The position numbers were made by a program, and so were the translations under genes. The notes under the pieces were generated by a model. The model saw only the letters and a list, made by a program, of their open reading frames with translations, made no database searches and was not told where the DNA came from. From Conexibacter sp. DBS9H8 (GTDB taxonomy: Bacteria; Actinomycetota; Thermoleophilia; Solirubrobacterales; Solirubrobacteraceae): a DNA stretch of 64,000 nt. Shown here in pieces: positions 1-64,000 of this stretch; the first letter of the stretch is position 1; each line of letters opens with the position of its first letter. The DNA is taken from contig NZ_CP097128.1 in NCBI RefSeq assembly GCF_023330685.1, positions 1,178,001 to 1,242,000 of the forward strand. Direction: 5' to 3'.

Positions 1-1
1 G

Positions 2-490
2 TTGGGCGGCGGTGTGCTCGGCGGCCCGCTCGCGCGGCTGCTCGGAGCTCGCTCGCTTCCAAGCACCGGCGAGAGCCTCGCGCTGTCGCTGGCGGCGCTA
101 GTTGGCGGCGGCGTGATCGTGCTGCTCGCGCCGCGCGTTCCCGCGGCGGTGCGCGGTGCCGCCGAGCACCAGCTCTACACGCCGGCGCTGCAGCGCCTCG
201 CGGTCGAGGTCCCGGTCGCGACGACCTCCAGGCTGCTTTCGGCGTTCGAGCTGCGCGGGCTCGATCGTGGCGTCGATGCCGCCGCTGCTGCCACCCTTGC
301 CGCCGCGCGCGCGTCGGAGTGGATCGAGCGCCGTGGTGTCGATGCCGCCGTCGACGGCTTGGCCGCGGCGGTTGGTCGCGGCGGCGCGGCGAGCCGTCGG
401 CTTCAGTCCGGGAGGCTGTATGAGTACCTGCGCGACGCGGTGCTCGGCGCAGTCGCGGTTGCGGTGATCGTGGCATTGGCGGCGCTTTAG
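2..490 (+). CDS. nuoL: NADH-quinone oxidoreductase subunit L, C-terminal part
   Basis: This is the last 162 codons of a gene that enters from the left edge. It would be the membrane antiporter-like subunit NuoL of respiratory complex I. The visible part contains a hydrophobic segment near the start, a long amphipathic stretch rich in Ala and Arg, and a final transmembrane helix ending the protein. The identity rests mainly on position: it lies 3 bases before nuoM, and nuoL-nuoM-nuoN is the conserved order at the 3' end of nuo operons. The core proton-channel residues lie outside the window, so the sequence alone would not prove the call. Confidence 0.75.
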   Translation: MGGGVLGGPLARLLGARSLPSTGESLALSLAALVGGGVIVLLAPRVPAAVRGAAEHQLYTPALQRLAVEVPVATTSRLLSAFELRGLDRGVDAAAAATLAAARASEWIERRGVDAAVDGLAAAVGRGGAASRRLQSGRLYEYLRDAVLGAVAVAVIVALAAL

Positions 491-493
491 CTG

Positions 494-1975
494 ATGCCGT
501 GGCTGAGCCTCTCGATCGCGGTACCGCTGCTGGCCGCGCTGCTGTGCGCGCTGCTGCCAGCTTGCGCTCGTGGTGCCCCGCGGCTGCTGGCGCTCGGTGC
601 GACCGCGGTCAGCCTGGCCTGCCTGGCGGTCACCTGGGCTCGATTCGATACCGGACGGGGGATGCAGCTGGTCGAGCACGCCGCCTGGATCCCGACGCTG
701 GGGGTCTCCTGGCGGGTAGGGGTGGACGGAATGTCGCTGGCGTTGGCGTCGCTCACCGTGGTCCTGTTTGCGGTCAGCATCGTCTACGGCGTCGGTCCGC
801 GGCCGCTGTCGCGCGCGGCGGCCGGGATGCTGCTGCTGCTCGAGGGCTCGACGCTCGCGTTCTTCCTGGCTGAGGACTTTGTCGTCTTCTACGTCGCCTT
901 TGACCTGACACTGGTGGCGATGTACTTCCTGATCGCGCTGTGGGGGGAGGAGAACCGTCGCTACGCCGCGATCAAGTTCTTCCTCTACACGCTGGTCGGC
1001 TCGCTACCGGTGCTGCTCGGAATCATCGCGCTCTACCTCGACTCATCACCGCACACCTTCGACATGATCCGTCTCGCGCGCGAGCACCCGCTCGCTGGCG
1101 ACGGGCTCAGCGCGTCGCTGGTGTTCCTGGCGTTTTTCGTTGGTTTCGCGATCAAGACGCCGCTGGTCCCGTTTCACACCTGGCTGCCCGCCGCACACGT
1201 CGAGGCGCCGACCTCCGGGTCGGTCCTGCTCGCGGGCGTGCTCCTGAAGATGGGGGCCTACGGGCTGATCCGGGTGAACCTGCAGATGCTGCCGGGGGCG
1301 TTTCATCGCTACGCGCTGGCGGTGGCGCTGCTCGGGCTGGTCTCAGCGCTCTACGGTGCGCTGCTGGCGCTGGCCCAGAGCGATTTGAAGCGGCTAATCG
1401 CCTACACCTCGATCAACCACATGGGCTACGTCGTGATCGGCGTCGCGGCCGCGGCCGCGACGGGAATCTCCGGGCGAGCAAGGAACCTCGCGATCGATGG
1501 CGCGGTGCTGCAGATGATCGCCCACGGCCTGGTCACCGGCACGCTGTTCTTCGTCGCCGGGTTTATCAAGGAGCGGGCCCATACGCGCGATTTGCGACAG
1601 CTCTCGGGGCTGCTGCGCGCGATGCCCTGGTACGGCAGCCTGACCGCCCTGGCATTTTTCGCCTCGCTCGGGCTTCCCGGGCTCGCCCAATTCCCCGCCG
1701 AGCTTGAGATCTTCCTCGGCACCTTCGACGTCTACCCGGCGATCGCGTCAGTCGCAGTGGTGGGGATCGTGCTCACAGCCGCGCTGTTCCTCCGCGCGCT
1801 ACAGCAAGCCTTCATGGGCGAGCTGCCCGAGCGCCTCGCGCGGCTTCCCGACCTTCGCCGCCGCGAGGTGATGGCGGTCGCACCGCTGGTTGCGCTATTC
1901 GTTGCACTCGGGCTCTACCCCCGCCTCGTGCTCTACGTGATCGACTCTGCCCACTGGCTCGCCGGCGGGCTCTAG
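494..1975 (+). CDS. nuoM: NADH-quinone oxidoreductase subunit M
   Basis: Proton-pumping membrane subunit of complex I, 493 residues, the usual NuoM size. It is hydrophobic throughout, with about 14 transmembrane helices. The family core is visible: a Glu in the helix around FDLTLVAMYFLIALWG, the KTPLVPFHTWLPAAHVEAPT block near residue 220, and the SDLKRLIAYTSINHMGY block near residue 300. All are hallmarks of the Mrp/NuoM antiporter-like fold, including its conserved Lys and His residues. The ATG follows the nuoL stop by 3 bases, and the stop directly abuts the nuoN start, so translation is coupled along the operon. Confidence 0.97.
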   Translation: MPWLSLSIAVPLLAALLCALLPACARGAPRLLALGATAVSLACLAVTWARFDTGRGMQLVEHAAWIPTLGVSWRVGVDGMSLALASLTVVLFAVSIVYGVGPRPLSRAAAGMLLLLEGSTLAFFLAEDFVVFYVAFDLTLVAMYFLIALWGEENRRYAAIKFFLYTLVGSLPVLLGIIALYLDSSPHTFDMIRLAREHPLAGDGLSASLVFLAFFVGFAIKTPLVPFHTWLPAAHVEAPTSGSVLLAGVLLKMGAYGLIRVNLQMLPGAFHRYALAVALLGLVSALYGALLALAQSDLKRLIAYTSINHMGYVVIGVAAAAATGISGRARNLAIDGAVLQMIAHGLVTGTLFFVAGFIKERAHTRDLRQLSGLLRAMPWYGSLTALAFFASLGLPGLAQFPAELEIFLGTFDVYPAIASVAVVGIVLTAALFLRALQQAFMGELPERLARLPDLRRREVMAVAPLVALFVALGLYPRLVLYVIDSAHWLAGGL

Positions 1976-3466
1976 ATGAGCCCAAACGGCGGCACCTTCA
2001 CCCAAGCCCAGCGCGCCGAGCATGAGATGCTCAAGGAGCTCGTCTGGCTCTCCCCGATCGGCGCGCTGACGCTCGCGGCAGCCGGAGCGGTCCTGCTGGC
2101 CATCGTGCTCCCCCACCGCCGCCAAGCGCTCGTCGCATGGTGGGTGGGAGCCATGCATCTGGCCGCCGCCGGCCTGGCCGCGTACGTGTGGCTCGACCGC
2201 GGGTTTCGCCTCACGATGTCCGGCACGATCGCCGTCGACGGGCTCTCGCTTGTGTTCACCGCGCTGGTCGGAGTAGTCGGCGCCGTTTGTGTAGCGCTGC
2301 TGCGCCCCGCGGTCGCCGGCACTGATCGGGAGGGGGAGCTCTACGCGATGCTGGCGTTCGCCTCGCTGGCCGCCGTAGTGCTCGGCGCCGCCGCCGACGC
2401 CGCACTGCTGGCGCTGGCGCTGGCCGCCCTGGGCCTCGCGACGTTCGTGATGACCGGCTACCGGCGCGCCTCGCCCACGGCGGGCGAGGCATCGATCAAG
2501 TACTACATCTTTGGCACCGTCTCAGGCGCCGCAATGGTCTACGGCCTCTCCTGGTGGTTCGGCCTCGGCGGCTCGACCAGCTTCGCCGTGATCGGCCGTG
2601 CTCTTCCGCACGCTCCGGCCGTCGCCGTGATCGCCTCCACCACCCTGGTGCTGGTCGGGCTCGGCTATAAGGCGGCTCTGGTCCCGTTTCACTTCTGGAC
2701 TCCCGACGCCTACGACGGCGCGCCGCTGCCGGTCGCCGCCTACCTCTCGGTCGTGCCCAAGCTCGCCGGGCTGATCGCCCTCGCCCGAGTGATGATGCTC
2801 GCACTGCCCCACAACACCGTCGGGTGGCCAACGGCGATCGCCGTGATCGCCGCCGCCACGATGACGCTCGGCAACCTCGCCGCCGTGGCGCAGCGCAACG
2901 TCGTTCGCCTGCTCGCCTACTCCTCGATCGCCCAAAGCGGCTACCTGCTGATGGGAGTGGCCGCGCTCGGCCACTCCCATCTAGGCCTCGCCGCCCTCGT
3001 CTACTACGCGCTTGCCTACGCCGCCACTAATCTCGCAGCGTTTGCTGTCGTACAAGCGGTGCAGCGCGAGCGTGGTTCGGCCGACCTCGACGCCTTCCGC
3101 GGCCTCGGGCGCAGCCACCCTTGGTGGACCGCCGCACTCGTGCTCTCCTTCCTGTCGCTGCTCGGCCTCCCGCCGCTCTCGGGTTTCTTCGGCAAGCTCG
3201 AAGTGTTCAAGGCCGCAATCGGCGCCGGCCAGGCATGGCTCGCCGTCATCGCCATCCTCAACACGGTCGTCTCGCTCTACCCCTACCTACGCGTCATCGC
3301 GCCAGCCATCCTCGACCCGCCCGACCCGGCTTCTCTCCCCGCTCGGCGCTCGGCGCCGCTGTCCCTCGCGCTCGTCGTCGCCACGACCGCGACCGTCGGC
3401 TTCGGGCTCCTCGCAGAGCCGCTCGTGAACCTTGCCGACCATGCGCGCATGCTCACCGGCGGATGA
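1976..3466 (+). CDS. nuoN: NADH-quinone oxidoreductase subunit N
   Basis: Third antiporter-like membrane subunit of complex I, 496 residues with about 14 helices. Diagnostic stretches are EASIKYYIFGTVSGAAMVYG, ALVPFHFWTPDAYDGAP and NVVRLLAYSSIAQSGYLLMG, which carry the channel Lys and the broken-helix motifs of NuoN. The chosen ATG touches the nuoM stop codon. A second in-frame ATG 17 codons later would remove a hydrophilic leader and is a possible alternative. It ends the nuo operon; the next gene is unrelated. Confidence 0.96.
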   Translation: MSPNGGTFTQAQRAEHEMLKELVWLSPIGALTLAAAGAVLLAIVLPHRRQALVAWWVGAMHLAAAGLAAYVWLDRGFRLTMSGTIAVDGLSLVFTALVGVVGAVCVALLRPAVAGTDREGELYAMLAFASLAAVVLGAAADAALLALALAALGLATFVMTGYRRASPTAGEASIKYYIFGTVSGAAMVYGLSWWFGLGGSTSFAVIGRALPHAPAVAVIASTTLVLVGLGYKAALVPFHFWTPDAYDGAPLPVAAYLSVVPKLAGLIALARVMMLALPHNTVGWPTAIAVIAAATMTLGNLAAVAQRNVVRLLAYSSIAQSGYLLMGVAALGHSHLGLAALVYYALAYAATNLAAFAVVQAVQRERGSADLDAFRGLGRSHPWWTAALVLSFLSLLGLPPLSGFFGKLEVFKAAIGAGQAWLAVIAILNTVVSLYPYLRVIAPAILDPPDPASLPARRSAPLSLALVVATTATVGFGLLAEPLVNLADHARMLTGG

Positions 3467-3530
3467 CTGTCGCAACCCGCTCTGTGCGTCTCGTCCCTGC
3501 CTCATCCGTAAAGCTGAGGAACTTCTACAG

Positions 3531-4448
3531 ATGAACGACGGCTCACGTCTCCCACCTTCACGGGTTGAGTCGGCTGGGATCCGGCCTGCCTCTCGCATCC
3601 CCGACGATGAAGCTGGTTATCCACGGACGCCGTCAAGGCCACGCGCCACCCGCTCGGCTACCGGGCTCACCGCCATCGCAGCCCTGGTCGGCGTGCTCCT
3701 CATCGCTGCCCTGGCAGACGCCACCCTACAGCGGCCAGCTACGGGCTACCGATCACCAGCAGCGCTGCTGACTGCGCTCGTCACTGGCGCAGCGGCAGGC
3801 CTGATCTCGCTGTTGGGCGTCGCACTCCTCCACCGGATGCTCCGGGGTGGGGGTCGTTCGCGACGGTCACTGTGGCGCTCGATGACCGCATGGTCGAACA
3901 TCGGGCTACTCTCCGCAGCGTTCATCGTCGCCGCCGCCGCTCCCCACATCGGCGCCGGGGTCGCCGGGCTGGCGAGCGGAACCCGCGCAACTCAAACGGT
4001 GGAACAATCCGCTTTCAGCGGATGGCAGCAGACTGTCATCCCGATCGTGCTCTCCTACGACTCAGCGATAAGGGTCGATGCAGCATTGAGCAACGGCTTG
4101 CCATCGCGCGGTTTGCATCACCTGCTCGCCGCTCTGCACCAGTCGGAGAACAAGCTTGCCGACGCCCAGCACAGGCTGCATCTCAGCACCACCCGTCAGA
4201 ACACCCCCGGGCAGCTGGCCAGCCTGACCGCGCAGCTCGGCCGGTCGGTCACACTCGGGGAGCTCGCTCAGCACACCCTCGCCCAAGCTGTACGTCGGGC
4301 GCTCGAAGGTTCGAGGGGCAATGTTCGCGCAACGGCTGCCGGCTTGCTGAGAGCCGGAGTGAAACAGCTACACGCTTCGCAGTCTGACATCTACACGTTC
4401 TCACTTCAGGCCAACAAGCTCGGCGCAGCCCTGTCGGCGAAGCCGTAG
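3531..4448 (+). CDS. Unrecognised membrane protein downstream of nuoN
   Basis: About 305 residues. I do not recognise a family. The N-terminal 40 residues are Arg/Pro-rich and likely cytoplasmic. Three hydrophobic segments follow (around ATGLTAIAALVGVLLIAAL, LLTALVTGAAAGLISLLGVA and MTAWSNIGLLSAAFIVAAAA). The C-terminal 170 residues are hydrophilic and helical. The reading frame is open further upstream into nuoN, but this ATG has a purine-rich GAGGA about 12 bases before it and avoids a long overlap. It could share the nuo transcript, but there is a 64-base gap. No catalytic motif is visible. Confidence 0.6.
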   Translation: MNDGSRLPPSRVESAGIRPASRIPDDEAGYPRTPSRPRATRSATGLTAIAALVGVLLIAALADATLQRPATGYRSPAALLTALVTGAAAGLISLLGVALLHRMLRGGGRSRRSLWRSMTAWSNIGLLSAAFIVAAAAPHIGAGVAGLASGTRATQTVEQSAFSGWQQTVIPIVLSYDSAIRVDAALSNGLPSRGLHHLLAALHQSENKLADAQHRLHLSTTRQNTPGQLASLTAQLGRSVTLGELAQHTLAQAVRRALEGSRGNVRATAAGLLRAGVKQLHASQSDIYTFSLQANKLGAALSAKP

Positions 4449-4469
4449 CCAAAAGCAATGAAGACGTAC

Positions 4470-4497
4470 CAGTGTCAAGGATGCACTGCAGACACTG
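4470..4497. terminator. Possible bidirectional hairpin between convergent genes
   Basis: A perfect 7-bp inverted repeat, CAGTGTC and GACACTG, is separated by 14 bases. It lies between the end of the + strand membrane gene and the end of the - strand ccdA-like pseudogene, where a shared terminator would be expected. There is no U-tract, so the call is weak. Confidence 0.3.
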
Positions 4498-4562
4498 AGA
4501 GGAGGCGGTTAGGCGCGAGGCCAGCGCAGTCCCAGGGGTTCAGTTTGTCGAGGTAGGGACGC

Positions 4563-5299
4563 CTAGACGCTCTGGAAGAAGTTCAGGTTGAAGTGGCTGA
4601 GGAACTGCTGTGCCTGGATGTTGAGCTGGAACAGCTCCCCGGTGAGTACCAAGTACCCCATCCCGATCAACACCAGTCCTGAGCCGACCTGGATCGCGGA
4701 GTAGTGGCGTTTGAAGAAAGTAAATGCTCGTGTTGCTGCGTTGAAAGCAACTGCAGAGAACAGGAACGGCAACGCCAGTCCGGCCGAGTAGACGGCAAGC
4801 AGCAGCCCGCCCTTAGCTGTCCCGCCCGCCGTGGTGGCGAGCCCGAGAATCGCCCCCAGCGTAGGGCCGACGCAGGGTGTCCAAGGCGAGCGCGAACGCC
4901 GCTCCGGCGACGACGGGGCTGCCCCGGCCCGCACGTTGGAGCAGTGCGGGCGGGCGAAACTCACGATTGAGGCGCAGGACGAACACGGAGGCCAGGAACA
5001 GCACTCCCATCGGATGATCAGCACCCGGAGACCCGCTCGAACGCCGGTCGGTTGGTGAACAGCCATGAACCGAGCGCAGTCGCGGCAAGCCCCGAGAGAA
5101 CAAAGATCGTGGAAAAGCTCCCGACAAAGAGCAGGCTTCGACCGAGGACCCGTCGGTCGAAGCCACCATTTCGCAGCTCGTCGGCTCCCGTGCCCGACAC
5201 CGTGGCAAGATAGCCGGGAACCAAGGGTAAGCAGCACGGAGAGACGAACGACACGATCCCCGCCGCCAGTGCCAGCAGCAGGCTCGGGCTACCGACCAC
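4563..5299 (-). pseudogene. ccdA-like cytochrome c biogenesis gene, frameshifted
   Basis: CcdA proteins are six-helix membrane proteins that carry electrons from cytoplasmic thioredoxin to extracytoplasmic thiol proteins. This copy matches the intact paralogue at 13425-14162 along its whole length, from SFVSPCCLPLVPGYLATV to the shared end LNFFQSV, but the frame breaks. Compared with the paralogue I see two single-base losses close together near 5020-5035 and one inserted T near 4890 just before WTPCVGPT. No single frame covers the protein. Its ATG (5299) faces the split tlpA gene at 5484, a divergent thiol-redox pair. The indels sit in short homopolymers, so sequencing error should be excluded. 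Confidence 0.85.
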
Positions 5300-5483
5300 G
5301 GAACCTGCTCATCACAGGCGCGATCCTATCTCCGCCGGCGGCGGCAGACAAGCAAACTCAGGCGGCTGCCTGTAACCGCTCTTAAACGGCATCACCGCTG
5401 GTGACCCACGGTATGATATTTCGACTATGGGTGGTGTGTGACGTGACCGCCGACACTCATCGCCGCGCTAGATCACCACAAGC

Positions 5484-5644
5484 ATGAGACTCGGTTCACA
5501 GACGCCTCGCCCAGGTGACGAACGTCGTTCACCGGACGCTCGTCAGGATCTCGCCGACTTGCCGGTCCGCGTCCGGCAGCGATTCATTCTCCTCGCGGCG
5601 GGTTCGGCGGCCGCGGTGCTGTTGATCGCCTTGCTGGCATTTGG
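5484..5644 (+). pseudogene. 5' part of a tlpA/resA-like thioredoxin gene split by an ISL3-type element
   Basis: Encodes a charged N-terminus then a membrane anchor (ILLAAGSAAAVLLIALLAFG), matching the anchor region of the intact paralogue at 9083-9736. The insertion sequence begins at 5645, so the apparent frame end at 5675 uses bases inside the element. The last 8 bases, GCATTTGG at 5637-5644, are repeated exactly at 7038-7045 after the element. The frame on both sides is the same (Ala-Phe-Gly), so removing the element plus one copy would restore a protein of about 240 residues. Confidence 0.85.
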
Positions 5645-7037
5645 GGCGCTTGTGACGTCTTCGTGGGTGCAGTGACCGGCTGAGATAGGGGCGCACGCCC
5701 CGTCGCTTCTAGGCTTTCCGGCTTCTTCAGGGCTGGAAATCTCAGGAGGCGAAACGAGACGTGCGCAGCATCAGGGTATGGGCGCGGCTGCTTGGGCTGC
5801 GCGGAGCGGTGATCGAGGACGTGACGGTCAACGACGCTGGGGACGGGGTAGAGGTCGTCGTGGCGGTCCGGCCGGGCTGGCGCGAGCGGGACCGGTGCGG
5901 GATCTGTGGACGGCGTTCGGGTCGGTTCGATCGTGGTGGCGGGCGGCGGCGCTGGCGCGGATTGGATCTCGGGACGTCGTTCTGCTGGATCGAGGCCGAC
6001 GCGCCACGCGTGCGCTGTTCTCGTCACGGCGTGGTCGTCGCGAGGGTGCCGTGGGCGCGCCACGATTCGGGGTTCACGCGCGCGTTCGAGGACCAGGTGG
6101 CGTGGCTGGCTGTCAACTGTTCCAAGAGTGCAGTCGCTCAGTTGATGCGCTGCTCCTGGCGGAGCGTCGGACGGATCGTTGAACGCGTCTGCAACGAACA
6201 GCGCCTCAAGGTCGATCTTCTGTCGGGCCTGCGGAGCATCGGGATCGACGAGATCTCGCACCGACGCGGTCAGAGATACCTGACCGTCGTAGTCGATCAC
6301 CACACCGGCCGGCTGGTGTGGGCCGCCCCGGGCCGTGACCGCGCGACAGTCCTTGTGTTCTTCGCCACCCTGGGCGAAGAGCGCTGCAAAGAGATCGAAT
6401 CGGTGTCCTGCGACATGGCCGGCTGGATCAGCTCGGCGGTCGCTGAGGCCGTCCCCCAGGCCGAGCGGTGCGTGGACCCGTTCCACGTTGTTCAGCTGGC
6501 GAGCGACGCGCTGGACGAGGTCCGCCGTGAGCTGTGGCGCGAGGCTCGCCGGGAGAAGAACCTGACGCTCGCCAAGGACCTCAAAGGCGCCCGGTTCTGC
6601 GTGTGGAAAAACCCCGAGAACCTGACCGACAAACAGCAGGCCAAGCTCGCGGTGATCCAGAAGCTCAACGGGCCGCTCTACCGCGCGTACCTGCTCAAGG
6701 AACAACTCCGCCAGATCTACCGGGCCGACAGTCCCGAGGAAGCCGAGGCGCTGCTGGACGGCTGGCTGTGCTGGGCTCGGCGATGTCGCCTGCCAGCGTT
6801 CACCAAGCTCGCCCGGACGATCAAAGCCCAACGTGACGGGATCCTCGCCGCCGTCCGCCTCGGACTGTCCAACGCCCGAGTCGAACAGATCAACACCCAG
6901 ATCCGGCTGATCACCAGACGCGCTTACGGGTTTCACAGCGCTGCGGCGTTGATCGCACTCGCGATGCTCACGCTATCCGGGCTCTGCCCGCCACTCCCAG
7001 ACCGGGTGAAATGACCCACGAACACGTCACAAGACCC
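5645..7037 (+). mobile_element. ISL3-family insertion sequence with intact ends and 8-bp target duplication
   Basis: The element is 1393 bp. The left end starts GGCGCTTGTGACGTCTTCG; the right end, read inward, starts GGGTCTTGTGACGTGTTCG. The terminal inverted repeats agree in about 21 of 24 positions, both starting GG and containing CTTGTGACGT. It is flanked by GCATTTGG at 5637-5644 and 7038-7045. An 8-bp duplication and GG-starting ends are typical of ISL3 elements. Both ends and the transposase are intact, so this looks recent and possibly active. Confidence 0.92.
5761..7014 (+). CDS. ISL3-family transposase
   Basis: 417-residue DDE transposase with a GTG start. The N-terminal zinc-binding region contains CGICGRRS (residues about 44-51) and a later Cys-x-x-His pair (RCSRHG), then a helix-turn-helix around SKSAVAQLMRCSWRSVGRIV. 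The catalytic core shows IGIDEISHRRGQ (first Asp), CVDPFHVVQLA (second Asp with the family HVVQ signature) and a Glu in NARVEQINTQIRLITRRAYG. The IDE, DxFHV and E-x-N-x-x-I pattern is characteristic of ISL3. It lies fully inside the element's inverted repeats; a GGAGG precedes the start by about 13 bases. Confidence 0.95.
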   Translation: MRSIRVWARLLGLRGAVIEDVTVNDAGDGVEVVVAVRPGWRERDRCGICGRRSGRFDRGGGRRRWRGLDLGTSFCWIEADAPRVRCSRHGVVVARVPWARHDSGFTRAFEDQVAWLAVNCSKSAVAQLMRCSWRSVGRIVERVCNEQRLKVDLLSGLRSIGIDEISHRRGQRYLTVVVDHHTGRLVWAAPGRDRATVLVFFATLGEERCKEIESVSCDMAGWISSAVAEAVPQAERCVDPFHVVQLASDALDEVRRELWREARREKNLTLAKDLKGARFCVWKNPENLTDKQQAKLAVIQKLNGPLYRAYLLKEQLRQIYRADSPEEAEALLDGWLCWARRCRLPAFTKLARTIKAQRDGILAAVRLGLSNARVEQINTQIRLITRRAYGFHSAAALIALAMLTLSGLCPPLPDRVK

Positions 7038-7607
7038 GCATTTGGTCTGCGCACCCGGGCGCCCGGCGGCGAGGCGGCCCGTCTGGCGCAGGGACATACC
7101 GCGGCTCCCGCGTTCCGCCTCCAGGTCCTGCGGCGAGGCAGCCTCGGCCATGCCTTCACCCCGTCGGTCAGCGGAGCGTTGGAGAGACCATACGTCGGGT
7201 TGCACGCGCTTGGCGGCGTCCCGATCGTGCTTAACATCTGGGCGTCGTGGTGCGTGCCGTGTCAGCAGGAGGCGCCGCTGCTCGAGCGCACTTGGGAACA
7301 CCAAGGGCGCCCGGGCGGGACCTTGTTCCTCGGACTCGATCAGCAGGATACGACTGGGGATGCGCGCGGCTTCCTGCGCCAGTACGGGATCGACTATCCG
7401 AATCTTCATGACGCCGGAAACGATGTCCCGCGTAACTACGGAGCCACCGGCGTCCCCGACACCTTCTTCATCGACGCCCAAGGGGACATCGTCGCTCACA
7501 TCATCGGAACCGCGTCCGCCAACCAGCTCAGTGCGGGGATCTCCGCGGCCAGAGCCGGGCATCCGCTGCAGGTGCGCCCCGGTGGCGCACGACGACACGC
7601 GCGGTAG
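7038..7607 (+). pseudogene. 3' part of the split tlpA/resA-like thioredoxin gene
   Basis: Carries the thioredoxin domain of the gene begun at 5484: the redox motif WASWCVPCQQEAP, then LFLGLDQQDTTGDARGFL and the cis-Pro segment YGATGVPDTFFID. It aligns closely with the intact paralogue ending at 9083, which shares NIWASWCVPCQ, FLGLDQQD and YGATGVP. The membrane anchor is on the other side of the ISL3 element. An ATG at 7011, inside the element, could give a cytoplasmic unanchored fragment of 198 residues, but that product would lose its location and probably its role. Confidence 0.85.
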
Positions 7608-7789
7608 GCGCGCGCCCTGTCAAAGGACGACGGGTCACGCCAGGCTCCGACGCTGTCGACCCATGACTGTGCATTGATCCCGACAACGTGGACTTCCCCC
7701 CGCCCCGGTGGACACTCGAGAGTTGTTGATGCTGATCATCTGCTTGATGTACTCGTTCAGCACCGAGCAGCGGCCTTGTAGTCTGCCGG

Positions 7790-8365
7790 GCTGAGCATCC
7801 CGAGCTCCTGAGCGGAAGCACGAAGGAGATCTCGCAATCGTCGCGGACGCCTCGCTCTGACAGATAGTCATGCAGCAGCAGCGCCGCCTCGCTCGGCGCC
7901 GGAGGGCATTTGAACGGTGCTCCGCAGACGCCGACGATCAGTTGACCGCGTGAGAACGCGGGAAGCAGCTCCCCGACGCGCTCGGCGCCAGCCACGGTGT
8001 AGAACTCGTTGCCCCCCTTGGCGAGCCCCGGCGTCCAAGTCGTGGTCGGCGCCGAGCGCCACGACCAGGACGTCGGCCTCGTGGACACCGCCGTCGGTGG
8101 TCACGCGCCGCACTTCCGGGTCGATCGCAGTGACCGCCTGCTGCAAAAAACGCACCCCGGGCTTGGCGATGTCGCGGTACGCGAGGCGAATCGCGCCGGG
8201 CGGGGTGCGGCCGAACATTACGTCGAGCTTTGAGTAGCCGAACACGAAAGCGTCGTGCTGGTCGATCAAGGTCACGTCGACCTCGTCGCCAAGCGCCTCC
8301 GACCATGCGGTCGCGAGCTCAAGACCCCCGAAACCCGCTCCCAATATGACTACTCTGGTCTTCAT
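7790..8365 (-). pseudogene. FAD/NAD(P) disulfide-type oxidoreductase remnant
   Basis: Starts well with MKTRVVILGAGFGGLELA, a dinucleotide-binding GxGxxG fold, as in NADH dehydrogenase II or sulfide:quinone reductase relatives. The frame breaks near 8025, where a 4-6 base loss shifts translation; the continuation TPGLAKGGNEFYTVAGAER and then CGAPFKCPPAPSEAALLLHD is in another frame. After ISFVLPL near 7800 the similarity pattern stops, so the C-terminal half is missing. The CGAPxKCPPAP stretch favours a flavoprotein that acts on the quinone pool or on sulfide. The start lies 9 bases from a BlaI-type operator candidate. Confidence 0.75.
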
Positions 8366-8373
8366 GCGGCCAT

Positions 8374-8390
8374 TACTACGCAGCATAGGA
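8374..8390. promoter_or_regulatory. Candidate BlaI-type operator (site 1)
   Basis: TACTAC-gcagc-ATAGGA lies in the divergent gap between the oxidoreductase remnant and the SHOCT gene. It matches the pattern TACTAY-N5-RTMGNA seen at six other places in this region. Confidence 0.45.
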
Positions 8391-8417
8391 GCTGCATTAA
8401 GGAGCTAGTATTAGGGC

Positions 8418-8657
8418 ATGATGATGGGTTTCATGTCGCTGTGGATGCTGATCGGACTCTTGGTGCTCCTTGCCTTGGTCGGCGGGGTTGCGTCCTTGGC
8501 GATGCGGAGCGGTCATCGTCACCTTCCTCCCGGCGATGACGCCCGGACTCTGCTGAACCGCAGGCTCGCAGCAGGCGAGATCACCGCCGAGGAATACTTC
8601 GAGCGCGAGTCGGCGCTTCGCTCCGGCGAGCCGCGCCCTTCTCGTCGACGACGATAA
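8418..8657 (+). CDS. Small SHOCT-domain membrane protein
   Basis: 79 residues. One transmembrane helix (LWMLIGLLVLLALVGGVASL) is followed by a short C-terminal SHOCT-like motif, ARTLLNRRLAAGEITAEEYFERE, with the typical LxxRyArGEIdeeEyxxr pattern. Such proteins usually sit at the membrane and mediate oligomerisation; the precise role is unknown. An AGGAG lies upstream near 8399. The gene sits behind operator candidate site 1. Confidence 0.8.
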   Translation: MMMGFMSLWMLIGLLVLLALVGGVASLAMRSGHRHLPPGDDARTLLNRRLAAGEITAEEYFERESALRSGEPRPSRRRR

Positions 8658-8878
8658 GGAAACTCCCACACCCATCAGCCGCGTTCGAACGAGCTACGGC
8701 ACAGCACCTAGACTGCCACGACTGTCGCCGGAGCGCCGGGGTCTGCGTCCGGCTACTACCACACGTGCTAGATCGGCCACAGCCGAAAGAAAAGGCGCGG
8801 TGTGTTCGGAGGTCTCGCTGGTCCGCCGCCAAGGGCTTCTGCTTGGGCGGGAGAACGGCGCAAGACCGGGAGCCGGTG

Positions 8879-9028
8879 CTATGAGGCCTCGGCGTCCTGT
8901 TCTTTGTCAAGGCGCGCTCGCCGAAGGTCGGACGAGGCCTGATGCGCCTCAAGGGCGACGGTGGTGTCGACGTGCTCGGCGACCATCAACGCGTCGCGGT
9001 TCAGCGCAATCGGCGCGGGCGAGAGCAT
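8879..9028 (-). CDS. Possible 49-residue protein downstream of tlpA
   Basis: An open frame with strongly GC-biased third positions starts MLSPAPIALNRDALMVAEHV and ends EQDAEAS. It is hydrophilic with no membrane segment or recognised motif. It lies 54 bases downstream of tlpA on the same strand, so it could be co-transcribed. There is no clear ribosome binding site. The rest of the 8658-9082 stretch shows no convincing gene. I do not recognise a family. Confidence 0.35.
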   Translation of the reverse strand: MLSPAPIALNRDALMVAEHVDTTVALEAHQASSDLRRARLDKEQDAEAS

Positions 9029-9082
9029 CGGATGACCAGCGCCGGCACAGGCCTAATCTGACGGCGTGGGAGAGCCCCCGGC

Positions 9083-9736
9083 TCAGGTCGTCCCTTTAAT
9101 GTGGCCGCTGCGGGCTGCGGCTATCGCGGCCTTGAGTTGTCTTGCGGAACTCTGGCCGATGATGTGCGCGACGATCCGACCGCGCGCTGTGATGGCAAAT
9201 GTTTCCGGCACGCCGGTTGCGCCGTAGCTAGCGGTGACGTCATTTCCGTGGTCATGGATGTTGGGGTAGCTGATCCGGTAGCGGCGGATGAAGGCCGTCG
9301 CGTCGCGCGGGTCGTCCTGCTGGTCGAGGCCAAGGAACAGCACCCCGTCGGGGCGGGCTACTTGTCGCCATGCCTTTTCAAGTGTTGGCGCCTCAAGCTG
9401 ACAGGGCACGCACCAAGACGCCCAGATGTTCAGAATCACCGGGGTACCGTGAAGGTCCGACAGCGAGAGCGTGCCGCGTTCGAGCGCCGTAACGATTCGG
9501 GAACCGAACCTCGGGCCGAGCGATCCGCTGACGAGCACTGGTCGCCGAAAAGCGGGCGCATCCGGCGTCTGGCCACGTGCCAGCGCGGCCTCGATTGTGC
9601 CTGTAGACCCCTGTGCCAGCAGCCCGTAGGCCAGAAGCGCAATGAACCCGGTCACGACTGCCACGGCTGTGAGCGGGAGTAGCCATGATAGGCGCGCGGG
9701 CCGTGAGAGGTCGTCTGGTGGTGGCTCGGTGTTCAT
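9083..9736 (-). CDS. Membrane-anchored TlpA/ResA-like thioredoxin
   Basis: 217 residues. A cytoplasmic N-terminus, one transmembrane anchor (residues about 18-41) and an extracytoplasmic thioredoxin domain with Cys109-Val-Pro-Cys112 in NIWASWCVPCQLEAP. The cis-Pro loop is YGATGVPETF. Proteins of this type reduce disulfides in apocytochromes or metal-centre assembly proteins, fed with electrons by CcdA. An intact ccdA lies at 13425. The ATG overlaps the stop of an upstream frame (ATGA), suggesting coupling. It is the intact paralogue of the gene split by the ISL3 element. Confidence 0.88.
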   Translation of the reverse strand: MNTEPPPDDLSRPARLSWLLPLTAVAVVTGFIALLAYGLLAQGSTGTIEAALARGQTPDAPAFRRPVLVSGSLGPRFGSRIVTALERGTLSLSDLHGTPVILNIWASWCVPCQLEAPTLEKAWRQVARPDGVLFLGLDQQDDPRDATAFIRRYRISYPNIHDHGNDVTASYGATGVPETFAITARGRIVAHIIGQSSARQLKAAIAAARSGHIKGTT

Positions 9737-10115
9737 TTGGAAAAGCTGGGCGCCCTAATCTCGAACCGAGTATTGAAGGATCGGATCGCCTCGACCTCGG
9801 TGTACCGAGGAGTGACGAGCGTCGCGTACCACGCGAGGTCGGCGCGGGTGTCGATGTGGAGGATCCACCACACCGGTGTTCCCGGATCCATCAGTTCAAT
9901 GACCGCGCTGGATCGTCGTTTGTGTGGTGCGCGCTGATCAGCCAGACGGTCTGGGCGAACGTCGACCAGCGAAACCAGCGACTGGTCCCGAACGGAGGGA
10001 GCTCGTTGGACCCGTCATCTGAATCGCGCTGGTTAGCCTGGGTCGACAACGCACACAGCACAGCCCGCGTGATGCGCGTGTGACGTATGGCTCGCCACCC
10101 GATCTGAACCGTCAC
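9733..10115 (-). pseudogene. Possible frameshifted gene coupled to tlpA
   Basis: Upstream of tlpA on the same strand, one frame starts at a GTG at 10115 (VTVQIGWRAIRHTRITRAVL) and runs to 9891. A second frame with good composition (ELMDPGTPVWWILHIDTRAD) continues from about 9900 to a stop at 9733 that overlaps the tlpA ATG. Together they could be one gene with a frameshift near 9895. I recognise no family. The operator candidate at 10137-10153 stands 22 bases before the GTG, which supports transcription from there into tlpA. Confidence 0.35.
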
Positions 10116-10136
10116 GTCAGCTGCGCGCCGAAGCAC

Positions 10137-10153
10137 CACGATGCCGCATAGTA
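10137..10153 (-). promoter_or_regulatory. Candidate BlaI-type operator (site 2) before the tlpA operon
   Basis: On the - strand TACTAT-gcggc-ATCGTG. It closely resembles site 3 in front of blaI (TACTAT-gctgg-ATCGCA) and is well placed to control the tlpA transcript. Confidence 0.5.
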
Positions 10154-10369
10154 GCTGGAACCAACCCGAACGCGCGAGCACCATGAGCCGGTACCACCCG
10201 CACCACACGTGCAGTGCGGTGCACGGCGCCCACGTCCAAAACGCTAGGCAATCCGCCGGTGGGAGTTATAGCTGCGGATGCCGCGGATCGGCGTTGGCTC
10301 GTGGAAACCGGAGTGAGAGTGATGGGGCGGATTACAGTGACGTTGCAACACCAAACGCTGCTGTGGAGG

Positions 10370-10720
10370 CTGTAATACGGGACGACGACGAGAGCGCTCA
10401 GAGGTTCAGGCGGCGAAGCGGCAGCTGATCGCCCGGGGCGTCAACAACGGCGAGGCGTGCCGACTGATTTGGATTAGCCGCAAGATCGGGAACCGCTGGC
10501 GGCATTGGCCGGCCGATCCCGAATTTCGCCGGAATGCTTGTCCGTTCGGAGCCTACGACGTGCATGAGGACCGCTCCGACGGCGAGCTGCGGGCGCACAA
10601 GAACACCGGCGAGGTGCTCAACTGCTTCCGGCCACCACGTGCCCACTACCCCGGCGATCGACGGATCTACCTGGGTGATGGACAACCTTTCCACGCACAA
10701 GATCGAAGACATCCGCGCTG
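10370..10720 (+). pseudogene. Transposase remnants (helix-turn-helix and IS630-like catalytic pieces)
   Basis: Translated pieces include VQAAKRQLIARGVNNGEACR at about 10400-10460, typical of a transposase helix-turn-helix. A later segment, YPGDRRIYLG in one frame continuing as VMDNLSTHKIEDIRAG in another, resembles the second-Asp region (IYLVMDNLSAHK) of IS630-type DDE transposases. Several frameshifts separate the pieces and no full gene is present. Whether both come from one element is unclear. Confidence 0.5.
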
Positions 10721-10839
10721 GCCTCCGTATCGTCAGATCCGACGACGGAGTGTCGGAGCAGGTCGCGAGTCTAGGTACCCTCCCGATCGGCCCGGCAAGC
10801 TGTCTGATCGTCTTTGGGTCGACGGCTCGAGCGCAAGCT

Positions 10840-11110
10840 ATCCACTGCCGAACGCTGCCGGGCGCTTCAACCTCACCCAGGCCGAACTCATCTCCACCCG
10901 TCGCGCCACGTCGAGGTGGTGCCGGCGCGGACGAGCAGCTGCCGTTTCGCGAGGCGAACTTCAACACGGTGGTGGCCACAAATCGTGTTGTGCACGATTC
11001 CCGATCCTCAGGCGGGCGGCTGAGATCAGGCTTCCCTGGACGCCGGCGGGCGTCTGCTGTTCCTCGAGCACGTGCGCTCAGAGGAAGCGAAGGACGGCAC
11101 GCCGACAGGA
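10840..11110 (+). pseudogene. Class I SAM methyltransferase remnant
   Basis: Fragments of a UbiE-like methyltransferase appear in different frames: LPFREANFNTVVAT, then IVLCTIPDPQA, then GRLLFLEHVRSEEAKD. These match the order of the usual acidic loop, post-II (VLCTVPDP) and post-III (GGRLLFLEHV) motifs. Each join needs a frameshift and the N-terminal SAM-binding motif is eroded. The gene is dead. No convincing gene is seen from 11111 to 11349. Confidence 0.65.
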
Positions 11111-11349
11111 TCGCCTCGAGGTCCGTGAGGCTGGTTCGGACGCGGCCGCCACCCCAACCGCGAGCACCCCGAGGGCGATCGAGCCCTTCGAACTGAAGGT
11201 GGCGACGTTGAGCGGGATCAGACTCCGAAGGCCCCTCCCATTGTGCGTCCTTTGATCGTCGGCGAAGCGATGGACTCGCGCTTCGCATACGACTGCGAAA
11301 CGGCGCCGGCGTTGCAGCCTGCGGAGCTGCTGGCCCGGATGCCGACCGC

Positions 11350-12258
11350 CTACCGGCTCACCCACGCGCGGGCCGCGGCGACGACCAGAAGAGCCGGGAA
11401 CGCGAGCATGAACGGCCCGCAGCTCTGCATCAGCAGCAACATCAAACTGATGTGAGCGGTCGCGGTCGCATGTGCCACCAAAAGCACCGCAAGCATCAAG
11501 ACCCCAATAGTGAGTCCACCAGCGACCTGGAGCCGGAGCGGCAGCAGCGGCGGAGAGCCGCCCAGCAGGTGATCGACCCGTTCAGTGGAGACACCGACTA
11601 CGGCAGGGTCTCCGGCCTCGCCGAACGTGAGCATCGCCGAAGCCAGCGGCTGGGGACCGCCCCCGGCGCGAACTGCCGCCTCGTCGGCGGCGAGCTCCGA
11701 GACCATTGCGTAGTCACGGTTCATCCGCCGCATCGCGGGCACAAAGAAGAGACCGTCCCCGAGCGCCCGGGTGACGAGCAGGCGAAATGGATCTCGGACG
11801 CACGTGTGATGGGTCTCGTGGGCGAGGACGGATCGCAGCTCGTCTCGGTTCAGCCGCTCGAGTGCGCCGGTCGAGATGTAGATGCGAGGTTGCAGCAGCC
11901 CCGCGCAGAATGCTTGTGGAGCAGCGTCAGCCACTACCTCGACCGGCGGGTAACCGGGAAGCGTTTCGACGGGCTGCAGCGACCGTAGGTACCTGCTCGT
12001 GGAACGCTGGAGACGCAGTGCCGAGCTCAGCGTCCGGACGATCACCATCATGCCGATGGCACCGATTGCCATCGCCAGTAGCCCAACAGGGTCCAGGGTG
12101 GTCAGCCAAGAGCGGCAGGCCGCGAATGCCCGCGCCGCCGACGGGACGCTGAACGACATGGCGCGCAGAGCGACGGCCATCGAGGCGAGCGCGACCAGAA
12201 CGCCCGCCAGCGCAAGAGCGCCGTTCAGCCTGAACAACCGGTTCGCGTTAGAGCTCAT
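11350..12258 (-). CDS. M56-family (BlaR1-like) membrane metalloprotease
   Basis: 302 residues from an ATG at 12258 that overlaps the last codons of blaI by 11 bases. Transmembrane helices flank a zinc protease core with His147-Glu-Thr-His-His151 in LRSVLAHETHHTCVRDPF and a downstream SELAADEAA that could supply the third ligand. The protein ends in further helices. There is no C-terminal penicillin-binding sensor domain as in BlaR1 or MecR1. The usual role is to cut the cognate BlaI repressor when a signal is sensed; here the signal is unknown. The neighbours (ccdA, tlpA, copCD) suggest redox or metal stress. Confidence 0.85.
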   Translation of the reverse strand: MSSNANRLFRLNGALALAGVLVALASMAVALRAMSFSVPSAARAFAACRSWLTTLDPVGLLAMAIGAIGMMVIVRTLSSALRLQRSTSRYLRSLQPVETLPGYPPVEVVADAAPQAFCAGLLQPRIYISTGALERLNRDELRSVLAHETHHTCVRDPFRLLVTRALGDGLFFVPAMRRMNRDYAMVSELAADEAAVRAGGGPQPLASAMLTFGEAGDPAVVGVSTERVDHLLGGSPPLLPLRLQVAGGLTIGVLMLAVLLVAHATATAHISLMLLLMQSCGPFMLAFPALLVVAAARAWVSR

Positions 12259-12646
12259 CGCGAGCCAGCTTTTGTAGGCGGCGGAGGGTGGCTGGATCGG
12301 CGGACGTGAGCGCTCGCGCGAAGTGCGCCAGCGCCACGTCGCCGTACTCCTGAACCAGCCCGGCCACTTGCGCCCGCGCACGCCCTTCCCGGTACTCCCC
12401 CTGAGAGAGAGTCGGCACGTAAGTGTCGCTGCGACCGGTGCGCGTGCGGTCGAGCAGCCCCTTCTTGTGCAACCGCTGCATCACAGTCATGTAGGTCGTA
12501 TAGGCACGCGGAGTCGCCGCTACTTGATTGAGCGCCTCCATCACCTGCTTGACGTTCGTCTCGCCCCGGCGCCACACCTCCTGCATGATCTCGGCCTCCA
12601 GCTCGTACAGTGACGGCAGCGGCTCTGGCGTCCGCGAACGGGGCAT
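12248..12646 (-). CDS. blaI: BlaI/MecI-family repressor
   Basis: 132 residues from an ATG giving MPRSRTPEPLPSLYELEAEI; the open frame extends 12 codons further. The winged-helix DNA-binding domain shows EAEIMQEVWRRGETNVKQVM and RAYTTYMTVMQRLHKKGLLD, the BlaI recognition helix and wing, followed by a dimerisation tail. BlaI repressors bind dyads with TACTAC/GTAGTA half-sites and are cleaved by partner M56 proteases; the partner gene overlaps downstream. A candidate operator sits 101 bases upstream at 12747, and related sites precede several genes nearby. Confidence 0.9.
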   Translation of the reverse strand: MPRSRTPEPLPSLYELEAEIMQEVWRRGETNVKQVMEALNQVAATPRAYTTYMTVMQRLHKKGLLDRTRTGRSDTYVPTLSQGEYREGRARAQVAGLVQEYGDVALAHFARALTSADPATLRRLQKLARDEL

Positions 12647-12746
12647 CGGACCAAGGATATCCCCCTCATGCGGAGGGCACATCGACTGAAGGCCATCACG
12701 GCTGCTCGCCCAGGATAGGCGATCACCCCTGGTGCCATCTATTGGC

Positions 12747-12763
12747 TACTATGCTGGATCGCA
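12747..12763. promoter_or_regulatory. Candidate BlaI-type operator (site 3) in the blaI/ccdA divergent region
   Basis: TACTAT-gctgg-ATCGCA lies between blaI on the - strand and the TPR-ccdA transcript on the + strand, consistent with autoregulation and control of ccdA. Confidence 0.5.
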
Positions 12764-12839
12764 GCAAAGTGAGGGTGACCGTGACCACAACATTGTCTCA
12801 GCTGCGCAGGTGTGCGCTATCAGCCTCGGGAGACGTGGG

Positions 12840-13409
12840 CGCGCTAGCACCACCCGAAATGGCTCGGTCCACGACCGTCGCAAGGCGCTGGCGGCGCGTG
12901 GCCCCGGCCCGGCGTACGGCGCTTCCTGATCACCTTCGCCGTGCTGATCGTGTCGTTAGGCGTCTATGCCATGGGAGACCGGGCGCTTCGCCCGACCGGT
13001 CACTGCGCGCGGCGCCGTTCGCACCCACGCCGCGCCTCCCACCGGCCCTAGCCCGAGGGACAGTGCTGTTCGACCAGGCGTTGGGGCTCGACGAGGGCGG
13101 CCAGCTTGCCCTCGCGCTGCCGCTGTACGAGCAAGCCACAGCCACGTTGCCCCGGGGCGGGCAACGTCCGCGAACAGTACGGCTGGGCTCTCGCGCGCGG
13201 GACACCTCGCTCCAGCGCTTGGCGTGCGGCAAGCCCTGTCGCATGAACCGTCGCTCCCCGCGGCGCACCTGCACCTCGGCGCCGTGCTGCTGCGAGCCGG
13301 GAATCCAGCCCAGGCGCAGCGTCAGCTCAAGCGTGTGATCGCGCTCGATCCCACCGGGCCTACGGGCGCGCAAGCCAGAAACCTGCTCGCTACGATTGCG
13401 GATCGTTGA
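12840..13409 (+). pseudogene. Membrane-anchored TPR protein gene upstream of ccdA, frameshifted
   Basis: Pieces in three frames form a consistent order: a membrane segment (FLITFAVLIVSLGVYAMG, near 12925-12980), then LARGTVLFDQALGLDEGG and LALPLYEQATATLP, then QYGWALA, and finally LHLGAVLLRAGNPAQAQRQL and a clean C-terminus at 13409. This is the layout of anchored TPR proteins such as the C-terminal part of CcmH/CycH used in cytochrome c maturation. At least three frame changes are needed. It ends 15 bases before ccdA, so the two probably formed an operon. Confidence 0.6.
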
Positions 13410-13424
13410 TTCGCGTCTATTGGC

Positions 13425-14162
13425 ATGATTGGTAGCCCGAGCCTGCTGCTGGCGTTTGCCGCCGGAGTCGTGTCGTTCGTCTCGCCGTGCTGCCTGCCTC
13501 TCGTCCCCGGTTATCTGGCCACCGTGTGCGGCGCCCGCCCCGGTCAGGCCATGACCGGGAGGGTGGACCGTCGGGTCATGGCCCGGAGCGTGCTGTTCGT
13601 CGCCAGCTTCTCCATGATCTTCATCCTCTCAGGGCTCGCGGCCACGGCGATCGGATCGTGGCTATTTGCGAGTCGCACGACGCTGGAGCGGATCTCGGGT
13701 GTCCTGATCATCGCGATGGGCGCGCTGTTCGTCGGGTCGGTGTTCATCGTCCGTCTCAACCGCGAGTTCCGCCCGCACGCGCTGCTCGAGCGAGCCGGCC
13801 GTGGGGGACCGGTGCTGGCGGGAGCTGCCTTTGCGATCGCCTGGACGCCGTGCGTGGGCCCAACCCTGGGGGCGATCCTCGGGCTGGCCGCAACCGCTCC
13901 GGGGACCGCCAAGGGGGGGCTGCTGCTGGCGATGTACTCCGCCGGCCTCGCGCTCCCGTTTCTGTTCACGGCGATCGCGTTCAACACGGCCACGCGGGCA
14001 TTCGCCTTCTTCAAGCGCCACTATGCCGCGATCCAGATCGGCTCCGGACTGGTGATGGTTGGAATGGGATACCTGGTGATCACCGGCGAACTCTTCCAGC
14101 TGAACATCCAAGCCCAGCACCTTCTCGGGCACTTCGGGTTGAACTTCTTCCAGAGCGTGTAG
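13425..14162 (+). CDS. ccdA: CcdA-like cytochrome c biogenesis / thiol electron-transfer protein
   Basis: 245-residue membrane protein with six predicted helices. It has the two conserved Cys regions of the CcdA/DsbD core: SFVSPCCLPLVPGYL near residue 20 and AWTPCVGPTLGAILGLA near residue 140. CcdA passes reducing equivalents from cytoplasmic thioredoxin across the membrane to TlpA/ResA-type proteins, and an intact tlpA is at 9083. It is about three-quarters identical by eye to the broken copy at 4563-5299. It follows the damaged TPR gene closely and may be read from the region of site 3. Confidence 0.92.
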   Translation: MIGSPSLLLAFAAGVVSFVSPCCLPLVPGYLATVCGARPGQAMTGRVDRRVMARSVLFVASFSMIFILSGLAATAIGSWLFASRTTLERISGVLIIAMGALFVGSVFIVRLNREFRPHALLERAGRGGPVLAGAAFAIAWTPCVGPTLGAILGLAATAPGTAKGGLLLAMYSAGLALPFLFTAIAFNTATRAFAFFKRHYAAIQIGSGLVMVGMGYLVITGELFQLNIQAQHLLGHFGLNFFQSV

Positions 14163-14362
14163 AGCCGACACTCTGATGGGGATGGCGAACGACCAGACGA
14201 TCACGTTGAGCGTAGATCGCCAACGTGCCACTGAATCGCCTGATGCGAGGTAGCTTTCGTCGATGCTCGCCGCGCGAGCCGTTTAGCCCAGTGCTTGTCC
14301 GGCAGCGTCCGCCCCCCAATGGCCGTGTACTCGTGAGCGTCATCAACCCCTCGACTCCGGCG

Positions 14363-14379
14363 TACTACACTTCGTCGTA
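14363..14379. promoter_or_regulatory. Candidate BlaI-type operator (site 4)
   Basis: TACTAC-acttc-GTCGTA, with the same two half-sites as site 7 at 18691. It stands 19 bases before the GTG at 14399. The rest of 14163-14398 shows no gene. Confidence 0.55.
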
Positions 14380-14398
14380 ACAAACGACGGGAGGTCTC

Positions 14399-14668
14399 GT
14401 GGAGATCGCAACAATCAGCTCGATTCTGACTCCGCTCGCGTTTCTCGCATGCCCCGTGGGCATGGGAGCGATGATGTGGATGATGATGCGCGGCAACCGC
14501 AGCCGCCCCAATCAGCAGCCGACTCAGAGCCACGTTCCGGTGGCCGAGACATCCCCCCATCCATCCCTGGAGGTGCTGCGCGAGGAGCACCAACGCCTCG
14601 GTCAGCAGATCGAGCGGCTCGACAGCGGCCGGCGGGCAACCGCCGTCGGCTACGACGAGCAGCCGTGA
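14399..14668 (+). CDS. Small membrane protein with coiled-coil tail
   Basis: 89 residues, GTG start with GGGAGG 8-13 bases before it. One hydrophobic helix rich in Met ([23 protein letters not shown]) is followed by a polar linker and a heptad-like helix [19 protein letters not shown]. No enzyme motif. The Met cluster and one Cys in the membrane could bind soft metals, but this is speculative. The stop overlaps the next start (GTGA), so the pair is coupled. It is probably controlled by site 4. Confidence 0.7.
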
Positions 14669-14910
14669 GCGACTGGCTGTTTGGCCTGCTAGCGCTGGTG
14701 GCGGCTTCGCTGTGCCCGGCGCACATGTGGTGGCAGCATCGCCGCGGGCGACGTCCAGCCTGCTGCCCACCGTCTCAACCGTCGTCTTCGGTCAGCGACC
14801 GACTGCAGGATGAGCTGATCGTGCTCGAGCGCCGTCAAGCCGAGCTCGCGGCTCGGCTACAGCGCTTCGGCACGTCGATCGAGACACCGCAGGCGGGCGC
14901 GAGCCGCTGA
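14665..14910 (+). CDS. Small membrane protein, partner of the preceding gene
   Basis: 81 residues from a GTG overlapping the previous stop. It repeats the architecture of its neighbour: one N-terminal helix ([20 protein letters not shown]), a basic, Cys-containing linker (RRPACCPPS) and a coiled-coil helix [20 protein letters not shown]. The Cys-Pro-x-x-Met in the helix and the CC pair are possible metal ligands. The two proteins may form a hetero-oligomer; function unknown. Confidence 0.65.
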
Positions 14911-14950
14911 GCGCGGGCGGTGGGAACTTCAGGGTGGTGCCGCGGCCGGC

Positions 14951-16951
14951 TCACCGGCGGAACGGTGGGTAGCGGAAGCTGTTGCGGATCAGGTGGGCTG
15001 GCGCGTCGACGATCGTCTCCCGCAGGACGCGATCATGGCTATCGATCGTCATCCGGTACCAGATCTCGGAGGCCGGGAGCGCGAAGGCGAGCTCGGTTTG
15101 ACCGTCGTGGCGGCGCAGGATGTGAACGTCGCTGGCGCCGGCGGCGTAGGCCTCGACCTGACTGATCAGGTCCTGGCCGCTCACGATCGTATGGTCGGGG
15201 AGCACGTGGCTGCCCGGTCCGCTGGTGACGGTCTCGGTGAGCGCGAGCCGGGGGATCGCTCGCATCGTCTGCGTCACGCGCGCCAGCAGCGCCGGCTGAT
15301 TGGGTCCTGGCGGCCACGGAATCTCGATTCGTGCAGACCCGCCCTTCCACGGCGGGTCCGATGCCGTCACGGTGAGGGCGGTGATACCGCGGCGCAGGGC
15401 GTAGTGGAGCGTGAAGCAGGTCGTGCCGCAAGGCCGGGGAAACAGGTCGACTCCGGCCGGTCCTGTGCCCGGCGCGACGGCGTTGGCGGTCAATCGGATG
15501 CCGGGTCCCGGCGTCTCGGTCGGCGGGAGCACCGCAAAGCGCAGCTCCTCTGAGGTGGCGGTGACGCCGACCACCAGCTGGCCGGCCAGGTCCGCAAGCT
15601 GGAGCGTAGGCCCAGTTACCGGGGGCGGACCCAGCAGCGCGCGGGCGCGACGGGCCGCGGCCGGCGATGCCGCGACAGCGGGCTGCGGTGGCGCCGTGTT
15701 GGCCAGTACGCCGGCGGCGAGCAACACGCCAGCGAGCAGGCCCAGCTCCCCTCGGGTCAGGCGCCGTAGCAGCGGCAGGCGCAGTCCTGAATTAGACGGC
15801 AGGGCCCGCTTGCGCGCTGCCAGCGCGGTGGCGAGGGCAAGCGCGCCAAGGGCGCCCTTGGCCAGCAGCACGTTCCCGTAACTGGTGTCGACAAGCTGCC
15901 CAACGTGCTGGAACTCGGCCAGGGCGGTGATCACGCCGGCGCCGAGCATCACGCTCACCGTCCACAGCGCCAGCCGGGCGTAGCGCCGCAGGGGCTCGTG
16001 GAGTTCATGCGCCGTCAGCGCACGGCGGCCCCGGCTGATCACGAGCACGAGATGCGCGAGCGCGCCCGTCCACACTGCGGCGGCCGTAAGGTGCACCGTG
16101 TTGGCGGCAACGGCCCATGCGTGCCCGGAGCTTCCGGAATGACCTCGCCAGGCCGTGGCGAGGATTGCCGCAATCAGCGGCGCGACGGCTGCTTGCCGTC
16201 GCCAGAGTCCGATCCAGGCGGCCACTACTAGCGCGGCAAACAAGAGCAGCGTCAGCGCCCCCGACCGCGACCGAAGTGCGGCCCCCAGGGAGCTAAAGGC
16301 GGGCAGGATGCCGCCACCCGCGATCGCATGGGCCAGCAGCAGCATCAGCGCCAGCGACGCCGCCATAGCAAGCGCGATGCCGATCCGCACCGGTGCCGGG
16401 GCTATGGGATCCCCCCGACCTGCCTGGATCCGCCACACCGCGCGTTCGCTGACGGTGCCGCCGAGTGCGAGCGCCAGGCCGGCGAACAGCAGCCAACTCG
16501 CCACAGCCTGCCCCCAACCAATCTGCGCACCTGAGGCTAGGACGTGAGGTAGCACCGCGCCCGATCCCGCGGCGAACGCAAACTCGCCAACGGTAAGGTG
16601 CCCGTCACCGCTGGAAACGACCCGCCAGGACACGACGTACACGCCGCGCGTGGCAGTGGGCAACCGTTGAACGGCGACATTCCCCTGGACGGTCGGACGC
16701 GACAGCGGGATGCGGGCCCCCGCGGCGTCCCGCACGGAGACCCGCGTGGCCGTGGGCACGACGGCCACGCTGAAGTCCAGTGTGAGCTGCCGCGGCGCGC
16801 GCGCGAGCCGAGCGCCCTGGGTCGGGGTCGAGCGGATCAGGAACGCGTGCGCGGCCGCCGGCGCGGGCCGCAGCAGCATGAGCGCCCCAAACGCCAACGC
16901 CGCGACGCACAGGACAGCAGGCGGGCGTCGTCGGGCGAAGTTCCGGACCAT
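14951..16951 (-). CDS. CopC-CopD fusion, copper resistance/uptake protein
   Basis: 666 residues. A signal peptide ending in AAAHA exposes an N-terminal His, a known CopC copper ligand, followed by FLIRSTPTQGARLARAPRQL. The CopC beta-sandwich runs to about residue 130, with SSGDGHLTVGEFAFA containing the second His region. About eight membrane helices of a CopD domain follow, with conserved His in WRGHSGSSGHAWAVAANTVH. The last 200 residues are an extracytoplasmic domain of unclear role. Such fusions are common in actinomycetes for copper import or handling. Candidate site 5 abuts the ATG with only one base between them, leaving no room for a ribosome binding site, so a leaderless mRNA is likely. 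Confidence 0.88.
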   Translation of the reverse strand: MVRNFARRRPPAVLCVAALAFGALMLLRPAPAAAHAFLIRSTPTQGARLARAPRQLTLDFSVAVVPTATRVSVRDAAGARIPLSRPTVQGNVAVQRLPTATRGVYVVSWRVVSSGDGHLTVGEFAFAAGSGAVLPHVLASGAQIGWGQAVASWLLFAGLALALGGTVSERAVWRIQAGRGDPIAPAPVRIGIALAMAASLALMLLLAHAIAGGGILPAFSSLGAALRSRSGALTLLLFAALVVAAWIGLWRRQAAVAPLIAAILATAWRGHSGSSGHAWAVAANTVHLTAAAVWTGALAHLVLVISRGRRALTAHELHEPLRRYARLALWTVSVMLGAGVITALAEFQHVGQLVDTSYGNVLLAKGALGALALATALAARKRALPSNSGLRLPLLRRLTRGELGLLAGVLLAAGVLANTAPPQPAVAASPAAARRARALLGPPPVTGPTLQLADLAGQLVVGVTATSEELRFAVLPPTETPGPGIRLTANAVAPGTGPAGVDLFPRPCGTTCFTLHYALRRGITALTVTASDPPWKGGSARIEIPWPPGPNQPALLARVTQTMRAIPRLALTETVTSGPGSHVLPDHTIVSGQDLISQVEAYAAGASDVHILRRHDGQTELAFALPASEIWYRMTIDSHDRVLRETIVDAPAHLIRNSFRYPPFRR

Positions 16952-16952
16952 C

Positions 16953-16969
16953 TTCTACAGGGAATAGTA
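16953..16969 (-). promoter_or_regulatory. Candidate BlaI-type operator (site 5) at the copCD start
   Basis: On the - strand TACTAT-tccct-GTAGAA, ending one base before the copCD ATG. Confidence 0.5.
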
Positions 16970-17043
16970 GGTGAACCGAGGAGCCGACGCGATTCTGGAC
17001 GGAACAGGAGGACGAGGTGCCCCATAACCCGCGAGCGTCGACC

Positions 17044-17060
17044 TGCTAGCCACTGTAGTA
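17044..17060 (-). promoter_or_regulatory. Candidate BlaI-type operator (site 6)
   Basis: On the - strand TACTAC-agtgg-CTAGCA, 13 bases before the ATG of the His-rich membrane protein on the + strand. The second half-site is weaker than at sites 4 and 7. Confidence 0.4.
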
Positions 17061-17073
17061 ATCTCGACCGCCG

Positions 17074-17871
17074 ATGGCCAGCCGCAAGGAACAGAAGGAG
17101 CGTGCACGACAAGAGCGTCTGGCTCGCGAAGCGGCGTTCGAGGAGGCCACGCGCCGCAAGCGCCTGTTCATGCTCGCCGGCGGCGGCGCGGCGGCGATCG
17201 TAATCGTCGCGATCGTCATTGTGAGCACCATCGCCAGCGGCGGCCCGAGCATCGCGCAGCGGCTCAGCACGCGGGGGTCTGCACCGAAGCTCAAGCTCAG
17301 CTCGCTCGCTTCATTGGGTCACCTCACTGCCCCTCCGCAGCCAACCTCGCTGAGCCCCGAGGGGATCCCAGTCTTCCAGGCACAGGCGCTTGCCGGCACC
17401 GGATCGGCGGCCAGAGGCGAGACCGTCGACGGCATCCAGTGCCAGGGCAGCGAGCAGTCCCTGTTTCACATCCACGCTCATCTAACGATCTTCGTCGACG
17501 GTGCCGCCCGCCAAGTGCCCTACGGCATCGGCATCCCAAACGCACAGGTGCAGAACACTCCGCAGGGCGCATTTGTCGGGGGCGGCAGCTGCCTGTACTG
17601 GCTGCACACCCACGCCGCCGACGGGATCATCCACATCGAGTCCCCGGTCCAGCGCACATTCACGCTCGGCGACTTCTTCGACATCTGGGGGCAGCCGCTG
17701 GGGCCGGCGAGAGTCGGGCCGGCCAGCGGAGCGGTCACCGCCATCTACGACGGCAAGCTCTACGACGGCAACCCGCGTGACATTCCGCTCCAGGCCCACG
17801 CCCAGATCCAACTCGACGTGGGCCGCCCGCTCGTCAAACCGGTATCGATCCACTTCGTTAGCGGCCTTTGA
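17074..17871 (+). CDS. Membrane-anchored His-rich extracytoplasmic protein
   Basis: 265 residues. A highly charged cytoplasmic N-terminus (KEQKERARQERLAREAAFEE) precedes one transmembrane helix (about residues 31-52), then an extracytoplasmic domain. Two His clusters stand out: LFHIHAHLTIFVDG and YWLHTHAADGIIHIESP, each with alternating His on predicted beta strands, as in cupin-like metal sites. The single Cys pair (IQCQG and GSCLYW) may form a disulfide. I recognise it only as an uncharacterised actinobacterial protein type. Between copCD and a Met-rich protein, copper binding is a reasonable guess. No gene is seen in 17872-18079. Confidence 0.75.
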   Translation: MASRKEQKERARQERLAREAAFEEATRRKRLFMLAGGGAAAIVIVAIVIVSTIASGGPSIAQRLSTRGSAPKLKLSSLASLGHLTAPPQPTSLSPEGIPVFQAQALAGTGSAARGETVDGIQCQGSEQSLFHIHAHLTIFVDGAARQVPYGIGIPNAQVQNTPQGAFVGGGSCLYWLHTHAADGIIHIESPVQRTFTLGDFFDIWGQPLGPARVGPASGAVTAIYDGKLYDGNPRDIPLQAHAQIQLDVGRPLVKPVSIHFVSGL

Positions 17872-18079
17872 TCTGTCAGTGCTCGCGGCGCGAGTCGCCG
17901 ACCATCAGGGGTGAGGCGCCCAGAGCCTCTGCGAGCTTCTGGGCGTAGCGGCCGGCGCCACAACCCGCGAGCTGTCGCTGCTCCGCTGAACGACCGAGCG
18001 CCCCGACGGCAACGGTCCGGGCGTGCCGGAAAGGACATCTGCGCGTCCGGATGCGCGCGTGCGAGTGAGATCAGCTCAG

Positions 18080-18264
18080 ATACCGCGCCCGAAAGCACGC
18101 GCTCACATGCTTGCCGTGGTTGTTGATCAAATCCGTCCGAGGCCTAAACTGCTTCATCACCTCGATGAGGTAGGTCCGCTTTTCCACCATCCGAATCACT
18201 CCGTCCAGATGGCCCCACTCGTCTTGAGTCGGTTGACTGCCGAGGGCTTGTACTCCTGCTGCAT
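18080..18264 (-). pseudogene. CsoR-type copper-sensing repressor remnant
   Basis: The ATG at 18264 gives MQQEYKPSAVNRLKT, then a frame break near 18215. The next frame reads GHLDGVIRMVEKRTYLIEVM, the CsoR/RcnR helix core that normally follows RLKrixGQvrGv. The later part is degraded and the usual Cys-His-Cys copper ligands cannot be placed. The ATG is 2 bases after the stop of the Met-rich gene, so the pair was once a copper-responsive operon. The loss may leave the operon under BlaI-type control only. Confidence 0.65.
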
Positions 18265-18266
18265 CG

Positions 18267-18626
18267 TCAACCTCCCATGTACGCATGCATCATCGCCTCC
18301 ATCTGGGGAGGTACCTCGATTATCTGCTCGTACAGGCGCCGCATCCCGCGGTCCCGGAGCATCGCCTCATGCTCACGCACCATCGCCTGGTGCAGCCGGC
18401 GCGTCACAGGGCCGCGCATCATCTTTCCGCGGTGGGCCGCCATCATCTCGGAGGCCCCCCCGACACCGGGCCCGACCATCATTGAGCCGGCGTCCGCCAT
18501 CATCGACGCTTCCGCTGGGCGGGCCTGGGCAGCCGCCGGCGCGGGATTAGCGCTGACCCCGCCAAGATAGCCGACCGTACCGATCGCAACTGCGCCAGCA
18601 GCGGCAGCAATAGCTCGCCTTCGCAT
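18267..18626 (-). CDS. Secreted Met-rich small protein, possible copper-binding
   Basis: 119 residues with an N-terminal signal segment (IAAAAGAVAIGTVGYLGGV) and a processed region very rich in Met: SMMADAGSMMVGPGVGG, SEMMAAHRGKMMRG, MEAMMHAYMGG. Paired and spaced Met plus His is typical of extracytoplasmic Cu(I) carriers. No Cys. It lies directly upstream of the csoR remnant in one transcript and behind candidate site 7, which fits copper handling. Confidence 0.7.
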   Translation of the reverse strand: MRRRAIAAAAGAVAIGTVGYLGGVSANPAPAAAQARPAEASMMADAGSMMVGPGVGGASEMMAAHRGKMMRGPVTRRLHQAMVREHEAMLRDRGMRRLYEQIIEVPPQMEAMMHAYMGG

Positions 18627-18690
18627 CCTGTGCTCCTTCTATCGCCTACGGACTCCACCCGGGGTGGTCGCCTCCTAACACTAGCATTTC

Positions 18691-18707
18691 TACTACCTGG
18701 CGTCGTA
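18691..18707. promoter_or_regulatory. Candidate BlaI-type operator (site 7)
   Basis: TACTAC-ctggc-GTCGTA, the same half-sites and spacing as site 4, 64 bases before the Met-rich gene start. Confidence 0.55.
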
Positions 18708-18838
18708 GCTACAGATTGCATACTCAGGGGTTCTCCGTCCGCGGCCCGCCGCAGCAAGCCTCCTTGAACCTCATGCCCACAACCGGGGCGGCGTGGTAGG
18801 GGTGAGGGCGCAGCGGAGGCTGGGGCGCAACGACTGGC

Positions 18839-19018
18839 GTGCGCTCGGAAAGAACGATCAGCCGGTCGTGCACGAGAGCGATCCAGCGAAGGCGGAGCCG
18901 TCGCTGGAGCTGCTTGCACGCGAGTTACTCAACCCGGTGGGAGCTGTTCTACGTGCGTAACCACGGCACTGTCCCCGGAGGACGCCGAGAAGTGGCGGCT
19001 GTCCGTGGACGGGTACGT
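18839..19018 (+). pseudogene. Molybdopterin sulfite-oxidase-type gene, N-terminal remnant
   Basis: Frames here give AEPSLELLARELLNP, then ELFYVRNHGTVP, then AEKWRLSVDGYV. That order is the usual N-terminus of sulfite oxidase/YedY-like molybdenum enzymes (tpxelFyvRnHgxvPxxdxxxwrLxvdG). Two frame changes are needed. The similarity ends at the TTAG target site of the IS1380 element that starts at 19024. The rest of the enzyme is not found on the far side of the element cluster. Confidence 0.6.
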
Positions 19019-19023
19019 TTTAG

Positions 19024-20668
19024 CCCTGATCCACTGATTCTGTGGGGTGGTTCTGTCCGGGGTCGTGTGAAGAATGACCTCCTGAGCAGGTTAAAAGCGA
19101 CCGATTCCGGCGGTCGCGGCCTGCGATCAGGAGGTCACCTTCATGGTGAACGATGCCACGACGGTCGGACTGGACGGCGTCCAGGTCGTTTTTGATGATG
19201 AGCGGGCGGTGTCTGACGCCGGGATCGCGCTGGTCAGCACGCTCGCGCGGCGCCTTGGGGTCGAGTCACTCGCCGGCCGGCTGATCTCTCTGCGGTCTGA
19301 CCGTCCGGGGGCGGCGAACGCGGGCCGCAAGGTCATGGCGGTCCTGTTCGCGATGGTCCTCGGCGCGGACTGCATCGATGATTGTCAGGTGCTGCGGGCG
19401 GGCCGGACCGGACGGCTGCTCGGCGGGTGGATGCCGGCGCCCTCGACGCTGGGCACGTTCCTGCGCGCGTTCACCTTCGGGCATGTTCGCCAGCTCGACA
19501 AGCTGCTCGGCGACACGCTGGCGCGTGCGTGGCGGGCCGGCGCGGGCCCCGGCCACGCCCGGCTGGTGATCGACATCGACAGCTTCGTCGGGGAGGTGTG
19601 CGGCCCACTGAAACAGGGAGCGGGATACGGGTACACCAAGCTGTTTGGATATCACCCGCTGCTGGCGACCCGGGCCGATACCCGCGAGGCGCTGCACATC
19701 CGACTGCGCAAGGGATCAGCGAACACGCAAAAGGGTGTCAAACGGTTCTGTGAGGAACTGATCGCCCGCGTCGAACGCGCCGGTGCGACCGGGCAAAAGC
19801 TCGTGCGCGCAGACTCGGGGTTCTGGAACATGAAGGTGTTCGAGCTGCTGGAGGCCAAGGGCTGGCAGTACTCCATCGGGGTGCGCAACATCAAGGCTGT
19901 GACCACAGCGATCCATGGGATCGCAGATGGTGACTGGCAGTCGATTGAGTACCCCGACGGCGGTGAAGCCCAGATCGCCGAGACTCTCTACAACAACCGG
20001 CGTCTCATCGTGCGCCGCACCCGCCTGACTGACCCTGAGCAGCTCATGCTCTGGCCGGACTGGCGACACTTCTGCTTCATCACCAACCGCACCGACGCGC
20101 TCGCCCTGGTCGAGGCCGAACACCGTGACCACGCCGTCGTGGAGCAGGTCATCGCCGACCTCAAAGACCAGGCTCTTCAGCACTTTCCCTCCGGTCACTT
20201 CTACGCGAACGCCGCCTGGACCGTGCTCGCCGCACTCGCGCACAACCTGCTCAGATGGACCCAGATCATCGGGCTGCCCAACAGCACCATCCGCGCCGCC
20301 CGCACCCTGCGGCGCCGACTGATCCAGATCACCGGACGGCTGACCCGACACGCACGCGGCTGGACCCTGCACCTCCCCGCCCGCTGGCCCTGGCACGGCG
20401 ACTACCTCGCCGCACTCGCACGGATACGCGCACTCCCAGCCGCCTGACCGGCCGACCGGCCGGTCCCGGCCTCACTGAACTCCCGCCGACCTTCCGCTCA
20501 CCCCGGGCGCGATCACCGCCGCCCCAAACCGACCCCGAAAACCGCTTTGGACCCGATAGCCGAGAGACCTGGCACCCCGTCTCAACCCCGCCAGCACCTC
20601 CCATCAAGCAAGAACCGGCCCAGCGACCGCAAAAAAGAACTCTGACCCAGCCCATCGGTGGATCAGGG
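19024..20668 (+). mobile_element. IS1380-family element, copy 1, complete
   Basis: The 1645-bp element has inverted ends: left CCCTGATCCACTGAT, right (read inward) CCCTGATCCACCGAT. It is flanked by TTTAG at 19019-19023 and 20669-20673; the right copy of TTAG also serves as the left flank of IS1380 copy 2. Target duplications of 4-5 bp are usual for IS1380. The transposase is intact, so the element may be active. It interrupts or follows the sulfite-oxidase remnant. Confidence 0.9.
19143..20447 (+). CDS. IS1380-family transposase
   Basis: 434-residue DDE transposase. Family features include GADCIDDCQVLRAG near residue 75, the PSTLGTFLRAFTFGHVRQLD block, the first catalytic Asp in LVIDIDSFVGEVCG, the second in KLVRADSGFWNMKVFE, and the Glu region in DHAVVEQVIADLKDQALQHFPS. 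An AGGAGG lies 10-15 bases before the ATG. It lies fully within the inverted repeats at 19024 and 20668. The 3' non-coding end (20448-20668) shows nothing else. Confidence 0.95.
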   Translation: MVNDATTVGLDGVQVVFDDERAVSDAGIALVSTLARRLGVESLAGRLISLRSDRPGAANAGRKVMAVLFAMVLGADCIDDCQVLRAGRTGRLLGGWMPAPSTLGTFLRAFTFGHVRQLDKLLGDTLARAWRAGAGPGHARLVIDIDSFVGEVCGPLKQGAGYGYTKLFGYHPLLATRADTREALHIRLRKGSANTQKGVKRFCEELIARVERAGATGQKLVRADSGFWNMKVFELLEAKGWQYSIGVRNIKAVTTAIHGIADGDWQSIEYPDGGEAQIAETLYNNRRLIVRRTRLTDPEQLMLWPDWRHFCFITNRTDALALVEAEHRDHAVVEQVIADLKDQALQHFPSGHFYANAAWTVLAALAHNLLRWTQIIGLPNSTIRAARTLRRRLIQITGRLTRHARGWTLHLPARWPWHGDYLAALARIRALPAA

Positions 20669-20883
20669 TTTAGCCTCGATCCACCGGTCTGATCGCGGAG
20701 ATGGCGTAGTCGGCGCGTGATCGGTCGTTGGGACGGTCGGCGGGCGCTCGGTCGGTGTAGTGGTGGCCGTTCGGGTTGTGGGTGGGGCCAGTTGAGGCCG
20801 TCGCGGTCTTGTTGGCGGCGGTGTTCGGGCAGGCCGAACCTGAGGGTCCCGAGCCGATCGTCGTCGTTGCCCGTGTCGGCGGG

Positions 20884-21414
20884 TCAGGTGAGCGCTGGCA
20901 CGGCCCGTAGTCGCTGCAGCGCGGTGAGGAACTGTGCCTGCCATGGCCAGCGGGCGGGCATTCGGAGTGTCACTCGTCGCGCGGTGCGGGTGATCCGTCC
21001 GGGGATGCTCAGCAGCCGGCGGCGCAGCGTCCGGGCGGTCGGGACGATCGTGTCGGGGAGTCCGATCAGCGTGGTCCACCTGAGCAGGTTGTGCGCCAGT
21101 GCGGCGATCACGGTCCAGGCGGCGTTGGCGAGGAACTTCCCGGACGGGAAGTGCGCGAGCGCTTGGTCCTTGAGGTCACGGATCGCGAGCTCGACCACGG
21201 CATGCTGGCGGTGCTCGGCCTCGACCTGTTCGAGCGGATCTGTTCGGTTGGTGAGAAACGCGTGGTGGCGCCAGTCGGGCCACAGCTCGGCCTGCGCGCC
21301 GACCAGGCGGGTGCGCCTGACGATCAGTCTTTGGCGGCCGAGCATCGTCTGTGCGATCTGCGCCTCTCCGCTCTCGGGGTAGTCCGGAAGGGTCTGCCAG
21401 TCCGAGGGCGTCAC
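20884..21414 (-). pseudogene. IS1380 transposase, C-terminal half
   Basis: 176 codons from SDWQTLPDYPESGEAQIAQT to the C-terminus, including the Glu region HAVVELAIRDLKDQALAHFP. It corresponds to the last 40% of the copy 1 transposase. It starts at the edge of the IS256-type element. Its first residues (VTPSDWQ) overlap in alignment with the end of the N-terminal half (IPEQDWR), so the two halves do not rejoin cleanly. Confidence 0.85.
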
Positions 21415-21417
21415 GCT

Positions 21418-22999
21418 TTCTGTGTAAGCGCTGTGGATAGGTTAACAGTTACTCCTGATTTGTCAACGTGTGGGTGTCAGATTGCAGTGTCAGGGATGCG
21501 GTCGCCGAAATGGATCCGAAACGCGGCCAGCGCCGTGCTCCAGTTGTAGGTGTGGCGCCATTTGCGCTGCGCGCGGGTAATCGCGAGATACAGCAGCTTG
21601 CGGGCCGAATCCTCGTCGGGGAAGCTCCCGCGCGTCTTGATGATCTTGCGGATCTGGCGGTTGAGCGCCTCGATCGTGTTGGTCGTGTACACCGCGCGGC
21701 GCACGTCCGGGGGAAACGCCAAAAACGGGACGATCCGCTCCCAGTTCTCCGTCCAGGCCGCGGAGATCATCGGATACTTGGGATCCCAGCGCTCGGCGAA
21801 CGCTTCCAGCTGGTCCCAGGCGGCGTCGCGGTCAGGCGCGGTATAGATGCGCTTGAGGTCGCCGGCGACCGCGCGGCGGTCCTTGTAGGGCACAAACCGC
21901 AGCGCGGCGCGGACGGCGTGCACCAGGCAGGTCTGCACCCACGCCTTGGGATAAACGGCCTCGATCGCCTCCGCAAAGCCGGTCAGGCCGTCCACGCAGC
22001 AGACCAGCACGTCGCCGACCCCGCGGCTTTTGAGGTCGGTCAACACCTGAAGCCAGAACTTGGCGCCCTCGGTTTGCTGAAACCACATGCCCAGCACGTC
22101 GCGCTCACCCTCGAGGTTGACGCCGATCGCCAGATAGCAGGCGAAGTTGCGGATCGCGTTGCCGTCGCGGATCTTGATGATCAACGCGTCCAAGTACAGG
22201 ATCGGGTAGATCGCCTCCAATGGCCGGGCCTGCCACTCCTTGGCATCTGAGAGCACGCCGGCGGTCACCCGGCTGACGGTCTCGCGGCTGACCCCCGGCC
22301 CGTAGAGATCGCCCATGTAGGTCTCGATCTCCCGGGTGGTCATCCCCCCGGCATACAGGGCGATGATCTTCTCATCCAGCCCCGCCAGCCGCCGCTGACC
22401 CTTTTTGACCAGCTCCGGCTCAAACCGCCCCTGGCGATCGCGCGGGGTCTGGATCGCCACCGGCCCGTTGGCGGTCAGCACCGTCTTCGGGGTCCCGCCA
22501 TTACGACTGTTGCCCGTCCCGCCCGCCGGCGCGTGCCCGGCCGGGTAGCCCAGATGTTCTGAGAGCTCCTCGCCCAGCGCCCGCTCGATCAGCCGCCGCG
22601 TCAGCTCGCCCAGCACCCCGTCCGATCCCAGGATCTCGCCCTCAGAGCGCTTGCCGCGGATCAGCCCGTCCACCAGCCGATCGCTGACCGCCTCGGGCAG
22701 CTGACCGTGCTCGTCGCCCAACGACTCCAACAGCCCGTCGACCAACTCTGAGCGCTGCTGCTCATCCAAGCCAGCGACCATCCGATCCAGCCGCCACTGC
22801 TCCACGGCCTCCTCGACCCGCTCATCGCTGATCCTCGACCGCGGCCGTCGCCCAAACACCTCCCGCCGAGGCGCCGAGGGCTCGCCCAGGGGCTCGCCCC
22901 CGGCGCCACCCAGATCAACACCAGCTCGCTCACAATCAATCTTCTTCTGCTTGGTTGAAGGCATGCTCGTCTCTTTCGATCACGCCTTACACAGACCTT
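21418..22999 (-). mobile_element. IS256-family element inside IS1380 copy 2
   Basis: About 1.58 kb. Both ends contain TCTGTGTAAG reading inward (21419 on the left; 22995 on the right). The adjoining 8-mers are GTCACGCT at 21410-21417 and GTGACGCT at 23000-23007, a possible target duplication with one mismatch. The boundaries are therefore accurate only to a few bases. Confidence 0.8.
21477..22964 (-). CDS. IS256-family (mutator-type) transposase
   Basis: 495 residues, somewhat longer than usual because of an N-terminal extension. The core is classic: ELSEHLGYPAGH, NSRNGGTPKTV, RDRQGRFEPELVKKGQRRL and GMTTREIETYMGDLYG. The first Asp is in YPILYLDALIIKIRDG, the second in VCCVDGLTGFAEAIE, and the Glu in VYTTNTIEALNRQIRKIIK. 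It is intact and probably functional. It is on the same strand as the IS1380 transposase it interrupts. Confidence 0.95.
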   Translation of the reverse strand: MPSTKQKKIDCERAGVDLGGAGGEPLGEPSAPRREVFGRRPRSRISDERVEEAVEQWRLDRMVAGLDEQQRSELVDGLLESLGDEHGQLPEAVSDRLVDGLIRGKRSEGEILGSDGVLGELTRRLIERALGEELSEHLGYPAGHAPAGGTGNSRNGGTPKTVLTANGPVAIQTPRDRQGRFEPELVKKGQRRLAGLDEKIIALYAGGMTTREIETYMGDLYGPGVSRETVSRVTAGVLSDAKEWQARPLEAIYPILYLDALIIKIRDGNAIRNFACYLAIGVNLEGERDVLGMWFQQTEGAKFWLQVLTDLKSRGVGDVLVCCVDGLTGFAEAIEAVYPKAWVQTCLVHAVRAALRFVPYKDRRAVAGDLKRIYTAPDRDAAWDQLEAFAERWDPKYPMISAAWTENWERIVPFLAFPPDVRRAVYTTNTIEALNRQIRKIIKTRGSFPDEDSARKLLYLAITRAQRKWRHTYNWSTALAAFRIHFGDRIPDTAI

Positions 23000-23791
23000 G
23001 TGACGCTCCCGCCAGTCCTGCTCCGGGATCGCCGTGATCGCGGCTTTCACGTGCTTCTGCTGGCGCACACCGATCGTGTAGCTCCAGCCAGCGGCCTGGA
23101 GCCGGTCCATGATCTTGTGGTTCCAGAACCCCGAGTCCGCGCGCAGCAGCTTCGGCCCGCTCGCGCCCGCCCGCTGCACGCGCGGGATCAACTCCTCAAC
23201 GAATCGCAGCGCGCCGCGCGAGGTGTTCGCCGATCCCTTCCGGGCGCGGATATGGAGCACCTCGCCCGTCCCGGCACGGGTCGCGAGGATCGGGTGATAC
23301 CCGCGCTTGTGCGTGTACCCATAGCCGGCGCCCTGCTTGTCATAGCCATAGACCTCACCGACAAACGAGTCCACGTCCACAACCAGCTGACCGTCACCCG
23401 GTCCGGCACCAGCCATCCATGCGCGTGAGAGTGACTCGGCCAGCACGCGGTCGAGCTGACGGACGTGCCCGAAGGTGAACGCCCGCAGGAACGTCCCGAG
23501 CGTCGACGGCGCCGCGACTCCATGCCCGAGCACCGCCTCGGTCTCGCCGGAGCGCAACACGTCACAATCGTCGATGCAATCAGCGCCGAGTGCCATCGCG
23601 GACACCAGCGACATGACCTTCCGTCCCGGGTTCGCCGCCCCGGCGCGATCACCGAGATCGACCATCTCCTCGACCAGCGCCTCGATCCCGAGCCGCCCAG
23701 CAAGGACCGCGGGCAGCATCACCCCCGCGTTCGCGACCGCCCGCTCGTCATCGAACAGCACCCGCGTCGCGTCCGGCAGACCCTTCACCAT
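23000..23791 (-). pseudogene. IS1380 transposase, N-terminal half
   Basis: Reads MVKGLPDATRVLFDDERAVA through the first and second catalytic Asp regions (LVVDVDSFVGEVYG and KLLRADSGFWNHKIMD) to ITAIPEQDWRERH, where it meets the IS256-type element. Beyond that the frame runs into the insertion. It is similar to residues 1-260 of the copy 1 transposase. An upstream AATGACCTCCTGAGCAGG block is shared with copy 1. Confidence 0.88.
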
Positions 23792-23864
23792 GTGGGTGAC
23801 CTCCTGTTGCAGGCCCGCCGTCGCCGCATACGACAGCTTTCTGCCTGCTCAGGAGGTCATTTAA

Positions 23865-25409
23865 GTAACCGTTCAGTCGTCGGGGCCATGGGCAGGGATT
23901 CCTGCTTGGTGCAGCGAATCTTGCGGTTATGGAGCGGGCTGAGGCGGAGGCGATCTTTGACTCGGGGCGTGAGGTGTGTGTTGAGTTCATTCTCGATCTC
24001 GTGGGCCGCTTTGCTCAGCATGAGGAACGTCTGAGGCGGCTGGAGGAGCAGACGCGTCAGGACTCGCGGACGAGTTCCAGACCGCCGTCGCAGGATTCCC
24101 CGAAGTCACGGCAGCAGCGGCGGGCGGAGGCGCGGGAGAAAGCGAAGGAGCTCGCGCGGCGAGAGGGTGAGCGGCGCAGGGCTGGCGGGCAGCCGGGGCA
24201 TCGTGGTGCTGGTCGTGAGCACAAGCCGTCTGATCAGATGGATGAGATCGTTGATCACTACCCGGATGCGTGCGGCGCGTGCGGCGCCGGGTTCGCGGCT
24301 GCGCAGCAGCGGCCGGGTGGCCGGTTCGGTCGCCATCAGGTCGCTGAGCTGCCGCCGATCGGCGTGTTCTTGACCGAGCATCGCACCCACCAGTTGCGCT
24401 GCCGGCACTGCCGTGCGCGGACCAGCGCACAGGTGCCGGAGATCGCTGGCTCGCCGTTCGGGCTGCGGTTGCAGGCGGCGTTGGTGACGTTGACCGCCGC
24501 CTACCGGATCTCGCGGCGGGGGATCACGGAGATCGCTTGTGATCTGTTCGGGGTCACGCTCTCCAAGGGCGCCGCGGACGCGATCTGCCAACGCGCGTCT
24601 GAGGCCTTGGCGGGCCCGTACCTGCAACTCCAGGACTTTGTGCTGGATCAGGGCGCGGTGCATGTCGATGAAACCGGTTGGCGGACCAGCGGCGACGGGC
24701 GCGCGTTGTGGGGCGCGAGTATCCCGGACGCGGTCTTCTTGCAGATCGCCGAGCATTGCAACCGCGAGCAGTTCAACGCGCTGATCGGCAGCGGCTATGA
24801 CGGGATCGTGATCTCCGACCGTTGGCCCGGATACAACCACCTGGACCCCAACCAGCGCCAGGCGTGCTGGTCACATCTTCAGCGCGACTTCCGCAAACAT
24901 GCCGACGGGCTCGCGGAGCAGAAGACCTTCGGTGAGCACGGCGGGCACCTGACCAAGCAGGTGTTCGCCGCGTGGCGCGCCTACCAGCACGACCATCACG
25001 ACCGCGCCCGGCTGCAGGCCGAGATCGCGCCGATCCAGGAACAACTACGAGAGCTACTCGAGCACGCCAGCGCGAAGAAGGCGCGCAACCGCTGGCACCG
25101 CGGGTTCGCGAACAACCTGCTGAAGATCTGGCCCGCGCTCTGGACCTTCACCCTGATCGATGGTGTCGAGCCGACGAACAACCCCGCCGAACGAGCCTTG
25201 CGCGCACCCGTGATCCACCGCAAAGTCTCGCTCGGCACCCAAAGCGACAACGGCGAACGATTCGCCGAACGCGCCCTCTCCGCCGCCGGCACCTGCCGAT
25301 TGCAACACCGCTCACTGTTCACCTACCTCAGCGAACTAATCACCGCTCACAACCGCGGCGACCCATTCCCGCAGCTCGCCTGAGCTGGCCCCACGGACTG
25401 AACAGTTAC
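23865..25409 (+). mobile_element. IS66-family (ISBst12-like) element with 8-bp target duplication
   Basis: 1545 bp. The left end is GTAACCGTTCAGTC and the right end, read inward, GTAACTGTTCAGTC. Perfect 8-bp direct repeats TCATTTAA lie at 23857-23864 and 25410-25417. It sits in the leader of IS1380 copy 2. It carries only the transposase gene, without the small accessory frames of classical IS66, as in the ISBst12 group. Confidence 0.92.
23929..25383 (+). CDS. IS66-family transposase
   Basis: 484 residues. N-terminal coiled coil (QHEERLRRLEEQTRQDSRTS) followed by the SSRPPSQDSPKS and GGQPGHRG signatures of IS66. A zinc-finger-like stretch has CGACGAGF and LRCRHCRA. The catalytic core is AVHVDETGWRTSGDGRALWG (first Asp), IVISDRWPGYNHLDP (second Asp) and GVEPTNNPAERALRAPVIHR (Glu). 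All key residues are present, so it is likely functional. Confidence 0.95.
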   Translation: MERAEAEAIFDSGREVCVEFILDLVGRFAQHEERLRRLEEQTRQDSRTSSRPPSQDSPKSRQQRRAEAREKAKELARREGERRRAGGQPGHRGAGREHKPSDQMDEIVDHYPDACGACGAGFAAAQQRPGGRFGRHQVAELPPIGVFLTEHRTHQLRCRHCRARTSAQVPEIAGSPFGLRLQAALVTLTAAYRISRRGITEIACDLFGVTLSKGAADAICQRASEALAGPYLQLQDFVLDQGAVHVDETGWRTSGDGRALWGASIPDAVFLQIAEHCNREQFNALIGSGYDGIVISDRWPGYNHLDPNQRQACWSHLQRDFRKHADGLAEQKTFGEHGGHLTKQVFAAWRAYQHDHHDRARLQAEIAPIQEQLRELLEHASAKKARNRWHRGFANNLLKIWPALWTFTLIDGVEPTNNPAERALRAPVIHRKVSLGTQSDNGERFAERALSAAGTCRLQHRSLFTYLSELITAHNRGDPFPQLA

Positions 25410-25823
25410 TCATTTAAATCTCAGCTCCGGACGACTCCGTCCCAGCGAACGGTGAATCGAGGATTAGCCGAGGATGCAGAAGCGGATCGCCGCCTCGGGC
25501 GGATTCATCATGCCCCTCCCGCCTTATGGACCGCCCATGCATCCGCCCGACGCCGCGATCTGCCCTGGCGTGGCCGAGCACCAGCTTTCGTGCGCCCACG
25601 TCCGGTAACGACATCATCTGCCCGTGTCGGGTCGCGCTAGAAGGCTGGTGTCGAACTGGGCTTTTGAAGGAGGGAGAGCGGAGCTCTCCCTGATGTTGTC
25701 TCTGACGAAGGCCGGCCGCTGCGCGGCCTTTTGCTGCGCGTCGGAGACGGGACGCCGGCTTTAACTGGCCGTAGGCGCCGTCCTGGGCCGGTTGGGCAGT
25801 CCTGGGCGTCTGCGGATCGTGTT

Positions 25824-27596
25824 TCAGGTTGTGCTGAGTATCCATCCGCCGGGTTGGCGGTCAAGTCCGAGCACGCTGAGGCGGGCGAGGTTCACAGCGG
25901 CGGCGAGGAGTGAGAAGTCCGCGGCGACCTTGGTGCTGCCACGCACCCGGGCGCGACGACCGCCGTGCTTGCGGCGCATCAGATGCGCGATCTTGCGTTC
26001 GACCTTCGGGCGGGTCTGCCTGTAATCAGCCCGCCACGCCGGATCGGTTTGCTGGGCGCGAGCGGCGGCGAGTTGGTGTTCGTGGTGGCCGAGGTGGATG
26101 CTGCGTCCTTTCCGGCTGGCAGTGCACTGGGCGGCGAGCGGACAGCCGGCACAGAACTTCCCGAACCGGGCGACTTGCCCGCTCTTGAGCTTCCGCAGGA
26201 CGACGGTGTGATCGGCCGGGCAGGTGACCGTGCCGGCGTCCAGATCGACCTGGAACACGGTCTTCGGGAACCGGCCGCCAGGCGCTCTGGGCGGCTGGGT
26301 CTTGCAGAACGTCTGGACGCCGGCCTGCTCCAGCGTGTCCAGCACCGCGCCGGTCCCATAAGCACTGTCGCCATAGACAGTCAACGGCTCGACCATCTCG
26401 GCGGTCTCGGCGGTCTCGGCGGTCTCGGCGGTCTCGGCGGTCTCGGCGGTCTCGGCGGTCTCGGCGGTCTCGGCGGTCTCGGCGGTCTCGGCGGTCTCGG
26501 CGGTCTCGGCGGTCTCGGCGGTCTCGGCGGTCTCGGCGGTCTCGGCAGTCTCGGCGGTCTCGGCGGTCTCGGCGGGGAGGTCTTGGGCGAGTAGGTCAGC
26601 GACCGCCGAAGCGTCTCCAACGTTCCCGGCGCTCACGTGCGTAGCGACGATTACTTCTGAGTCGGGGTCGATCGCGACATGGCCTTTGTAACCGTCAAAC
26701 CCGCGCGCGGCGGTCTTGTGCCCATGCCGGGCGTCCGGATCGACCGTTGAGATCACCCGGTCTTTCGCTACCTTGCGGGCGATCCGGAACCGGCCGTCCT
26801 GATCGGTCTCGAGGTCCTGGCCAACGACCGTCGCGAGCAACTCACCAGCCTTCTCCAAGACCGGCTCAAGCTCCAGTCCGTCCAACACAGCCAGCAACGC
26901 CCGCGCGTCCCGGGCGAGCGCGTCGACGAGTTCCTCGCGTGCCGAGCGATCGTCCCAATCACACACCGGCTTGCCGGCAGACCGGTACTCATCATCACGC
27001 GTCAGCACCGCCCGCAACCCGGCCTCCAACGACGGATCGGCGGCTGCGAGCACTCCGCGGATCGCGGAGCGGATCAAAGTGACGGTGTCCATCGTCGCGA
27101 CCGCATCAAACAGAGCGGTTGAGTCCAACACCCGCCGGCGCCCGACCAACCCCGCCTGCTTCGCCGCAGCGAGCGTGACCTCGAACACCCGATCCGGCTT
27201 CTCAGACGCTGCGAGCCTGGCGCGCATATCGACCAGCACCGTGTGCACGAACCCCGGATAGTCGAAATCCAGGCCGCCCGCCGCGTACTTCCACCGCAAG
27301 TCATAAGCGAACCGGTCAACCGCTTCACGATCTGAACAGCCCTCCAGTCGCTGGAGGACCATCACGACCGCGACGATCATCGGCGGCACCGACCTGCGCC
27401 CAACCTTGGTGAACAGGTCCGCGAACATCTCATCCGGGAACAGCTCAAAGCACTCACGGTGCAACAGCCCGTAGATCGAGTCCGCCGCGATCCGGCTCTC
27501 ACAGAAGCTGGTGGTCGTCGCGAACAGGTCCGGCTGGCGAGGAGAAACACCAAGACTCATACCCTCAAGTTTGACTTGAGGCTCGGACAGACCCAA
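25824..27596 (-). CDS. IS1182-family transposase with an internal Ala-Glu-Thr repeat
   Basis: 590 residues. N-terminal IS1182 domain (LFPDEMFADLFTKVGRRSVP and QRLEGCSDREAVDRFAYDLR), first Asp region LVGRRRVLDSTALFDAVATM, second in PLTVYGDSAYGTGAVLD, and a C-terminal Cys-rich zinc-type region (FCAGCPLAAQCTASRKGRSI) before HLMRRKHGGRRARVRG. Just before the second Asp the protein contains about 60 residues of uninterrupted Ala-Glu-Thr repeat encoded by the 9-bp array at 26397-26576. The frame stays open through it. Without the array the length would be near the family norm, so the insert is likely a tolerated loop. Confidence 0.92.
   Translation of the reverse strand: MGLSEPQVKLEGMSLGVSPRQPDLFATTTSFCESRIAADSIYGLLHRECFELFPDEMFADLFTKVGRRSVPPMIVAVVMVLQRLEGCSDREAVDRFAYDLRWKYAAGGLDFDYPGFVHTVLVDMRARLAASEKPDRVFEVTLAAAKQAGLVGRRRVLDSTALFDAVATMDTVTLIRSAIRGVLAAADPSLEAGLRAVLTRDDEYRSAGKPVCDWDDRSAREELVDALARDARALLAVLDGLELEPVLEKAGELLATVVGQDLETDQDGRFRIARKVAKDRVISTVDPDARHGHKTAARGFDGYKGHVAIDPDSEVIVATHVSAGNVGDASAVADLLAQDLPAETAETAETAETAETAETAETAETAETAETAETAETAETAETAETAETAETAETAETAEMVEPLTVYGDSAYGTGAVLDTLEQAGVQTFCKTQPPRAPGGRFPKTVFQVDLDAGTVTCPADHTVVLRKLKSGQVARFGKFCAGCPLAAQCTASRKGRSIHLGHHEHQLAAARAQQTDPAWRADYRQTRPKVERKIAHLMRRKHGGRRARVRGSTKVAADFSLLAAAVNLARLSVLGLDRQPGGWILSTT
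26397..26576. repeat. 20-unit 9-bp tandem repeat inside a transposase gene
   Basis: Twenty contiguous units of CTCGGCGGT (+ strand), 18 perfect. Unit 17 has A for G, and unit 20 ends in G for T. On the coding strand it encodes Ala-Glu-Thr. The near-perfect array implies recent slippage expansion and probably varies between isolates. Confidence 0.95.
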
Positions 27597-27918
27597 GGCC
27601 GCCCAACGACCCAGTTCTCAGGCACAGCAGGAGGCCGCGCAGCGGCCGTCTTCGTCGGAGACAACCTTCAGGAGAGCTTCAGCTCTCCCCCTGTCCCAAG
27701 CCCGAAAAACACCAAACTCCTAGGAAGAAGGCATATCGGCGAGGTTCATCGTCCGTTGGATCCGAGAAGCTGTTAGAGGTGCGGCGTTGGCATGGGGCCG
27801 ACCTATCGCAGTGGCTCTCCTCAGTGCCCCATGTTGGTGTCATTCGACGGTGGCGCATGAGGAACCGCCGCTAGCCATCCGCTGGCGAGCCTTGCTTTCT
27901 GGCCAAATCCAACGACGA

Positions 27919-29514
27919 CTATTTCAGCGCGTTGGTGGCGATGTCCTGGTCGAGGGTGCCTTGGGTCTCGTACTGGCCGGTGTGCACGTACAGGACCTTG
28001 CCGGAGGGGCCGATGAAGATCGTCGTCGGGAGTCCCTCGATCGCGGCCAACGGTGCGAGCTCGGCCGTGGTGGCCTGGTAGCTGGGGTAGCTGACGGGAT
28101 GCTGTCTAAGGAACGCCCGGGCGTCGCCGGGAGAGTCCTCGGTGTTGGCGCCGAGGAACGCGACCCGCTGACCGTACCGGCGCGAGGCGGAGGCAAACAG
28201 CCCGAACTCCTTGCGGCAGGGGGTACACCACGACGCCCACGCGTTCAGAACGATTGGATAGCCGCGCAGACCGCGTATGCGCGCCAGCAGCCCACTAGTG
28301 CCGAGCAGCTGCCCTGCCTGGGCGTGCAGCGCCGCTAGCGGCGCCGGCGAGCCCGCCAGCGCCTGACTTCCCGCCGGAGTCTTGGGTGCGTGCGCCAACG
28401 CGGCTCGCACATCGGCCCCGAGGGCAGACGCGCTCGGCCAGCCGGCGTTGACTGGGTCGTCATACCACAGGATTTGTCCAGTGGCGGAGGTAAGTTCTAG
28501 CCAGGGCTCGTCCTGCACTTCATAGCCATCCGCGATCTGACCGGTTGGGTCGACGGCGACCGGATAGGAGAGGGGGTGCGGCAGCGCACGCAGGAAGCTC
28601 GTGAGCGCGGCGGGGGATGCCTCGACGGTGCGCTCGTCAATCGCGGTTAGTAAAGGCAGGTGGTGGCGGACCGCCAGCGCCTGATACCTGCCCAACTCCT
28701 CCAGGTGCCGCGCCAGTTGCGCTGCCGGGTCCACCCAGGTTGCGAAGAACAGCGATAGCCGCGGCGCCTGCTGCCCAAGGCGAACGCTACCTCCGCCAGC
28801 GCGCCGGAGCGTGACCGGCATTCCGGGCGTGATCAGCGGCAGCGGCGCGTACGACTTGCTGGATCGCAGGCGTGGGTGCCCTGGGAGCAGGCTGGCGGCC
28901 TCACGCGCCAGCACGTGCCCGAGCTGATCGACTGTAGTGAAGTTCATCTGGGTCAGGTAGACCTTGCGCTCGACCCCGCGCGGGTCGATCGCAAATAGCG
29001 CGGGCGTGTGGTCGATCTGGCCGCGCGTGATCTCAGCCGCGATGCCGTAGGCGTGCCACACCCGACGCAGCTGCGCTTGGGATCCGGTCAGGAACCGCCA
29101 ATCGACGAGCATGCCGTGCGCGCTGGAGTAGGCGCGCACGGCACTGACGCTCGTCGCCGCGGGATTGGCGTTGACCGCCAACAGCTGAACGCGGGAACTC
29201 GCCCGACCGAGCTGCTGCTGAGCAGCTCGCATCGCGCTGGTCGTCAGCGGGCAGACCGTCGTGCAGGTGGAGTCGATGAAGGCCAGCAGCACCACCCGGC
29301 CCCGATAGGAGCCAAGCGACACTCGCCGGCCGAACTGGTCGCGCAGCGTGAAGTCCGTCGCTGGCTTGGCTAGCGACGTGCCTGGGTCCAGGTTGGGATT
29401 GCTGGCCAGGCTTCCCGCCGAGGCCGCGTGGTGGGTTCGCAGACCGAACACGCCCAGCAGGATCAAGGCAACAAGACCCAGAAAGAGCGGAATTACTGGC
29501 GCTCGCTGTCTCAT
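27919..29514 (-). CDS. SCO1/SenC-thioredoxin fusion, membrane anchored
   Basis: 531 residues from the ATG at 29514, chosen because a membrane anchor follows at once (APVIPLFLGLVALILLGVFG); the open frame extends 74 codons further. Residues about 50-190 form an SCO1-like domain with the copper motif DSTCTTVCPLT and a His in QIDHTPALFAIDPRG. A middle domain of thioredoxin-like layout lacks Cys. The C-terminal TlpA domain has NAWASWCTPCRKEFGLF and the cis-Pro loop IEGLPTTIFIG. SCO1 delivers copper to cytochrome oxidase after thiol reduction by a TlpA-type partner, so the fusion could hold both in one chain. The 27718-27918 gap shows nothing. Confidence 0.85.
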   Translation of the reverse strand: MRQRAPVIPLFLGLVALILLGVFGLRTHHAASAGSLASNPNLDPGTSLAKPATDFTLRDQFGRRVSLGSYRGRVVLLAFIDSTCTTVCPLTTSAMRAAQQQLGRASSRVQLLAVNANPAATSVSAVRAYSSAHGMLVDWRFLTGSQAQLRRVWHAYGIAAEITRGQIDHTPALFAIDPRGVERKVYLTQMNFTTVDQLGHVLAREAASLLPGHPRLRSSKSYAPLPLITPGMPVTLRRAGGGSVRLGQQAPRLSLFFATWVDPAAQLARHLEELGRYQALAVRHHLPLLTAIDERTVEASPAALTSFLRALPHPLSYPVAVDPTGQIADGYEVQDEPWLELTSATGQILWYDDPVNAGWPSASALGADVRAALAHAPKTPAGSQALAGSPAPLAALHAQAGQLLGTSGLLARIRGLRGYPIVLNAWASWCTPCRKEFGLFASASRRYGQRVAFLGANTEDSPGDARAFLRQHPVSYPSYQATTAELAPLAAIEGLPTTIFIGPSGKVLYVHTGQYETQGTLDQDIATNALK

Positions 29515-29987
29515 GGGATGTATAGGACCATACTCGGCGGGCTGGTTCAACACGTGGACCGGATTCGGCGAGCTGCAGCTGGACCGGATTCGGCGAGCTT
29601 TGACAGCAGCATGGGTCCCGGAAAGCAACTGCCGCTCGCGGCGGAAAACCCCGCACGGAGAGCAGCGAACCCTGAAAACGGACGCCCCCTCTCGCGTGAT
29701 CCAGACAGTTCGAGCGACCGGTACGGGCCTCCGCATGGACGGGTTTCCGAAGTGGCGTTCACTCGGAACGTCGACAGTTTGGTCCTCCCGGTAATTTCGT
29801 CGGCCCCATCCCTTGACCCGGGGCTTTCAAGCTGGTGGTGGCCGCACTTCTGTCGCTGGAGGTACGCCGTTCCAAGTATCTTGCGGCCTTGACGAGAGCG
29901 GCATCTGCGGCGGGAACCCCGCCGCCGCCGTCGTCTCGGCCGAACTAGAGTCACTCCACCAACCCGCGTTGCGACGACCGGTTGAGC
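29515..29987. other. Intergenic stretch without a recognised gene
   Basis: No frame here has convincing composition or motifs. A duplicated CCGGATTCGGCGAGCT occurs near 29560 and 29583 as a short direct repeat. A TATACT-like -10 may serve the SCO1 fusion gene on the - strand. Confidence 0.4.
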
Positions 29988-30185
29988 TCAGGCCATCATC
30001 GACGGCTCATAGGCCGCGCGGCCCTGCCCGTTCGCGCGATATGAGCCGTAGAACGCCCTCAGGTCCATCTGATCAACCGCCCCGAGAATCGACCACACCA
30101 CATGATCGTCCGGTACCCAATCCGTCAAATCCGGCGGCATCAACATCGTCTGCCCCCGGTCACAAGCGATGAAGTTCTGCGGCAT
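29988..30185 (-). pseudogene. IS1182-type transposase, N-terminal fragment
   Basis: 65 codons reading MPQNFIACDRGQTMLMPPDL, then WVPDDHVVWSILGAVDQMDL and FYGSYRANGQGRAAYEPSMM. This is the typical start of another IS1182/IS5-like transposase group, different from the complete IS1182 copy nearby. It stops at a TGA shortly after the AAYxPxMM motif and the catalytic part is absent. No inverted repeat was found. Confidence 0.75.
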
Positions 30186-30307
30186 GCCTGAATTGAATTA
30201 ACCGCTCCGGACGACAACCTTTGCCCGACAGCCACGGCGAAGAGGAAGGGAAAACTGCCGGTACGGCGCGGTACCTTGCTTTTGCGTCTGTGGGGGCACG
30301 GGGGCGC

Positions 30308-30631
30308 TCAGGCGGTCGTGTCCTGATGTGCTCTGATGCTGGAGTTGATGAGCTCGTCGGGAATGGCGCCTTGGAGCCCGCGGGCGGTGCTGTACAGGCG
30401 GCATTTCAGACCGTAGTCGGCGCGTGAGCGGGCGGTCGTATCGACGTCTTGTCCGTTGATGCGTAGCGACGGAGATCCGAGGAACTGCTCGCTTTCGGCG
30501 GTCTGCAGTGAGTCGATCCGCTTGAGCTCGATCGGTGCGTCGACGCCCGCTTGGTCCAGTAGGTCGCGCAGGCGTGGCAGCAGGGTCTCGTGGCTTGGGC
30601 AGCCGTCGAAGTAGAGGACCTCGACTCTCAT
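30308..30631 (-). CDS. Thioredoxin-fold DF-family protein
   Basis: 107 residues. Starts MRVEVLYFDGCPSHETLLPR, where the Asp-Gly-Cys-Pro-x-x motif replaces the usual CxxC; in relatives one position may be selenocysteine or Cys. A SPSLRINGQDVD segment holds the cis-Pro equivalent. Such proteins are common beside metal or mercury resistance genes, and a role in thiol or metal binding is inferred. The ATG overlaps the CDF gene stop (ATGA), so it is the last gene of the efflux operon. Confidence 0.8.
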   Translation of the reverse strand: MRVEVLYFDGCPSHETLLPRLRDLLDQAGVDAPIELKRIDSLQTAESEQFLGSPSLRINGQDVDTTARSRADYGLKCRLYSTARGLQGAIPDELINSSIRAHQDTTA

Positions 30632-31665
30632 CGCTCGCGTCTGGTCGGGATTCTCGGTCGGCTGCTCTCGGTCGCCCGTGAGATCTGGGTTGAGGGCGGG
30701 GCCGATATCGGTCGTTCTTGCTGCTCAGGCGTCTCGATGCGAAGCAGCTCGGCGTGCTCGTGTTCGACCTGGAGGGTGGTGTGGGCGATGTGGAACTCCT
30801 CGTGCAGCAGGCGCTTGAGTGCGTGAGCGACCTCGTGACAGTCGTCGTGTTCGGCTGCCAGGACGTGCGCGGACAGGGCGGGGAAACCCGAGGTGACCTC
30901 CCACACGTGAAGGTCGTGCACTTCCCGCACTCCGGGCTGGGCGATCATGCGTTGGCCGATGGTGTCGGGATCTAGTCCTTCGGGTGCCGCTTCGAGAAAC
31001 ACGCGGCCGCTGGCTTTCAGTAGCCCGTAGGCGGCGTGAAGCATGATCGCGGCGATGACCAGCGAGGCGATGCCGTCAGCTCGCCGAAAGCCGGTCGCGA
31101 GGATGACGGCGCCGGCGACAGCGGTGAAGATGAACGCTGCAAGGTCGGTGAGGATGTGTTGAAAAGCCCCCTGCAGGTTCATCGACTGTCGGTTGGCCTT
31201 CGAGAGCGTGTAGCTGGCGGCGAGGTTCACGACGATTCCAACCAGCGCCACGATCAGCACCGCGCTGCCGCCGACGTTCGGCGGGTTGATAAGCCTGGTG
31301 ATGCCTTCGTAGATGATCAGCAGCCCGAGGATGAGGAGGGTCGCGCCGTTGAACTGGGCGGAGAGAATCTCGGTGCGCTTGAGGCCGAACGTCATCGCGC
31401 CCCTCGCCGGCCTGGCGGCCAGTCGGATAGCCACGAGCGAGAGAGCGATCGCGCCGGCGTCGGTGAGCATGTGCGCGGCATCTGAGAGCAGCGCCAGTGA
31501 GTGCACAACCGCGCCGACGACGACCTCGAAGAGCATGAAGCCGACGATTAGTCCGAGCGCAATTGCCAGCTTGCCGCGGTCGGCATCGGCTGAGACACCG
31601 TGAGAGTGCCCGCCGTGGCCATGTCCGTCGTGCTCGCGTGCAGCGTGATCGTGATCGTGGGCCAT
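30628..31665 (-). CDS. Cation diffusion facilitator (CzcD/ZitB-like)
   Basis: 345 residues. A His-rich N-terminus (AHDHDHAAREHDGHGHGG) precedes six helices with the family zinc-site motifs HSLALLSDAAHMLTDAG (TM2) and FQHILTDLAAF (TM5). The C-terminal cytoplasmic domain has VREVHDLHVWEVTSGFPAL with the conserved HDLHVW. It exports Zn, Cd or Co by proton exchange. The start overlaps the stop of the upstream gene (TGATG), and it lies in an ArsR-led operon, consistent with metal-induced efflux. Confidence 0.93.
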   Translation of the reverse strand: MAHDHDHAAREHDGHGHGGHSHGVSADADRGKLAIALGLIVGFMLFEVVVGAVVHSLALLSDAAHMLTDAGAIALSLVAIRLAARPARGAMTFGLKRTEILSAQFNGATLLILGLLIIYEGITRLINPPNVGGSAVLIVALVGIVVNLAASYTLSKANRQSMNLQGAFQHILTDLAAFIFTAVAGAVILATGFRRADGIASLVIAAIMLHAAYGLLKASGRVFLEAAPEGLDPDTIGQRMIAQPGVREVHDLHVWEVTSGFPALSAHVLAAEHDDCHEVAHALKRLLHEEFHIAHTTLQVEHEHAELLRIETPEQQERPISAPPSTQISRATESSRPRIPTRRER

Positions 31666-32390
31666 CAGCAGCACGCAGAGCCCTCATCGCCGCAGCCCGC
31701 ACGCGGTGTTTCGAGTCCGGGCATGGAGTGGCACGAACAATCATCGCCGTGCCACAGCTCAGCGCCTTCCTTCGCAGCAATCCCGGCGATCACCAGCGCA
31801 GCCACCGGATCAAGGAACCCCACCCCGGCGCTGCCTAGCAGCAGCCCGATGAGTCCCACCGCTCCCTGAAGCGCGCAGAGGAGGTTTTGAGTGCCCTCAC
31901 CCGCGGTCGCGCCCGAGCCAAGACGACTGCCCAGGCGAAGCTTCGCCCACCCCAAAGTCGGCATCAGCACGATGCTCGACACCAGCAGCCCGACCGCCAG
32001 CCAATTGCGGTGCGGGTCGCTGCCGGCGATGAGCCTGCTCACCGACTCATAAAGGATGTATGGGATCAGGACGAAGAAGCTGCCAGCGACCCACTTCTGG
32101 GCGCGTTGCTCGGCGGTGTCTGAGAAGCGGTTCTGTCCAGTGAAACGAACGATCACGATGACCGCGGCGGCGGCCTCCACAGCGGAACCGATCGCCCAGG
32201 CGATCACGCCGATGGAGTGCGCCTCGGCGCCGGCGACGAGGCCGACGACACCCTCGGCCATCATCCACACGAGGCTGAAATACGACAACCACCGCGCCCG
32301 ACGGGCGCTGCGCAACCACCCCGCATCACGCCTCAGCGTCGACGTAGCGGAAGGCGGGATCGGGAGCGTCGGCAGCTCAACCTCGCTCAC
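31665..32390 (-). CDS. CDF-like membrane protein with Cys-rich tail
   Basis: 241 residues from a GTG that overlaps the arsR stop. About six transmembrane helices resemble the CDF membrane part (SLVWMMAEGVVGLVAG, ALQGAVGLIGLLLGS, LDPVAALVIAGIAAKEG) but the usual cytoplasmic domain is missing. The C-terminal tail is rich in Cys and His: WHGDDCSCHSMPGLE and AGCGDEGSACC, a plausible metal-binding tail. Proteins of this type often pair with ArsR regulators in actinomycetes. It probably assists or modifies transport by the CDF protein next to it. Confidence 0.85.
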   Translation of the reverse strand: MSEVELPTLPIPPSATSTLRRDAGWLRSARRARWLSYFSLVWMMAEGVVGLVAGAEAHSIGVIAWAIGSAVEAAAAVIVIVRFTGQNRFSDTAEQRAQKWVAGSFFVLIPYILYESVSRLIAGSDPHRNWLAVGLLVSSIVLMPTLGWAKLRLGSRLGSGATAGEGTQNLLCALQGAVGLIGLLLGSAGVGFLDPVAALVIAGIAAKEGAELWHGDDCSCHSMPGLETPRAGCGDEGSACC

Positions 32391-32749
32391 GCGCTGAGCT
32401 CCGTCAACGGCTCGTGAACGGCTGCGAGCAGCGTCGTGCCGGCCTCGGTCAGCGAGTACATCACCATCTTGCCGTCACGGCGGGAACGCACCAGCCCCGC
32501 GGAACGCAGCTGGCGCACGTGATGAGAGATCAGCTTGTCAGAGCGCTCGCACACCCACGCCAGATCGCACACGCACAGCTCGCCGCCATCGCGCAACGCC
32601 AACGCAACCGACAGGCGCGTCGGGTCACCCAACGCTTTCGCGCGCTCGGCCGCAATCACCAGCGCAGCCGGATCGGGGCGCGAACGGCGCAGCGCCTCTG
32701 CGCGCGGCAGGTCGAGACACAGCAGCTCGCAGGTGTCGCTCTCGGACAT
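32387..32749 (-). CDS. ArsR/SmtB-family metal sensor (CadC/CmtR-like)
   Basis: 120 residues from ATG at 32749. Winged helix with RAKALGDPTRLSVALALRDG, the metal helix ELCVCDLAWVCERS (ELCVCDL is the alpha-3 Cys pair of ArsR/CadC sensors) and the recognition helix SDKLISHHVRQLRSAGLVRS. An N-terminal CELLC pair resembles the CadC ligands that complete a Cd/Pb site. It should repress this efflux operon and release on Cd, Pb or Zn. The stop overlaps the next start (GTGA). Confidence 0.92.
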   Translation of the reverse strand: MSESDTCELLCLDLPRAEALRRSRPDPAALVIAAERAKALGDPTRLSVALALRDGGELCVCDLAWVCERSDKLISHHVRQLRSAGLVRSRRDGKMVMYSLTEAGTTLLAAVHEPLTELSA

Positions 32750-32841
32750 CCTCACATCCTAACGCTTGTGCGAACAAATCGGTTGAGCGGCCTCAGGCAA
32801 AGCTGCTTCCCGTCGCTTCGCGCCGGTTCGCACACAGTTGC

Positions 32842-32866
32842 ACTTTTTGTAAAGTCTTGTTTTGCA
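32842..32866. promoter_or_regulatory. AT-rich dyad and GTTTTGCA motif before the relaxase gene
   Basis: ACTTT-TTGT-AAAGT (32842-32855) followed by GTTTTGCA (32859-32866) in an otherwise GC-rich region. GTTTTGCA recurs as half of the palindrome at 37864 in front of the transfer genes, suggesting a shared element regulator. Confidence 0.35.
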
Positions 32867-32884
32867 CATGCAATAATGCGGGGC

Positions 32885-35800
32885 ATGCTCTCGATCGGGA
32901 AGCTCGTCGTCGGCCAGCAGCGCTACTACGACCAGCAGGTCGCCCAAGGGCATGACGACTACTACTCGGGGCGAGGCGAAGCACCGGGTGAGTGGGTCGG
33001 ACACGGCGCCAAAGCGCTCGGTCTGGATGGTGTCGTGCACGCCGCACAGTTCGATGCTCTGCTGTCTGGGACCGACCCTCGGGATCTTCAGACCAAGCTC
33101 CAGGGGTGGCGCCCATCGAAGGTCGCCGCGCTCGATCTGACCTTCTCGGCGCCCAAGAGCGTGAGCGTCCTGTTCGCTGTCGCTGACGAACCCGTTGCCT
33201 GCGAGCTGGTTGCCGCTCATGAGTCCTCCGTGCGGGCGGCACTGGTGTGGATCGAGGACACGTCTGTGGAGGTCCGGCGCGGTTCAGGCGGCCAGGAGAC
33301 GTTCCTGGCTGAGGGCCTGATCGCCGCGGCCTACCGGCACCGGATGTCGCGTGCGCTGGACCCCCAGCTTCACACTCACGTCGTCGCCGCGAATATGGCC
33401 AAGGGGCCCGACGGTCGCTTCACGGCGCTCAACGGCACCCCGCTCTACCGCTCGGCCAAGACCGCCGGCTACCTCTATCAGGCCCACCTCCGGGCCGAGG
33501 TCAGTGAGCGATTGGGTCTGGAGTGGGGCCCGGTGAAGAAGGGTGCGGCGGAGCTGCAGGCGATCCCAAAGGACGTGCTCGAGGAGTTCTCGAAGCGGCG
33601 GCATGAGATGCAGAGAGCGGCTGAGGAGGGAGGCTTTTCGCTCCGTAGCAAGCGGTCGGCTGAGGCGGCGGCCGTCGACACCAGAGAGCGGAAGCAATAC
33701 GGGGTCGACACGCACACCTGGCGGGAGGAGGTTCAAGCCAGGGCTGCGGAGCACGGGCTGGACCGCGAGGCTGTAGGGCGGCTGCTGAGCCAAGGTAAGG
33801 ATCGCGCCGGGGTCAGCAGCGTCGATGCTGAGTCAGACGGAGGCCTCGAAGATCGTTTGGCAGGCGAGCACGGACTCACCGAGCGGGCCAACACGTTTGA
33901 TGACCGGGCTGTGCTTCAGCAGTTCGCGGGCGCCGCAGAGCAAGGCGCGCGGGTGCCTGCTGTTCGTTCGCTGGCCCAAGGCTTCAATCTCCGCGCTGAC
34001 GTCTTGCCGACCCTCCACGGTGAGATGACCACGAGCGATCTGGTGGCCACTGAGGAGCGGCTGATCCGCGCCGCGGTAGGACGCGCGAAGACCGGTACCG
34101 CGAGTCTCAACAAGGCACGCATAGATGAAATGGTCTCGCGGGCTGATCGGCAGCTGACGGCTGATCAGCGCGACGTGGTCATCTCCGTAGCGACCTCGGG
34201 AAACGGGGTGGATGTGGTCGAGGCGCTGGCGGGCACCGGCAAGACCTACACCGCTGGGGTGATCCGCCAGGCTTATGAGTCGGCGGGCTATGACGTGCTC
34301 GGTCTCGCACCGACCGGGCGTGGCGCCCGGGAGTTAAGTGATGAGGCGGGCATCCCGGCGCGCACGATCGACAGGGCGCTGATCGACATCGAGCAAAACG
34401 CCCGACCGATTCCGGCTAACGCCGTGATCGTGATCGACGAGGCAGGCATGGCCCCGACCCGGATCACCGCCCGCTTGCTTGAGCACGCAGATACGGCCGG
34501 TGCGAAGGTGATTGCGATCGGCGACTCAGGCCAGCTGCCGTCCGTGCTCGCCGGCGGCTGGCTCAAGGCTGTCGGGCAGCGCGTCGGGGAGGTCCGGCTC
34601 ACAGAGGTGATGCGACAGCGCGACCCCGGGGAACGCTGCGCGCTCGGCGCGCTTCACGCCGGGGCGCCCGAGCGGTTCCTGACGTGGGCCGAGACTGCCG
34701 GGCGCGTCAACGTCCTCGACCCCAGCGAGCTGCGTGACCATGCCATCCGCGCTTGGGTCGACGCCATCGCCGACCTCGGTCCGCGTGACGCCGTCATGAT
34801 CTCCCGCGACAACGAGACACGAGATCACCTTAACGTCGCCGCTCGGGCGCACCGCACTGCAAATGGGGAGCTGAGCGATGAGCACGCGTTTGGCCCGGTC
34901 GCCGTCGCCGTCGGTGACCGGATCATCTGCCGTGACAACGATGCGCGCGTCGGCGTCGACAACGGCACTCGCGGCACCGTCCGCCGCGTCGCATCTGACG
35001 CCATCGTGTTGGAGACCGACGGCGGCCTCTACCGCGACCTGCCCGCCGCCTACGTCGCCGATCACGTGGAGCACGCCTACTGCCTTACAGGCCACGGGAT
35101 GCAGGGCGGCACCGTCGAGCGGGCGATTGTTGTCGCCTCGCCAACAGATTTGACTCGCGGTTGGAGCTACAGCGCGCTGTCCCGTGCCCGTGGCGAAACG
35201 AAACTGCTGATCGCTGACGAGCAGCGCCACTACGACGGCCGGGCCGAGGTGGCGCCCGATCCCGGCCTTGGGGCACGGGATCGAGCGAGCGTGCTGGCGG
35301 CAGTCGCGCGGCGGATGCTGGTCCGCGACGACGAAGACCTCGCTGTGGTTCAGCTCGCGCCGTCCGGGCGGGAGGATGACCGCAAGCTTGTGGCCGGCCG
35401 GGCCGCCGGACATCCCGTCGCCCAGGAACGTGGCGCTGCTCGCCTCGAGGCCGTTGAACCGCCTGTCAGTTTCAAGCGCCTCCTCAACCTCCGTGATCAG
35501 ATCGGCCATATGCAGATGTCGCTCACCGTTCTGCCGCTCCGCTCAATAGGCAGGCTCGACGAGCTTGACGTCCAGATCCGGGAGGTCACAGATCGCCTCG
35601 CTGACCACGAGACCCGCATCGAGGCCGTACCCGCTCCGACACAAAAGTTCGGTCGAAGCCATGACGGACACGCTCAGGAGCGCGAGTTCCTCGCCAAGGC
35701 GATCGCGATGGATCACCAGGAGCTCGACGATCTCCGCGGCAGCCGCGTTCATCTCGAACTCGAACTCGGGGATCCCTCTCAGGTCATATCCGAACGAGAC

Positions 35801-36151
35801 GGGCTACAGACTGCGCTGACCGATCTGCAGAAGGACTACGTGCAGATCAGGGATGAGCTCGTCGGCCGCGTGTTGGACCAGCATCCCGCGTGGCTGCGCG
35901 ATGCCCTCGGTGATCGGCCGCAGTCCCGGACGGAACGCGACATGTGGGACCGAGCAGCCCGTGACGTCACGGTCTTCCGCATCAACCACGACGTCATCGA
36001 CGACAAGTCAGTGCTGGGGCCAAAGTCCGCGCATGACCGGGATGCGCAGCGGGAGTGGCAGCGCGCTGACGACAGCCTCCAGCGGGCGCAGCGACAACTC
36101 GGCCGGGCCGTCGGGCCACGACACCGTGACGTCGAGTTGGGCATCGAGTGA
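32885..36151 (+). CDS. MobF-type conjugative relaxase-helicase (TraA/TrwC-like)
   Basis: 1088 residues. The ATG giving MLSIGKLVVGQQRYYDQQVA was chosen; it fits the family start, and the open frame upstream is only an antisense shadow of arsR. Nicking Tyr candidates are Y14/Y15 and the later YYSG pair; the three-His metal site is in RALDPQLHTHVV (about residues 155-167), preceded by LTFSAPKSVSVLF. A RecD-like helicase has Walker A ALAGTGKT near residue 447 and IVIDEAGMAP. The C-terminus is a long coiled region. It nicks oriT and leads strand transfer of the element. A second ATG-type start lies three codons earlier. Confidence 0.95.
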   Translation: MLSIGKLVVGQQRYYDQQVAQGHDDYYSGRGEAPGEWVGHGAKALGLDGVVHAAQFDALLSGTDPRDLQTKLQGWRPSKVAALDLTFSAPKSVSVLFAVADEPVACELVAAHESSVRAALVWIEDTSVEVRRGSGGQETFLAEGLIAAAYRHRMSRALDPQLHTHVVAANMAKGPDGRFTALNGTPLYRSAKTAGYLYQAHLRAEVSERLGLEWGPVKKGAAELQAIPKDVLEEFSKRRHEMQRAAEEGGFSLRSKRSAEAAAVDTRERKQYGVDTHTWREEVQARAAEHGLDREAVGRLLSQGKDRAGVSSVDAESDGGLEDRLAGEHGLTERANTFDDRAVLQQFAGAAEQGARVPAVRSLAQGFNLRADVLPTLHGEMTTSDLVATEERLIRAAVGRAKTGTASLNKARIDEMVSRADRQLTADQRDVVISVATSGNGVDVVEALAGTGKTYTAGVIRQAYESAGYDVLGLAPTGRGARELSDEAGIPARTIDRALIDIEQNARPIPANAVIVIDEAGMAPTRITARLLEHADTAGAKVIAIGDSGQLPSVLAGGWLKAVGQRVGEVRLTEVMRQRDPGERCALGALHAGAPERFLTWAETAGRVNVLDPSELRDHAIRAWVDAIADLGPRDAVMISRDNETRDHLNVAARAHRTANGELSDEHAFGPVAVAVGDRIICRDNDARVGVDNGTRGTVRRVASDAIVLETDGGLYRDLPAAYVADHVEHAYCLTGHGMQGGTVERAIVVASPTDLTRGWSYSALSRARGETKLLIADEQRHYDGRAEVAPDPGLGARDRASVLAAVARRMLVRDDEDLAVVQLAPSGREDDRKLVAGRAAGHPVAQERGAARLEAVEPPVSFKRLLNLRDQIGHMQMSLTVLPLRSIGRLDELDVQIREVTDRLADHETRIEAVPAPTQKFGRSHDGHAQEREFLAKAIAMDHQELDDLRGSRVHLELELGDPSQVISERDGLQTALTDLQKDYVQIRDELVGRVLDQHPAWLRDALGDRPQSRTERDMWDRAARDVTVFRINHDVIDDKSVLGPKSAHDRDAQREWQRADDSLQRAQRQLGRAVGPRHRDVELGIE

Positions 36152-36408
36152 AGCGAACGCGGTCCGTCCGGGAACGGGTCCAACCTGTTCTCATGGGTGA
36201 CGTGGGAGTCATATGGGCGGCGGCGCCGTCGCTCGACAAGCTTGAGAAAGAGCTCAGCAACTGCCTTGTGGGCTACGACGCTGAGGAGATCATCAGCGTG
36301 TCGCACTCGGTGGTCCCGCGCCGCTCACGCCGGACGGGAGGACTTTGGGGCGCGGCCACTGAGACGAACGATGTCGAGTACTCGGCGGTCGTGCTGGTTC
36401 GCACCTGA
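36148..36408 (+). CDS. Small protein coupled to the relaxase gene
   Basis: 86 residues, GTG start overlapping the relaxase stop (GTGA). Helical N-terminal half (SLDKLEKELSNCLVGYDAEE), then a basic SHSVVPRRSRRTGGLWGA and a short C-terminal strand YSAVVLVRT. No known motif. The overlap supports it being real. The 36409-36637 gap that follows shows no gene. Confidence 0.55.
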   Translation: MKRTRSVRERVQPVLMGDVGVIWAAAPSLDKLEKELSNCLVGYDAEEIISVSHSVVPRRSRRTGGLWGAATETNDVEYSAVVLVRT

Positions 36409-36637
36409 CCGGAACTCAGGACAGGAAGTGCCGATAAGGCTTAGTCGGTAAATTCTTGCGGCGAAAGGGCTGGCTTCAGCGGGCCTAGTCGCCGACAGTT
36501 CGATGGCAACGACATTCGTCGTCGTTCGACGACCAAGTCTGCTCGGCTCGGCGCGGAGCCAGAATCCGCGGCGTGACCCCACGAGGCAAGCTTTGATCCG
36601 GTACACGCAGGCTGTCGTCAACGACGCTGTGACGCAA

Positions 36638-37795
36638 CTAAAGACCCGGCGGATGTCTGACCACAAACCCAGCTGGTCCTGTGCCTCGCAGGCTCCAACG
36701 GGGGCCGGTAGTCGGCGGGTTGGGTAAGTTTCCCTCGCCGGCAGCCGTGTCGAGGTAGATCCCAGCGACCTCGATGTAGGCGTGTCCGGCGTTGGCGTAG
36801 ATGGTGACCCAATGCCCTGGTCCGGGTCGGCCGACGTTTTCCAGTTCGGTGGAATCCCAGACGCTTCCGCCAAGCAAGGAATCCCGGTAACCGCCACCCC
36901 AGAGGACGTAGCTGGTGGCTGAGGAGCAGTCGTAGCCCGGCCCGCCGTTCTCTTGATCTCCGGGCCAGTGAGCCGGGTTCGGGTCGGTTTGGCTCATGGT
37001 CTGGGCGGGATCACCGTGGCCGCCGCCCCAGCTGTAGGGGAAGTGGATGAGTCGGTTGCCGGCAGCGATCATCTCTTGGACCACGGGTGGCGCGTTGGCG
37101 GGGGCTTCGGCCTCTCCGTCCGGCAGAATCTTCGCTTGGTCACCGGGAATGATCAGGGTGCTGTTGTTGTCTGATGTCTCGCAGGCTGAGACGGCTGAAA
37201 CGCCATCGCCGGCGTAGGACGTGGCGTCTGCGATGACGCGGTTTGCGTAGGCGACCGCGGCAGGACCGGTGCCGTTGTAGGCGGTGACGGCTGGGAGGTA
37301 GGCGCTGATCGGCTGATTCGCCGGCGCGCCCTTGTCCTTGATCAGCACCAATGCTGCCAGCTCGATGCTGGTGGTCGGGTCATGGGGGCCGAGCGACGGG
37401 TCGGGCAGGTCTCCACGTAGTTGGTCGTAGGCGTCGCCGGACGCGCCGCCGACTCCGATCTGCATGAGCCCGGACGCACCCGCAGAGTTGGCGGTGCCCG
37501 GACCTTGGGAACCGGGCTGGATGGTGCAGGCGGGGGAGGGGTTTCGGCCCTGGTCGCATTCCTCTTGGCCGATCCCCGCGAGCACCTCCCACGGGATCCC
37601 GTACCGGGCGCTGACCTGCTCGTAGATCGAGAGCAGGTCGGCTGGGATCGCGGAGACTGCCGCAGGGGACGGGGCAGCCGCGGCCGATGAGGAGCAGTTA
37701 CCGACGGCTGCCAGCCCAGCGACCACTGCGATTGCGGTACCGCCGCAGAACACGCCGATGACGGGCACTCCGAAGAACAGCACCCATCGCTTCAC
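36638..37795 (-). CDS. Peptidoglycan hydrolase: lytic transglycosylase plus NlpC/P60-like domain
   Basis: About 385 residues from a GTG at 37795 (VKRWVLFFGVPVIGVFCGG), chosen because the signal/anchor helix follows. The open frame upstream would overlap the opposite transfer promoter. The first domain is a Slt-type transglycosylase with YGIPWEVLAGIGQEECDQG (catalytic Glu) and SAGASGLMQIGVGG. The second shows PYSWGGGHGDP, GYDCSSATSYVLWGGG (catalytic Cys) and GHAYIEVAGIYLD (His), as in NlpC/P60 peptidases. It opens the cell wall for the conjugation channel, like VirB1, and is divergent from the transfer genes. Confidence 0.9.
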   Translation of the reverse strand: MKRWVLFFGVPVIGVFCGGTAIAVVAGLAAVGNCSSSAAAAPSPAAVSAIPADLLSIYEQVSARYGIPWEVLAGIGQEECDQGRNPSPACTIQPGSQGPGTANSAGASGLMQIGVGGASGDAYDQLRGDLPDPSLGPHDPTTSIELAALVLIKDKGAPANQPISAYLPAVTAYNGTGPAAVAYANRVIADATSYAGDGVSAVSACETSDNNSTLIIPGDQAKILPDGEAEAPANAPPVVQEMIAAGNRLIHFPYSWGGGHGDPAQTMSQTDPNPAHWPGDQENGGPGYDCSSATSYVLWGGGYRDSLLGGSVWDSTELENVGRPGPGHWVTIYANAGHAYIEVAGIYLDTAAGEGNLPNPPTTGPRWSLRGTGPAGFVVRHPPGL

Positions 37796-37863
37796 GAGAT
37801 CCGCCCGTGACGCAGAAAGGAGGACCGGCCTCTTGCATGAAACATAGAACGCAAGTTTTACAT

Positions 37864-37875
37864 GTTTTGCAAAAC
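37864..37875. promoter_or_regulatory. Palindrome GTTTTGCAAAAC in the divergent transfer promoter
   Basis: A perfect 12-bp palindrome in an AT-rich patch between the hydrolase and pilin-like genes, preceded by GTTTTACAT. Half of it recurs before the relaxase gene. Confidence 0.45.
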
Positions 37876-37925
37876 AGGTGTTAGCATCGCTTTTCCCAAA
37901 CGGCAGTGCGATCGAAGGAGGAGCT

Positions 37926-38216
37926 GTGCAGTCCCTGTTTTTGGCGGCGGCCGGATACACGTTCAAGGTCGCTCCTGATCCCAACGTCCCTGGGGCGGTC
38001 GGGATCCAGCACGCGATCAACGGCTTTGCGGTCTATGCGCTGATGGCCGCAGCGGCCGGTTTCTTATTGGGTGCGGCGACGTGGGCGATCGGCGGTCGGA
38101 TCGGTAACGAGCACACGGCGGTGGGGGGGAAGATCGGGATGGTCACGTCCCTGGCCGTCGCGTTCTTGGTCGGGGCAGCGGCGACGCTGTTGAACTTCGC
38201 CTTCAACCTCGGCTGA
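37926..38216 (+). CDS. Small two-helix membrane protein, VirB2/pilin-like
   Basis: 96 residues, GTG start with a strong AAGGAGGA 4-11 bases upstream. Two long hydrophobic helices (INGFAVYALMAAAAGFLLGA and MVTSLAVAFLVGAAATLLNF) are separated by a short basic loop GGRIGNEHTAVGGK, as in VirB2/TrbC-type subunits. It is the first gene of the transfer operon, and its stop overlaps the next ATG. The role is inferred from size, topology and place. Confidence 0.65.
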   Translation: MQSLFLAAAGYTFKVAPDPNVPGAVGIQHAINGFAVYALMAAAAGFLLGAATWAIGGRIGNEHTAVGGKIGMVTSLAVAFLVGAAATLLNFAFNLG

Positions 38217-38824
38217 TGTTGGCCGAGCGCACGCTCAGCTCGGGGCTTGTGCTGATGGCCGTCGCGCTGGCTCTGTTCTGGCTCGGCTTTGCAGCCTCGC
38301 GAGCGACGATCACACGGGAGGCTCGGCCGGTCATGTCCGGACCGAGGCGGGTGGTCGACGGCGTGACGGTTGGGTTCGCCGACAGCGAGCCCGGAGCAGA
38401 GGCGGCCGCGGCGCACTACCTCCTTGAGCTGGAGCGGGCCATGGATTCACTGAGCATCGAGCGAACGGCGTCTGTCGCCCGGCTTGTTGGCACCCCGGCG
38501 GAGGCGTCCGCGATGGATAGTCACGCGGCGTCGGTGATCGCGATCGAACGCTCATCTGGCGTGCCGCTCCGGCGGGTCGCGATCGCCACGGACCCCATCA
38601 GCTACTCCCCGAGCGCTGCTGAGGTGACCGTGCTGGAGGAGTGGATTTACGCGACCGCGACTCGTGAAGCGGTGTGGGCGATCGAGCGGGTCTCGCTTGT
38701 GTGGCGCGACGGACGCTGGAGAGTGAGCGCGATCGCCGGCGCTGCCTCCTCAGGAGACGAGTCGCTGTCGCAGCTGCGCAGCCAGTTGGAGTTTCCAGGA
38801 GTCGGTGATGCGACGGTTCGCTAG
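38216..38824 (+). CDS. Single-pass membrane protein, VirB8/TcpC-like candidate
   Basis: 202 residues, start overlapping the previous stop (TGATG). One N-terminal helix (SSGLVLMAVALALFWLGFAA), then an extracytoplasmic domain with alternating helix and strand (DPISYSPSAAEVTVLEEWIY, AIERVSLVWRDGRWRVSAIA), the NTF2-like layout of VirB8 and TcpC. No catalytic motif. The assignment rests on topology and its place before VirB6. Confidence 0.55.
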   Translation: MLAERTLSSGLVLMAVALALFWLGFAASRATITREARPVMSGPRRVVDGVTVGFADSEPGAEAAAAHYLLELERAMDSLSIERTASVARLVGTPAEASAMDSHAASVIAIERSSGVPLRRVAIATDPISYSPSAAEVTVLEEWIYATATREAVWAIERVSLVWRDGRWRVSAIAGAASSGDESLSQLRSQLEFPGVGDATVR

Positions 38825-40583
38825 CAGCGTCGCAGCTGTTGTCGCGTTGGCGGCTGCGCTGTGTGTCGCCCAACCGACTCCCGCCCAGGCCGGGGTTGTC
38901 TCCGGCACGCTGCATGTTCTCGAGGGTGTCGGTGGGACGATCCTGAGCGTCGGCAAGACGCTGGTCTGCAAGGGCCTGTCCGCCGCCGGCACGGTGGCTG
39001 AGGGAGCCGGCGTCGCCGCGGGCGCAACGGCGGCGGGTGCGGCCAGCGACGGTGCGGGAACGGCCGAGGGCGCCGCGGCAGGCGGCGCTGTGGGCGGTGT
39101 GGTCAAGAAGGGTGTCGGCGTCGTCCAGAAGGTGATCTGCAGCGGCAGCGGTAGCGGCGGTGCTGCCAGCTCGTTGGCCAAAGCCGCTGTGGGTGCGGTC
39201 GGGATCGCAGCGACGTTCGATCTCGCAGCGAAGTGGATGATCGGTGCGGCGGAGAAGGTGACCGGGGCGATCGTCTCGATGATCACCAATACCAGCAGCC
39301 CGGACTTGCGGGCCGCGTGGTTTCAGAAGTCCTTCGCGCCGATGGCTGGGCTTGGCGCTGCGCTCGCGCTTCTGGTTTCGCTGATCGCATTCGCGTCAGC
39401 AGCCGTGCGCCGTGACCCCTCGGCGCTGGCGGCAACGCTGGTCGGGATCTTCCGCGCCGGGCTGGGAACGGCGCTGCTGATCGCGCTGACGATGCTGGCC
39501 TTGCAGGTCACAGATGCGATCTCCGCGGATGTGATCGGAACCTCGCATCAGACGTTCTGGTCTCAGGTGACCCATGCCTGGGGGTCGAGCGGGTTCGGTG
39601 GGTTTGGTTCCTCTGCCCTGGCGATGTTGATGGCTGTCGTTGAGATCTTCGCGGGGCTGGTCGTCTGGGTGGAGCTTGCCGTGAGGAACGCGGCGATCTA
39701 TCTGGCGGTGCTGTTCTTCCCGGTGGCGTTGGCGGCGTCGGTCTGGCCGAGCCTGTCGGGTTGGACCAGTCGTCTGGCTCGCCTTCTGTTCCTGTTTGTG
39801 ATCTTGAAGCCGGTCACGCTGATCGTGCTCGCCTTCGCTGGGAACGCGGCGCTGGCGGGGTTGACGCTGAGTGGTGGGCTGGCGCCGGCGGCTGGGACGA
39901 TCATCGCCGCGGTTGCGATCTTTGCCCTGGCGGCGATGGCGCCGTGGGCGCTGATGCTGATCGTGGGCGCCGATGCTGAATCGGCGGCGATCGCTGCCGG
40001 GTTCCGGGCCGCCGCCGGGCATGCTGTCAGCGATGGGGCGGCACGGGCGAGTCGGCTCGGCGGTCGCCTGAGTGGCAGCGGGCGGACACGCTCGGGTGGC
40101 TACCGCCCGTCTGGCAGCCGCTCAGGTGGTGGCGGGGGCGTGGGGCCCTCCCCTCCGGGCGGTTCAAGCGGACCGCAGGGGCCGCGGCCCTCGGGTGGCC
40201 AGGGTGGCAGTCCTGGCAATTCCGTCGGCCACACCGTTCCAAACGGGCCAGGTCCGGCGCGGCCGGCACCTGCCGGCACGCCCGCGCCTGCGGTGATGTC
40301 CCAGCTCGATCTGCGGGGAACGTGGGTCCCAGCGGACGGGATACGGCCAGAATCCCGTGCGGCTCAGGGCGCGGTCGCAGTTGCCGCCGGGATCGGCGGC
40401 ACGGCGCGCGGTCCTAGGCCAGCTCCTCCGGCAAGAAGCGGGAGGCAGTCACCGGGTGCTGCGGCGCAGTCTGGTGGGGAAGTGAAGGCGGCCGTGCCAG
40501 GCCCTCAGGTCCGGCCCCCAGCACGGCCGGGCCGTGCATCGCTGCGTGTCGTGTCTGAGGTCGGCGCGGCAGGAGGCTCCTGA
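38808..40583 (+). CDS. VirB6/TrbL-like polytopic conjugation protein
   Basis: 591 residues from ATG 38808 (a GTG one codon earlier is possible); overlaps the upstream gene by 17 bases. Signal peptide (VAAVVALAAALCVAQPTPAQA), a Gly/Ala-rich extracytoplasmic segment, about seven helices (for instance FAPMAGLGAALALLVSLIAF, VELAVRNAAIYLAVLFFPVA) and a long Gly/Pro/Ser-rich disordered tail. This is the VirB6/TrbL pattern of the inner-membrane channel. It is in the expected order before the ATPases. Confidence 0.82.
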   Translation: MRRFASSVAAVVALAAALCVAQPTPAQAGVVSGTLHVLEGVGGTILSVGKTLVCKGLSAAGTVAEGAGVAAGATAAGAASDGAGTAEGAAAGGAVGGVVKKGVGVVQKVICSGSGSGGAASSLAKAAVGAVGIAATFDLAAKWMIGAAEKVTGAIVSMITNTSSPDLRAAWFQKSFAPMAGLGAALALLVSLIAFASAAVRRDPSALAATLVGIFRAGLGTALLIALTMLALQVTDAISADVIGTSHQTFWSQVTHAWGSSGFGGFGSSALAMLMAVVEIFAGLVVWVELAVRNAAIYLAVLFFPVALAASVWPSLSGWTSRLARLLFLFVILKPVTLIVLAFAGNAALAGLTLSGGLAPAAGTIIAAVAIFALAAMAPWALMLIVGADAESAAIAAGFRAAAGHAVSDGAARASRLGGRLSGSGRTRSGGYRPSGSRSGGGGGVGPSPPGGSSGPQGPRPSGGQGGSPGNSVGHTVPNGPGPARPAPAGTPAPAVMSQLDLRGTWVPADGIRPESRAAQGAVAVAAGIGGTARGPRPAPPARSGRQSPGAAAQSGGEVKAAVPGPQVRPPARPGRASLRVVSEVGAAGGS

Positions 40584-42130
40584 TGGCTGAGGCGCCGAGG
40601 GAGACGACCTACCGCTTCGCGCCGCACCCGTCGGCCGGGTTCATTCTGGGGCTGCGGATCCCGCAGATCCTCGGGCTGATCATCGCCGGCGCGGCTGCGC
40701 TCGGCTGCCTCCGACTCGGCGGCCTCGAGGGTCTACTGGTTGCCCTGGCGATAATCAGCGTCGCCGCGGCGCTGGTCCTGATCCCGGTCCGGGGGCAGAC
40801 CATCGAGCAGTGGGCGCCGGTCATCACCAGCTTCACAAGCCGGCGTCACACTGCCAGGTTCCGCGCGCGTGGCGCCCAGGCCGGGCACCTGATCGCGCTC
40901 TCCGACGGGGACCTCGATCCCCAGCCCGTTACCGATCCGGTCTCGATGCCGGCGGAGCTGGCCGACATCCAGTTGCTGGAGTGTGAGCTGTCGGCCTATG
41001 ACCGCGCCTTGCTGGGGGTCGCGAAGGACACGCGAGCCCGAACCTATACCGCTGCTGTGCGTGTTCAATGCCGCGCGTTCGAGCTCCTGTCCCCGGAGGA
41101 GCGCCGCCAGCGGTTGGAGGAGTACGGCGGGGTGCTTGCCTCGCTTGCCCGTGATGACTCACCGGTCCGGCGTATCAGCTGGATCGAGCGCGCCCTCCCG
41201 GGGGATCCTGACGCGCTCGGCGGATACCTGCTGGACGCCAAGCGTGAGGACGCGTCATTGGACGACCCTCCCTATGAGCTGGTCTCATACCTTCGCCTGA
41301 TCGGCCGCGCCGGCCTCGTCGCCGAGGAGCACGAGCTGCTGTTCGCCCTCCAGGTCGATGCCCGTCGTCCCGCGGCCAAGCGACCGATCCAGCGTTTGGG
41401 CGGCGGGGACATTGGCGCGATGGCTGTCCTGGCCGGTGAGATCGGTCGGCTGATTGAGCTTCTCGACGGAGCCGGGATCACGCCGACGGGTGTCCTGACC
41501 CGCCGCGGGCTTGCCGCTGCGGTGAGGGATGGATATGACCCGTGGGGACGGCGCCAGCGCCACCGCGATCAGGACCGCGACACCGAACCCGGCACAGCGG
41601 CTCACACCGCGTGGCCGGCGGCTCGTGATGAGCACTGGTCCCACCTCCAGACCGACGGTGCCCTGCACTGCACGCTGTGGGTCGCGGAATGGCCACGGAT
41701 CGACGTGCGGGCGATCTTCTTGCAGCCGCTGTTGATGCGCGCCGATACCACCCGGACGGTCGCGTTGTGCATGGAGCTGCTCGGCCCGGCGAAGGCGATC
41801 CGGCGGGCAGAACGGGCGATGACCGAGGCGGCGACCGAGGACAGCCTGCGTGGCCGGATCGGGCAGCGGACCAGCCAGCGCCAACGCCAACGCGAGTCCG
41901 CCGCGGCGCGGCAGGAGGTTGAGCTCGCCCATGGTCACGCGAACGTTCGCTACAGCGCGTATGTGACCGTCTCGGTTCCTGACGGTCCCGACGCTCGTGA
42001 CGAACTCGAGGCCGCCGTCTCCCGCGTCGATCTCCAAGCCAAAGCCGCGCCACTGCGACTGGAGCGGATGTGGGGACAGCAGGCTGTCGGGTTCACCTTC
42101 GGCCTGCCGTTCTGCCGGGGGCTCAAATGA
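40583..42130 (+). CDS. SCO6880-family conjugation protein
   Basis: 515 residues, ATG overlapping the previous stop. The N-terminus FAPHPSAGFILGLRIPQILG plus two close helices resembles PrgI-type membrane anchors. The large cytoplasmic rest includes ELADIQLLECELSAYDRALL and HWSHLQTDGALHCTLWVAEW. This SCO6880 type occurs in actinobacterial conjugative elements directly before the VirB4 ATPase; its exact function is not established, perhaps a VirB3/VirB4 N-terminal equivalent. Confidence 0.8.
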   Translation: MAEAPRETTYRFAPHPSAGFILGLRIPQILGLIIAGAAALGCLRLGGLEGLLVALAIISVAAALVLIPVRGQTIEQWAPVITSFTSRRHTARFRARGAQAGHLIALSDGDLDPQPVTDPVSMPAELADIQLLECELSAYDRALLGVAKDTRARTYTAAVRVQCRAFELLSPEERRQRLEEYGGVLASLARDDSPVRRISWIERALPGDPDALGGYLLDAKREDASLDDPPYELVSYLRLIGRAGLVAEEHELLFALQVDARRPAAKRPIQRLGGGDIGAMAVLAGEIGRLIELLDGAGITPTGVLTRRGLAAAVRDGYDPWGRRQRHRDQDRDTEPGTAAHTAWPAARDEHWSHLQTDGALHCTLWVAEWPRIDVRAIFLQPLLMRADTTRTVALCMELLGPAKAIRRAERAMTEAATEDSLRGRIGQRTSQRQRQRESAAARQEVELAHGHANVRYSAYVTVSVPDGPDARDELEAAVSRVDLQAKAAPLRLERMWGQQAVGFTFGLPFCRGLK

Positions 42131-43476
42131 CCTCGCATGAGCGCGGCCTGTCACAGCCACCGTTCACCCGGTTGCGGCGCTGTTTCGTGCCGGGGGAGAG
42201 GGCCGGCCATCAGGTCACCACCGCTCACTTCCAGGCCGTGTACCCGGCCGTCGCTGAGGCTGGGCTGGGCTCTGAGGGGGTTTACATCGGCCGGGACATG
42301 CATGGCGGCAGCTTCGTCTATGACCCTTGGCTGCTCTATGCCCGCGGCGTGTTGAACGACGCGAACACGCTGGTGATCGGCCGGCCTGACTTCGGCAAAT
42401 CGAGCCTGTCCAAGACCTGGCTGCTCAGATCCCGCCTGTTCGGGCGCCGCGGCGAGATCGTCGACCTCAAAGGCGAATACGAGCCACTCGTCCGAGCCTT
42501 GGGTGGGACCGTGATTCGTCTGACGCCGGGGGGCGGGACGCGTTTGAACCCGTTGACGCGGATCGGTCGGCGGGAGCTGCGGGAGAACCTGCTGGAGGCG
42601 ATCGCCAAGGCGATGCTCAACCGGCCGCTTTCACAGGCCGAAGCGATCGGACTCACCGCCGCGCTTGAAGCTGCTGACCTCGCCAGCGACGGAGCGGAGG
42701 TGTCCATCCCGGACGTCATCGAGCAACTCCGCCATCCGACAGCGCAGTTGGCAGATCGTCTCGGCGTGAGTCCCCACAGCGCGCAGGAGGAACTGCGCGA
42801 GGTCGCCCTCGCCCTCCAGCGCCTCTGCCAGGGGCCGCTGCGCGGGATGTTCGACGGACCCACAACCGCCGGAGAGGATGTCTTTGACTCCCCGGTCATC
42901 TCCCTCGATCTGTCGGAGATCACCGACGGGGTGGCGGCGGTGAACCTGCCGATCGCGATCGCGATGGTCTGCGCCGTCGCGTTCCTGGACGCCAAACGGG
43001 TCGAACGTGCCGACAGGGCCCAGCGGCTGGGTTATGAGGTCGAGAAGACGATCCGGATCAACGACGAGGCGTGGCGTGCGTTGCCGATCGCGGGCCTGGG
43101 TGACTACTACCAGGCTGCGTTCAAGCTGTCGCGCAAGACCGGGGTGCAGCACTGGCTGGTGCTGCACCGCATCTCGGACCTCCGCGCCGCCGGCGATGAG
43201 GGGTCCCGGCAACAGCGTCTCGCCGAGGGTCTGCTTGCAGATGCCTCCACGACGATCATCTACCGCCAGCACGCCCAGGAACTCCCACTCAGCACCGAGG
43301 CGCTCGGGCTGTCAGAGACCGAACGTGACCTGATCGGCTCACTCGAGCAGGGCGTCGCCCTGTGGCGAGTCGGCGGCCGTTCCTTCGAGGTTCGTCACCT
43401 CCTGTCTGACCTGGAGTGGGAGCTGATCGACACCGACCAGGCGATGGGCAGCCGGGCTCCGCTGGGGTTCGCATGA
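42127..43476 (+). CDS. VirB4-like conjugation ATPase
   Basis: 449 residues, ATGA overlap with the upstream gene. P-loop LVIGRPDFGKSSLSKTWL (Walker A GRPDFGKS) near residue 88, with GEIVDLKGEYEPLVRALGG following. Walker B region TIRINDEAWRALPI near residue 315, with a later HWLVLHRISDL sensor segment. It lacks the usual N-terminal VirB4 domain, which may be supplied by the SCO6880 protein next door. It powers substrate transfer at the inner membrane. Confidence 0.9.
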   Translation: MTSHERGLSQPPFTRLRRCFVPGERAGHQVTTAHFQAVYPAVAEAGLGSEGVYIGRDMHGGSFVYDPWLLYARGVLNDANTLVIGRPDFGKSSLSKTWLLRSRLFGRRGEIVDLKGEYEPLVRALGGTVIRLTPGGGTRLNPLTRIGRRELRENLLEAIAKAMLNRPLSQAEAIGLTAALEAADLASDGAEVSIPDVIEQLRHPTAQLADRLGVSPHSAQEELREVALALQRLCQGPLRGMFDGPTTAGEDVFDSPVISLDLSEITDGVAAVNLPIAIAMVCAVAFLDAKRVERADRAQRLGYEVEKTIRINDEAWRALPIAGLGDYYQAAFKLSRKTGVQHWLVLHRISDLRAAGDEGSRQQRLAEGLLADASTTIIYRQHAQELPLSTEALGLSETERDLIGSLEQGVALWRVGGRSFEVRHLLSDLEWELIDTDQAMGSRAPLGFA

Positions 43477-44894
43477 AAGGCCAGCCGGTCAACCTGATCT
43501 GGCTCGCGCTTGCCGGCTTGGCGGCGGGCGGGTTCGTCATTGCAGTCACGATGATCGACCGTCTCCGCGACGCCGGGCCACGCAAACGCAGCGCCCACTG
43601 GGCACGCCGCGGTGACCTCAGCACCCTGAGAGTCAAAGAGCCGCGGGCGGGACGGATCACGCTGGGCCGTCACGGCCGCGCGCTGATCGCCGCCGAGGAG
43701 CGAGCGTCGGTGCTCGTCGTGGGGCCGACCCAGTCCGGGAAGACCACGGGACTGGTGATTCCCGCGATGCGTGAGTGGGCGGGACCGGTCGTGGCAACGT
43801 CGGTCAAGACCGATCTGCTCCAAGCGACCCTCGCCGCCCGCTCTGAACTCGGTGAGGCTCGTGTCTTTGATCCCACCCAGTCCACGACGCTGAGTCATGC
43901 GGTGTGGTCGCCGCTGGCTGCGTCGACGACCTGGACCGGTGCGCGCCGCACCGCCGCGGCGCTGCTCGGTGTCGCCGACGGCGCCAGCAGCCACAGCGCC
44001 GATGACGCGTTCTGGCGACCCGCCGGCGCCCGGTACCTCGCGGCGCTGCTGTTCGCCGCCTCACAGGCGGCGAACATGACCATGGCCGATGTTCTCCACT
44101 GGATCGCAATCAGCGATTTCACGGAGCCGATCGACATCCTGTCCGACGCCCCGGCCGGGACACCGACGCCGGCGCTGGACTCAGTCACCTCCGTCCGAGA
44201 CGCTGACCCCCGGTTCACCTCGAGTCTGCTCCAGACCATCGCGACCGCCCTTGATGCCTGGCAGGAACCCCAGGTCGCTGGGGCAACGATGGGGGAATCG
44301 AAGCTCAGCGCCGACTGGCTCTTCTCCGGCGCGAACACCCTCTACATCGTGGCGCCCGCGAATGACCAGCGGCGCCTGTCCGGACTCTTCGCCGCGCTGA
44401 TCACCCATCTGGTCGCAGGGGCGTATGAGCGCAGCGCCAAGACCGGCAAGCCGATCGAGCCGGCGCTCCTGTTGGCTTTGGATGAGGTGGCGAACATCGC
44501 GCCGCTACCGAACCTGGATGAGATCGCCTCAACCGGACCGGGGCAGGGCGTGCACCTGCTCTGCGTCCTGCAGAACATCAGCCAAGGCTATGACCGCTGG
44601 GGACGGGACCGGGCCGAAACGATCATCGCCAACCACCGCGCTCGCCTGTTCTGTTCCGGCATCGGTGACCGAGCGACGCTCGACTACCTCAAGAACATCC
44701 TCGGGGAGGAGGAGATCGCGCGTATCTCCACTCAACAGCGCGGCTTGAGCCAGGGCGGCAGGACCCGCTCAACCGAGCATCGGCCCCTGGCAGCACCCAA
44801 CCGGGTCCGCCAAGCCGGGCGGTCCAGCAGCCTGCTTGTCTACGGACGCCTGGCCCCAGCGTGGATCACGCTCAGGTCCGGGAGACAGCGATGA
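43473..44894 (+). CDS. VirD4/TraG-type coupling ATPase
   Basis: 473 residues, ATGA overlap with virB4. An N-terminal membrane helix (IWLALAGLAAGGFVIAVTMI), Walker A VLVVGPTQSGKTTGLVIPAM near residue 85, Walker B PALLLALDEVANIAPLPNLD near residue 340 and the TraG-type LLCVLQNISQGYDRWGRDRA with FCSGIGDRATLDYLKNILG. Coupling proteins bring the relaxase-DNA complex to the channel. It closes the core transfer set. Confidence 0.95.
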   Translation: MKGQPVNLIWLALAGLAAGGFVIAVTMIDRLRDAGPRKRSAHWARRGDLSTLRVKEPRAGRITLGRHGRALIAAEERASVLVVGPTQSGKTTGLVIPAMREWAGPVVATSVKTDLLQATLAARSELGEARVFDPTQSTTLSHAVWSPLAASTTWTGARRTAAALLGVADGASSHSADDAFWRPAGARYLAALLFAASQAANMTMADVLHWIAISDFTEPIDILSDAPAGTPTPALDSVTSVRDADPRFTSSLLQTIATALDAWQEPQVAGATMGESKLSADWLFSGANTLYIVAPANDQRRLSGLFAALITHLVAGAYERSAKTGKPIEPALLLALDEVANIAPLPNLDEIASTGPGQGVHLLCVLQNISQGYDRWGRDRAETIIANHRARLFCSGIGDRATLDYLKNILGEEEIARISTQQRGLSQGGRTRSTEHRPLAAPNRVRQAGRSSSLLVYGRLAPAWITLRSGRQR

Positions 44895-45106
44895 CCGCTT
44901 CCTGGCGTTCGGCTCACCGGGGTTCCTCCGCTTTGACGGGAGCCGGTTGGGTTGCCGCCGCCCAGTGTCGCCGACCACTGGCAGAACGCTCCAAGGTCGC
45001 GCAGCTTTCTTCCCCTCCCCAACAGTCCGGTTTCGCGTCCTGCCAGCGGCCGGCGTTTTGGGCTATGTCAACCACCGGATCCCCACAAGGAGGGAACCAA
45101 AGATGA
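44891..45106 (+). CDS. Possible small protein between virD4 and ssb
   Basis: 71 codons, ATG overlapping the virD4 stop and running 4 bases into ssb. The composition (Arg, Ser, Gln, Pro) is unremarkable and no motif is seen. Coupling at both ends is the only support. Confidence 0.25.
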   Translation: MTASWRSAHRGSSALTGAGWVAAAQCRRPLAERSKVAQLSSPPQQSGFASCQRPAFWAMSTTGSPQGGNQR

Positions 45107-45471
45107 GCGCATCAGCACCCGCAGTCAACAACGTCATCCTCGTCGGTCACCTGACCGCCGACCCGGTCCTCAAAGAACTCGCCGATGACCGCAAGGTCTG
45201 CGCCCTGCGCCTGGCGGTGAACGACCAGAAAGGACAGCCACCGCTCTACATCGACGTCGCAACGTTCGGCTCCCAAGCCGAGGCGTGCGCCAACTACCTG
45301 GCCAAGGGCCGGGCGATCGCCGTCACCGGACGGCTCATCTACCGCGAATGGGAAGACGACAGCGGCAACCGCCGCTCCCGCCACCACGTCATCGGTCGCG
45401 TGCAGTTCGGCGGCCGCAACGACGACAGCCCCTCGACTGAAGAGGATGACCCGGGGGAGGAGGCCGCTTGA
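45103..45471 (+). CDS. ssb: Single-stranded DNA-binding protein
   Basis: 122 residues from the ATG preceded by AAGGAGGGA. OB fold: NNVILVGHLTADPVLKEL, LRLAVNDQKG, YIDVATFGSQAEACANYLAK and GRAIAVTGRLIYREWEDDSG. The acidic C-terminus (EEDDPGEEAA) lacks the classic DDIPF tip. It probably coats transferred single strands of the element rather than serving as the housekeeping SSB. Confidence 0.92.
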   Translation: MSASAPAVNNVILVGHLTADPVLKELADDRKVCALRLAVNDQKGQPPLYIDVATFGSQAEACANYLAKGRAIAVTGRLIYREWEDDSGNRRSRHHVIGRVQFGGRNDDSPSTEEDDPGEEAA

Positions 45472-45484
45472 GCTGACAGCCATG

Positions 45485-45509
45485 GGCGCCGGCCTATGAG
45501 GCCGGCGCC
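45485..45509 (+). terminator. Strong hairpin after ssb
   Basis: A perfect 10-bp GC-rich stem, GGCGCCGGCC and GGCCGGCGCC, with a 5-base loop TATGA, 13 bases after the ssb stop. No U-run follows, so it may terminate weakly or stabilise the mRNA end. Confidence 0.6.
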
Positions 45510-45526
45510 TGTCAGCCAACCGGCAC

Positions 45527-45865
45527 ATGAAGAACACCATGATCAAACAGCCGACACACACAGAGAGAGGCATTAGCCCTGACCCGATCCACGCGGTGCG
45601 GATGGTGCTCGGCGGCTGGCTTGTCCGCTACGCCGAGAACGTCGAGGACATGGGGCATCGAGTCGCTGACGTCCTCGAACGTGATCCCCTCGATCACCGC
45701 TACGCCGCCAGCAAGCTGCACTACGCGCTGACGGAATCCGTCAAAGCGTTGGCGATCGCTGACTACAAGCTGGAAGACCTGCTCGCGGATGTCAAGGAGG
45801 CGCACGAGAGCGGCGTGCGCGACCGGCAAGACCTGTCCCGCGAGTACAGGGGGAGCGGAGCATGA
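45527..45865 (+). CDS. Unrecognised element protein
   Basis: 112 residues, helical. Contains HAVRMVLGGWLVRYAENVED and HYALTESVKALAIADYKLED, suggestive of a helical bundle without membrane segments. No known family. The next gene overlaps its stop (ATGA), so it heads a coupled series running to the integrase. Confidence 0.55.
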   Translation: MKNTMIKQPTHTERGISPDPIHAVRMVLGGWLVRYAENVEDMGHRVADVLERDPLDHRYAASKLHYALTESVKALAIADYKLEDLLADVKEAHESGVRDRQDLSREYRGSGA

Positions 45866-46077
45866 CCAGCCTTCTCGAAGCTCCCGCCAGGACCTCCCGG
45901 CAACGCCCCGTCGAGCTCTGGGACATGACTGCGACCGAGCGAGCCGAGGCGATGCTGGCCGGGCGGCTCAGCTGGGATCAGTGCTGGGAGTGGGCGCGCC
46001 ACCGACCGGGGGAGGTTCCGCTGCTGAACGGCGAGTTCTGGTTCATCGCCATCAAGACCCCAGAGGCATGCGAATGA
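45862..46077 (+). CDS. Small unrecognised protein, coupled
   Basis: 71 residues, start overlapping the preceding stop and stop overlapping the primase-like start. Reads ELWDMTATERAEAMLAGRLS then WDQCWEWARHRPGEVPLLNG, with several Trp. Such short proteins are common in actinobacterial plasmids; function unknown. Confidence 0.55.
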   Translation: MTSLLEAPARTSRQRPVELWDMTATERAEAMLAGRLSWDQCWEWARHRPGEVPLLNGEFWFIAIKTPEACE

Positions 46078-47108
46078 CCCCCGACGTGCGCTCCTTCTAC
46101 GCCGCGCTCGGCATCCACCTGCCCGACTGGGCGGACCTCAACGCCTCGGTCCGTTGCTTCGCCGACTCTGGCGCTCATCAAAACGGGGACGGGCGGCCGT
46201 CTTGCTCGGTCAGCGTCATCACGGGCGCCTGGAAGTGCCATGGCTGCGGTGCCCGCGGCGGCGCATATGACGCGGCAATCGCCCGAGGCCACACGCCGCG
46301 CAGCGCCATGGACCTCATGGTCGCCTGTGGGCTGGTTGAGCCGCGGCAGCTCGCCTACCGCCGCTCCGGATCGGCTCCCGCGCGGCCGGCAGTCCTCGTG
46401 GCTTCCCAGCCGCCGCGGGTGTGCCGTCCGCTCGAGATCAGCGATCCGGACATACATCGGTGGGCAGCCGCGCTGGATGCGGACGGCGGTCTGATGCGTC
46501 GGCTGATCCTGGAACGTGCGTGGTCGCCACAGGCGATTCACGAGCTCGGAATCGGCTTTGACGGGGAACGGATCACCGTTCCGATCCGCGACGCCAACGG
46601 CGGCCTCCGGGGCCTTCTCCGCTATGACCCATTCGGCGAGCTCAGGCCTAAGGTGCTCGCCGTCCGCGGCACCCGTCTCGGGCTCATCCCACACCCGACA
46701 CGTGACCTGCGTGAGCACATCCTCCTGGCGGAGGGACCACCGGACATGATCGCGGCCCGCTCCAGCGGCGCCCCCGCGATCGCGGTGCCCGGCGCCGCTG
46801 CGTGGAGAGCTGAATGGGCGAAGGCGTTCACCGGCCGTCAGGTAACCGTGGTCATGGACTGCGACGTGCCCGGACGAGAGGCCGCGAGGCGTATTGCTCA
46901 CGACCTCGCCGGTGTCGCTCAGTCCGTAGATGTCGTCGACCTCGACGCGGAGCGAAACGACGGCTACGACCTCACCGACCGCATCCGTGAGCACCGCCGC
47001 TCAAGCCGGCACCGCAGCGGGCCAAGGCCGATCGCCTGGCCACTCGCCGTTCTGCTCGAAACCGTCAGCACCACCCGCACCCCCATGAGTCAGGAGGCAC
47101 ACACATGA
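46074..47108 (+). CDS. Primase-like protein with zinc-finger and Toprim domains
   Basis: 344 residues from the ATG in the ATGA overlap; another ATG lies two codons earlier. The N-terminal CHC2-type zinc-binding region is VRCFADSGAHQNGDGRPSCS and AWKCHGCGARGGAYDAAI. The Toprim domain has HILLAEGPPDMIAARSSG (catalytic Glu) and TVVMDCDVPGREAARRIA (DxD). This is the DnaG-like primase layout without a helicase part. It likely primes replication of the element after transfer. Confidence 0.88.
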   Translation: MTPDVRSFYAALGIHLPDWADLNASVRCFADSGAHQNGDGRPSCSVSVITGAWKCHGCGARGGAYDAAIARGHTPRSAMDLMVACGLVEPRQLAYRRSGSAPARPAVLVASQPPRVCRPLEISDPDIHRWAAALDADGGLMRRLILERAWSPQAIHELGIGFDGERITVPIRDANGGLRGLLRYDPFGELRPKVLAVRGTRLGLIPHPTRDLREHILLAEGPPDMIAARSSGAPAIAVPGAAAWRAEWAKAFTGRQVTVVMDCDVPGREAARRIAHDLAGVAQSVDVVDLDAERNDGYDLTDRIREHRRSSRHRSGPRPIAWPLAVLLETVSTTRTPMSQEAHT

Positions 47109-47359
47109 AGCCCACGCTCGACGTGATCCAGTACAGCAAGACGGCTCATGCGGCGGTTCGTGCCGCCGCCGAGCAGGAGCACGACTTCGGCGGCTGGCTC
47201 GCCGACGTCCTCGCACGCGCCGCCGCGGACCTCGGCTCTACCGACGCCCTGACGGCCGGACGCCCCGGCAGCTGGGAAGCCGGCCTGGTCCAACGGCTGG
47301 TCAAGGGCACGGTCGGATGGGACGACGAGTACCTCGCCGACTACCGATCGACTCCGTGA
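47105..47359 (+). CDS. Small unrecognised protein, coupled
   Basis: 84 residues, ATGA overlap with the primase-like gene. Reads LDVIQYSKTAHAAVRAAAEQ and a helical FGGWLADVLARAAADLGSTD, ending GWDDEYLADYRSTP. It could be a ribbon-helix-helix-like or accessory protein but no motif is decisive. It sits directly before the excisionase-like gene. Confidence 0.5.
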   Translation: MKPTLDVIQYSKTAHAAVRAAAEQEHDFGGWLADVLARAAADLGSTDALTAGRPGSWEAGLVQRLVKGTVGWDDEYLADYRSTP

Positions 47360-47724
47360 ATGGCTGGACCATGGCTGCAGTTATTCCAACGCTGGTGACG
47401 CCACGGGAGGCTGCTGTGATTGCGCGATGCTCGCTCAAGACCGTGCGGCGTGCCTACCAAGCGGGTGCATTGATCGCGCATCGAAGGCGCGGATCACGAG
47501 CAGTACTGCTTGATCGTGGGGACGTGCTCGACTGGGCGCTCGCACAACTCGTCGAGCCTGCCTGTGCTCCGATTGGCTGGTCCGACCCGGCGCCCCGGCC
47601 GCAGCAGATCGAACCGGAGCGAGCCCCTAAGCTGAGGAAGCAGATGCGGTTCGACCTGTCCGCCGACGCGCTGGGGAAGCCCGGCACCTCCGCTCGTAAT
47701 TCCGCCGCACAGCGACATGGCTGA
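47356..47724 (+). CDS. Excisionase-like helix-turn-helix protein
   Basis: 122 residues from a GTG overlapping the previous stop; an ATG five codons later is an alternative. The N-terminal HTH_17-type winged helix reads LVTPREAAVIARCSLKTVRR and YQAGALIAHRRRGSRAVLLD, then DVLDWALAQ. Excisionases of this type bend att DNA and steer the integrase to excision. It overlaps the integrase start by 8 bases, the standard xis-int layout. Confidence 0.85.
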   Translation: MNGWTMAAVIPTLVTPREAAVIARCSLKTVRRAYQAGALIAHRRRGSRAVLLDRGDVLDWALAQLVEPACAPIGWSDPAPRPQQIEPERAPKLRKQMRFDLSADALGKPGTSARNSAAQRHG

Positions 47725-49156
47725 ACCGTGGAGGAGACCGGGTCGGTGGCCCTATCAGGGTCGGCATGGGCGTAGCTGGCAGCTCGGCTATCGAGACCAT
47801 CTGGGGAAGAGCACTCGAAAAGCTTCAAGACCCGGGAGTCCGCCGACAAGTGGGTTAAGGATTACGTCCATGCGGAGCGGCGCGACCGACTCCGGGACTT
47901 TCTGCTGGGATCCGACGCGCCAGAGGTTCAGCCTGACGAGACGCCGCTTGGCGAATTGATTCGGGAATGGCTGGCGACCGATACGCATCCCGATTCATCC
48001 GGCGGGCTTGCCCCGAGCACATGGGACAGCTATCGCTACGTGGCTTCGCGTCACATCATCGGGAACCCAAAGGTACGCTTGATGAAGAGGACTGGAGAGA
48101 CGGTCGAGGTCGAACCGGCGGTCAAGCCACTTGGTCAGCGTGGCGGCTACGCGATTGGCCATCTGCCGGCCGTCGAGTTCCAGACTGCTGACACGCTCAA
48201 GCGCTGGGTTCAGGCAATGAGAGCGGCTGGCGTGAGTCCGTCCACCGAGACGAGGGCGTGGAGAGTGCTGTCGTCGGCACTGTCGTGGGCGGTGGAGTCC
48301 GACAGCTGGCCGATCTCTGCTAACGGCTGCCTTGGGATGCAGAGGCGCCGAGGCATGCGGCGTGCGTCCCGACGTGCCGGCACCGGCCGCGCTCGCCAGC
48401 CTGTCGGGAAGCGGCGTGCCGATCTCTCCTCGTGGGCACTCTCGCCACTCGCTGTCGAGCGCATCCGGCTAGCGATGCTGGCAAGACTCGAGCGAAGGTC
48501 GCCGCTGCTTGCGCTGCGCGACGCCACCGTCGTATCTGTGCAGTACGGCCTTGGAATGCGCAACCAGGAGGTCTGGGCCCTCGCGCTCGGCGATGTCGTA
48601 GGACGTCGCGCAGCTGTCCGAGAGGTACTCAGTTACGGGGTCCTTGATGCCGGCAAGACCCAGTGGGCGACCGGGCCGCTTCGGAGGCCGCCGATCGACG
48701 CTCTGTTGGCTGAGGATCTCAAGGCATGGAACGCCGCACTCGCGGCGCATGGCTATCCAACTGCCGTTGATGACTTCCTCCTGCGAGGCGACCTGGGGCG
48801 GCTTCGGCGCACCTGACGGCCACATGAGCGCAAGCCAGGCTCATACGTGGCCTGGCAGGTACTTCACCCCCGCCGTGCGCAAGGTCGCGGAGCAATGGCC
48901 GGACCAGCACGGCGAGATCGTGGGCGCGACGCCGTACTCGCTGCGCCGGGGGATGATCTCGCTCCGGATTCGCGCCGGCGAGGACCGTCAGACGATTGCG
49001 AAGCAGTGCGGCACCAGTGTCGAGATGATCGAGCGCAGCTATTCCTTCGCTCTGGAGGACCTCGAGGACGAGGGCCCAAAGCCGGCGGAGGAGGAGCGCC
49101 TCCGCGCGCGGCAGCTCGCGATGGCGAGCACTGAATTGAAGCTCCGAATCGCCTGA
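47717..49156 (+). pseudogene. Tyrosine-recombinase integrase, frameshifted
   Basis: The ATG starts MAEPWRRPGRWPYQGRHGRS. The frame breaks near 47810, and translation continues in another frame as FKTRESADKWVKDYVHAERR, a SAM-like core (LGELIREWLA) and catalytic Arg in YGLGMRNQEVWALALGD. A second break near 48800 follows DDFLLRGDLG; the C-terminus in the third frame has TPYSLRRGMISLRIRAGEDR and the nucleophile Tyr in MIERSYSFALEDL. The HxxR box has Tyr-Ser-Leu-Arg-Arg, with His replaced. With two frameshifts the element is probably fixed, unless these are read errors. It ends 200 bases from tRNA-Thr. Confidence 0.85.
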
Positions 49157-49355
49157 ACGTCGCGCCTCCTGAACGTTCGATCCTCGGCCATGGCCCGGGA
49201 TCCGGTGATCCGGTGATCCGGTAATCACAGACGGGTCCGCAGTCGCGGGGCGTTAGCTACGCTTGCCGCCAGCAGTGGTCGACCAGGAGTTTGCTGTACC
49301 CGCGCTTCCAAGAATTGGGTCGCGGGGCCGGTGATTCTGGCAATCCCCTGCATAT
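49157..49355. other. Spacer between the integrase and tRNA-Thr
   Basis: No gene. Contains a short tandem array of GATCCGGT near 49200-49222, possibly an integrase arm-binding site. Confidence 0.35.
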
Positions 49356-49428
49356 GCCGACGTAGCTCAGCTGGTAGAGCACTTCACTCGTAATGAAGGG
49401 GTCGGGGGTTCGAGTCCCCCCGTCGGCT
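49356..49428 (+). tRNA. tRNA-Thr (anticodon CGT)
   Basis: A complete cloverleaf: acceptor GCCGACG pairs with CGTCGGC, D arm GCTCAGCTGGTAGAGC, anticodon stem CTTCA/TGAAG with loop CTCGTAA, and T arm GGGGGTTCGAGTCCCCC. Anticodon CGT reads ACG. CCA is not encoded. The 3' half is duplicated at 50137-50176. Confidence 0.97.
49388..49427 (+). repeat. tRNA 3'-end direct repeat, copy 1 (att-like)
   Basis: 40 bases from the anticodon loop to the acceptor end of tRNA-Thr. They match copy 2 at 50137-50176 in 38 of 40 positions. Such repeats are the usual attachment core of tRNA-integrating elements. Confidence 0.8.
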
Positions 49429-49545
49429 TCTCAAAAGCCCTGCAAATGGCCAGTTGTGGATGTTGGTGGTGTGTCGTAGGGCCTGCCCTCCCCGTGCTGC
49501 GGGCGCTGGATCCCGGACTACCGGAGCGCTACCGTTCGTCGCTAG

Positions 49546-49764
49546 ATGAGCGAGACGCTGCAACTGACGATCGTTTACGAGGACGCCGACGACGGTTGGA
49601 TCGTTGCTTCGATCCCAGCTGTGCGTGGTGTTCACAGCCAGGGTCGTACACGTGCCGAGGCGCGCGAGAATGTGATCGACGCGCTGCAGACGATGCTGAC
49701 GCCAGACGAGGCGCTTGACACGGCCGCCGTCACTGAGCCGCTCATCTTCACGACCACAGCGTGA
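49546..49764 (+). CDS. hicB: HicB-family antitoxin
   Basis: 72 residues. The partial RNase H-like HicB fold reads LQLTIVYEDADDGWIVASIP, then AVRGVHSQGRTRAEARENVI and DALQTMLTPDEA. It neutralises HicA and represses the operon, although no C-terminal DNA-binding domain is visible. The stop overlaps the hicA start (GTGA). Antitoxin-first order is common for this subtype. Confidence 0.88.
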   Translation: MSETLQLTIVYEDADDGWIVASIPAVRGVHSQGRTRAEARENVIDALQTMLTPDEALDTAAVTEPLIFTTTA

Positions 49765-49952
49765 AACGGCGCGACTTCGAACGTCATCTGCGTGAGCATG
49801 GCTGCGAGCCGATCGGCGGAACCAAACACGAGAAGTGGCGCGGGCCCGCCGGCCCTGCGTCCGTGATCCCGCGTCATAACGAGATCGTCTGGCAGCTCGC
49901 GCGGAAGATCTGCAAGGACCTGGCAGTACCGCCGCCGGTCGCATCGCGGTAG
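49761..49952 (+). CDS. hicA: HicA-family mRNA interferase toxin
   Basis: 63 residues, GTG start. Double-stranded RNA-binding-like fold: MKRRDFERHLREHGCEPIGG, TKHEKWRGPAGPASVIPRHN, with the catalytic His in GGTKHEKW, then EIVWQLARKICKDLAVP. It cleaves mRNA when HicB is lost. With hicB it is the only clear gene pair between the two tRNA 3'-end repeats. Confidence 0.9.
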   Translation: MKRRDFERHLREHGCEPIGGTKHEKWRGPAGPASVIPRHNEIVWQLARKICKDLAVPPPVASR

Positions 49953-50136
49953 GGCCAATCGGCGATCCAGCAGGTGGGGACCCGGAACCGGCCACAGAAC
50001 CCGGAATCTGTGTCCAGATCGACAGAAATCCCCTGGTAATCCACGGGGATCTGGCCACACATGCGAAAGTGGTGCGAGTGAGAAAGCCCTGCAAATACGC
50101 GGTTGCTCGGTTGCTCGAGCGCAATGCACGATTGCC

Positions 50137-50176
50137 TCGTACTGAAGGGGTCGGCGGTTCGAGTCCCCCCGTCGGC
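50137..50176 (+). repeat. tRNA 3'-end direct repeat, copy 2 (att-like)
   Basis: Differs from copy 1 by A to C at position 6 and G to C at position 19 of 40. The tRNA 5' half is missing here, so it is not a functional gene but a likely attachment scar. Bases after it (CGAAAGCCCTG) echo the AAAAGCCCTG after copy 1. Confidence 0.8.
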
Positions 50177-50314
50177 CCTGCGAAAGCCCTGTGAGGTGGC
50201 TGCGCGGCATCGAGTTCGAGCGCGGGCGCAAACCCGGGATGGGTCAAGGGCCGGAAGCAACTGGGAGTTGACGACCCAGCGGGAGTCGAGCTGGACGGCA
50301 CCTTGTTCCCCGCC

Positions 50315-50505
50315 GTGGCGTGACCGGCCTGCGGATGGGGGAGATTCTCGCGCTGCGCTGGCGCGAGGTTGCCTTCGCGTTCTCCGTCCTCCGTCGTGCG
50401 GTTGTCGGCCAGCGACTCGATGGGGGCGTTGACCACACTGACGTCGGGAAAGGTGCGGGCGGTTCCCCTGGCACCTGCCGACGCCCGGGCGATCGCGAAA
50501 CTGCC
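50315..50505 (+). pseudogene. Second tyrosine-recombinase remnant
   Basis: TGLRMGEILALRWREVAFAF is the catalytic Arg box of a phage-type integrase. A further piece in another frame, GKVRAVPLAPADARAIAKL, matches the beta-strand region downstream (KtxxsxRxvpLxxxxxxxL). Neither the HxxR box nor the Tyr is present. It lies close to att copy 2, as expected for a decayed element end. Confidence 0.65.
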
Positions 50506-50569
50506 GCCACTACCATGTCGCGCTCGCAGACGCTCAGGTGCTATCGCTTCGCCCGCCGGGAGCCGCGCT

Positions 50570-50953
50570 TCAGACGCGACTGACCTCGACGTCTGCGAAG
50601 ACGCTGAAATCTTGGTCTTGAGCGACGACGGCCGCGCCGTGACGTAGCGCTGTCGCCGCGATCCATGCGTCGTGGCGACGAAGCTTGCGGCCGGCCCGGA
50701 GCTCCGAATCGGCGATCCGCCCAAAGCACGAAGCGGTCTGATCGTCGATCACCAGCAGTGGGTATTCCGCTCGGACCCGAGAGAGCGTTCGCAGCCGAGT
50801 CGCGCGGGCGCCTGGGTCGACCGCGCGGAGGACACCCAGCTCAAGCTCCGCGGCGGTCACCACCGAGACCGCGATCTCGTCCGGCAACTCCCCCAGCGGA
50901 CGCCCGGCCTCACGCGCGATGAACACCGACGTATCGGCGACTGCGCGACTCAC
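50570..50953 (-). CDS. vapC: VapC-type PIN-domain ribonuclease toxin
   Basis: 127 residues, GTG start overlapping the antitoxin stop. Acidic PIN residues are in AVADTSVFIAREAGR (Asp), VSVVTAAELELGVLRA (Glu), RRHDAWIAATALRHGAAVVA (Asp) and AQDQDFSVFADV (Asp). It should cut tRNA or rRNA when free of antitoxin. The pair lies between the integrase remnant and the second BlaI locus. Confidence 0.92.
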   Translation of the reverse strand: MSRAVADTSVFIAREAGRPLGELPDEIAVSVVTAAELELGVLRAVDPGARATRLRTLSRVRAEYPLLVIDDQTASCFGRIADSELRAGRKLRRHDAWIAATALRHGAAVVAQDQDFSVFADVEVSRV

Positions 50954-51201
50954 GGCTCCCCGACAAGCGCCCGGCGGACGTCGGCGAGATCGGCCAAGAG
51001 CGCGTCATCTGCGCCGGACTGGTCGACGAGCGCACGGAGTCGTTGGGACGGGAGCCACGGGCTGCGTCGCGGTTCGTGGGGGACGATGTCGGCCACCGGC
51101 ATCCGGTTGACCGTCAGCGACAGGCGCTCGCCGGCCTTGACGGCCGCGACCACGTCAGCGGTGTGGTTACGCAGGTCTCGGACCGACACCTCACGGCACA
51201 T
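50950..51201 (-). CDS. vapB: VapB/Phd-type antitoxin
   Basis: 83 residues from ATG giving MCREVSVRDLRNHTADVVAA; the open frame further upstream is not needed. Phd/YefM fold: VSVRDLRNHTADVVAAVKAG, RLSLTVNRMPVADIVPHEP, then an acidic helical tail (LVDQSGADDALLADLADVRR) that would wrap VapC. It also autoregulates the operon. Confidence 0.9.
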   Translation of the reverse strand: MCREVSVRDLRNHTADVVAAVKAGERLSLTVNRMPVADIVPHEPRRSPWLPSQRLRALVDQSGADDALLADLADVRRALVGEP

Positions 51202-51317
51202 GACAGAACCGTAGCATTGGGCGTCTACGGGATGCCACCGAGCGTGCCGGTGTGCGACCGTCGGTGACCGCCCCTCGCTCGCGTGTCGCCGGTGGCGCCT
51301 CGCACACCGGCATCCAC

Positions 51318-51440
51318 GGGAGAAAGCCTGGATCGGCGGAACCACACATGAGCAGTGGCGATGGCCTTCCGGCCGTGCGTCCAAGCCCCTCGTCACTTTG
51401 GATCGCTTGACGGCTCGCCCGAAAGATCGACAACGAATGA
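51318..51440 (+). pseudogene. Possible hicA remnant
   Basis: One frame reads IGGTTHEQWRWPSGRASKPL, close to the intact HicA stretch IGGTKHEKWRGPAGPASVIP in both order and DNA. The surrounding frame is otherwise degraded and no hicB partner remains. Short match, so low certainty. No other gene is seen in 51202-51478. Confidence 0.4.
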
Positions 51441-51478
51441 CGCGGATCCGCGAGGGCGTGAGGGGTTGACCGGCGCCG

Positions 51479-52429
51479 TCACCCGGAGCCCGCGCCCCGC
51501 CGGGCGCGCGGGCCGACCACGGGACCGACGAACGCCCACAGGCTGATGACGAGCAGCGTGCAGGTGGCGATCCCCAACCACAGGCTCGTCGTGTGAACGG
51601 AGAGACAGATCGTGATGAGGATGCCCGTGCTGACGGCAAGGGTCGCGAGCCGCACGCCGCTCTCGGCTCGCAGCGGCGACGTGCCCGGGGCGGGGCCGAG
51701 CCGGTCCAGGCGGCGCCGGAGCGTCGCGGGATCCGTTCCGTCCGCCGGATCGCCGGCACCGCTGATCGTCTCAAGGGCGCTCTGTACCGCGGAGGCATCC
51801 CCGAGCCGGTGGGCGGCCGCCCGGTCGGCGAGGACGTCGAGTTCGCGCGTGATGATCTGCGCCGCCCGCCGGGCCGGGGCGAGGTTGAAGGAGGCGTGCG
51901 TGATCGCGGTGGCGGCCATCAGCAGCCGGCCGTGGTGATGATCGGCGTGCTCACGCTCGTGTTCGATGACCGCGAGGGTCTCGGACGGGCTGAGCCGCTC
52001 GAGCAGGCCACGGGAGACGAACGTCTGCGATCCCGCCGCAAAGGCGAGCAGGTCGCTGACGGGGATCACCGCGACCTCACTGCTCGCCCCGGTCGGGGTG
52101 AGGCGATGCGCGATCTCGGCCAGCGCCCGCCAGCGCCGGCGGATGATGACCGTCCGGGCGGTGGCGCGGCCGGCGAGCACGGCGAGCAGCACGAGCCCGA
52201 GCAGCACCACGAGACCGCCCGGCAGCGGGCGGTCTCGGCCAATGCCACGGGCGCTGAGACAGACGATCAGGGCGACCGGAAGGGCGCCGATGCCCGCCAG
52301 GGTGATGGATGCGAGGACGATCAGCGCCTGGGGGGAGGCCCCGCGGCGCGACGCCCAGCGATCGACCGCCGCGGGGAGCAACGCGAGCACGGCTGCGAGC
52401 GCCAGGATGGTGAGCGTCCCGGCGCCCAT
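51479..52429 (-). CDS. M56-family (BlaR1-like) membrane protease, second copy
   Basis: 316 residues from ATG 52429, one base after the blaI stop. Helices at the N-terminus (LTILALAAVLALLPAAVD and others), zinc motif His157-Glu-Arg-Glu-His161 in TLAVIEHEREHADHHHGR, and a downstream TRELDVLADRAAAHRLG for the third ligand. Further helices end the protein. Like the first copy it has no penicillin-binding domain. Its presumed target is the BlaI encoded just upstream, so the six-gene chain would carry its own sensor. Confidence 0.85.
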   Translation of the reverse strand: MGAGTLTILALAAVLALLPAAVDRWASRRGASPQALIVLASITLAGIGALPVALIVCLSARGIGRDRPLPGGLVVLLGLVLLAVLAGRATARTVIIRRRWRALAEIAHRLTPTGASSEVAVIPVSDLLAFAAGSQTFVSRGLLERLSPSETLAVIEHEREHADHHHGRLLMAATAITHASFNLAPARRAAQIITRELDVLADRAAAHRLGDASAVQSALETISGAGDPADGTDPATLRRRLDRLGPAPGTSPLRAESGVRLATLAVSTGILITICLSVHTTSLWLGIATCTLLVISLWAFVGPVVGPRARRGAGSG

Positions 52430-52430
52430 C

Positions 52431-52865
52431 TCAGTGGCGCGGTCGCCGTGCCCGCCGGCCGCGCACCGTGTCGAGAAAGCCGAGGACGACCGCGTCCGGA
52501 TCATCGACCCCGTCGAGGATCTGCTCGAGCGCGGCGATCGTCAGCTCCTGAGCGCTGGCGGCGGGTGCCCAGGCATAGACACGGTCACGGAGCTCACGCG
52601 TCACCAGGCCGCGCTCGCGCAGACGGGTCAGCAGCGTCGAGACGGTCGTGTGGGCGCGCGGAGCGCCGGTGAGCGCGCCCTGCACCTCAGTGACCGTCAT
52701 CGGTCCCGCGGCGGCGAGCAGGAGCTCGAGGACGTCAGCCTCGAGGGCGGGGAGCCGGTGCCCGCAGACGTAGCGGCGGCCCTCACTCACGGGATGCCGC
52801 CTGACCGCGTCCGTCCGGCGCGCCGCCTCCAGCCGCCGCCGGCCGGGTCTCCCATCCACACTCAC
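52431..52865 (-). CDS. blaI: BlaI/MecI-family repressor, second copy
   Basis: 144 residues, GTG start overlapping the upstream stop (GTGA). An N-terminal extension of about 35 residues with one Cys-x-His (YVCGHRLPALEADV) precedes the winged helix: LELLLAAAGPMTVTEVQGAL and RAHTTVSTLLTRLRERGLVT. The dimerisation helix follows (ELTIAALEQILDGVDDPDAV). The Cys and His near the wing are unusual and might sense metal or redox state. Twin operators lie at 55215 and 55235 ahead of the chain. Confidence 0.88.
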   Translation of the reverse strand: MSVDGRPGRRRLEAARRTDAVRRHPVSEGRRYVCGHRLPALEADVLELLLAAAGPMTVTEVQGALTGAPRAHTTVSTLLTRLRERGLVTRELRDRVYAWAPAASAQELTIAALEQILDGVDDPDAVVLGFLDTVRGRRARRPRH

Positions 52866-53572
52866 GCATGTTGGGTGATCTTGCCAACCGCGGCGAGCAG
52901 TTGGCTCATCGTCGCGGCCGGACTGCTGTTGGCGTAGGTGATCTGCCCGGCGGCGTTGAGCAGGTAGTAGACGTCCAGGTAGCCGTGGGGGTCATAGGTC
53001 TGGGTGAGGGCGGGGGAGGCGGTGCCGAACATCCAGTCGGGGCTGTGGTACTCGCCGCCGGCGAGCTGGCGGGCAAAGGTCGTCATGGCGGGGCCCGGCT
53101 CTCCGAGATCGCCGGCGAGCTCGAGCTCGACGACCCGGACGTGCCGGTGGGCGAGGTTCGGAATCTGGGCGCTCATCACCTGGGTGCCCGCCTGGCAGCT
53201 CGAACACCAGGTGGTGACGAACCACAGCAGGGTCGGCGTGCCCCTCAGCGCGGAGACCGTCTCAGCGGTGTGCGTGGTCGTCATGAACGCCCCGTCCGGT
53301 GCCGCCGTCGGCGTGCCCGTCGCGTGGCTGACCGGCGGGCCGCCGGTGCCGGGCGGCAGACCGCCGCCGCTGCCGGCGGCGACGGCAACGACCGCCACGA
53401 TCGCCACGAGCAGGATCCCACCGAGTCCCCAGGCGAGCCAGGGACGTCGCGCGCGGGACGGCTGGGCAGCCGCCGTGCCGCCGCGGGTGCTCCTGCGTGG
53501 CGTCCCCGTCGCTGCGGCGCCGGTCGGGGATGAGCTCGTGCCTCCCTGCCGGGAGCGTTTTCCGCGGCTCAT
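52862..53572 (-). CDS. Membrane-anchored thioredoxin-like protein
   Basis: 236 residues from ATG 53572 (ATGA overlap). Basic cytoplasmic N-terminus, one helix (WLAWGLGGILLVAIVAVVAV), then an extracytoplasmic thioredoxin fold with LLWFVTTWCSSCQAGTQVMS (CSSC redox pair) and LNAAGQITYANSSPA near the end. Close to the mercury-resistance genes; it may keep periplasmic thiols reduced or pass mercury ligands. The electron donor may be the Cys-containing membrane protein encoded directly upstream. Confidence 0.85.
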   Translation of the reverse strand: MSRGKRSRQGGTSSSPTGAAATGTPRRSTRGGTAAAQPSRARRPWLAWGLGGILLVAIVAVVAVAAGSGGGLPPGTGGPPVSHATGTPTAAPDGAFMTTTHTAETVSALRGTPTLLWFVTTWCSSCQAGTQVMSAQIPNLAHRHVRVVELELAGDLGEPGPAMTTFARQLAGGEYHSPDWMFGTASPALTQTYDPHGYLDVYYLLNAAGQITYANSSPAATMSQLLAAVGKITQHA

Positions 53573-54246
53573 CGCAGGCTCCGATCCGCGTCGGCATCGG
53601 CCCCGGGGGACAGGGGACCGAGCCGGTCGCCGCTGAATCCGCCCTCCTCTGGCCCGGCGGGAACGCAGCAGACCCCTCCCAGGCAGTTGGCGCGGGCCAC
53701 CTTGCGACTCGACCACAGCCCGGTGAGCACCAGCACGGCGAGCGCGCCGCCCATCACCAGGTTCTCCCGAGCGGCGAAGAAATGCTGGAGGTGGGCGGTC
53801 GTGGTGAGCCGAGCGGTGGCCGAGAGGCCGACGAGACCGATCAACGTCGGCAGGATCGGGCTGCAACACAGCAGGCTCGGAAGCACGCTGACGATCGCGG
53901 CGAGGGCGGCGAGGGGTCCGGTCCGGCCAGCCGTTTCGCTCACGTTGGCGCGGATACGGCGGACGGCGTGCACCTGCACCGCGATCAGCCATCCCATCCC
54001 GACCGCGAAGGCGGCGCTGAAGGCGACGTAGCGCAGGTCCAGGTAGTGCCAGTTGGCAAAGCTGATGCGCTGGGTGAAGCTGAAGGGCAGCACGAGGGAG
54101 TAGCCGACCCCGATCAGGGGCACGGCGAGGACGAAGACACGCCGGGCGACCCGGTCGGTGGCGACGTCTCTGAGCACGCGTCTGAATGCTGGTCGGTCAG
54201 ACGACGCAGGGCTCGCCGGGGTTGACCGGTCGGTCAGCGCGCTCAC
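53569..54246 (-). CDS. Polytopic membrane protein with CC-Pro motif, possible CcdA-like transporter
   Basis: 225 residues, GTG start in a GTGA overlap. About four to five helices. The central helix contains SVLPSLLCCSPILPTLIGLV, a Cys-Cys-x-Pro motif similar in style to CcdA/DsbD or mercury-transport proteins, and a second Cys group near the C-terminus (ANCLGGVCCVPAGP). No close family is recognised. Its place between two thioredoxin-like genes suggests transmembrane electron or mercury transfer. Confidence 0.7.
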   Translation of the reverse strand: MSALTDRSTPASPASSDRPAFRRVLRDVATDRVARRVFVLAVPLIGVGYSLVLPFSFTQRISFANWHYLDLRYVAFSAAFAVGMGWLIAVQVHAVRRIRANVSETAGRTGPLAALAAIVSVLPSLLCCSPILPTLIGLVGLSATARLTTTAHLQHFFAARENLVMGGALAVLVLTGLWSSRKVARANCLGGVCCVPAGPEEGGFSGDRLGPLSPGADADADRSLR

Positions 54247-54572
54247 CGGGACACCGTCACATCGTCACCGACCCGCCTGGCCGACCGGCCGCTGCCGACC
54301 CCAGGTGCACAGCAGCGGCGGGAGCGCCGGCGCAGGAGTACGAGGCCGACGGCGGCCGCCAGGGCGACGATCGCGCCGATCGCCCCCCAGGCAACTCCCC
54401 CCAGGGTGGCGGCTGCGGTGATCAACAGGGGGCCGCCGCAGCAGAGCAGCGGGGCGAGCAGGAGCAGCAGCCAGCCCTGGCCCCCCGGCTCCTGGGGCCG
54501 CTCACGGTTCGTTGGCTGGGGGACAGGCGACGCGAGGGGGCGGGTCGGCCGATCGGCCTGCGGGGTGATCAT
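54243..54572 (-). CDS. Small Cys-containing membrane protein, MerT/MerF-like candidate
   Basis: 109 residues. The TGATG overlap with the upstream gene favours ATG 54572; a GTG one codon earlier is possible. Two helices: WLLLLLAPLLCCGGPLLITA and AIGAIVALAAAVGLVLL, with a vicinal Cys pair inside the first and a basic tail with RRCCAPG. Mercury importers carry such Cys pairs in helix one and a loop. The identity is only by analogy and context beside merA. Confidence 0.6.
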   Translation of the reverse strand: MITPQADRPTRPLASPVPQPTNRERPQEPGGQGWLLLLLAPLLCCGGPLLITAAATLGGVAWGAIGAIVALAAAVGLVLLRRRSRRCCAPGVGSGRSARRVGDDVTVSR

Positions 54573-55204
54573 CACAGCTCCTTGACGTGGTTGAGGAGAG
54601 GACCCAACGTCGAAACGGGCGTTGAGCCACGGTAGACGGTGTGTCCGGAACGGTTGAGCAGGAGGTATTCATCGGGAATCGCGGCCGGGTCCAGCGCCGC
54701 GGTCAGTGACGCGGAGGCGAGCCCCCAGGTCCAGGCCGGGTCGTAGAACCGATCTCCGGCGGCTCCGCGTCCGAACCGGACGAGCTGGGCCCGTCCCGGC
54801 TCGCCCCCCGCGAAGGCGCCATAGAGGCCGAGGACGAGGATGCGCACGTTGGCGGCCCTGAAGGCCGAGAGATGGCGGGCGATGACCGGCAGGCTCGCCG
54901 CGCAGGCACCGCACCCTGAGGCCACGAACCACACCATCAGCGGCCGGCCGGTGAACGCCCGCAAAGCCGTCTCCCGGCCACTCAGCAAGGTCAACGGGGC
55001 CTGCAGCACCGGGTGGCCCGTTCGGGTGCCGGTGGAGGGTGAGCCGGTCATGGGGATCGCCGGTGCAGCGCTGGGGGCCGCGGCGCCGGCCTGGACGCAA
55101 CCGGCGAGGGTGAGGGCGACCCCAGCTGCCGCGACTGCTCGCGGCAGCCGGCGCGTGCGCCCGCTGGTCCCTCGGGTTGTCCTGACTGTCAACGGTGCCT
55201 CCAT
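54572..55204 (-). CDS. Thioredoxin-like lipoprotein
   Basis: 210 residues. Signal sequence with lipobox VALTLAGC (Cys near residue 36) would anchor it outside. The thioredoxin domain has PLMVWFVASGCGACAASLPV (CGAC redox pair) and ends YLLLNRSGHTVYRGSTPVST. First gene of the chain; the ATG is 10 bases from operator O1, leaving little room for a ribosome binding site. Confidence 0.85.
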   Translation of the reverse strand: MEAPLTVRTTRGTSGRTRRLPRAVAAAGVALTLAGCVQAGAAAPSAAPAIPMTGSPSTGTRTGHPVLQAPLTLLSGRETALRAFTGRPLMVWFVASGCGACAASLPVIARHLSAFRAANVRILVLGLYGAFAGGEPGRAQLVRFGRGAAGDRFYDPAWTWGLASASLTAALDPAAIPDEYLLLNRSGHTVYRGSTPVSTLGPLLNHVKEL

Positions 55205-55214
55205 CGAACGTTGC

Positions 55215-55232
55215 CTCTACAGACCTGTAGAG
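55215..55232. promoter_or_regulatory. BlaI-type operator O1
   Basis: A perfect 18-bp palindrome with arms CTCTACAG and CTGTAGAG around AC. It contains the TACAnnnnTGTA-like core bound by BlaI/CopY repressors. Confidence 0.75.
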
Positions 55233-55234
55233 AG

Positions 55235-55252
55235 TACTACAGACTTGTAGAA
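55235..55252. promoter_or_regulatory. BlaI-type operator O2
   Basis: TACTACAGACTTGTAGAA, a near-palindrome matching the TACTACA/TGTAGTA bla-mec operator style. Centres of O1 and O2 are 20 bp apart, two helical turns. Confidence 0.75.
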
Positions 55253-55278
55253 GGTGGCGAGGCGAGAGTGGGGCGGGG

Positions 55279-55716
55279 TCAACAACCGTCGATCCGCCGG
55301 CAGGCGGCAACGTGCTCGGCGTTGGTGGCAAGCAGCTCACGGGCGAGGCCGAGCAGCGCGCCGATGCGGTCGTCGCTGATGGCGTAGTGGACGGTCCGGT
55401 GCTCGCGGCGGGTGGAGACGAACCCACACCAGCGCAGGCACGCGAGGTGGGCGGAGGTGCGCGGCTGGCTCGTCGCGGTCTCGGCGGCGATCTCCCCGAC
55501 CGACAGCTCGCCGTGTCGCTCGAGCAGTTCGAGGATGTGGAGGCGGGTCGGATCCCCGAAGGTGCGGAAGTACTTGGCGAGCAGCTCCCGCTCGGTCGGG
55601 TGCGCGGCGATCCGGAAGGGGGCGGCACGCAGGTCCGCGGCCGCTGCGCCATCGCGAGTGTCGGGCGCATCGACGGGCGCGTCGGGGGTCTGGAGGGCAT
55701 CGGGGGGCGGGGCCAT
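55279..55716 (-). CDS. ArsR-family regulator, probable mercury sensor
   Basis: 145 residues. Winged helix: KYFRTFGDPTRLHILELLER, ELSVGEIAAETATSQPRTSA, HLACLRWCGFVSTRREHRTV. Cys candidates are LACLRWCG in the recognition helix and the C-terminal pair CRRIDGC. Actinomycetes use ArsR-type repressors rather than MerR for mer operons. It faces merA across a short gap with a 7-bp inverted repeat. Confidence 0.85.
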   Translation of the reverse strand: MAPPPDALQTPDAPVDAPDTRDGAAAADLRAAPFRIAAHPTERELLAKYFRTFGDPTRLHILELLERHGELSVGEIAAETATSQPRTSAHLACLRWCGFVSTRREHRTVHYAISDDRIGALLGLARELLATNAEHVAACRRIDGC

Positions 55717-55724
55717 GTGGTCTA

Positions 55725-55744
55725 ATATACGGAATCACGTATAT
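55725..55744. promoter_or_regulatory. Probable operator between arsR and merA
   Basis: Inverted repeat ATATACG-gaatca-CGTATAT, an ArsR-type dyad, centred in the 57-bp divergent gap and 29 bases before the merA start. Confidence 0.75.
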
Positions 55745-55773
55745 GACCGCTACCCACCTCAGGAGAACCCCCT

Positions 55774-57387
55774 GTGTCTGAAATTGCGCTGGTGATCGAA
55801 GGAATGACCTGCGCGGACTGCGCCCGGCATGTCCGCCACGGTCTCGAGGAGGCCGGGGCGCAATCGGTTGTGGTCGACTGGCGGGCGGGGACCGGAACGA
55901 TCGCCGCCGACGGCCCGTCGCTGGAGGCGATGAACCGGGCGCTGGCGGACACGCGCTATCGGGTCCGCTCGGCGGTCGAGCGGGGCGGGCAGACCGCGGT
56001 GCCTGACGGCGGCGACATCCCAGACGCCGACTACGACTACGACCTGATCGTGCTCGGGTCCGGCGGCGGGGCCTTCGCCGGCGCGATCCGCGCCCGCGAC
56101 CTGGGTAAGAGCGTCCTGATGGTGGAGGCGCACACGATCGGCGGTACGTGCGTCAACGTCGGCTGCATCCCGTCCAAGAGCCTGCTCGTCTCCTCCCTCC
56201 ACCATGACGGGGCCGACCCGGGCGCGCTCGCTCAGGCGGTGTCGGTCAAGGCGGAGATCGTCGAACGCCTCCGCCAGGAGAAGTACGTCGACCTGATCGA
56301 CGAGTACGGAATCGAGCTGCGCAGAGGCACCGCGCAGCTCAGCGGCCCGCACAGCGTCACGATCGGGGAGGCGAGCGTCACCGCCGCGCGCATCCTCATC
56401 GCCACCGGGGCGCGTCCGCAGATCCCCGAGATCCCCGGTCTCGCGGAGGCGGGGTACCTCACCTCCACGACCGCGCTCGAGCTCACCGACGTACCGCGAC
56501 GGCTGGCGGTGATCGGCGCCAACGCGGTCGGGCTCGAGCTCGGACAGATGCTCGGCAACTTCGGCAGCCAGGTCACCTTCATCTCCCGTCGCGCGCTCAC
56601 ACCGCGCTCGGAGCCGGAGATCTCCGAGGCGATCCGGCGGGTGCTCGAGGGCCAGGGCCACACCGTGCTCGAACACGCCAGCACGCGCCGGGTGCGCCCC
56701 GGGACGGACGCGAAGATGCTCGAGGTGGAGGTCGGCTCAGAGCGGATCGAGGTCGAGGTCGACGCGATCCTCGTGGCAGCCGGACGGCGACCCAACACCG
56801 AGCAGCTCAACCTCGCGGCGGTCGGTGTCGTCACCGACACCCACGGAGCGATCGTCGTCGACGACGCTCAGCGCACCAGCGTCTCGTCGATCTACGCCGC
56901 CGGAGATGTGACCACCCAGCCCCAGTTCGTCTACGTCGCCGCAGCGGGCGGCGCAGCGGCGGCTGAGAACGCGCTCACCGGCGCGGGCCGGCACCTCGAC
57001 TTGACCAACCTGCCTCAGATCATCTTCACGAGCCCGCAGATCGCCCTCGCCGGGCTCACCGAGCAGCAGGCCCGTGAGGCGGGCTTTGTCGTCCAGACGA
57101 GCGTGCTTCCGCTCTCCGCGATCCCGCGGGCGATCGTCAACGGCGACACCGACGGCCTGTTCAAGCTCGTCGCGGACGCCGGCAGCGGCCGGCTGCTCGG
57201 GGCGAGCATCATCGCCGATGCCGCCGGTGAGGTGATCCAGTCCGCCGTGCTGGCGATCAAGGCGGAGATGACCTTCACGGACCTCGCGTCCACCTGGGCG
57301 CCCTACCTGACGATGGCCGAGGGCCTCAAGCTCGCCGCCCAGACCTTCGGCCGGGACGTCGCCAAGCTCTCCTGCTGTGCCGCCTGA
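55774..57387 (+). CDS. merA: Mercuric reductase with N-terminal HMA domain
   Basis: 537 residues, GTG start with AGGAG about 9-13 bases upstream. Residues 1-70 are a heavy-metal-associated domain with ALVIEGMTCADCARHVRHGL. The flavoprotein core has LIVLGSGGGAFAGAIRARDL (FAD site), the redox pair IGGTCVNVGCIPSKSLL, the NAD(P)H site LAVIGANAVGLELGQMLGNF and IYAAGDVTTQPQFVYVAAAG. It ends DVAKLSCCAA, the C-terminal Cys pair that hands Hg(II) to the active site. It reduces Hg(II) to Hg(0) in the cytoplasm with NADPH. Confidence 0.97.
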   Translation: MSEIALVIEGMTCADCARHVRHGLEEAGAQSVVVDWRAGTGTIAADGPSLEAMNRALADTRYRVRSAVERGGQTAVPDGGDIPDADYDYDLIVLGSGGGAFAGAIRARDLGKSVLMVEAHTIGGTCVNVGCIPSKSLLVSSLHHDGADPGALAQAVSVKAEIVERLRQEKYVDLIDEYGIELRRGTAQLSGPHSVTIGEASVTAARILIATGARPQIPEIPGLAEAGYLTSTTALELTDVPRRLAVIGANAVGLELGQMLGNFGSQVTFISRRALTPRSEPEISEAIRRVLEGQGHTVLEHASTRRVRPGTDAKMLEVEVGSERIEVEVDAILVAAGRRPNTEQLNLAAVGVVTDTHGAIVVDDAQRTSVSSIYAAGDVTTQPQFVYVAAAGGAAAAENALTGAGRHLDLTNLPQIIFTSPQIALAGLTEQQAREAGFVVQTSVLPLSAIPRAIVNGDTDGLFKLVADAGSGRLLGASIIADAAGEVIQSAVLAIKAEMTFTDLASTWAPYLTMAEGLKLAAQTFGRDVAKLSCCAA

Positions 57388-57444
57388 GCCGCGGCGGGAG
57401 CAGCTCCCACCCGAGGGGCGGGGCGGCGTTGTCCGCCCCGCCCC

Positions 57445-58164
57445 TCAGGACCGCCGCAGCAGGTAGGTGTCCATGATCCACCCGTACTCGGTCCGTGCGC
57501 GCTCCCGCGCCGCGTCGATCTGCGCGGCGACGGCGGCGAGCGGTCCGGAGATGAGCTGCTCCCGGTCGGTGCCGAGGTAGGCGCCCCAGAAGATCGCGAG
57601 CGGCTCGGTGCGCACGCGGTGGTAGGCGCCCTGGCCGTCGAGCATCACGACGACGTCGGTCATCCCCACCGGCCAGCCCGTCGCGGCCAGCCGCCGGCCG
57701 GTCGTGATCAGCACCTCCCCGGCGACCCGGGTCAGGGCGATCCGGTGGGCGCCACAGAGCGCGGCGACGCTCGAGATCCCCGGGATCACCCGGAAGGGCA
57801 CGGCCAACTGCGCGAGCACGGCGATCGTCGAGTCATAGACGGCCGGGTCACCCCAGACGAGGAAGGCGCCGACCCCGGCGTGGGCGTCGATCGCCGCCTG
57901 CCAGGCCCGGGCGCGGGCAGCCCGCCACGCCTCCACGGCACCCGCGTAGTCGGCGGCGCCACGGTCCCGGCGCGGTTCGTCCACGACGACCACGGGCGTG
58001 GCCGGAGCGTGGCGGCGGATGAGCGCATCGCGGGCGGCGGTGAGATCGCCGGTCGCGCGGTCGAGGGAGAAGATGACGTCGGCGCGGGCGAGCGCGCTCA
58101 CCGCCGCGAGGGTGATGTGCTCGGGGTCCCCCGCCCCGATGCCGATGACGAGGACCTCATCCAC
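57445..58164 (-). CDS. cobF: Precorrin-6A synthase (deacetylating)
   Basis: 239 residues of the tetrapyrrole methylase fold. Starts VLVIGIGAGDPEHITLAAVS, with the SAM loop FLVWGDPAVYDSTIAVLAQL and VIPGISSVAALCGAHRIALT. WGAYLGTDREQLISG and YGWIMDTYLLRR at the end favour CobF. It methylates C-1 and removes acetate in the aerobic cobalamin pathway. It overlaps the cobIJ stop by 8 bases and is the last cob gene here. Confidence 0.92.
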   Translation of the reverse strand: MDEVLVIGIGAGDPEHITLAAVSALARADVIFSLDRATGDLTAARDALIRRHAPATPVVVVDEPRRDRGAADYAGAVEAWRAARARAWQAAIDAHAGVGAFLVWGDPAVYDSTIAVLAQLAVPFRVIPGISSVAALCGAHRIALTRVAGEVLITTGRRLAATGWPVGMTDVVVMLDGQGAYHRVRTEPLAIFWGAYLGTDREQLISGPLAAVAAQIDAARERARTEYGWIMDTYLLRRS

Positions 58165-59719
58165 CGGTGTGGCGTGCCTCGGCGCCCGTCCCCGCCGCGG
58201 CGCCCGTCCCCGCCCCGGCGCCCGTCCCCGCCCCGGCGCTCGTGCCCGCCGGGTAGCGGCGCGGGGTGAACATCCGCCCGTGCTCGACCCGGCTCTGGGA
58301 GGAGCCGACGATCAGCAGCGTGCGCATGTCGATCACCGACTGGTCGAGTGCGCCGAGCGTCGTCAGCCCGACCGACTCATCCGCGGCGCCGACCGCCCGC
58401 GCGACGAGCACCGGTGTCTCGGGCGCCCGCACGCGCGCGATCGCCGCGATCGCCTCCGCCAGCCCGTCCCGGCGGGTGCGGGAGGCCGGGTTGTAGAGGG
58501 CGAGGACGAAGTCGGCCCGGACGGCCGCGCTCACCCGTTCGGACACGACGGCGGCGGGCTTGAGCTGGTCTGACAGGGAGATGACGGCGAAGTCGTGGCC
58601 CAGCGGCGCGCCGACCCGGGCGGCGGCCGCCTGCATCGCCGACAGGCCGGGGATGACCCGCACCTCGACCTCGGGCTGGGCGGACGCCTCCTCGAGCACG
58701 GCGGTCGCCATCGCGAAGATCCCCGGATCCCCGGAGGAGACGACGGCGACCTCCGCGCCCTCGGCGGCGAGCGTGAGGGCGTGGCGGGCGCGTTCGGCCT
58801 CGACCCGGTTGTCGCTCGCGTGGCGCACCTGCCCGGGCCGGGTCGGGACCCGGTCGAGGTAGGGCCCGTATCCGATCAGCACCTCCGCGGCGGCGAGGGC
58901 CCCACTCGCCTCCGGGGTGAGCCACTCCGGGCCTGCCGGCCCGAGTCCGACGACCGAGACCCGGCCCGCCCGCCCCGGCCCGGCGGGCGCCGCCGCCCGC
59001 CCGGGCCCGCCGAGGGCCGGCATCAGCACAAGCGACATGTACGGGACCGGGCCGTCGACCTCAGCGAGCGGCCGGACCCGCTGCTGGGCCGAGGAGGCCC
59101 GCTCGACGTAGATGCCGCGCGCCAGCCGGCCCGCCTGCTCCATCGCCCCCCGAATCCCGGCGAAGGTCCGTCCCGACTTCATCACGACCGCCGCGTCGGT
59201 GGCGGCGAGACGGGCGGCGAGCAGGTCGCGGTCAAGCGTGCCGGGAAGGATCGTCAGCACGTCATCGCGGCGCACGAGCGGCGTCCCCGCCGCCGCGGCG
59301 GCGGCGGAGAAGGAGGTGACTCCGGGAATCACCTCGGTCCGGTAGCGGGCGGCGAGCCGGTCGTGGAGATACATGTAGGAGCCATACAGGAACGGGTCGC
59401 CCTCACAGAGGACGGCGACGTCCCGGCCGGCATCGAGGTGGACGGCGAGCGTCTCCGCGCAGCCGTCGTAGAAGTCCGCCAACGCCCCCTCATAGCCGCC
59501 GGGATGATCGGTCGGGCCGGTCGTCACCGGGTAGCGCAGCGGAACCTCGATCTGGCCCTCCCGCAGGTAGGCGGCGGCGATCTCCCGGGCGATGCTGTGG
59601 CCGTGCTCCTTGCCCGGGTAGGCGATCACGTCGGCGGCGGTGATCGCGCGGGCCGCCTTGACGGTGACGAGCTCGGGGTCGCCGGGGCCGACCCCGACGC
59701 CGAGCAGCCGGCCACTCAT
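58157..59719 (-). CDS. cobIJ: CobI-CobJ fusion: precorrin-2 C20- and precorrin-3B C17-methyltransferase
   Basis: 520 residues from ATG 59719, overlapping the cobH stop. The first half (CobI) has LLGVGVGPGDPELVTVKAAR, DVAVLCEGDPFLYGSYMYLH and EVIPGVTSFSAAAAAAGTPL. The second (CobJ) starts VSVVGLGPAGPEWLTPEASG and has AVVSSGDPGIFAMATAVLEE and RVIPGLSAMQAAAARVGAPL. Such fusions are usual in actinomycetes. The C-terminal tail is a Gly-Ala-Gly-Thr repeat (about 25 residues) from short DNA repeats and is probably disordered. Confidence 0.95.
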   Translation of the reverse strand: MSGRLLGVGVGPGDPELVTVKAARAITAADVIAYPGKEHGHSIAREIAAAYLREGQIEVPLRYPVTTGPTDHPGGYEGALADFYDGCAETLAVHLDAGRDVAVLCEGDPFLYGSYMYLHDRLAARYRTEVIPGVTSFSAAAAAAGTPLVRRDDVLTILPGTLDRDLLAARLAATDAAVVMKSGRTFAGIRGAMEQAGRLARGIYVERASSAQQRVRPLAEVDGPVPYMSLVLMPALGGPGRAAAPAGPGRAGRVSVVGLGPAGPEWLTPEASGALAAAEVLIGYGPYLDRVPTRPGQVRHASDNRVEAERARHALTLAAEGAEVAVVSSGDPGIFAMATAVLEEASAQPEVEVRVIPGLSAMQAAAARVGAPLGHDFAVISLSDQLKPAAVVSERVSAAVRADFVLALYNPASRTRRDGLAEAIAAIARVRAPETPVLVARAVGAADESVGLTTLGALDQSVIDMRTLLIVGSSQSRVEHGRMFTPRRYPAGTSAGAGTGAGAGTGAAAGTGAEARHTGG

Positions 59720-60330
59720 TCGCGCTCGCTCGCCAGCGCGTTGACTGCCCCGCAGGCGATCGCCGATCCCCCCCGGCGGCCGCGGACGGTGAGGAACTCG
59801 AGGCCCGACTCGGCGAGGGCATCCTTCGATTCGGCCGCGCCGATGAACCCGACCGGCACGCCGATCACCGCCGCCGGACGGGCGAGCCGGCCCGCGGCGA
59901 TCCCCTCGAGGAGGTGAAAGAGGGCTGTCGGCGCGTTGCCGATCACCACGAGCGCCTGCCCGAGGGGCCACAGTTCGATCGCCGCGGCCGACCGCGTCGT
60001 CCCGAGTCTGGCCGCGAGGTCGGGGACACGGGGATCGGTCAGGGTGCAGAGCACGTCGTTGGCGGCGGGCAGCCGCGCGCGGGTCACCCCGGAGGCGACC
60101 ATGTTCGCGTCACAGAGGATCGGCGCCCCCGCGGCGAGAGCCTCGACCGCCGCGGCGCCAAAGCCGTCTGAGTGCGCGACGTCGCCGGCGAGGTCGACCA
60201 TCCCGCAGGCGTGGATCATCCGCACGACGACCCGTTCGAGCAGCGGGTCAAACCGGGCCGTGTCCGCCTCCTCCCGGATCAGCGCGAAGGAGCGCCGGTA
60301 GATCTCCGCCCCGTCCTTGATGTAGCTCAC
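59716..60330 (-). CDS. cobH: Precorrin-8X methylmutase
   Basis: 204 residues, GTG start overlapping the cobG stop. Signature IYRRSFALIREEADTARFDP, RMIHACGMVDLAGDVAHSDG (catalytic His region), PILCDANMVASGVTRARLPA and VIGVPVGFIGAAESKDALAE. It moves a methyl from C-11 to C-12 to form hydrogenobyrinic acid. Coupled to cobG and cobIJ. Confidence 0.95.
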   Translation of the reverse strand: MSYIKDGAEIYRRSFALIREEADTARFDPLLERVVVRMIHACGMVDLAGDVAHSDGFGAAAVEALAAGAPILCDANMVASGVTRARLPAANDVLCTLTDPRVPDLAARLGTTRSAAAIELWPLGQALVVIGNAPTALFHLLEGIAAGRLARPAAVIGVPVGFIGAAESKDALAESGLEFLTVRGRRGGSAIACGAVNALASERE

Positions 60331-61295
60331 AGCGTCACCTCCATCAGTTGCGCACCGCCGGTGAGGCCGCAGTGGCGGGAACAGGCCGCCCAGTGCTCGG
60401 GGTGAGATCCCGGACCGCGCCCCCGGGCGCGGGCGGCGGCGAGCGCCCGGACGTCGACGGTCGCCCGGCGGCAGGCCCCCAGACCGGCGCAGGCGCTCAG
60501 CCCCACCCAGCCGGAGTCGGGGTCACAGACCATCCCGAGGGCGTCGAGGGCGTCGATCACCCCCAGCGGATCGTCCAGGTCGACGATCGTCAGGGTGCGC
60601 CGGACCGACAGCCGCACCTCCGGGGCGAGGTCGGCGAGTCCGCGCGCGCTCGCCGGGTCGAGGCGCCCGAGCGGCGGCAGGAACGTGAACGCGTGACGGC
60701 CGTCGCGCTGTCTCAAGGCGCCGACGGGGACGGCGGGACCCGCGCCGGGCCCCGTGGTGGTGCGGCCGCCGCCCCGGTCGGCGGCGGCCGCCCGGGCCGC
60801 CTCGATCGCCGCCGTCACCGACCCGCCGGGACCGATCAGGACGTCGACGGGGTGGCCGAGCAGCCCGGCGCCGTCGTCGACCCCGAACAGGAACCGGCCT
60901 GACAGGGCGGCGAGGTCGGGGTCGCCACAGATCGCCCGGTCGAGCTCGGCCACGACGGCGTCGGTCTCCCACACCGAGCCGGGATGACGGCCGGCGACCG
61001 GGCTGGCGAGGATGTTGCGTACCCGTTCGTGGCTGGTCGACGGCAGCAGCCCGGCGTCCGTGAGGACGGCACTGAGGCGGCGGCCGTCGGCGAGGCCGCG
61101 GATCTGCAGGCTCGCCCGGGAGGTGAGCTCGATGATCTCGTTGCCGAACTCCGCCACGTCCGCGACGGCACGAAGCTGGTCGGCGCTGATCCGTCCGCCC
61201 GGCAGGCGAACGCGGGCCAGTTGCCCGTCCTCTGCCTCATGGAGTGCGAGCACTCCCGGGCACCGATCCTGCCCAACCACTGTCATCAGACCCAT
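60327..61295 (-). CDS. cobG: Precorrin-3B synthase
   Basis: 322 residues; MGLMTVV start at 61295, with another ATG three codons in. Nitrite/sulfite-reductase ferredoxin-like halves: GQLARVRLPGGRISADQLRA and IIELTSRASLQIRGLADGRR. The [4Fe-4S]/sirohaem-type Cys set is SACAGLGACRRATVD and HWAACSRHCGLTGGAQ. CobG contracts the ring oxidatively with O2, marking the aerobic pathway. First gene after the cobalamin riboswitch. Confidence 0.93.
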   Translation of the reverse strand: MGLMTVVGQDRCPGVLALHEAEDGQLARVRLPGGRISADQLRAVADVAEFGNEIIELTSRASLQIRGLADGRRLSAVLTDAGLLPSTSHERVRNILASPVAGRHPGSVWETDAVVAELDRAICGDPDLAALSGRFLFGVDDGAGLLGHPVDVLIGPGGSVTAAIEAARAAAADRGGGRTTTGPGAGPAVPVGALRQRDGRHAFTFLPPLGRLDPASARGLADLAPEVRLSVRRTLTIVDLDDPLGVIDALDALGMVCDPDSGWVGLSACAGLGACRRATVDVRALAAARARGRGPGSHPEHWAACSRHCGLTGGAQLMEVTL

Positions 61296-61317
61296 CCCCG
61301 GGAATGGCGCGTTCCCA

Positions 61318-61440
61318 CTCGAGGTTTCTCACACCGGCCGGAGTTCCTGACTGCGGAAAGCCGGGCTTTCCTCACAGTGGCGCGACCGCTCCAGACTCTC
61401 ACTGGGTTCCTCCGGTCGGAGCGCGTGCGGCGAGGATAGC
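61318..61440 (-). ncRNA. Cobalamin (AdoCbl) riboswitch
   Basis: On the - strand the leader contains GAGGAACCCAGTGAGAGTCT followed by GGAGCGGTCGCGCCACTGTG, matching the B12-box consensus (GGxAAxxxGGTGxxAxTCC, xGCxGxCxCGCxACTGT). Downstream, GTCAGGAACTCCGGCCG matches the second conserved block. It ends about 20 bases before cobG. High cobalamin should switch off the cob operon. Confidence 0.9.
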
Positions 61441-61503
61441 CGCTGCCACCGCGGGAGGCGCGCCGCCCGCCGGGCCGACGGGCCGGTGGCTAGTCTCGGC
61501 GGC

Positions 61504-62511
61504 GTGACCGGACCCAGCATCGAGGGCCGCCCACGGGCGGAGGCCGGCTCTGAGGTGGCGATCAGCGCACGGGGGATCACCAAGTCCTTTGGGGAGGTGC
61601 ACGCGCTGTCGGGCGTCGACATCGACGTCACCCGCGGGACGGTGCTCGGCCTGCTCGGCCCCAATGGGGCGGGCAAGACGACCTTCGTCCGGGTCCTCAC
61701 GACGCTGCTGAAGCCCGACGGGGGCAGCGCGCGGGTCGCCGGCCTCGACGTCGTCGCCGACGCCGCCGCGCTGCGGGCGAGCATCGGACTGGCCGGCCAG
61801 TACGCGGCCGTCGATGAGAACCTCACCGGCCTGGAGAACCTGACGATGGTCGGGCGCCTGTACGGCCGACCGCGGGCGGCCGCCAAAGCACGCGGCCGTG
61901 AACTGCTCGAGCGCTTCGATCTGCTCGAGGCGGCCAACCGGCCGGTGAAAACCTATTCGGGCGGGATGCGCCGCCGCCTCGACCTCGCCGCCGCGCTCGT
62001 CGTCTCCCCGCCCGTCCTCTTCCTCGACGAGCCGACGACTGGGCTTGACCCACGCAGCCGGCTCGGGCTGTGGGAGGTGATCGAGGGGCTCGTCGCGGAG
62101 GGCACGACGCTGCTGCTCACCACCCAGTACCTGGAGGAGGCCGACCGGCTCGCGGATCGGATCGCCGTCATCGACCACGGCAGGGTCATCGCAGAGGGGA
62201 CGGCGACCGAACTCAAGGCTCGCGTCGGGGGGCTGCGGCTCGAGGTGACCCTCGAGGCCGGCGCGGACCGGCCGGCCGCGCTCGCCGCGCTCGCGGGCGT
62301 CGGCAGTGACGAGCCGGTGCTCGAGGACGGCCTGCTGAAGGTGAGCGTCGCCGAACGCGCCGGAACGATCGTCGCGGCGGTCACGTCGCTCAGCGCCGCC
62401 GGGGTCGGGGTCGACGACATCATCCTCCGCAGCCCGACCCTTGATGACGTCTTCCTCTCCCTCACCGGCCACGGGGCCGAGGATGGAACCGACCCGGAGA
62501 GTCGGCCATGA
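61504..62511 (+). CDS. DrrA-type ABC transporter ATPase
   Basis: 335 residues, GTG start. Walker A LLGPNGAGKTTFVRVLTTLL, Q-loop QYAAVDENLTGLENL, signature TYSGGMRRRLDLAAALV, Walker B LFLDEPTTGLDPRSRLGL. The C-terminal domain of about 100 residues matches daunorubicin-type exporter ATPases (ILRSPTLDDVFLSLTGHG). The stop overlaps the permease start. Substrate unknown; transported drugs or lipids are typical. Confidence 0.94.
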   Translation: MTGPSIEGRPRAEAGSEVAISARGITKSFGEVHALSGVDIDVTRGTVLGLLGPNGAGKTTFVRVLTTLLKPDGGSARVAGLDVVADAAALRASIGLAGQYAAVDENLTGLENLTMVGRLYGRPRAAAKARGRELLERFDLLEAANRPVKTYSGGMRRRLDLAAALVVSPPVLFLDEPTTGLDPRSRLGLWEVIEGLVAEGTTLLLTTQYLEEADRLADRIAVIDHGRVIAEGTATELKARVGGLRLEVTLEAGADRPAALAALAGVGSDEPVLEDGLLKVSVAERAGTIVAAVTSLSAAGVGVDDIILRSPTLDDVFLSLTGHGAEDGTDPESRP

Positions 62512-63278
62512 GGCGCCTGATCACCGACACCCTGATCATCGCCGAGCGCAACCTCGTGCGCCTCCCACGCGCCCCCGATCTGCTGCTCGCCTTCACCGTC
62601 CAGCCGATCATGTTCGTGCTGTTGTTCCGCTACGTGTTCGGTGGGGCGATCCACACCGGGTACGGCAACTATGCGGACTTCCTGATCCCCGGGATCATCG
62701 TCCAGAACATCGCCTTCGGCGGCTTCGTCACCGCTCTCGGACTCAACGAGGACCTCCACAAGGGGCTGATCGACCGCTTCCGGTCCCTGCCGATGTCCCG
62801 CGCCGCGTTGCTCGGCGGACGGACCCTCGCTGACGTCGTCACCAACGTCCTGTCGATGATCGTCCTGATCGTCACCGGACTGATCATCGGGTTCAGCTTC
62901 CACACGACGATCCTCGACGGGATCGCCGGCGGCCTCCTGCTCGCCCTGTTCGGGTACGCGTTCTCCTGGGTGTTCGCGTTCCTCGGGCTGATCGTCTCCT
63001 CGCCGGAGGCGGCCAACTCGGTCGGCTTCATCGCCGTCTTCCCGCTCACCTTCGTCTCCTCCGCCTTCGTGCCCACCCAGAGCTTCCCCGCCGTGCTGCG
63101 CGCCTTCGCGAAGGTCAACCCGTTCACGATCGTCGTCAACGCGACGCGGTACCTGTGGGAGCACGGCCACGGGATCGCCGCCTCCAACGTGCTCTTCGCC
63201 CTGCTGTGGACGGCGGGGATCCTCGTTATGTTCGCGCCGCTGGCGGTCTCCCGCTACCGGCGGGCCGCCGCGCGCTGA
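62508..63278 (+). CDS. DrrB-type ABC-2 permease
   Basis: 256 residues, ATGA overlap with the ATPase gene. Six helices, with FTVQPIMFVLLFRYVFGGAI, IPGIIVQNIAFGGFVTALGL, DRFRSLPMSRAALLGGRTLA and FPLTFVSSAFVPTQSFPAVL, the ABC-2 signature of DrrB exporters. It forms the membrane half of the exporter. Its 3' end overlaps the convergent epimerase gene by 25 bases. Confidence 0.94.
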   Translation: MRRLITDTLIIAERNLVRLPRAPDLLLAFTVQPIMFVLLFRYVFGGAIHTGYGNYADFLIPGIIVQNIAFGGFVTALGLNEDLHKGLIDRFRSLPMSRAALLGGRTLADVVTNVLSMIVLIVTGLIIGFSFHTTILDGIAGGLLLALFGYAFSWVFAFLGLIVSSPEAANSVGFIAVFPLTFVSSAFVPTQSFPAVLRAFAKVNPFTIVVNATRYLWEHGHGIAASNVLFALLWTAGILVMFAPLAVSRYRRAAAR

Positions 63279-64000
63279 GTTCCGTCTCCCGCCCGGACCG
63301 TCACCGAGAAGCCGGTGCGGACGGGGTGGCCCGGGGTCGCCACGGGCACGGCGCCGGGCTCGCGCAGCGCGTCGGTCGGCGCCACCATCGGCTCGAGGGA
63401 GACGACCGCCGCGTCCTCGGGAGCGAAGACCTGTCCGAAGGCGTAGCCCGCGTCGAGACGGACCGTGACGGTGCTGTCGTCCTGCGCGAGGCGCATCTCG
63501 GCGCCGGGATCGAGGCCGCCGACCCCGAAGTCGAGGCTCGCCCCGGGGAGGGCGATCTGCTCGGCGGCCGCCGTCGTCGTCACACCGGTCAGAAGACCGT
63601 GAGCGTCGGCGGCGAGGCGGACGAGCGCCGGCAGGTCGACCGCAGCAGTCGGGCAGCGCCGGAAGTACGGGTGCCAGCCGATCGCGACGGGAACCTCCGC
63701 GTCTGAGAGGGCGGACACGCGGGTCTCGACGGTCAGCGCCGCGCCGGGGGCGTCCGCGTCGCGGGCGTCCGCGTCGCGGCTGGGATCGTCGCCGCCATCG
63801 GGATGTCCGCTGCCGGGAGCGCCGTCGACGCCGGGCCGTCCGGCGCTGAGCGTGAAGCGCACGCACACCTGATGGGCAAACGGGAAGGCCGGCTCCTCCA
63901 ACCAGGTGAGCGACGCGACCGCCACCGCGTCACCGACGCGAGCGAGCCGCCAGGGGCGCGGGGCGAGCAGCCCATGGATGGGCAGACCGTTGCCGTCCCG
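63254..64000 (-). CDS. Aldose 1-epimerase-like protein, partial
   Basis: The frame is open to the right edge, so the N-terminus is outside. The visible 248 codons read GNGLPIHGLLAPRPWRLARV at the edge, then VAIGWHPYFRRCP (the GWHPYF motif with catalytic His), VSLEPMVAPTDALREPGAVP (Glu region) and TGFSVTVRAGD at the end. This is the galactose mutarotase-like sandwich fold. A Gly/Asp-rich insert (DGGDDPSRDADARDADAPGA) is atypical. It may act on sugars or sugar phosphates; no pathway neighbours are visible. Confidence 0.85.
   Translation of the reverse strand, partial: RDGNGLPIHGLLAPRPWRLARVGDAVAVASLTWLEEPAFPFAHQVCVRFTLSAGRPGVDGAPGSGHPDGGDDPSRDADARDADAPGAALTVETRVSALSDAEVPVAIGWHPYFRRCPTAAVDLPALVRLAADAHGLLTGVTTTAAAEQIALPGASLDFGVGGLDPGAEMRLAQDDSTVTVRLDAGYAFGQVFAPEDAAVVSLEPMVAPTDALREPGAVPVATPGHPVRTGFSVTVRAGDGTQRAAARR

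What the first reader, a model, noticed from the sequence alone, without database searches (positions are those of the whole stretch)
8374..18707. Seven matching dyads suggest one BlaI regulon for copper and thiol-redox genes
Sites at 8374, 10137, 12747, 14363, 16953, 17044 and 18691 share TACTAY-N5-RTMGNA (17 bp). They lie 1-101 bases before the SHOCT gene, the tlpA operon, blaI/ccdA, two small membrane proteins, copCD, the His-rich protein and the Met-rich protein. Two sites have identical halves (TACTAC...GTCGTA). BlaI proteins are known to bind TACTAC/GTAGTA dyads. A BlaI regulon for extracytoplasmic copper and disulfide chemistry, instead of beta-lactam resistance, would be unusual.
Basis: partly seen in the sequence, partly recalled or inferred. 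Interest (0 to 1): 0.78.

Follow-up and report, generated by a model that had tools for sequence, protein, structure and literature searches.

The report
BlaI-linked copper and thiol-redox regulon
Seven matching DNA switches in a soil actinobacterium, conserved in its relatives, appear to put copper-handling and disulfide-repair genes under a repressor-protease pair best known from penicillin resistance, suggesting that the pair reads a different signal here.

Summary
The dyads are real. A matrix trained only on relatives ranks the seven listed sites as the window's seven best. A seedless search of 40 relatives' loci returns the same inverted repeat, TACTA-N7-TAGTA, as the strongest (30 seen, 0.02 expected). 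Of 88 dyads in relatives, 4 lie inside predicted genes. Over 121 genomes the exact 5-bp-gap form is 25 times commoner than the average other gap, and 28 of 29 copies are in blaI-bearing genomes. Relatives carry dyads before the same gene classes (SmallA, BlaI/M56, SHOCT, CopCD, TlpA, CcdA, His-rich) and before a copper ATPase, DUF305 and DsbA genes. BlaI lacks CopY's cysteines; M56 lacks BlaR1's penicillin sensor. Best explanation: a protease-coupled BlaI repressor controlling envelope copper and thiol-redox genes, perhaps sensing through cysteines or methionines of M56 or SmallA/SmallB. Binding, inducer and cleavage are untested. New variant of a known kind.

The parts
8374..8390 (.). dyad, 27 bp before the SHOCT gene and 8 bp before the divergent FAD oxidoreductase
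   Evidence: exact match; rank 2, 22.8 bits; distances
8418..8657 (+). Met-rich SHOCT membrane protein, predicted target
   Evidence: PF09851 19.8 bits, below the cut-off of 27; in relatives 4 of 10 SHOCT genes sit in a unit led by a dyad
9083..9736 (-). TlpA-like thioredoxin, predicted target
   Evidence: PF00578 63.1 bits; WCVPC in the sequence
9850..9998 (-). degenerate C-terminal remnant of a CopCD gene between dyad 10137 and tlpA
   Evidence: two short matches to residues 651-698 of a 734-aa CopCD; the order copCD-tlpA occurs in L059 and L117
10137..10153 (.). dyad heading the copCD remnant-tlpA stretch
11350..12258 (-). M56 membrane metalloprotease without penicillin-binding sensor; predicted BlaI protease
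   Evidence: PF05569 41.6 bits (for the longer ORF 11350-12381); H147, E148, H151 invariant in 35 aligned; structure model pLDDT 87, distant BlaR1 matches
12248..12646 (-). BlaI-family repressor, 132 aa, no cysteine, recognition stretch RAYTTYMT
   Evidence: PF03965 76.7 bits (for the longer ORF 12248-12682); cysteine count; alignment; the start at 12646 is chosen from alignment
12747..12763 (.). dyad 100 bp before blaI (autoregulation)
   Evidence: exact match; rank 5, 17.2 bits
13391..13407 (.). candidate eighth, weak dyad 17 bp before ccdA
   Evidence: rank 8, 11.2 bits; about 0.29 expected per 64 kb at that score
13425..14162 (+). CcdA/DsbD-type transmembrane thiol transporter, predicted target
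   Evidence: PF02683 35.7 bits; 69% identical in L059
14363..14379 (.). dyad 19 bp before smallA
   Evidence: exact match; rank 1, 23.5 bits
14399..14668 (+). SmallA: membrane protein with conserved ACPxGMGxMMWxM
   Evidence: C18, P19, M22, M25, M29 in 13 of 13; in relatives 10 of 12 smallA genes sit in a unit led by a dyad
14665..14910 (+). SmallB: membrane protein with conserved CPxxMxWxxRRG and a second Cys
   Evidence: C17, P18, M21, C33 in 9 of 9
14951..16951 (-). CopCD fusion, predicted target
   Evidence: PF04234 65.9 and PF05425 51.2 bits
16953..16969 (.). dyad 1 bp before copCD
   Evidence: exact match; rank 4, 17.5 bits
17044..17060 (.). dyad 13 bp before the His-rich protein gene
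17074..17871 (+). His-rich membrane-anchored protein, predicted target
   Evidence: no Pfam family; 71% identical in L103
18267..18626 (-). Met-rich exported protein, predicted target
   Evidence: sequence; no Pfam family
18691..18707 (.). dyad 64 bp before the Met-rich protein gene
   Evidence: exact match; rank 3, 19.6 bits

Best explanation
The dyads (TACTAY-N5-RTAGTA, two half-sites in a 6-5-6 layout) are operators of the BlaI repressor at 12248-12646. A BlaI dimer sits on each, near the start of seven or eight transcription units including its own, and blocks transcription. The neighbouring M56 membrane protease, which lacks BlaR1's penicillin sensor, releases the block by cutting BlaI when the cell envelope meets a copper or thiol-redox signal; SmallA and SmallB, which carry conserved Cys-Pro/Met motifs in their membrane segments and head the blaI-M56 operon in several relatives, are likely partners in sensing. 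Derepression makes CopCD, Met- and His-rich metal binders, the thiol relay CcdA-TlpA and the regulators themselves. Shown by sequence: the dyads, their conservation, placement and gene content. Inferred: binding, repression, proteolysis. Conjectural: the signal and the sensor role of SmallA/B.
For: Clustering in one 10-kb stretch of 3.64 Mb. Relatives-only matrix ranks the seven sites 1-7. Seedless search returns the same repeat, all 30 copies intergenic. Over 121 genomes, 29 exact 5-bp-gap dyads against 17 over the 15 other gaps; 28 of the 29 lie in blaI-positive genomes (16 of 17 genomes; 45 of 121 have blaI) and 22 of 29 within 10 kb of blaI (3 of 17 for other gaps), counted by hand from the lists. 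Of 10 chosen genomes, 9 (all blaI-positive) have exact TACTAYN5RTMGTA places, 22 of 24 within 10 kb of blaI; the tenth, without blaI, has none (by hand). Dyad-led classes recur: SmallA 9 loci, BlaI/M56 7, SHOCT 4, CopCD 3, TlpA 2, His-rich 2, CcdA 1, plus a copper ATPase (TIGR01511 555 bits, cut-off 397), DUF305, DsbA, Lgt, Rieske. Genes of the nine labelled families sit in dyad-led units in 55 of 145 cases, other genes in 78 of 546 (genes of one unit counted each). The recognition stretch YTTxMT is nearly invariant alongside the operator and absent from the second BlaI in the window. No positioned -35/-10 element accompanies the dyad, arguing for an operator rather than a promoter.
Against: No binding or expression data exist. 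9 of the 41 relative loci have no dyad with at most one mismatch, among them L053, whose BlaI is 64% identical. Several dyad-led genes (PAP2, methyltransferases, an ABC transporter, an alpha/beta hydrolase) have no evident copper or thiol role, 7 of the 20 cluster representatives scanned match no Pfam family, and 12 of the 32 non-window clusters were not scanned. In other actinobacterial families the same dyad leads a cytochrome bd subunit, an L,D-transpeptidase and an FtrD-like gene, so copper may not be the general signal. SmallA-like proteins outside the order rarely sit beside BlaI: 2 of 8 short loci examined. Three CsoR-family proteins could sense copper in this genome.
Confidence: 0.74

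Rival explanations
1. The dyads are BlaI operators, but the regulon is a general envelope or cell-wall stress response (including beta-lactams or respiratory stress); copper and thiol genes are only part of it.
For: Dyad-led PAP2, Lgt, methyltransferase and ABC transporter genes in relatives; L,D-transpeptidase, CcsA-like and cytochrome bd genes behind dyads in other families; M. [quoted passage not shown]
Against: No beta-lactamase in the 20 cluster representatives and window families scanned; M56 here shows no penicillin-binding domain; copper and thiol families are over-represented behind dyads (55 of 145 against 78 of 546).
Confidence: 0.3
2. Another regulator, such as a CsoR-family protein or the second BlaI (52431-52865), binds the dyads.
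For: Three CsoR-family proteins and a second PF03965 protein in the genome.
Against: Exact dyads are found mainly in genomes with this BlaI and near its gene; nothing scoring 7.8 bits or more lies near the second BlaI, whose recognition stretch differs; the CsoR site as recalled is a G/C-rich sequence of another kind.
Confidence: 0.07
3. The repeats are promoter elements of an alternative sigma factor, not operators.
For: 60 of the 80 dyads with a gene start within 400 bp lie within 50 bp of one.
Against: Palindromic with a fixed 5-bp gap; no positioned -35 partner in 79 oriented site-gene pairs; some dyads are shared by divergent genes.
Confidence: 0.04
4. Chance or compositional artefact.
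For: The pattern was built after seeing the sites; two sites deviate.
Against: Genome-wide confinement, relatives-only matrix, seedless search, gap specificity.
Confidence: 0.01

Closest known systems
CopY/CopR copper repressors of Firmicutes (BlaI family)
   Same: BlaI-family relatives with copper genes as targets (PMC7253601, passages)
   Different: CopY binds copper itself through C-terminal CXC motifs and the operator RNYKACANNTGTMRNY (same passages); here BlaI has no cysteine, the operator is TACTAY-N5-RTAGTA, and an M56 protease is the neighbour
BlaI-BlaR1 / MecI-MecR1 beta-lactam systems
   Same: repressor plus adjacent M56 membrane protease; the M56 model resembles the BlaR1 membrane and protease part at low significance
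   Different: no penicillin-binding sensor, no beta-lactamase among targets scanned, other operator
Mycobacterial BlaI (Rv1846c) with sensor-less M56
   Same: 2g9w, the best of two sequence matches among solved structures, has AYTTVM against AYTTYM here (that it is Rv1846c is recalled); the M. tuberculosis BlaR1 homologue lacks a sensor domain (PMC9834060, passages)
   Different: reported targets are other genes (PMC12565901, passages); its operator sequence was not in the passages I saw
Clostridium thermocellum BlaI_0696 regulon
   Same: 6-bp inverted repeats five nucleotides apart (PMC8457756, passages)
   Different: GTCTAT half-sites; targets linked by its authors to antibiotic response

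Membership tests
BlaI/MecI/CopY repressor family (PF03965) | Penicillinase_R domain above the curated cut-off | tested here: met
   76.7 bits against 22.6
CopY/CopR copper repressors | C-terminal CXC metal site | tested here: not met
   0 cysteines in the 132-aa protein; at most 1 in each of the other 27 aligned proteins
CopY/CopR copper repressors | NCBIfam TIGR02698 above cut-off | tested here: not met
   38.9 bits against 121.95
CopY/CopR copper repressors | cop box KACANNTGTM | tested here: not met
   the conserved dyad is TACTAY-N5-RTAGTA; cop boxes were not searched for separately
BlaI-BlaR1 beta-lactam response | M56 protease beside the repressor | tested here: met
   PF05569; H147, E148, H151 invariant in 35
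BlaI-BlaR1 beta-lactam response | C-terminal penicillin-binding sensor in the protease | tested here: not met
   only M56, M48 and HtpX-type matches; the 302-aa model ends in a helix
BlaI-BlaR1 beta-lactam response | beta-lactamase or PBP2a target | tested here: not met
   none in 20 of the 32 non-window target clusters (one representative each) or in the window genes scanned; 12 clusters not scanned
Mycobacterial-type BlaI | AYTTxM recognition stretch with a TACTAC-type operator | tested here: inconclusive
   stretch met; exact dyads occur in family f32, but f32 is unnamed and the published operator was not seen
BlaI/MecI/CopY repressor family | dimer binds the inverted repeat | not testable with these tools
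   needs gel shift or footprint

The most novel reading that the evidence does not exclude
M56 metalloproteases form a class of one-step membrane sensors for copper or thiol redox state: the penicillin sensor of BlaR1 is replaced by intramembrane cysteines helped by SmallA/SmallB (CPxGM and CPxxM motifs) in Solirubrobacterales, and by a short, probably extracytoplasmic cysteine tail (C-x5-C-x6-CC) in other actinobacterial families where dyads lead ccdA; the signal is passed inward by cutting BlaI, giving an envelope metal/redox regulon that needs no cytosolic copper sensor.
Probability: 0.33. Interest if true: 0.8.

Novelty: new variant of a known kind. Interest (0 to 1): 0.64.

Why it matters
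BlaI with an M56 protease is usually read, and annotated, as beta-lactam resistance. A conserved operator set tying it to copper and disulfide genes, with no penicillin sensor, gives a concrete answer to what sensor-less M56 proteases might be for, links the operator to a recognition stretch, and warns against calling such genes resistance genes. It also offers named small membrane proteins as testable partners in sensing.

Tried and rejected
8754 (TACTAC-N5-GTGCTA), found by the palindrome scan, was rejected as a member: rank 11, 4.9 bits. A second gap class, 8 bp (33 hits), was explained as offset reading of 5-bp-gap sites: 30 of 33 overlap one. Direct copper sensing by BlaI was rejected for want of cysteines. 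A sigma-factor promoter was rejected for want of a positioned partner element. A one-mismatch scan of ten f26/f65/f75 genomes was uninformative: these AT-richer genomes give many scattered hits and the reversed control gives more. A second structure comparison was not available. Distances between C118 and C280 in the M56 model could not be measured, as no coordinates were returned.

Literature: ten full-text searches. BlaI family+M56+copper and BlaI+CopC+SHOCT gave no paper; BlaI+M56+cytochrome+operon gave two and BlaI+CcdA+transcriptional regulator eleven, eight of them listed, none on this subject by title and abstract start. Most subscription papers are not held, so absence in print is not shown. 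Five papers were seen as passages found by terms, not read through: PMC12565901, PMC8457756, PMC9834060, PMC4757040, PMC7253601; others only as search listings.
Full report
What is there. The window is positions 1,178,001-1,242,000 of a single 3.64 Mb contig. The closest of the eight named loci found with its BlaI are five Solirubrobacterales assemblies and one labelled Actinomycetes, at 57-68% identity. Between 8374 and 18707 lie seven 17-bp inverted repeats.

More than chance. The symmetric word TACTAC-N5-GTAGTA with up to two mismatches occurs at 12 places in the genome, 6 of them in this 10.3 kb, binomial 4.8e-13. A matrix from 86 distinct dyad strings of relatives, with no window sequence in it, ranks the seven listed sites 1 to 7 of all window positions, 15.8 to 23.5 bits, with 0.017 expected hits per 64 kb at the lowest score in Markov shuffles. 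A harsher control, the inside of predicted genes in relatives' loci, has 4 such hits in 436 kb, 0.59 per 64 kb. Eleven other near-match strings in the genome, copied, score at most 13.4.

Conservation. Of 121 genomes (the own one included), 45 encode a BlaI relative at E <= 1e-10; in the own genus it is patchy. The exact dyad with any gap of 0 to 15 bp occurs 29 times with a 5-bp gap and 17 times in all with the other 15 gaps (counted by hand; Poisson 1e-30). 16 of the 17 genomes with the 5-bp form have blaI (Fisher 2e-7), and 22 of the 29 dyads lie within 10 kb of it; 3 of the 17 with other gaps do. I took 41 stretches around blaI from 39 of the 44 blaI-positive relatives. They hold 88 dyads with at most one mismatch, in 32 of the 41 loci; 4 of 88 are inside predicted genes although 86.6% of the sequence is predicted coding, and 80 have a gene start within 400 bp (the gene calls come from my own simple codon model), 60 of them within 50 bp. 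Nine loci have none.

Which genes. Genes led by a dyad within 200 bp fall into 39 clusters. Seven clusters hold window genes: SmallA (9 loci), BlaI/M56 (7), SHOCT (4), CopCD (3), TlpA (2), His-rich (2), CcdA (1). Of the 32 others I scanned one representative each for 20 (some): F510_1955 family (5 loci), Rieske protein (4), PAP2/haloperoxidase-like (3), Lgt (3), DUF305 (3; also CopM-like, 82.1 bits, below its cut-off of 90), DsbA (3), DUF4396 (2), heavy-metal ATPases (2; one a copper type with CASC and CPC, TIGR01511 555 bits against 397; the other has SPC and fits the cadmium/zinc group better), several without an evident link to copper, and seven with no Pfam match. Genes of the nine labelled families sit in dyad-led units in 55 of 145 cases, other genes in 78 of 546 (genes sharing a unit are each counted). 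smallA-smallB-blaI-M56 forms an operon led by a dyad in several relatives; in the window smallA-smallB stand apart, with their own, best-scoring dyad.

The regulator. BlaI at 12248 is a PF03965 protein; the 132-aa form has no cysteine, so it is not a CopY-type metal sensor. Its recognition stretch YTTxMT is nearly invariant among relatives and in the dyad-bearing proteins of other families that I aligned, and resembles AYTTVM of structure 2g9w. The window holds a second BlaI with AHTTVST at 52431-52865, with no dyad nearby. The 6-5-6 layout equals that of a C. thermocellum BlaI motif found by DAP-seq (PMC8457756, passages).

The protease. M56 (302 aa) has an invariant HExxH pattern, long N-terminal and C-terminal helices in a confident model (pLDDT 87), and resembles M48/Ste24 proteases and the BlaR1 membrane-protease part at low significance. 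No sensor domain was found. C118 is kept in 40 of 42 and C280, in the last helix, in 32 of 40. SmallA keeps C, P and three M of ACPxGMGxMMWxM in 13 of 13; SmallB keeps CPxxM and a second Cys in 9 of 9. Neither matched Pfam or NCBIfam at E 0.01. SmallA-like proteins occur in 22 of 396 genomes of the phylum, but of 8 short loci from outside the order only 2 show BlaI nearby. That these proteins bind copper or feel thiol state is inference from residues.

Beyond the order. In 396 genomes of the phylum, 75 hold the exact dyad (places listed only in part). In 11 loci of families f26, f65 and f75, dyads accompany blaI-M56, with a divergent ccdA in 8 of the 11; in the one locus scanned the second dyad leads FtrD-like and FtsX/MacB-like genes (L156). 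The M56 there ends in C-x5-C-x6-CC in 11 of 12 proteins looked at. In f61 a dyad leads cytochrome bd subunit I; in f32 dyads lead an L,D-transpeptidase, a run of a weakly MerT-like gene, TlpA, BlaI and M56, and a CcsA-like gene. So the operator is shared widely and the regulon varies; extracytoplasmic redox chemistry recurs, copper is clearest in Solirubrobacterales.

The window copy is partly worn: a copD C-terminal remnant lies between dyad 10137 and tlpA, a UbiE-like methyltransferase remnant at 10904-11269 (a family that is dyad-led in L061 and L115), and a partial ccdA at 5024-5299.

Verdict. A BlaI-M56 regulon for envelope copper and thiol-redox genes: operator set and gene content shown, binding and signal inferred. 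New variant of a known kind.

Noticed in passing
window 51479-53992 (-): A second BlaI-family gene with a metalloprotease-like neighbour (PF01435) and a thioredoxin-like protein (weak match), without dyads and with a different recognition stretch.
   Followed up: partly
L156-L164, L166, L167 (families f26, f65, f75): M56 proteases ending in a short cysteine tail, C-x5-C-x6-CC, in 11 of 12 looked at: a candidate metal or thiol sensor in place of BlaR1's penicillin sensor.
   Followed up: partly
window 5761-7014 and 7011-7607 (+): An ISL3-type transposase gene followed at once by a second TlpA-like gene.
   Followed up: no
window 9850-9998 (-), 10904-11269 (+), 5024-5299 (-): Remnants of copCD, a UbiE-like methyltransferase and ccdA: the cluster seems partly decayed.
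   Followed up: partly
G037 and G057: The identical dyad TACTATGACGAATAGTA occurs four times, two per genome, over 50 kb from or on another contig than the blaI matches; possibly part of a repeated element.
   Followed up: no
own genome 1041617, 3128112, 3419058: The string TACGACGAAAAATCGCA occurs three times (in either orientation), likely inside a repeated element.
   Followed up: no
own genome 1172351-1172584: A CsoR-family gene about 14 kb from the cluster; the genome has three.
   Followed up: no
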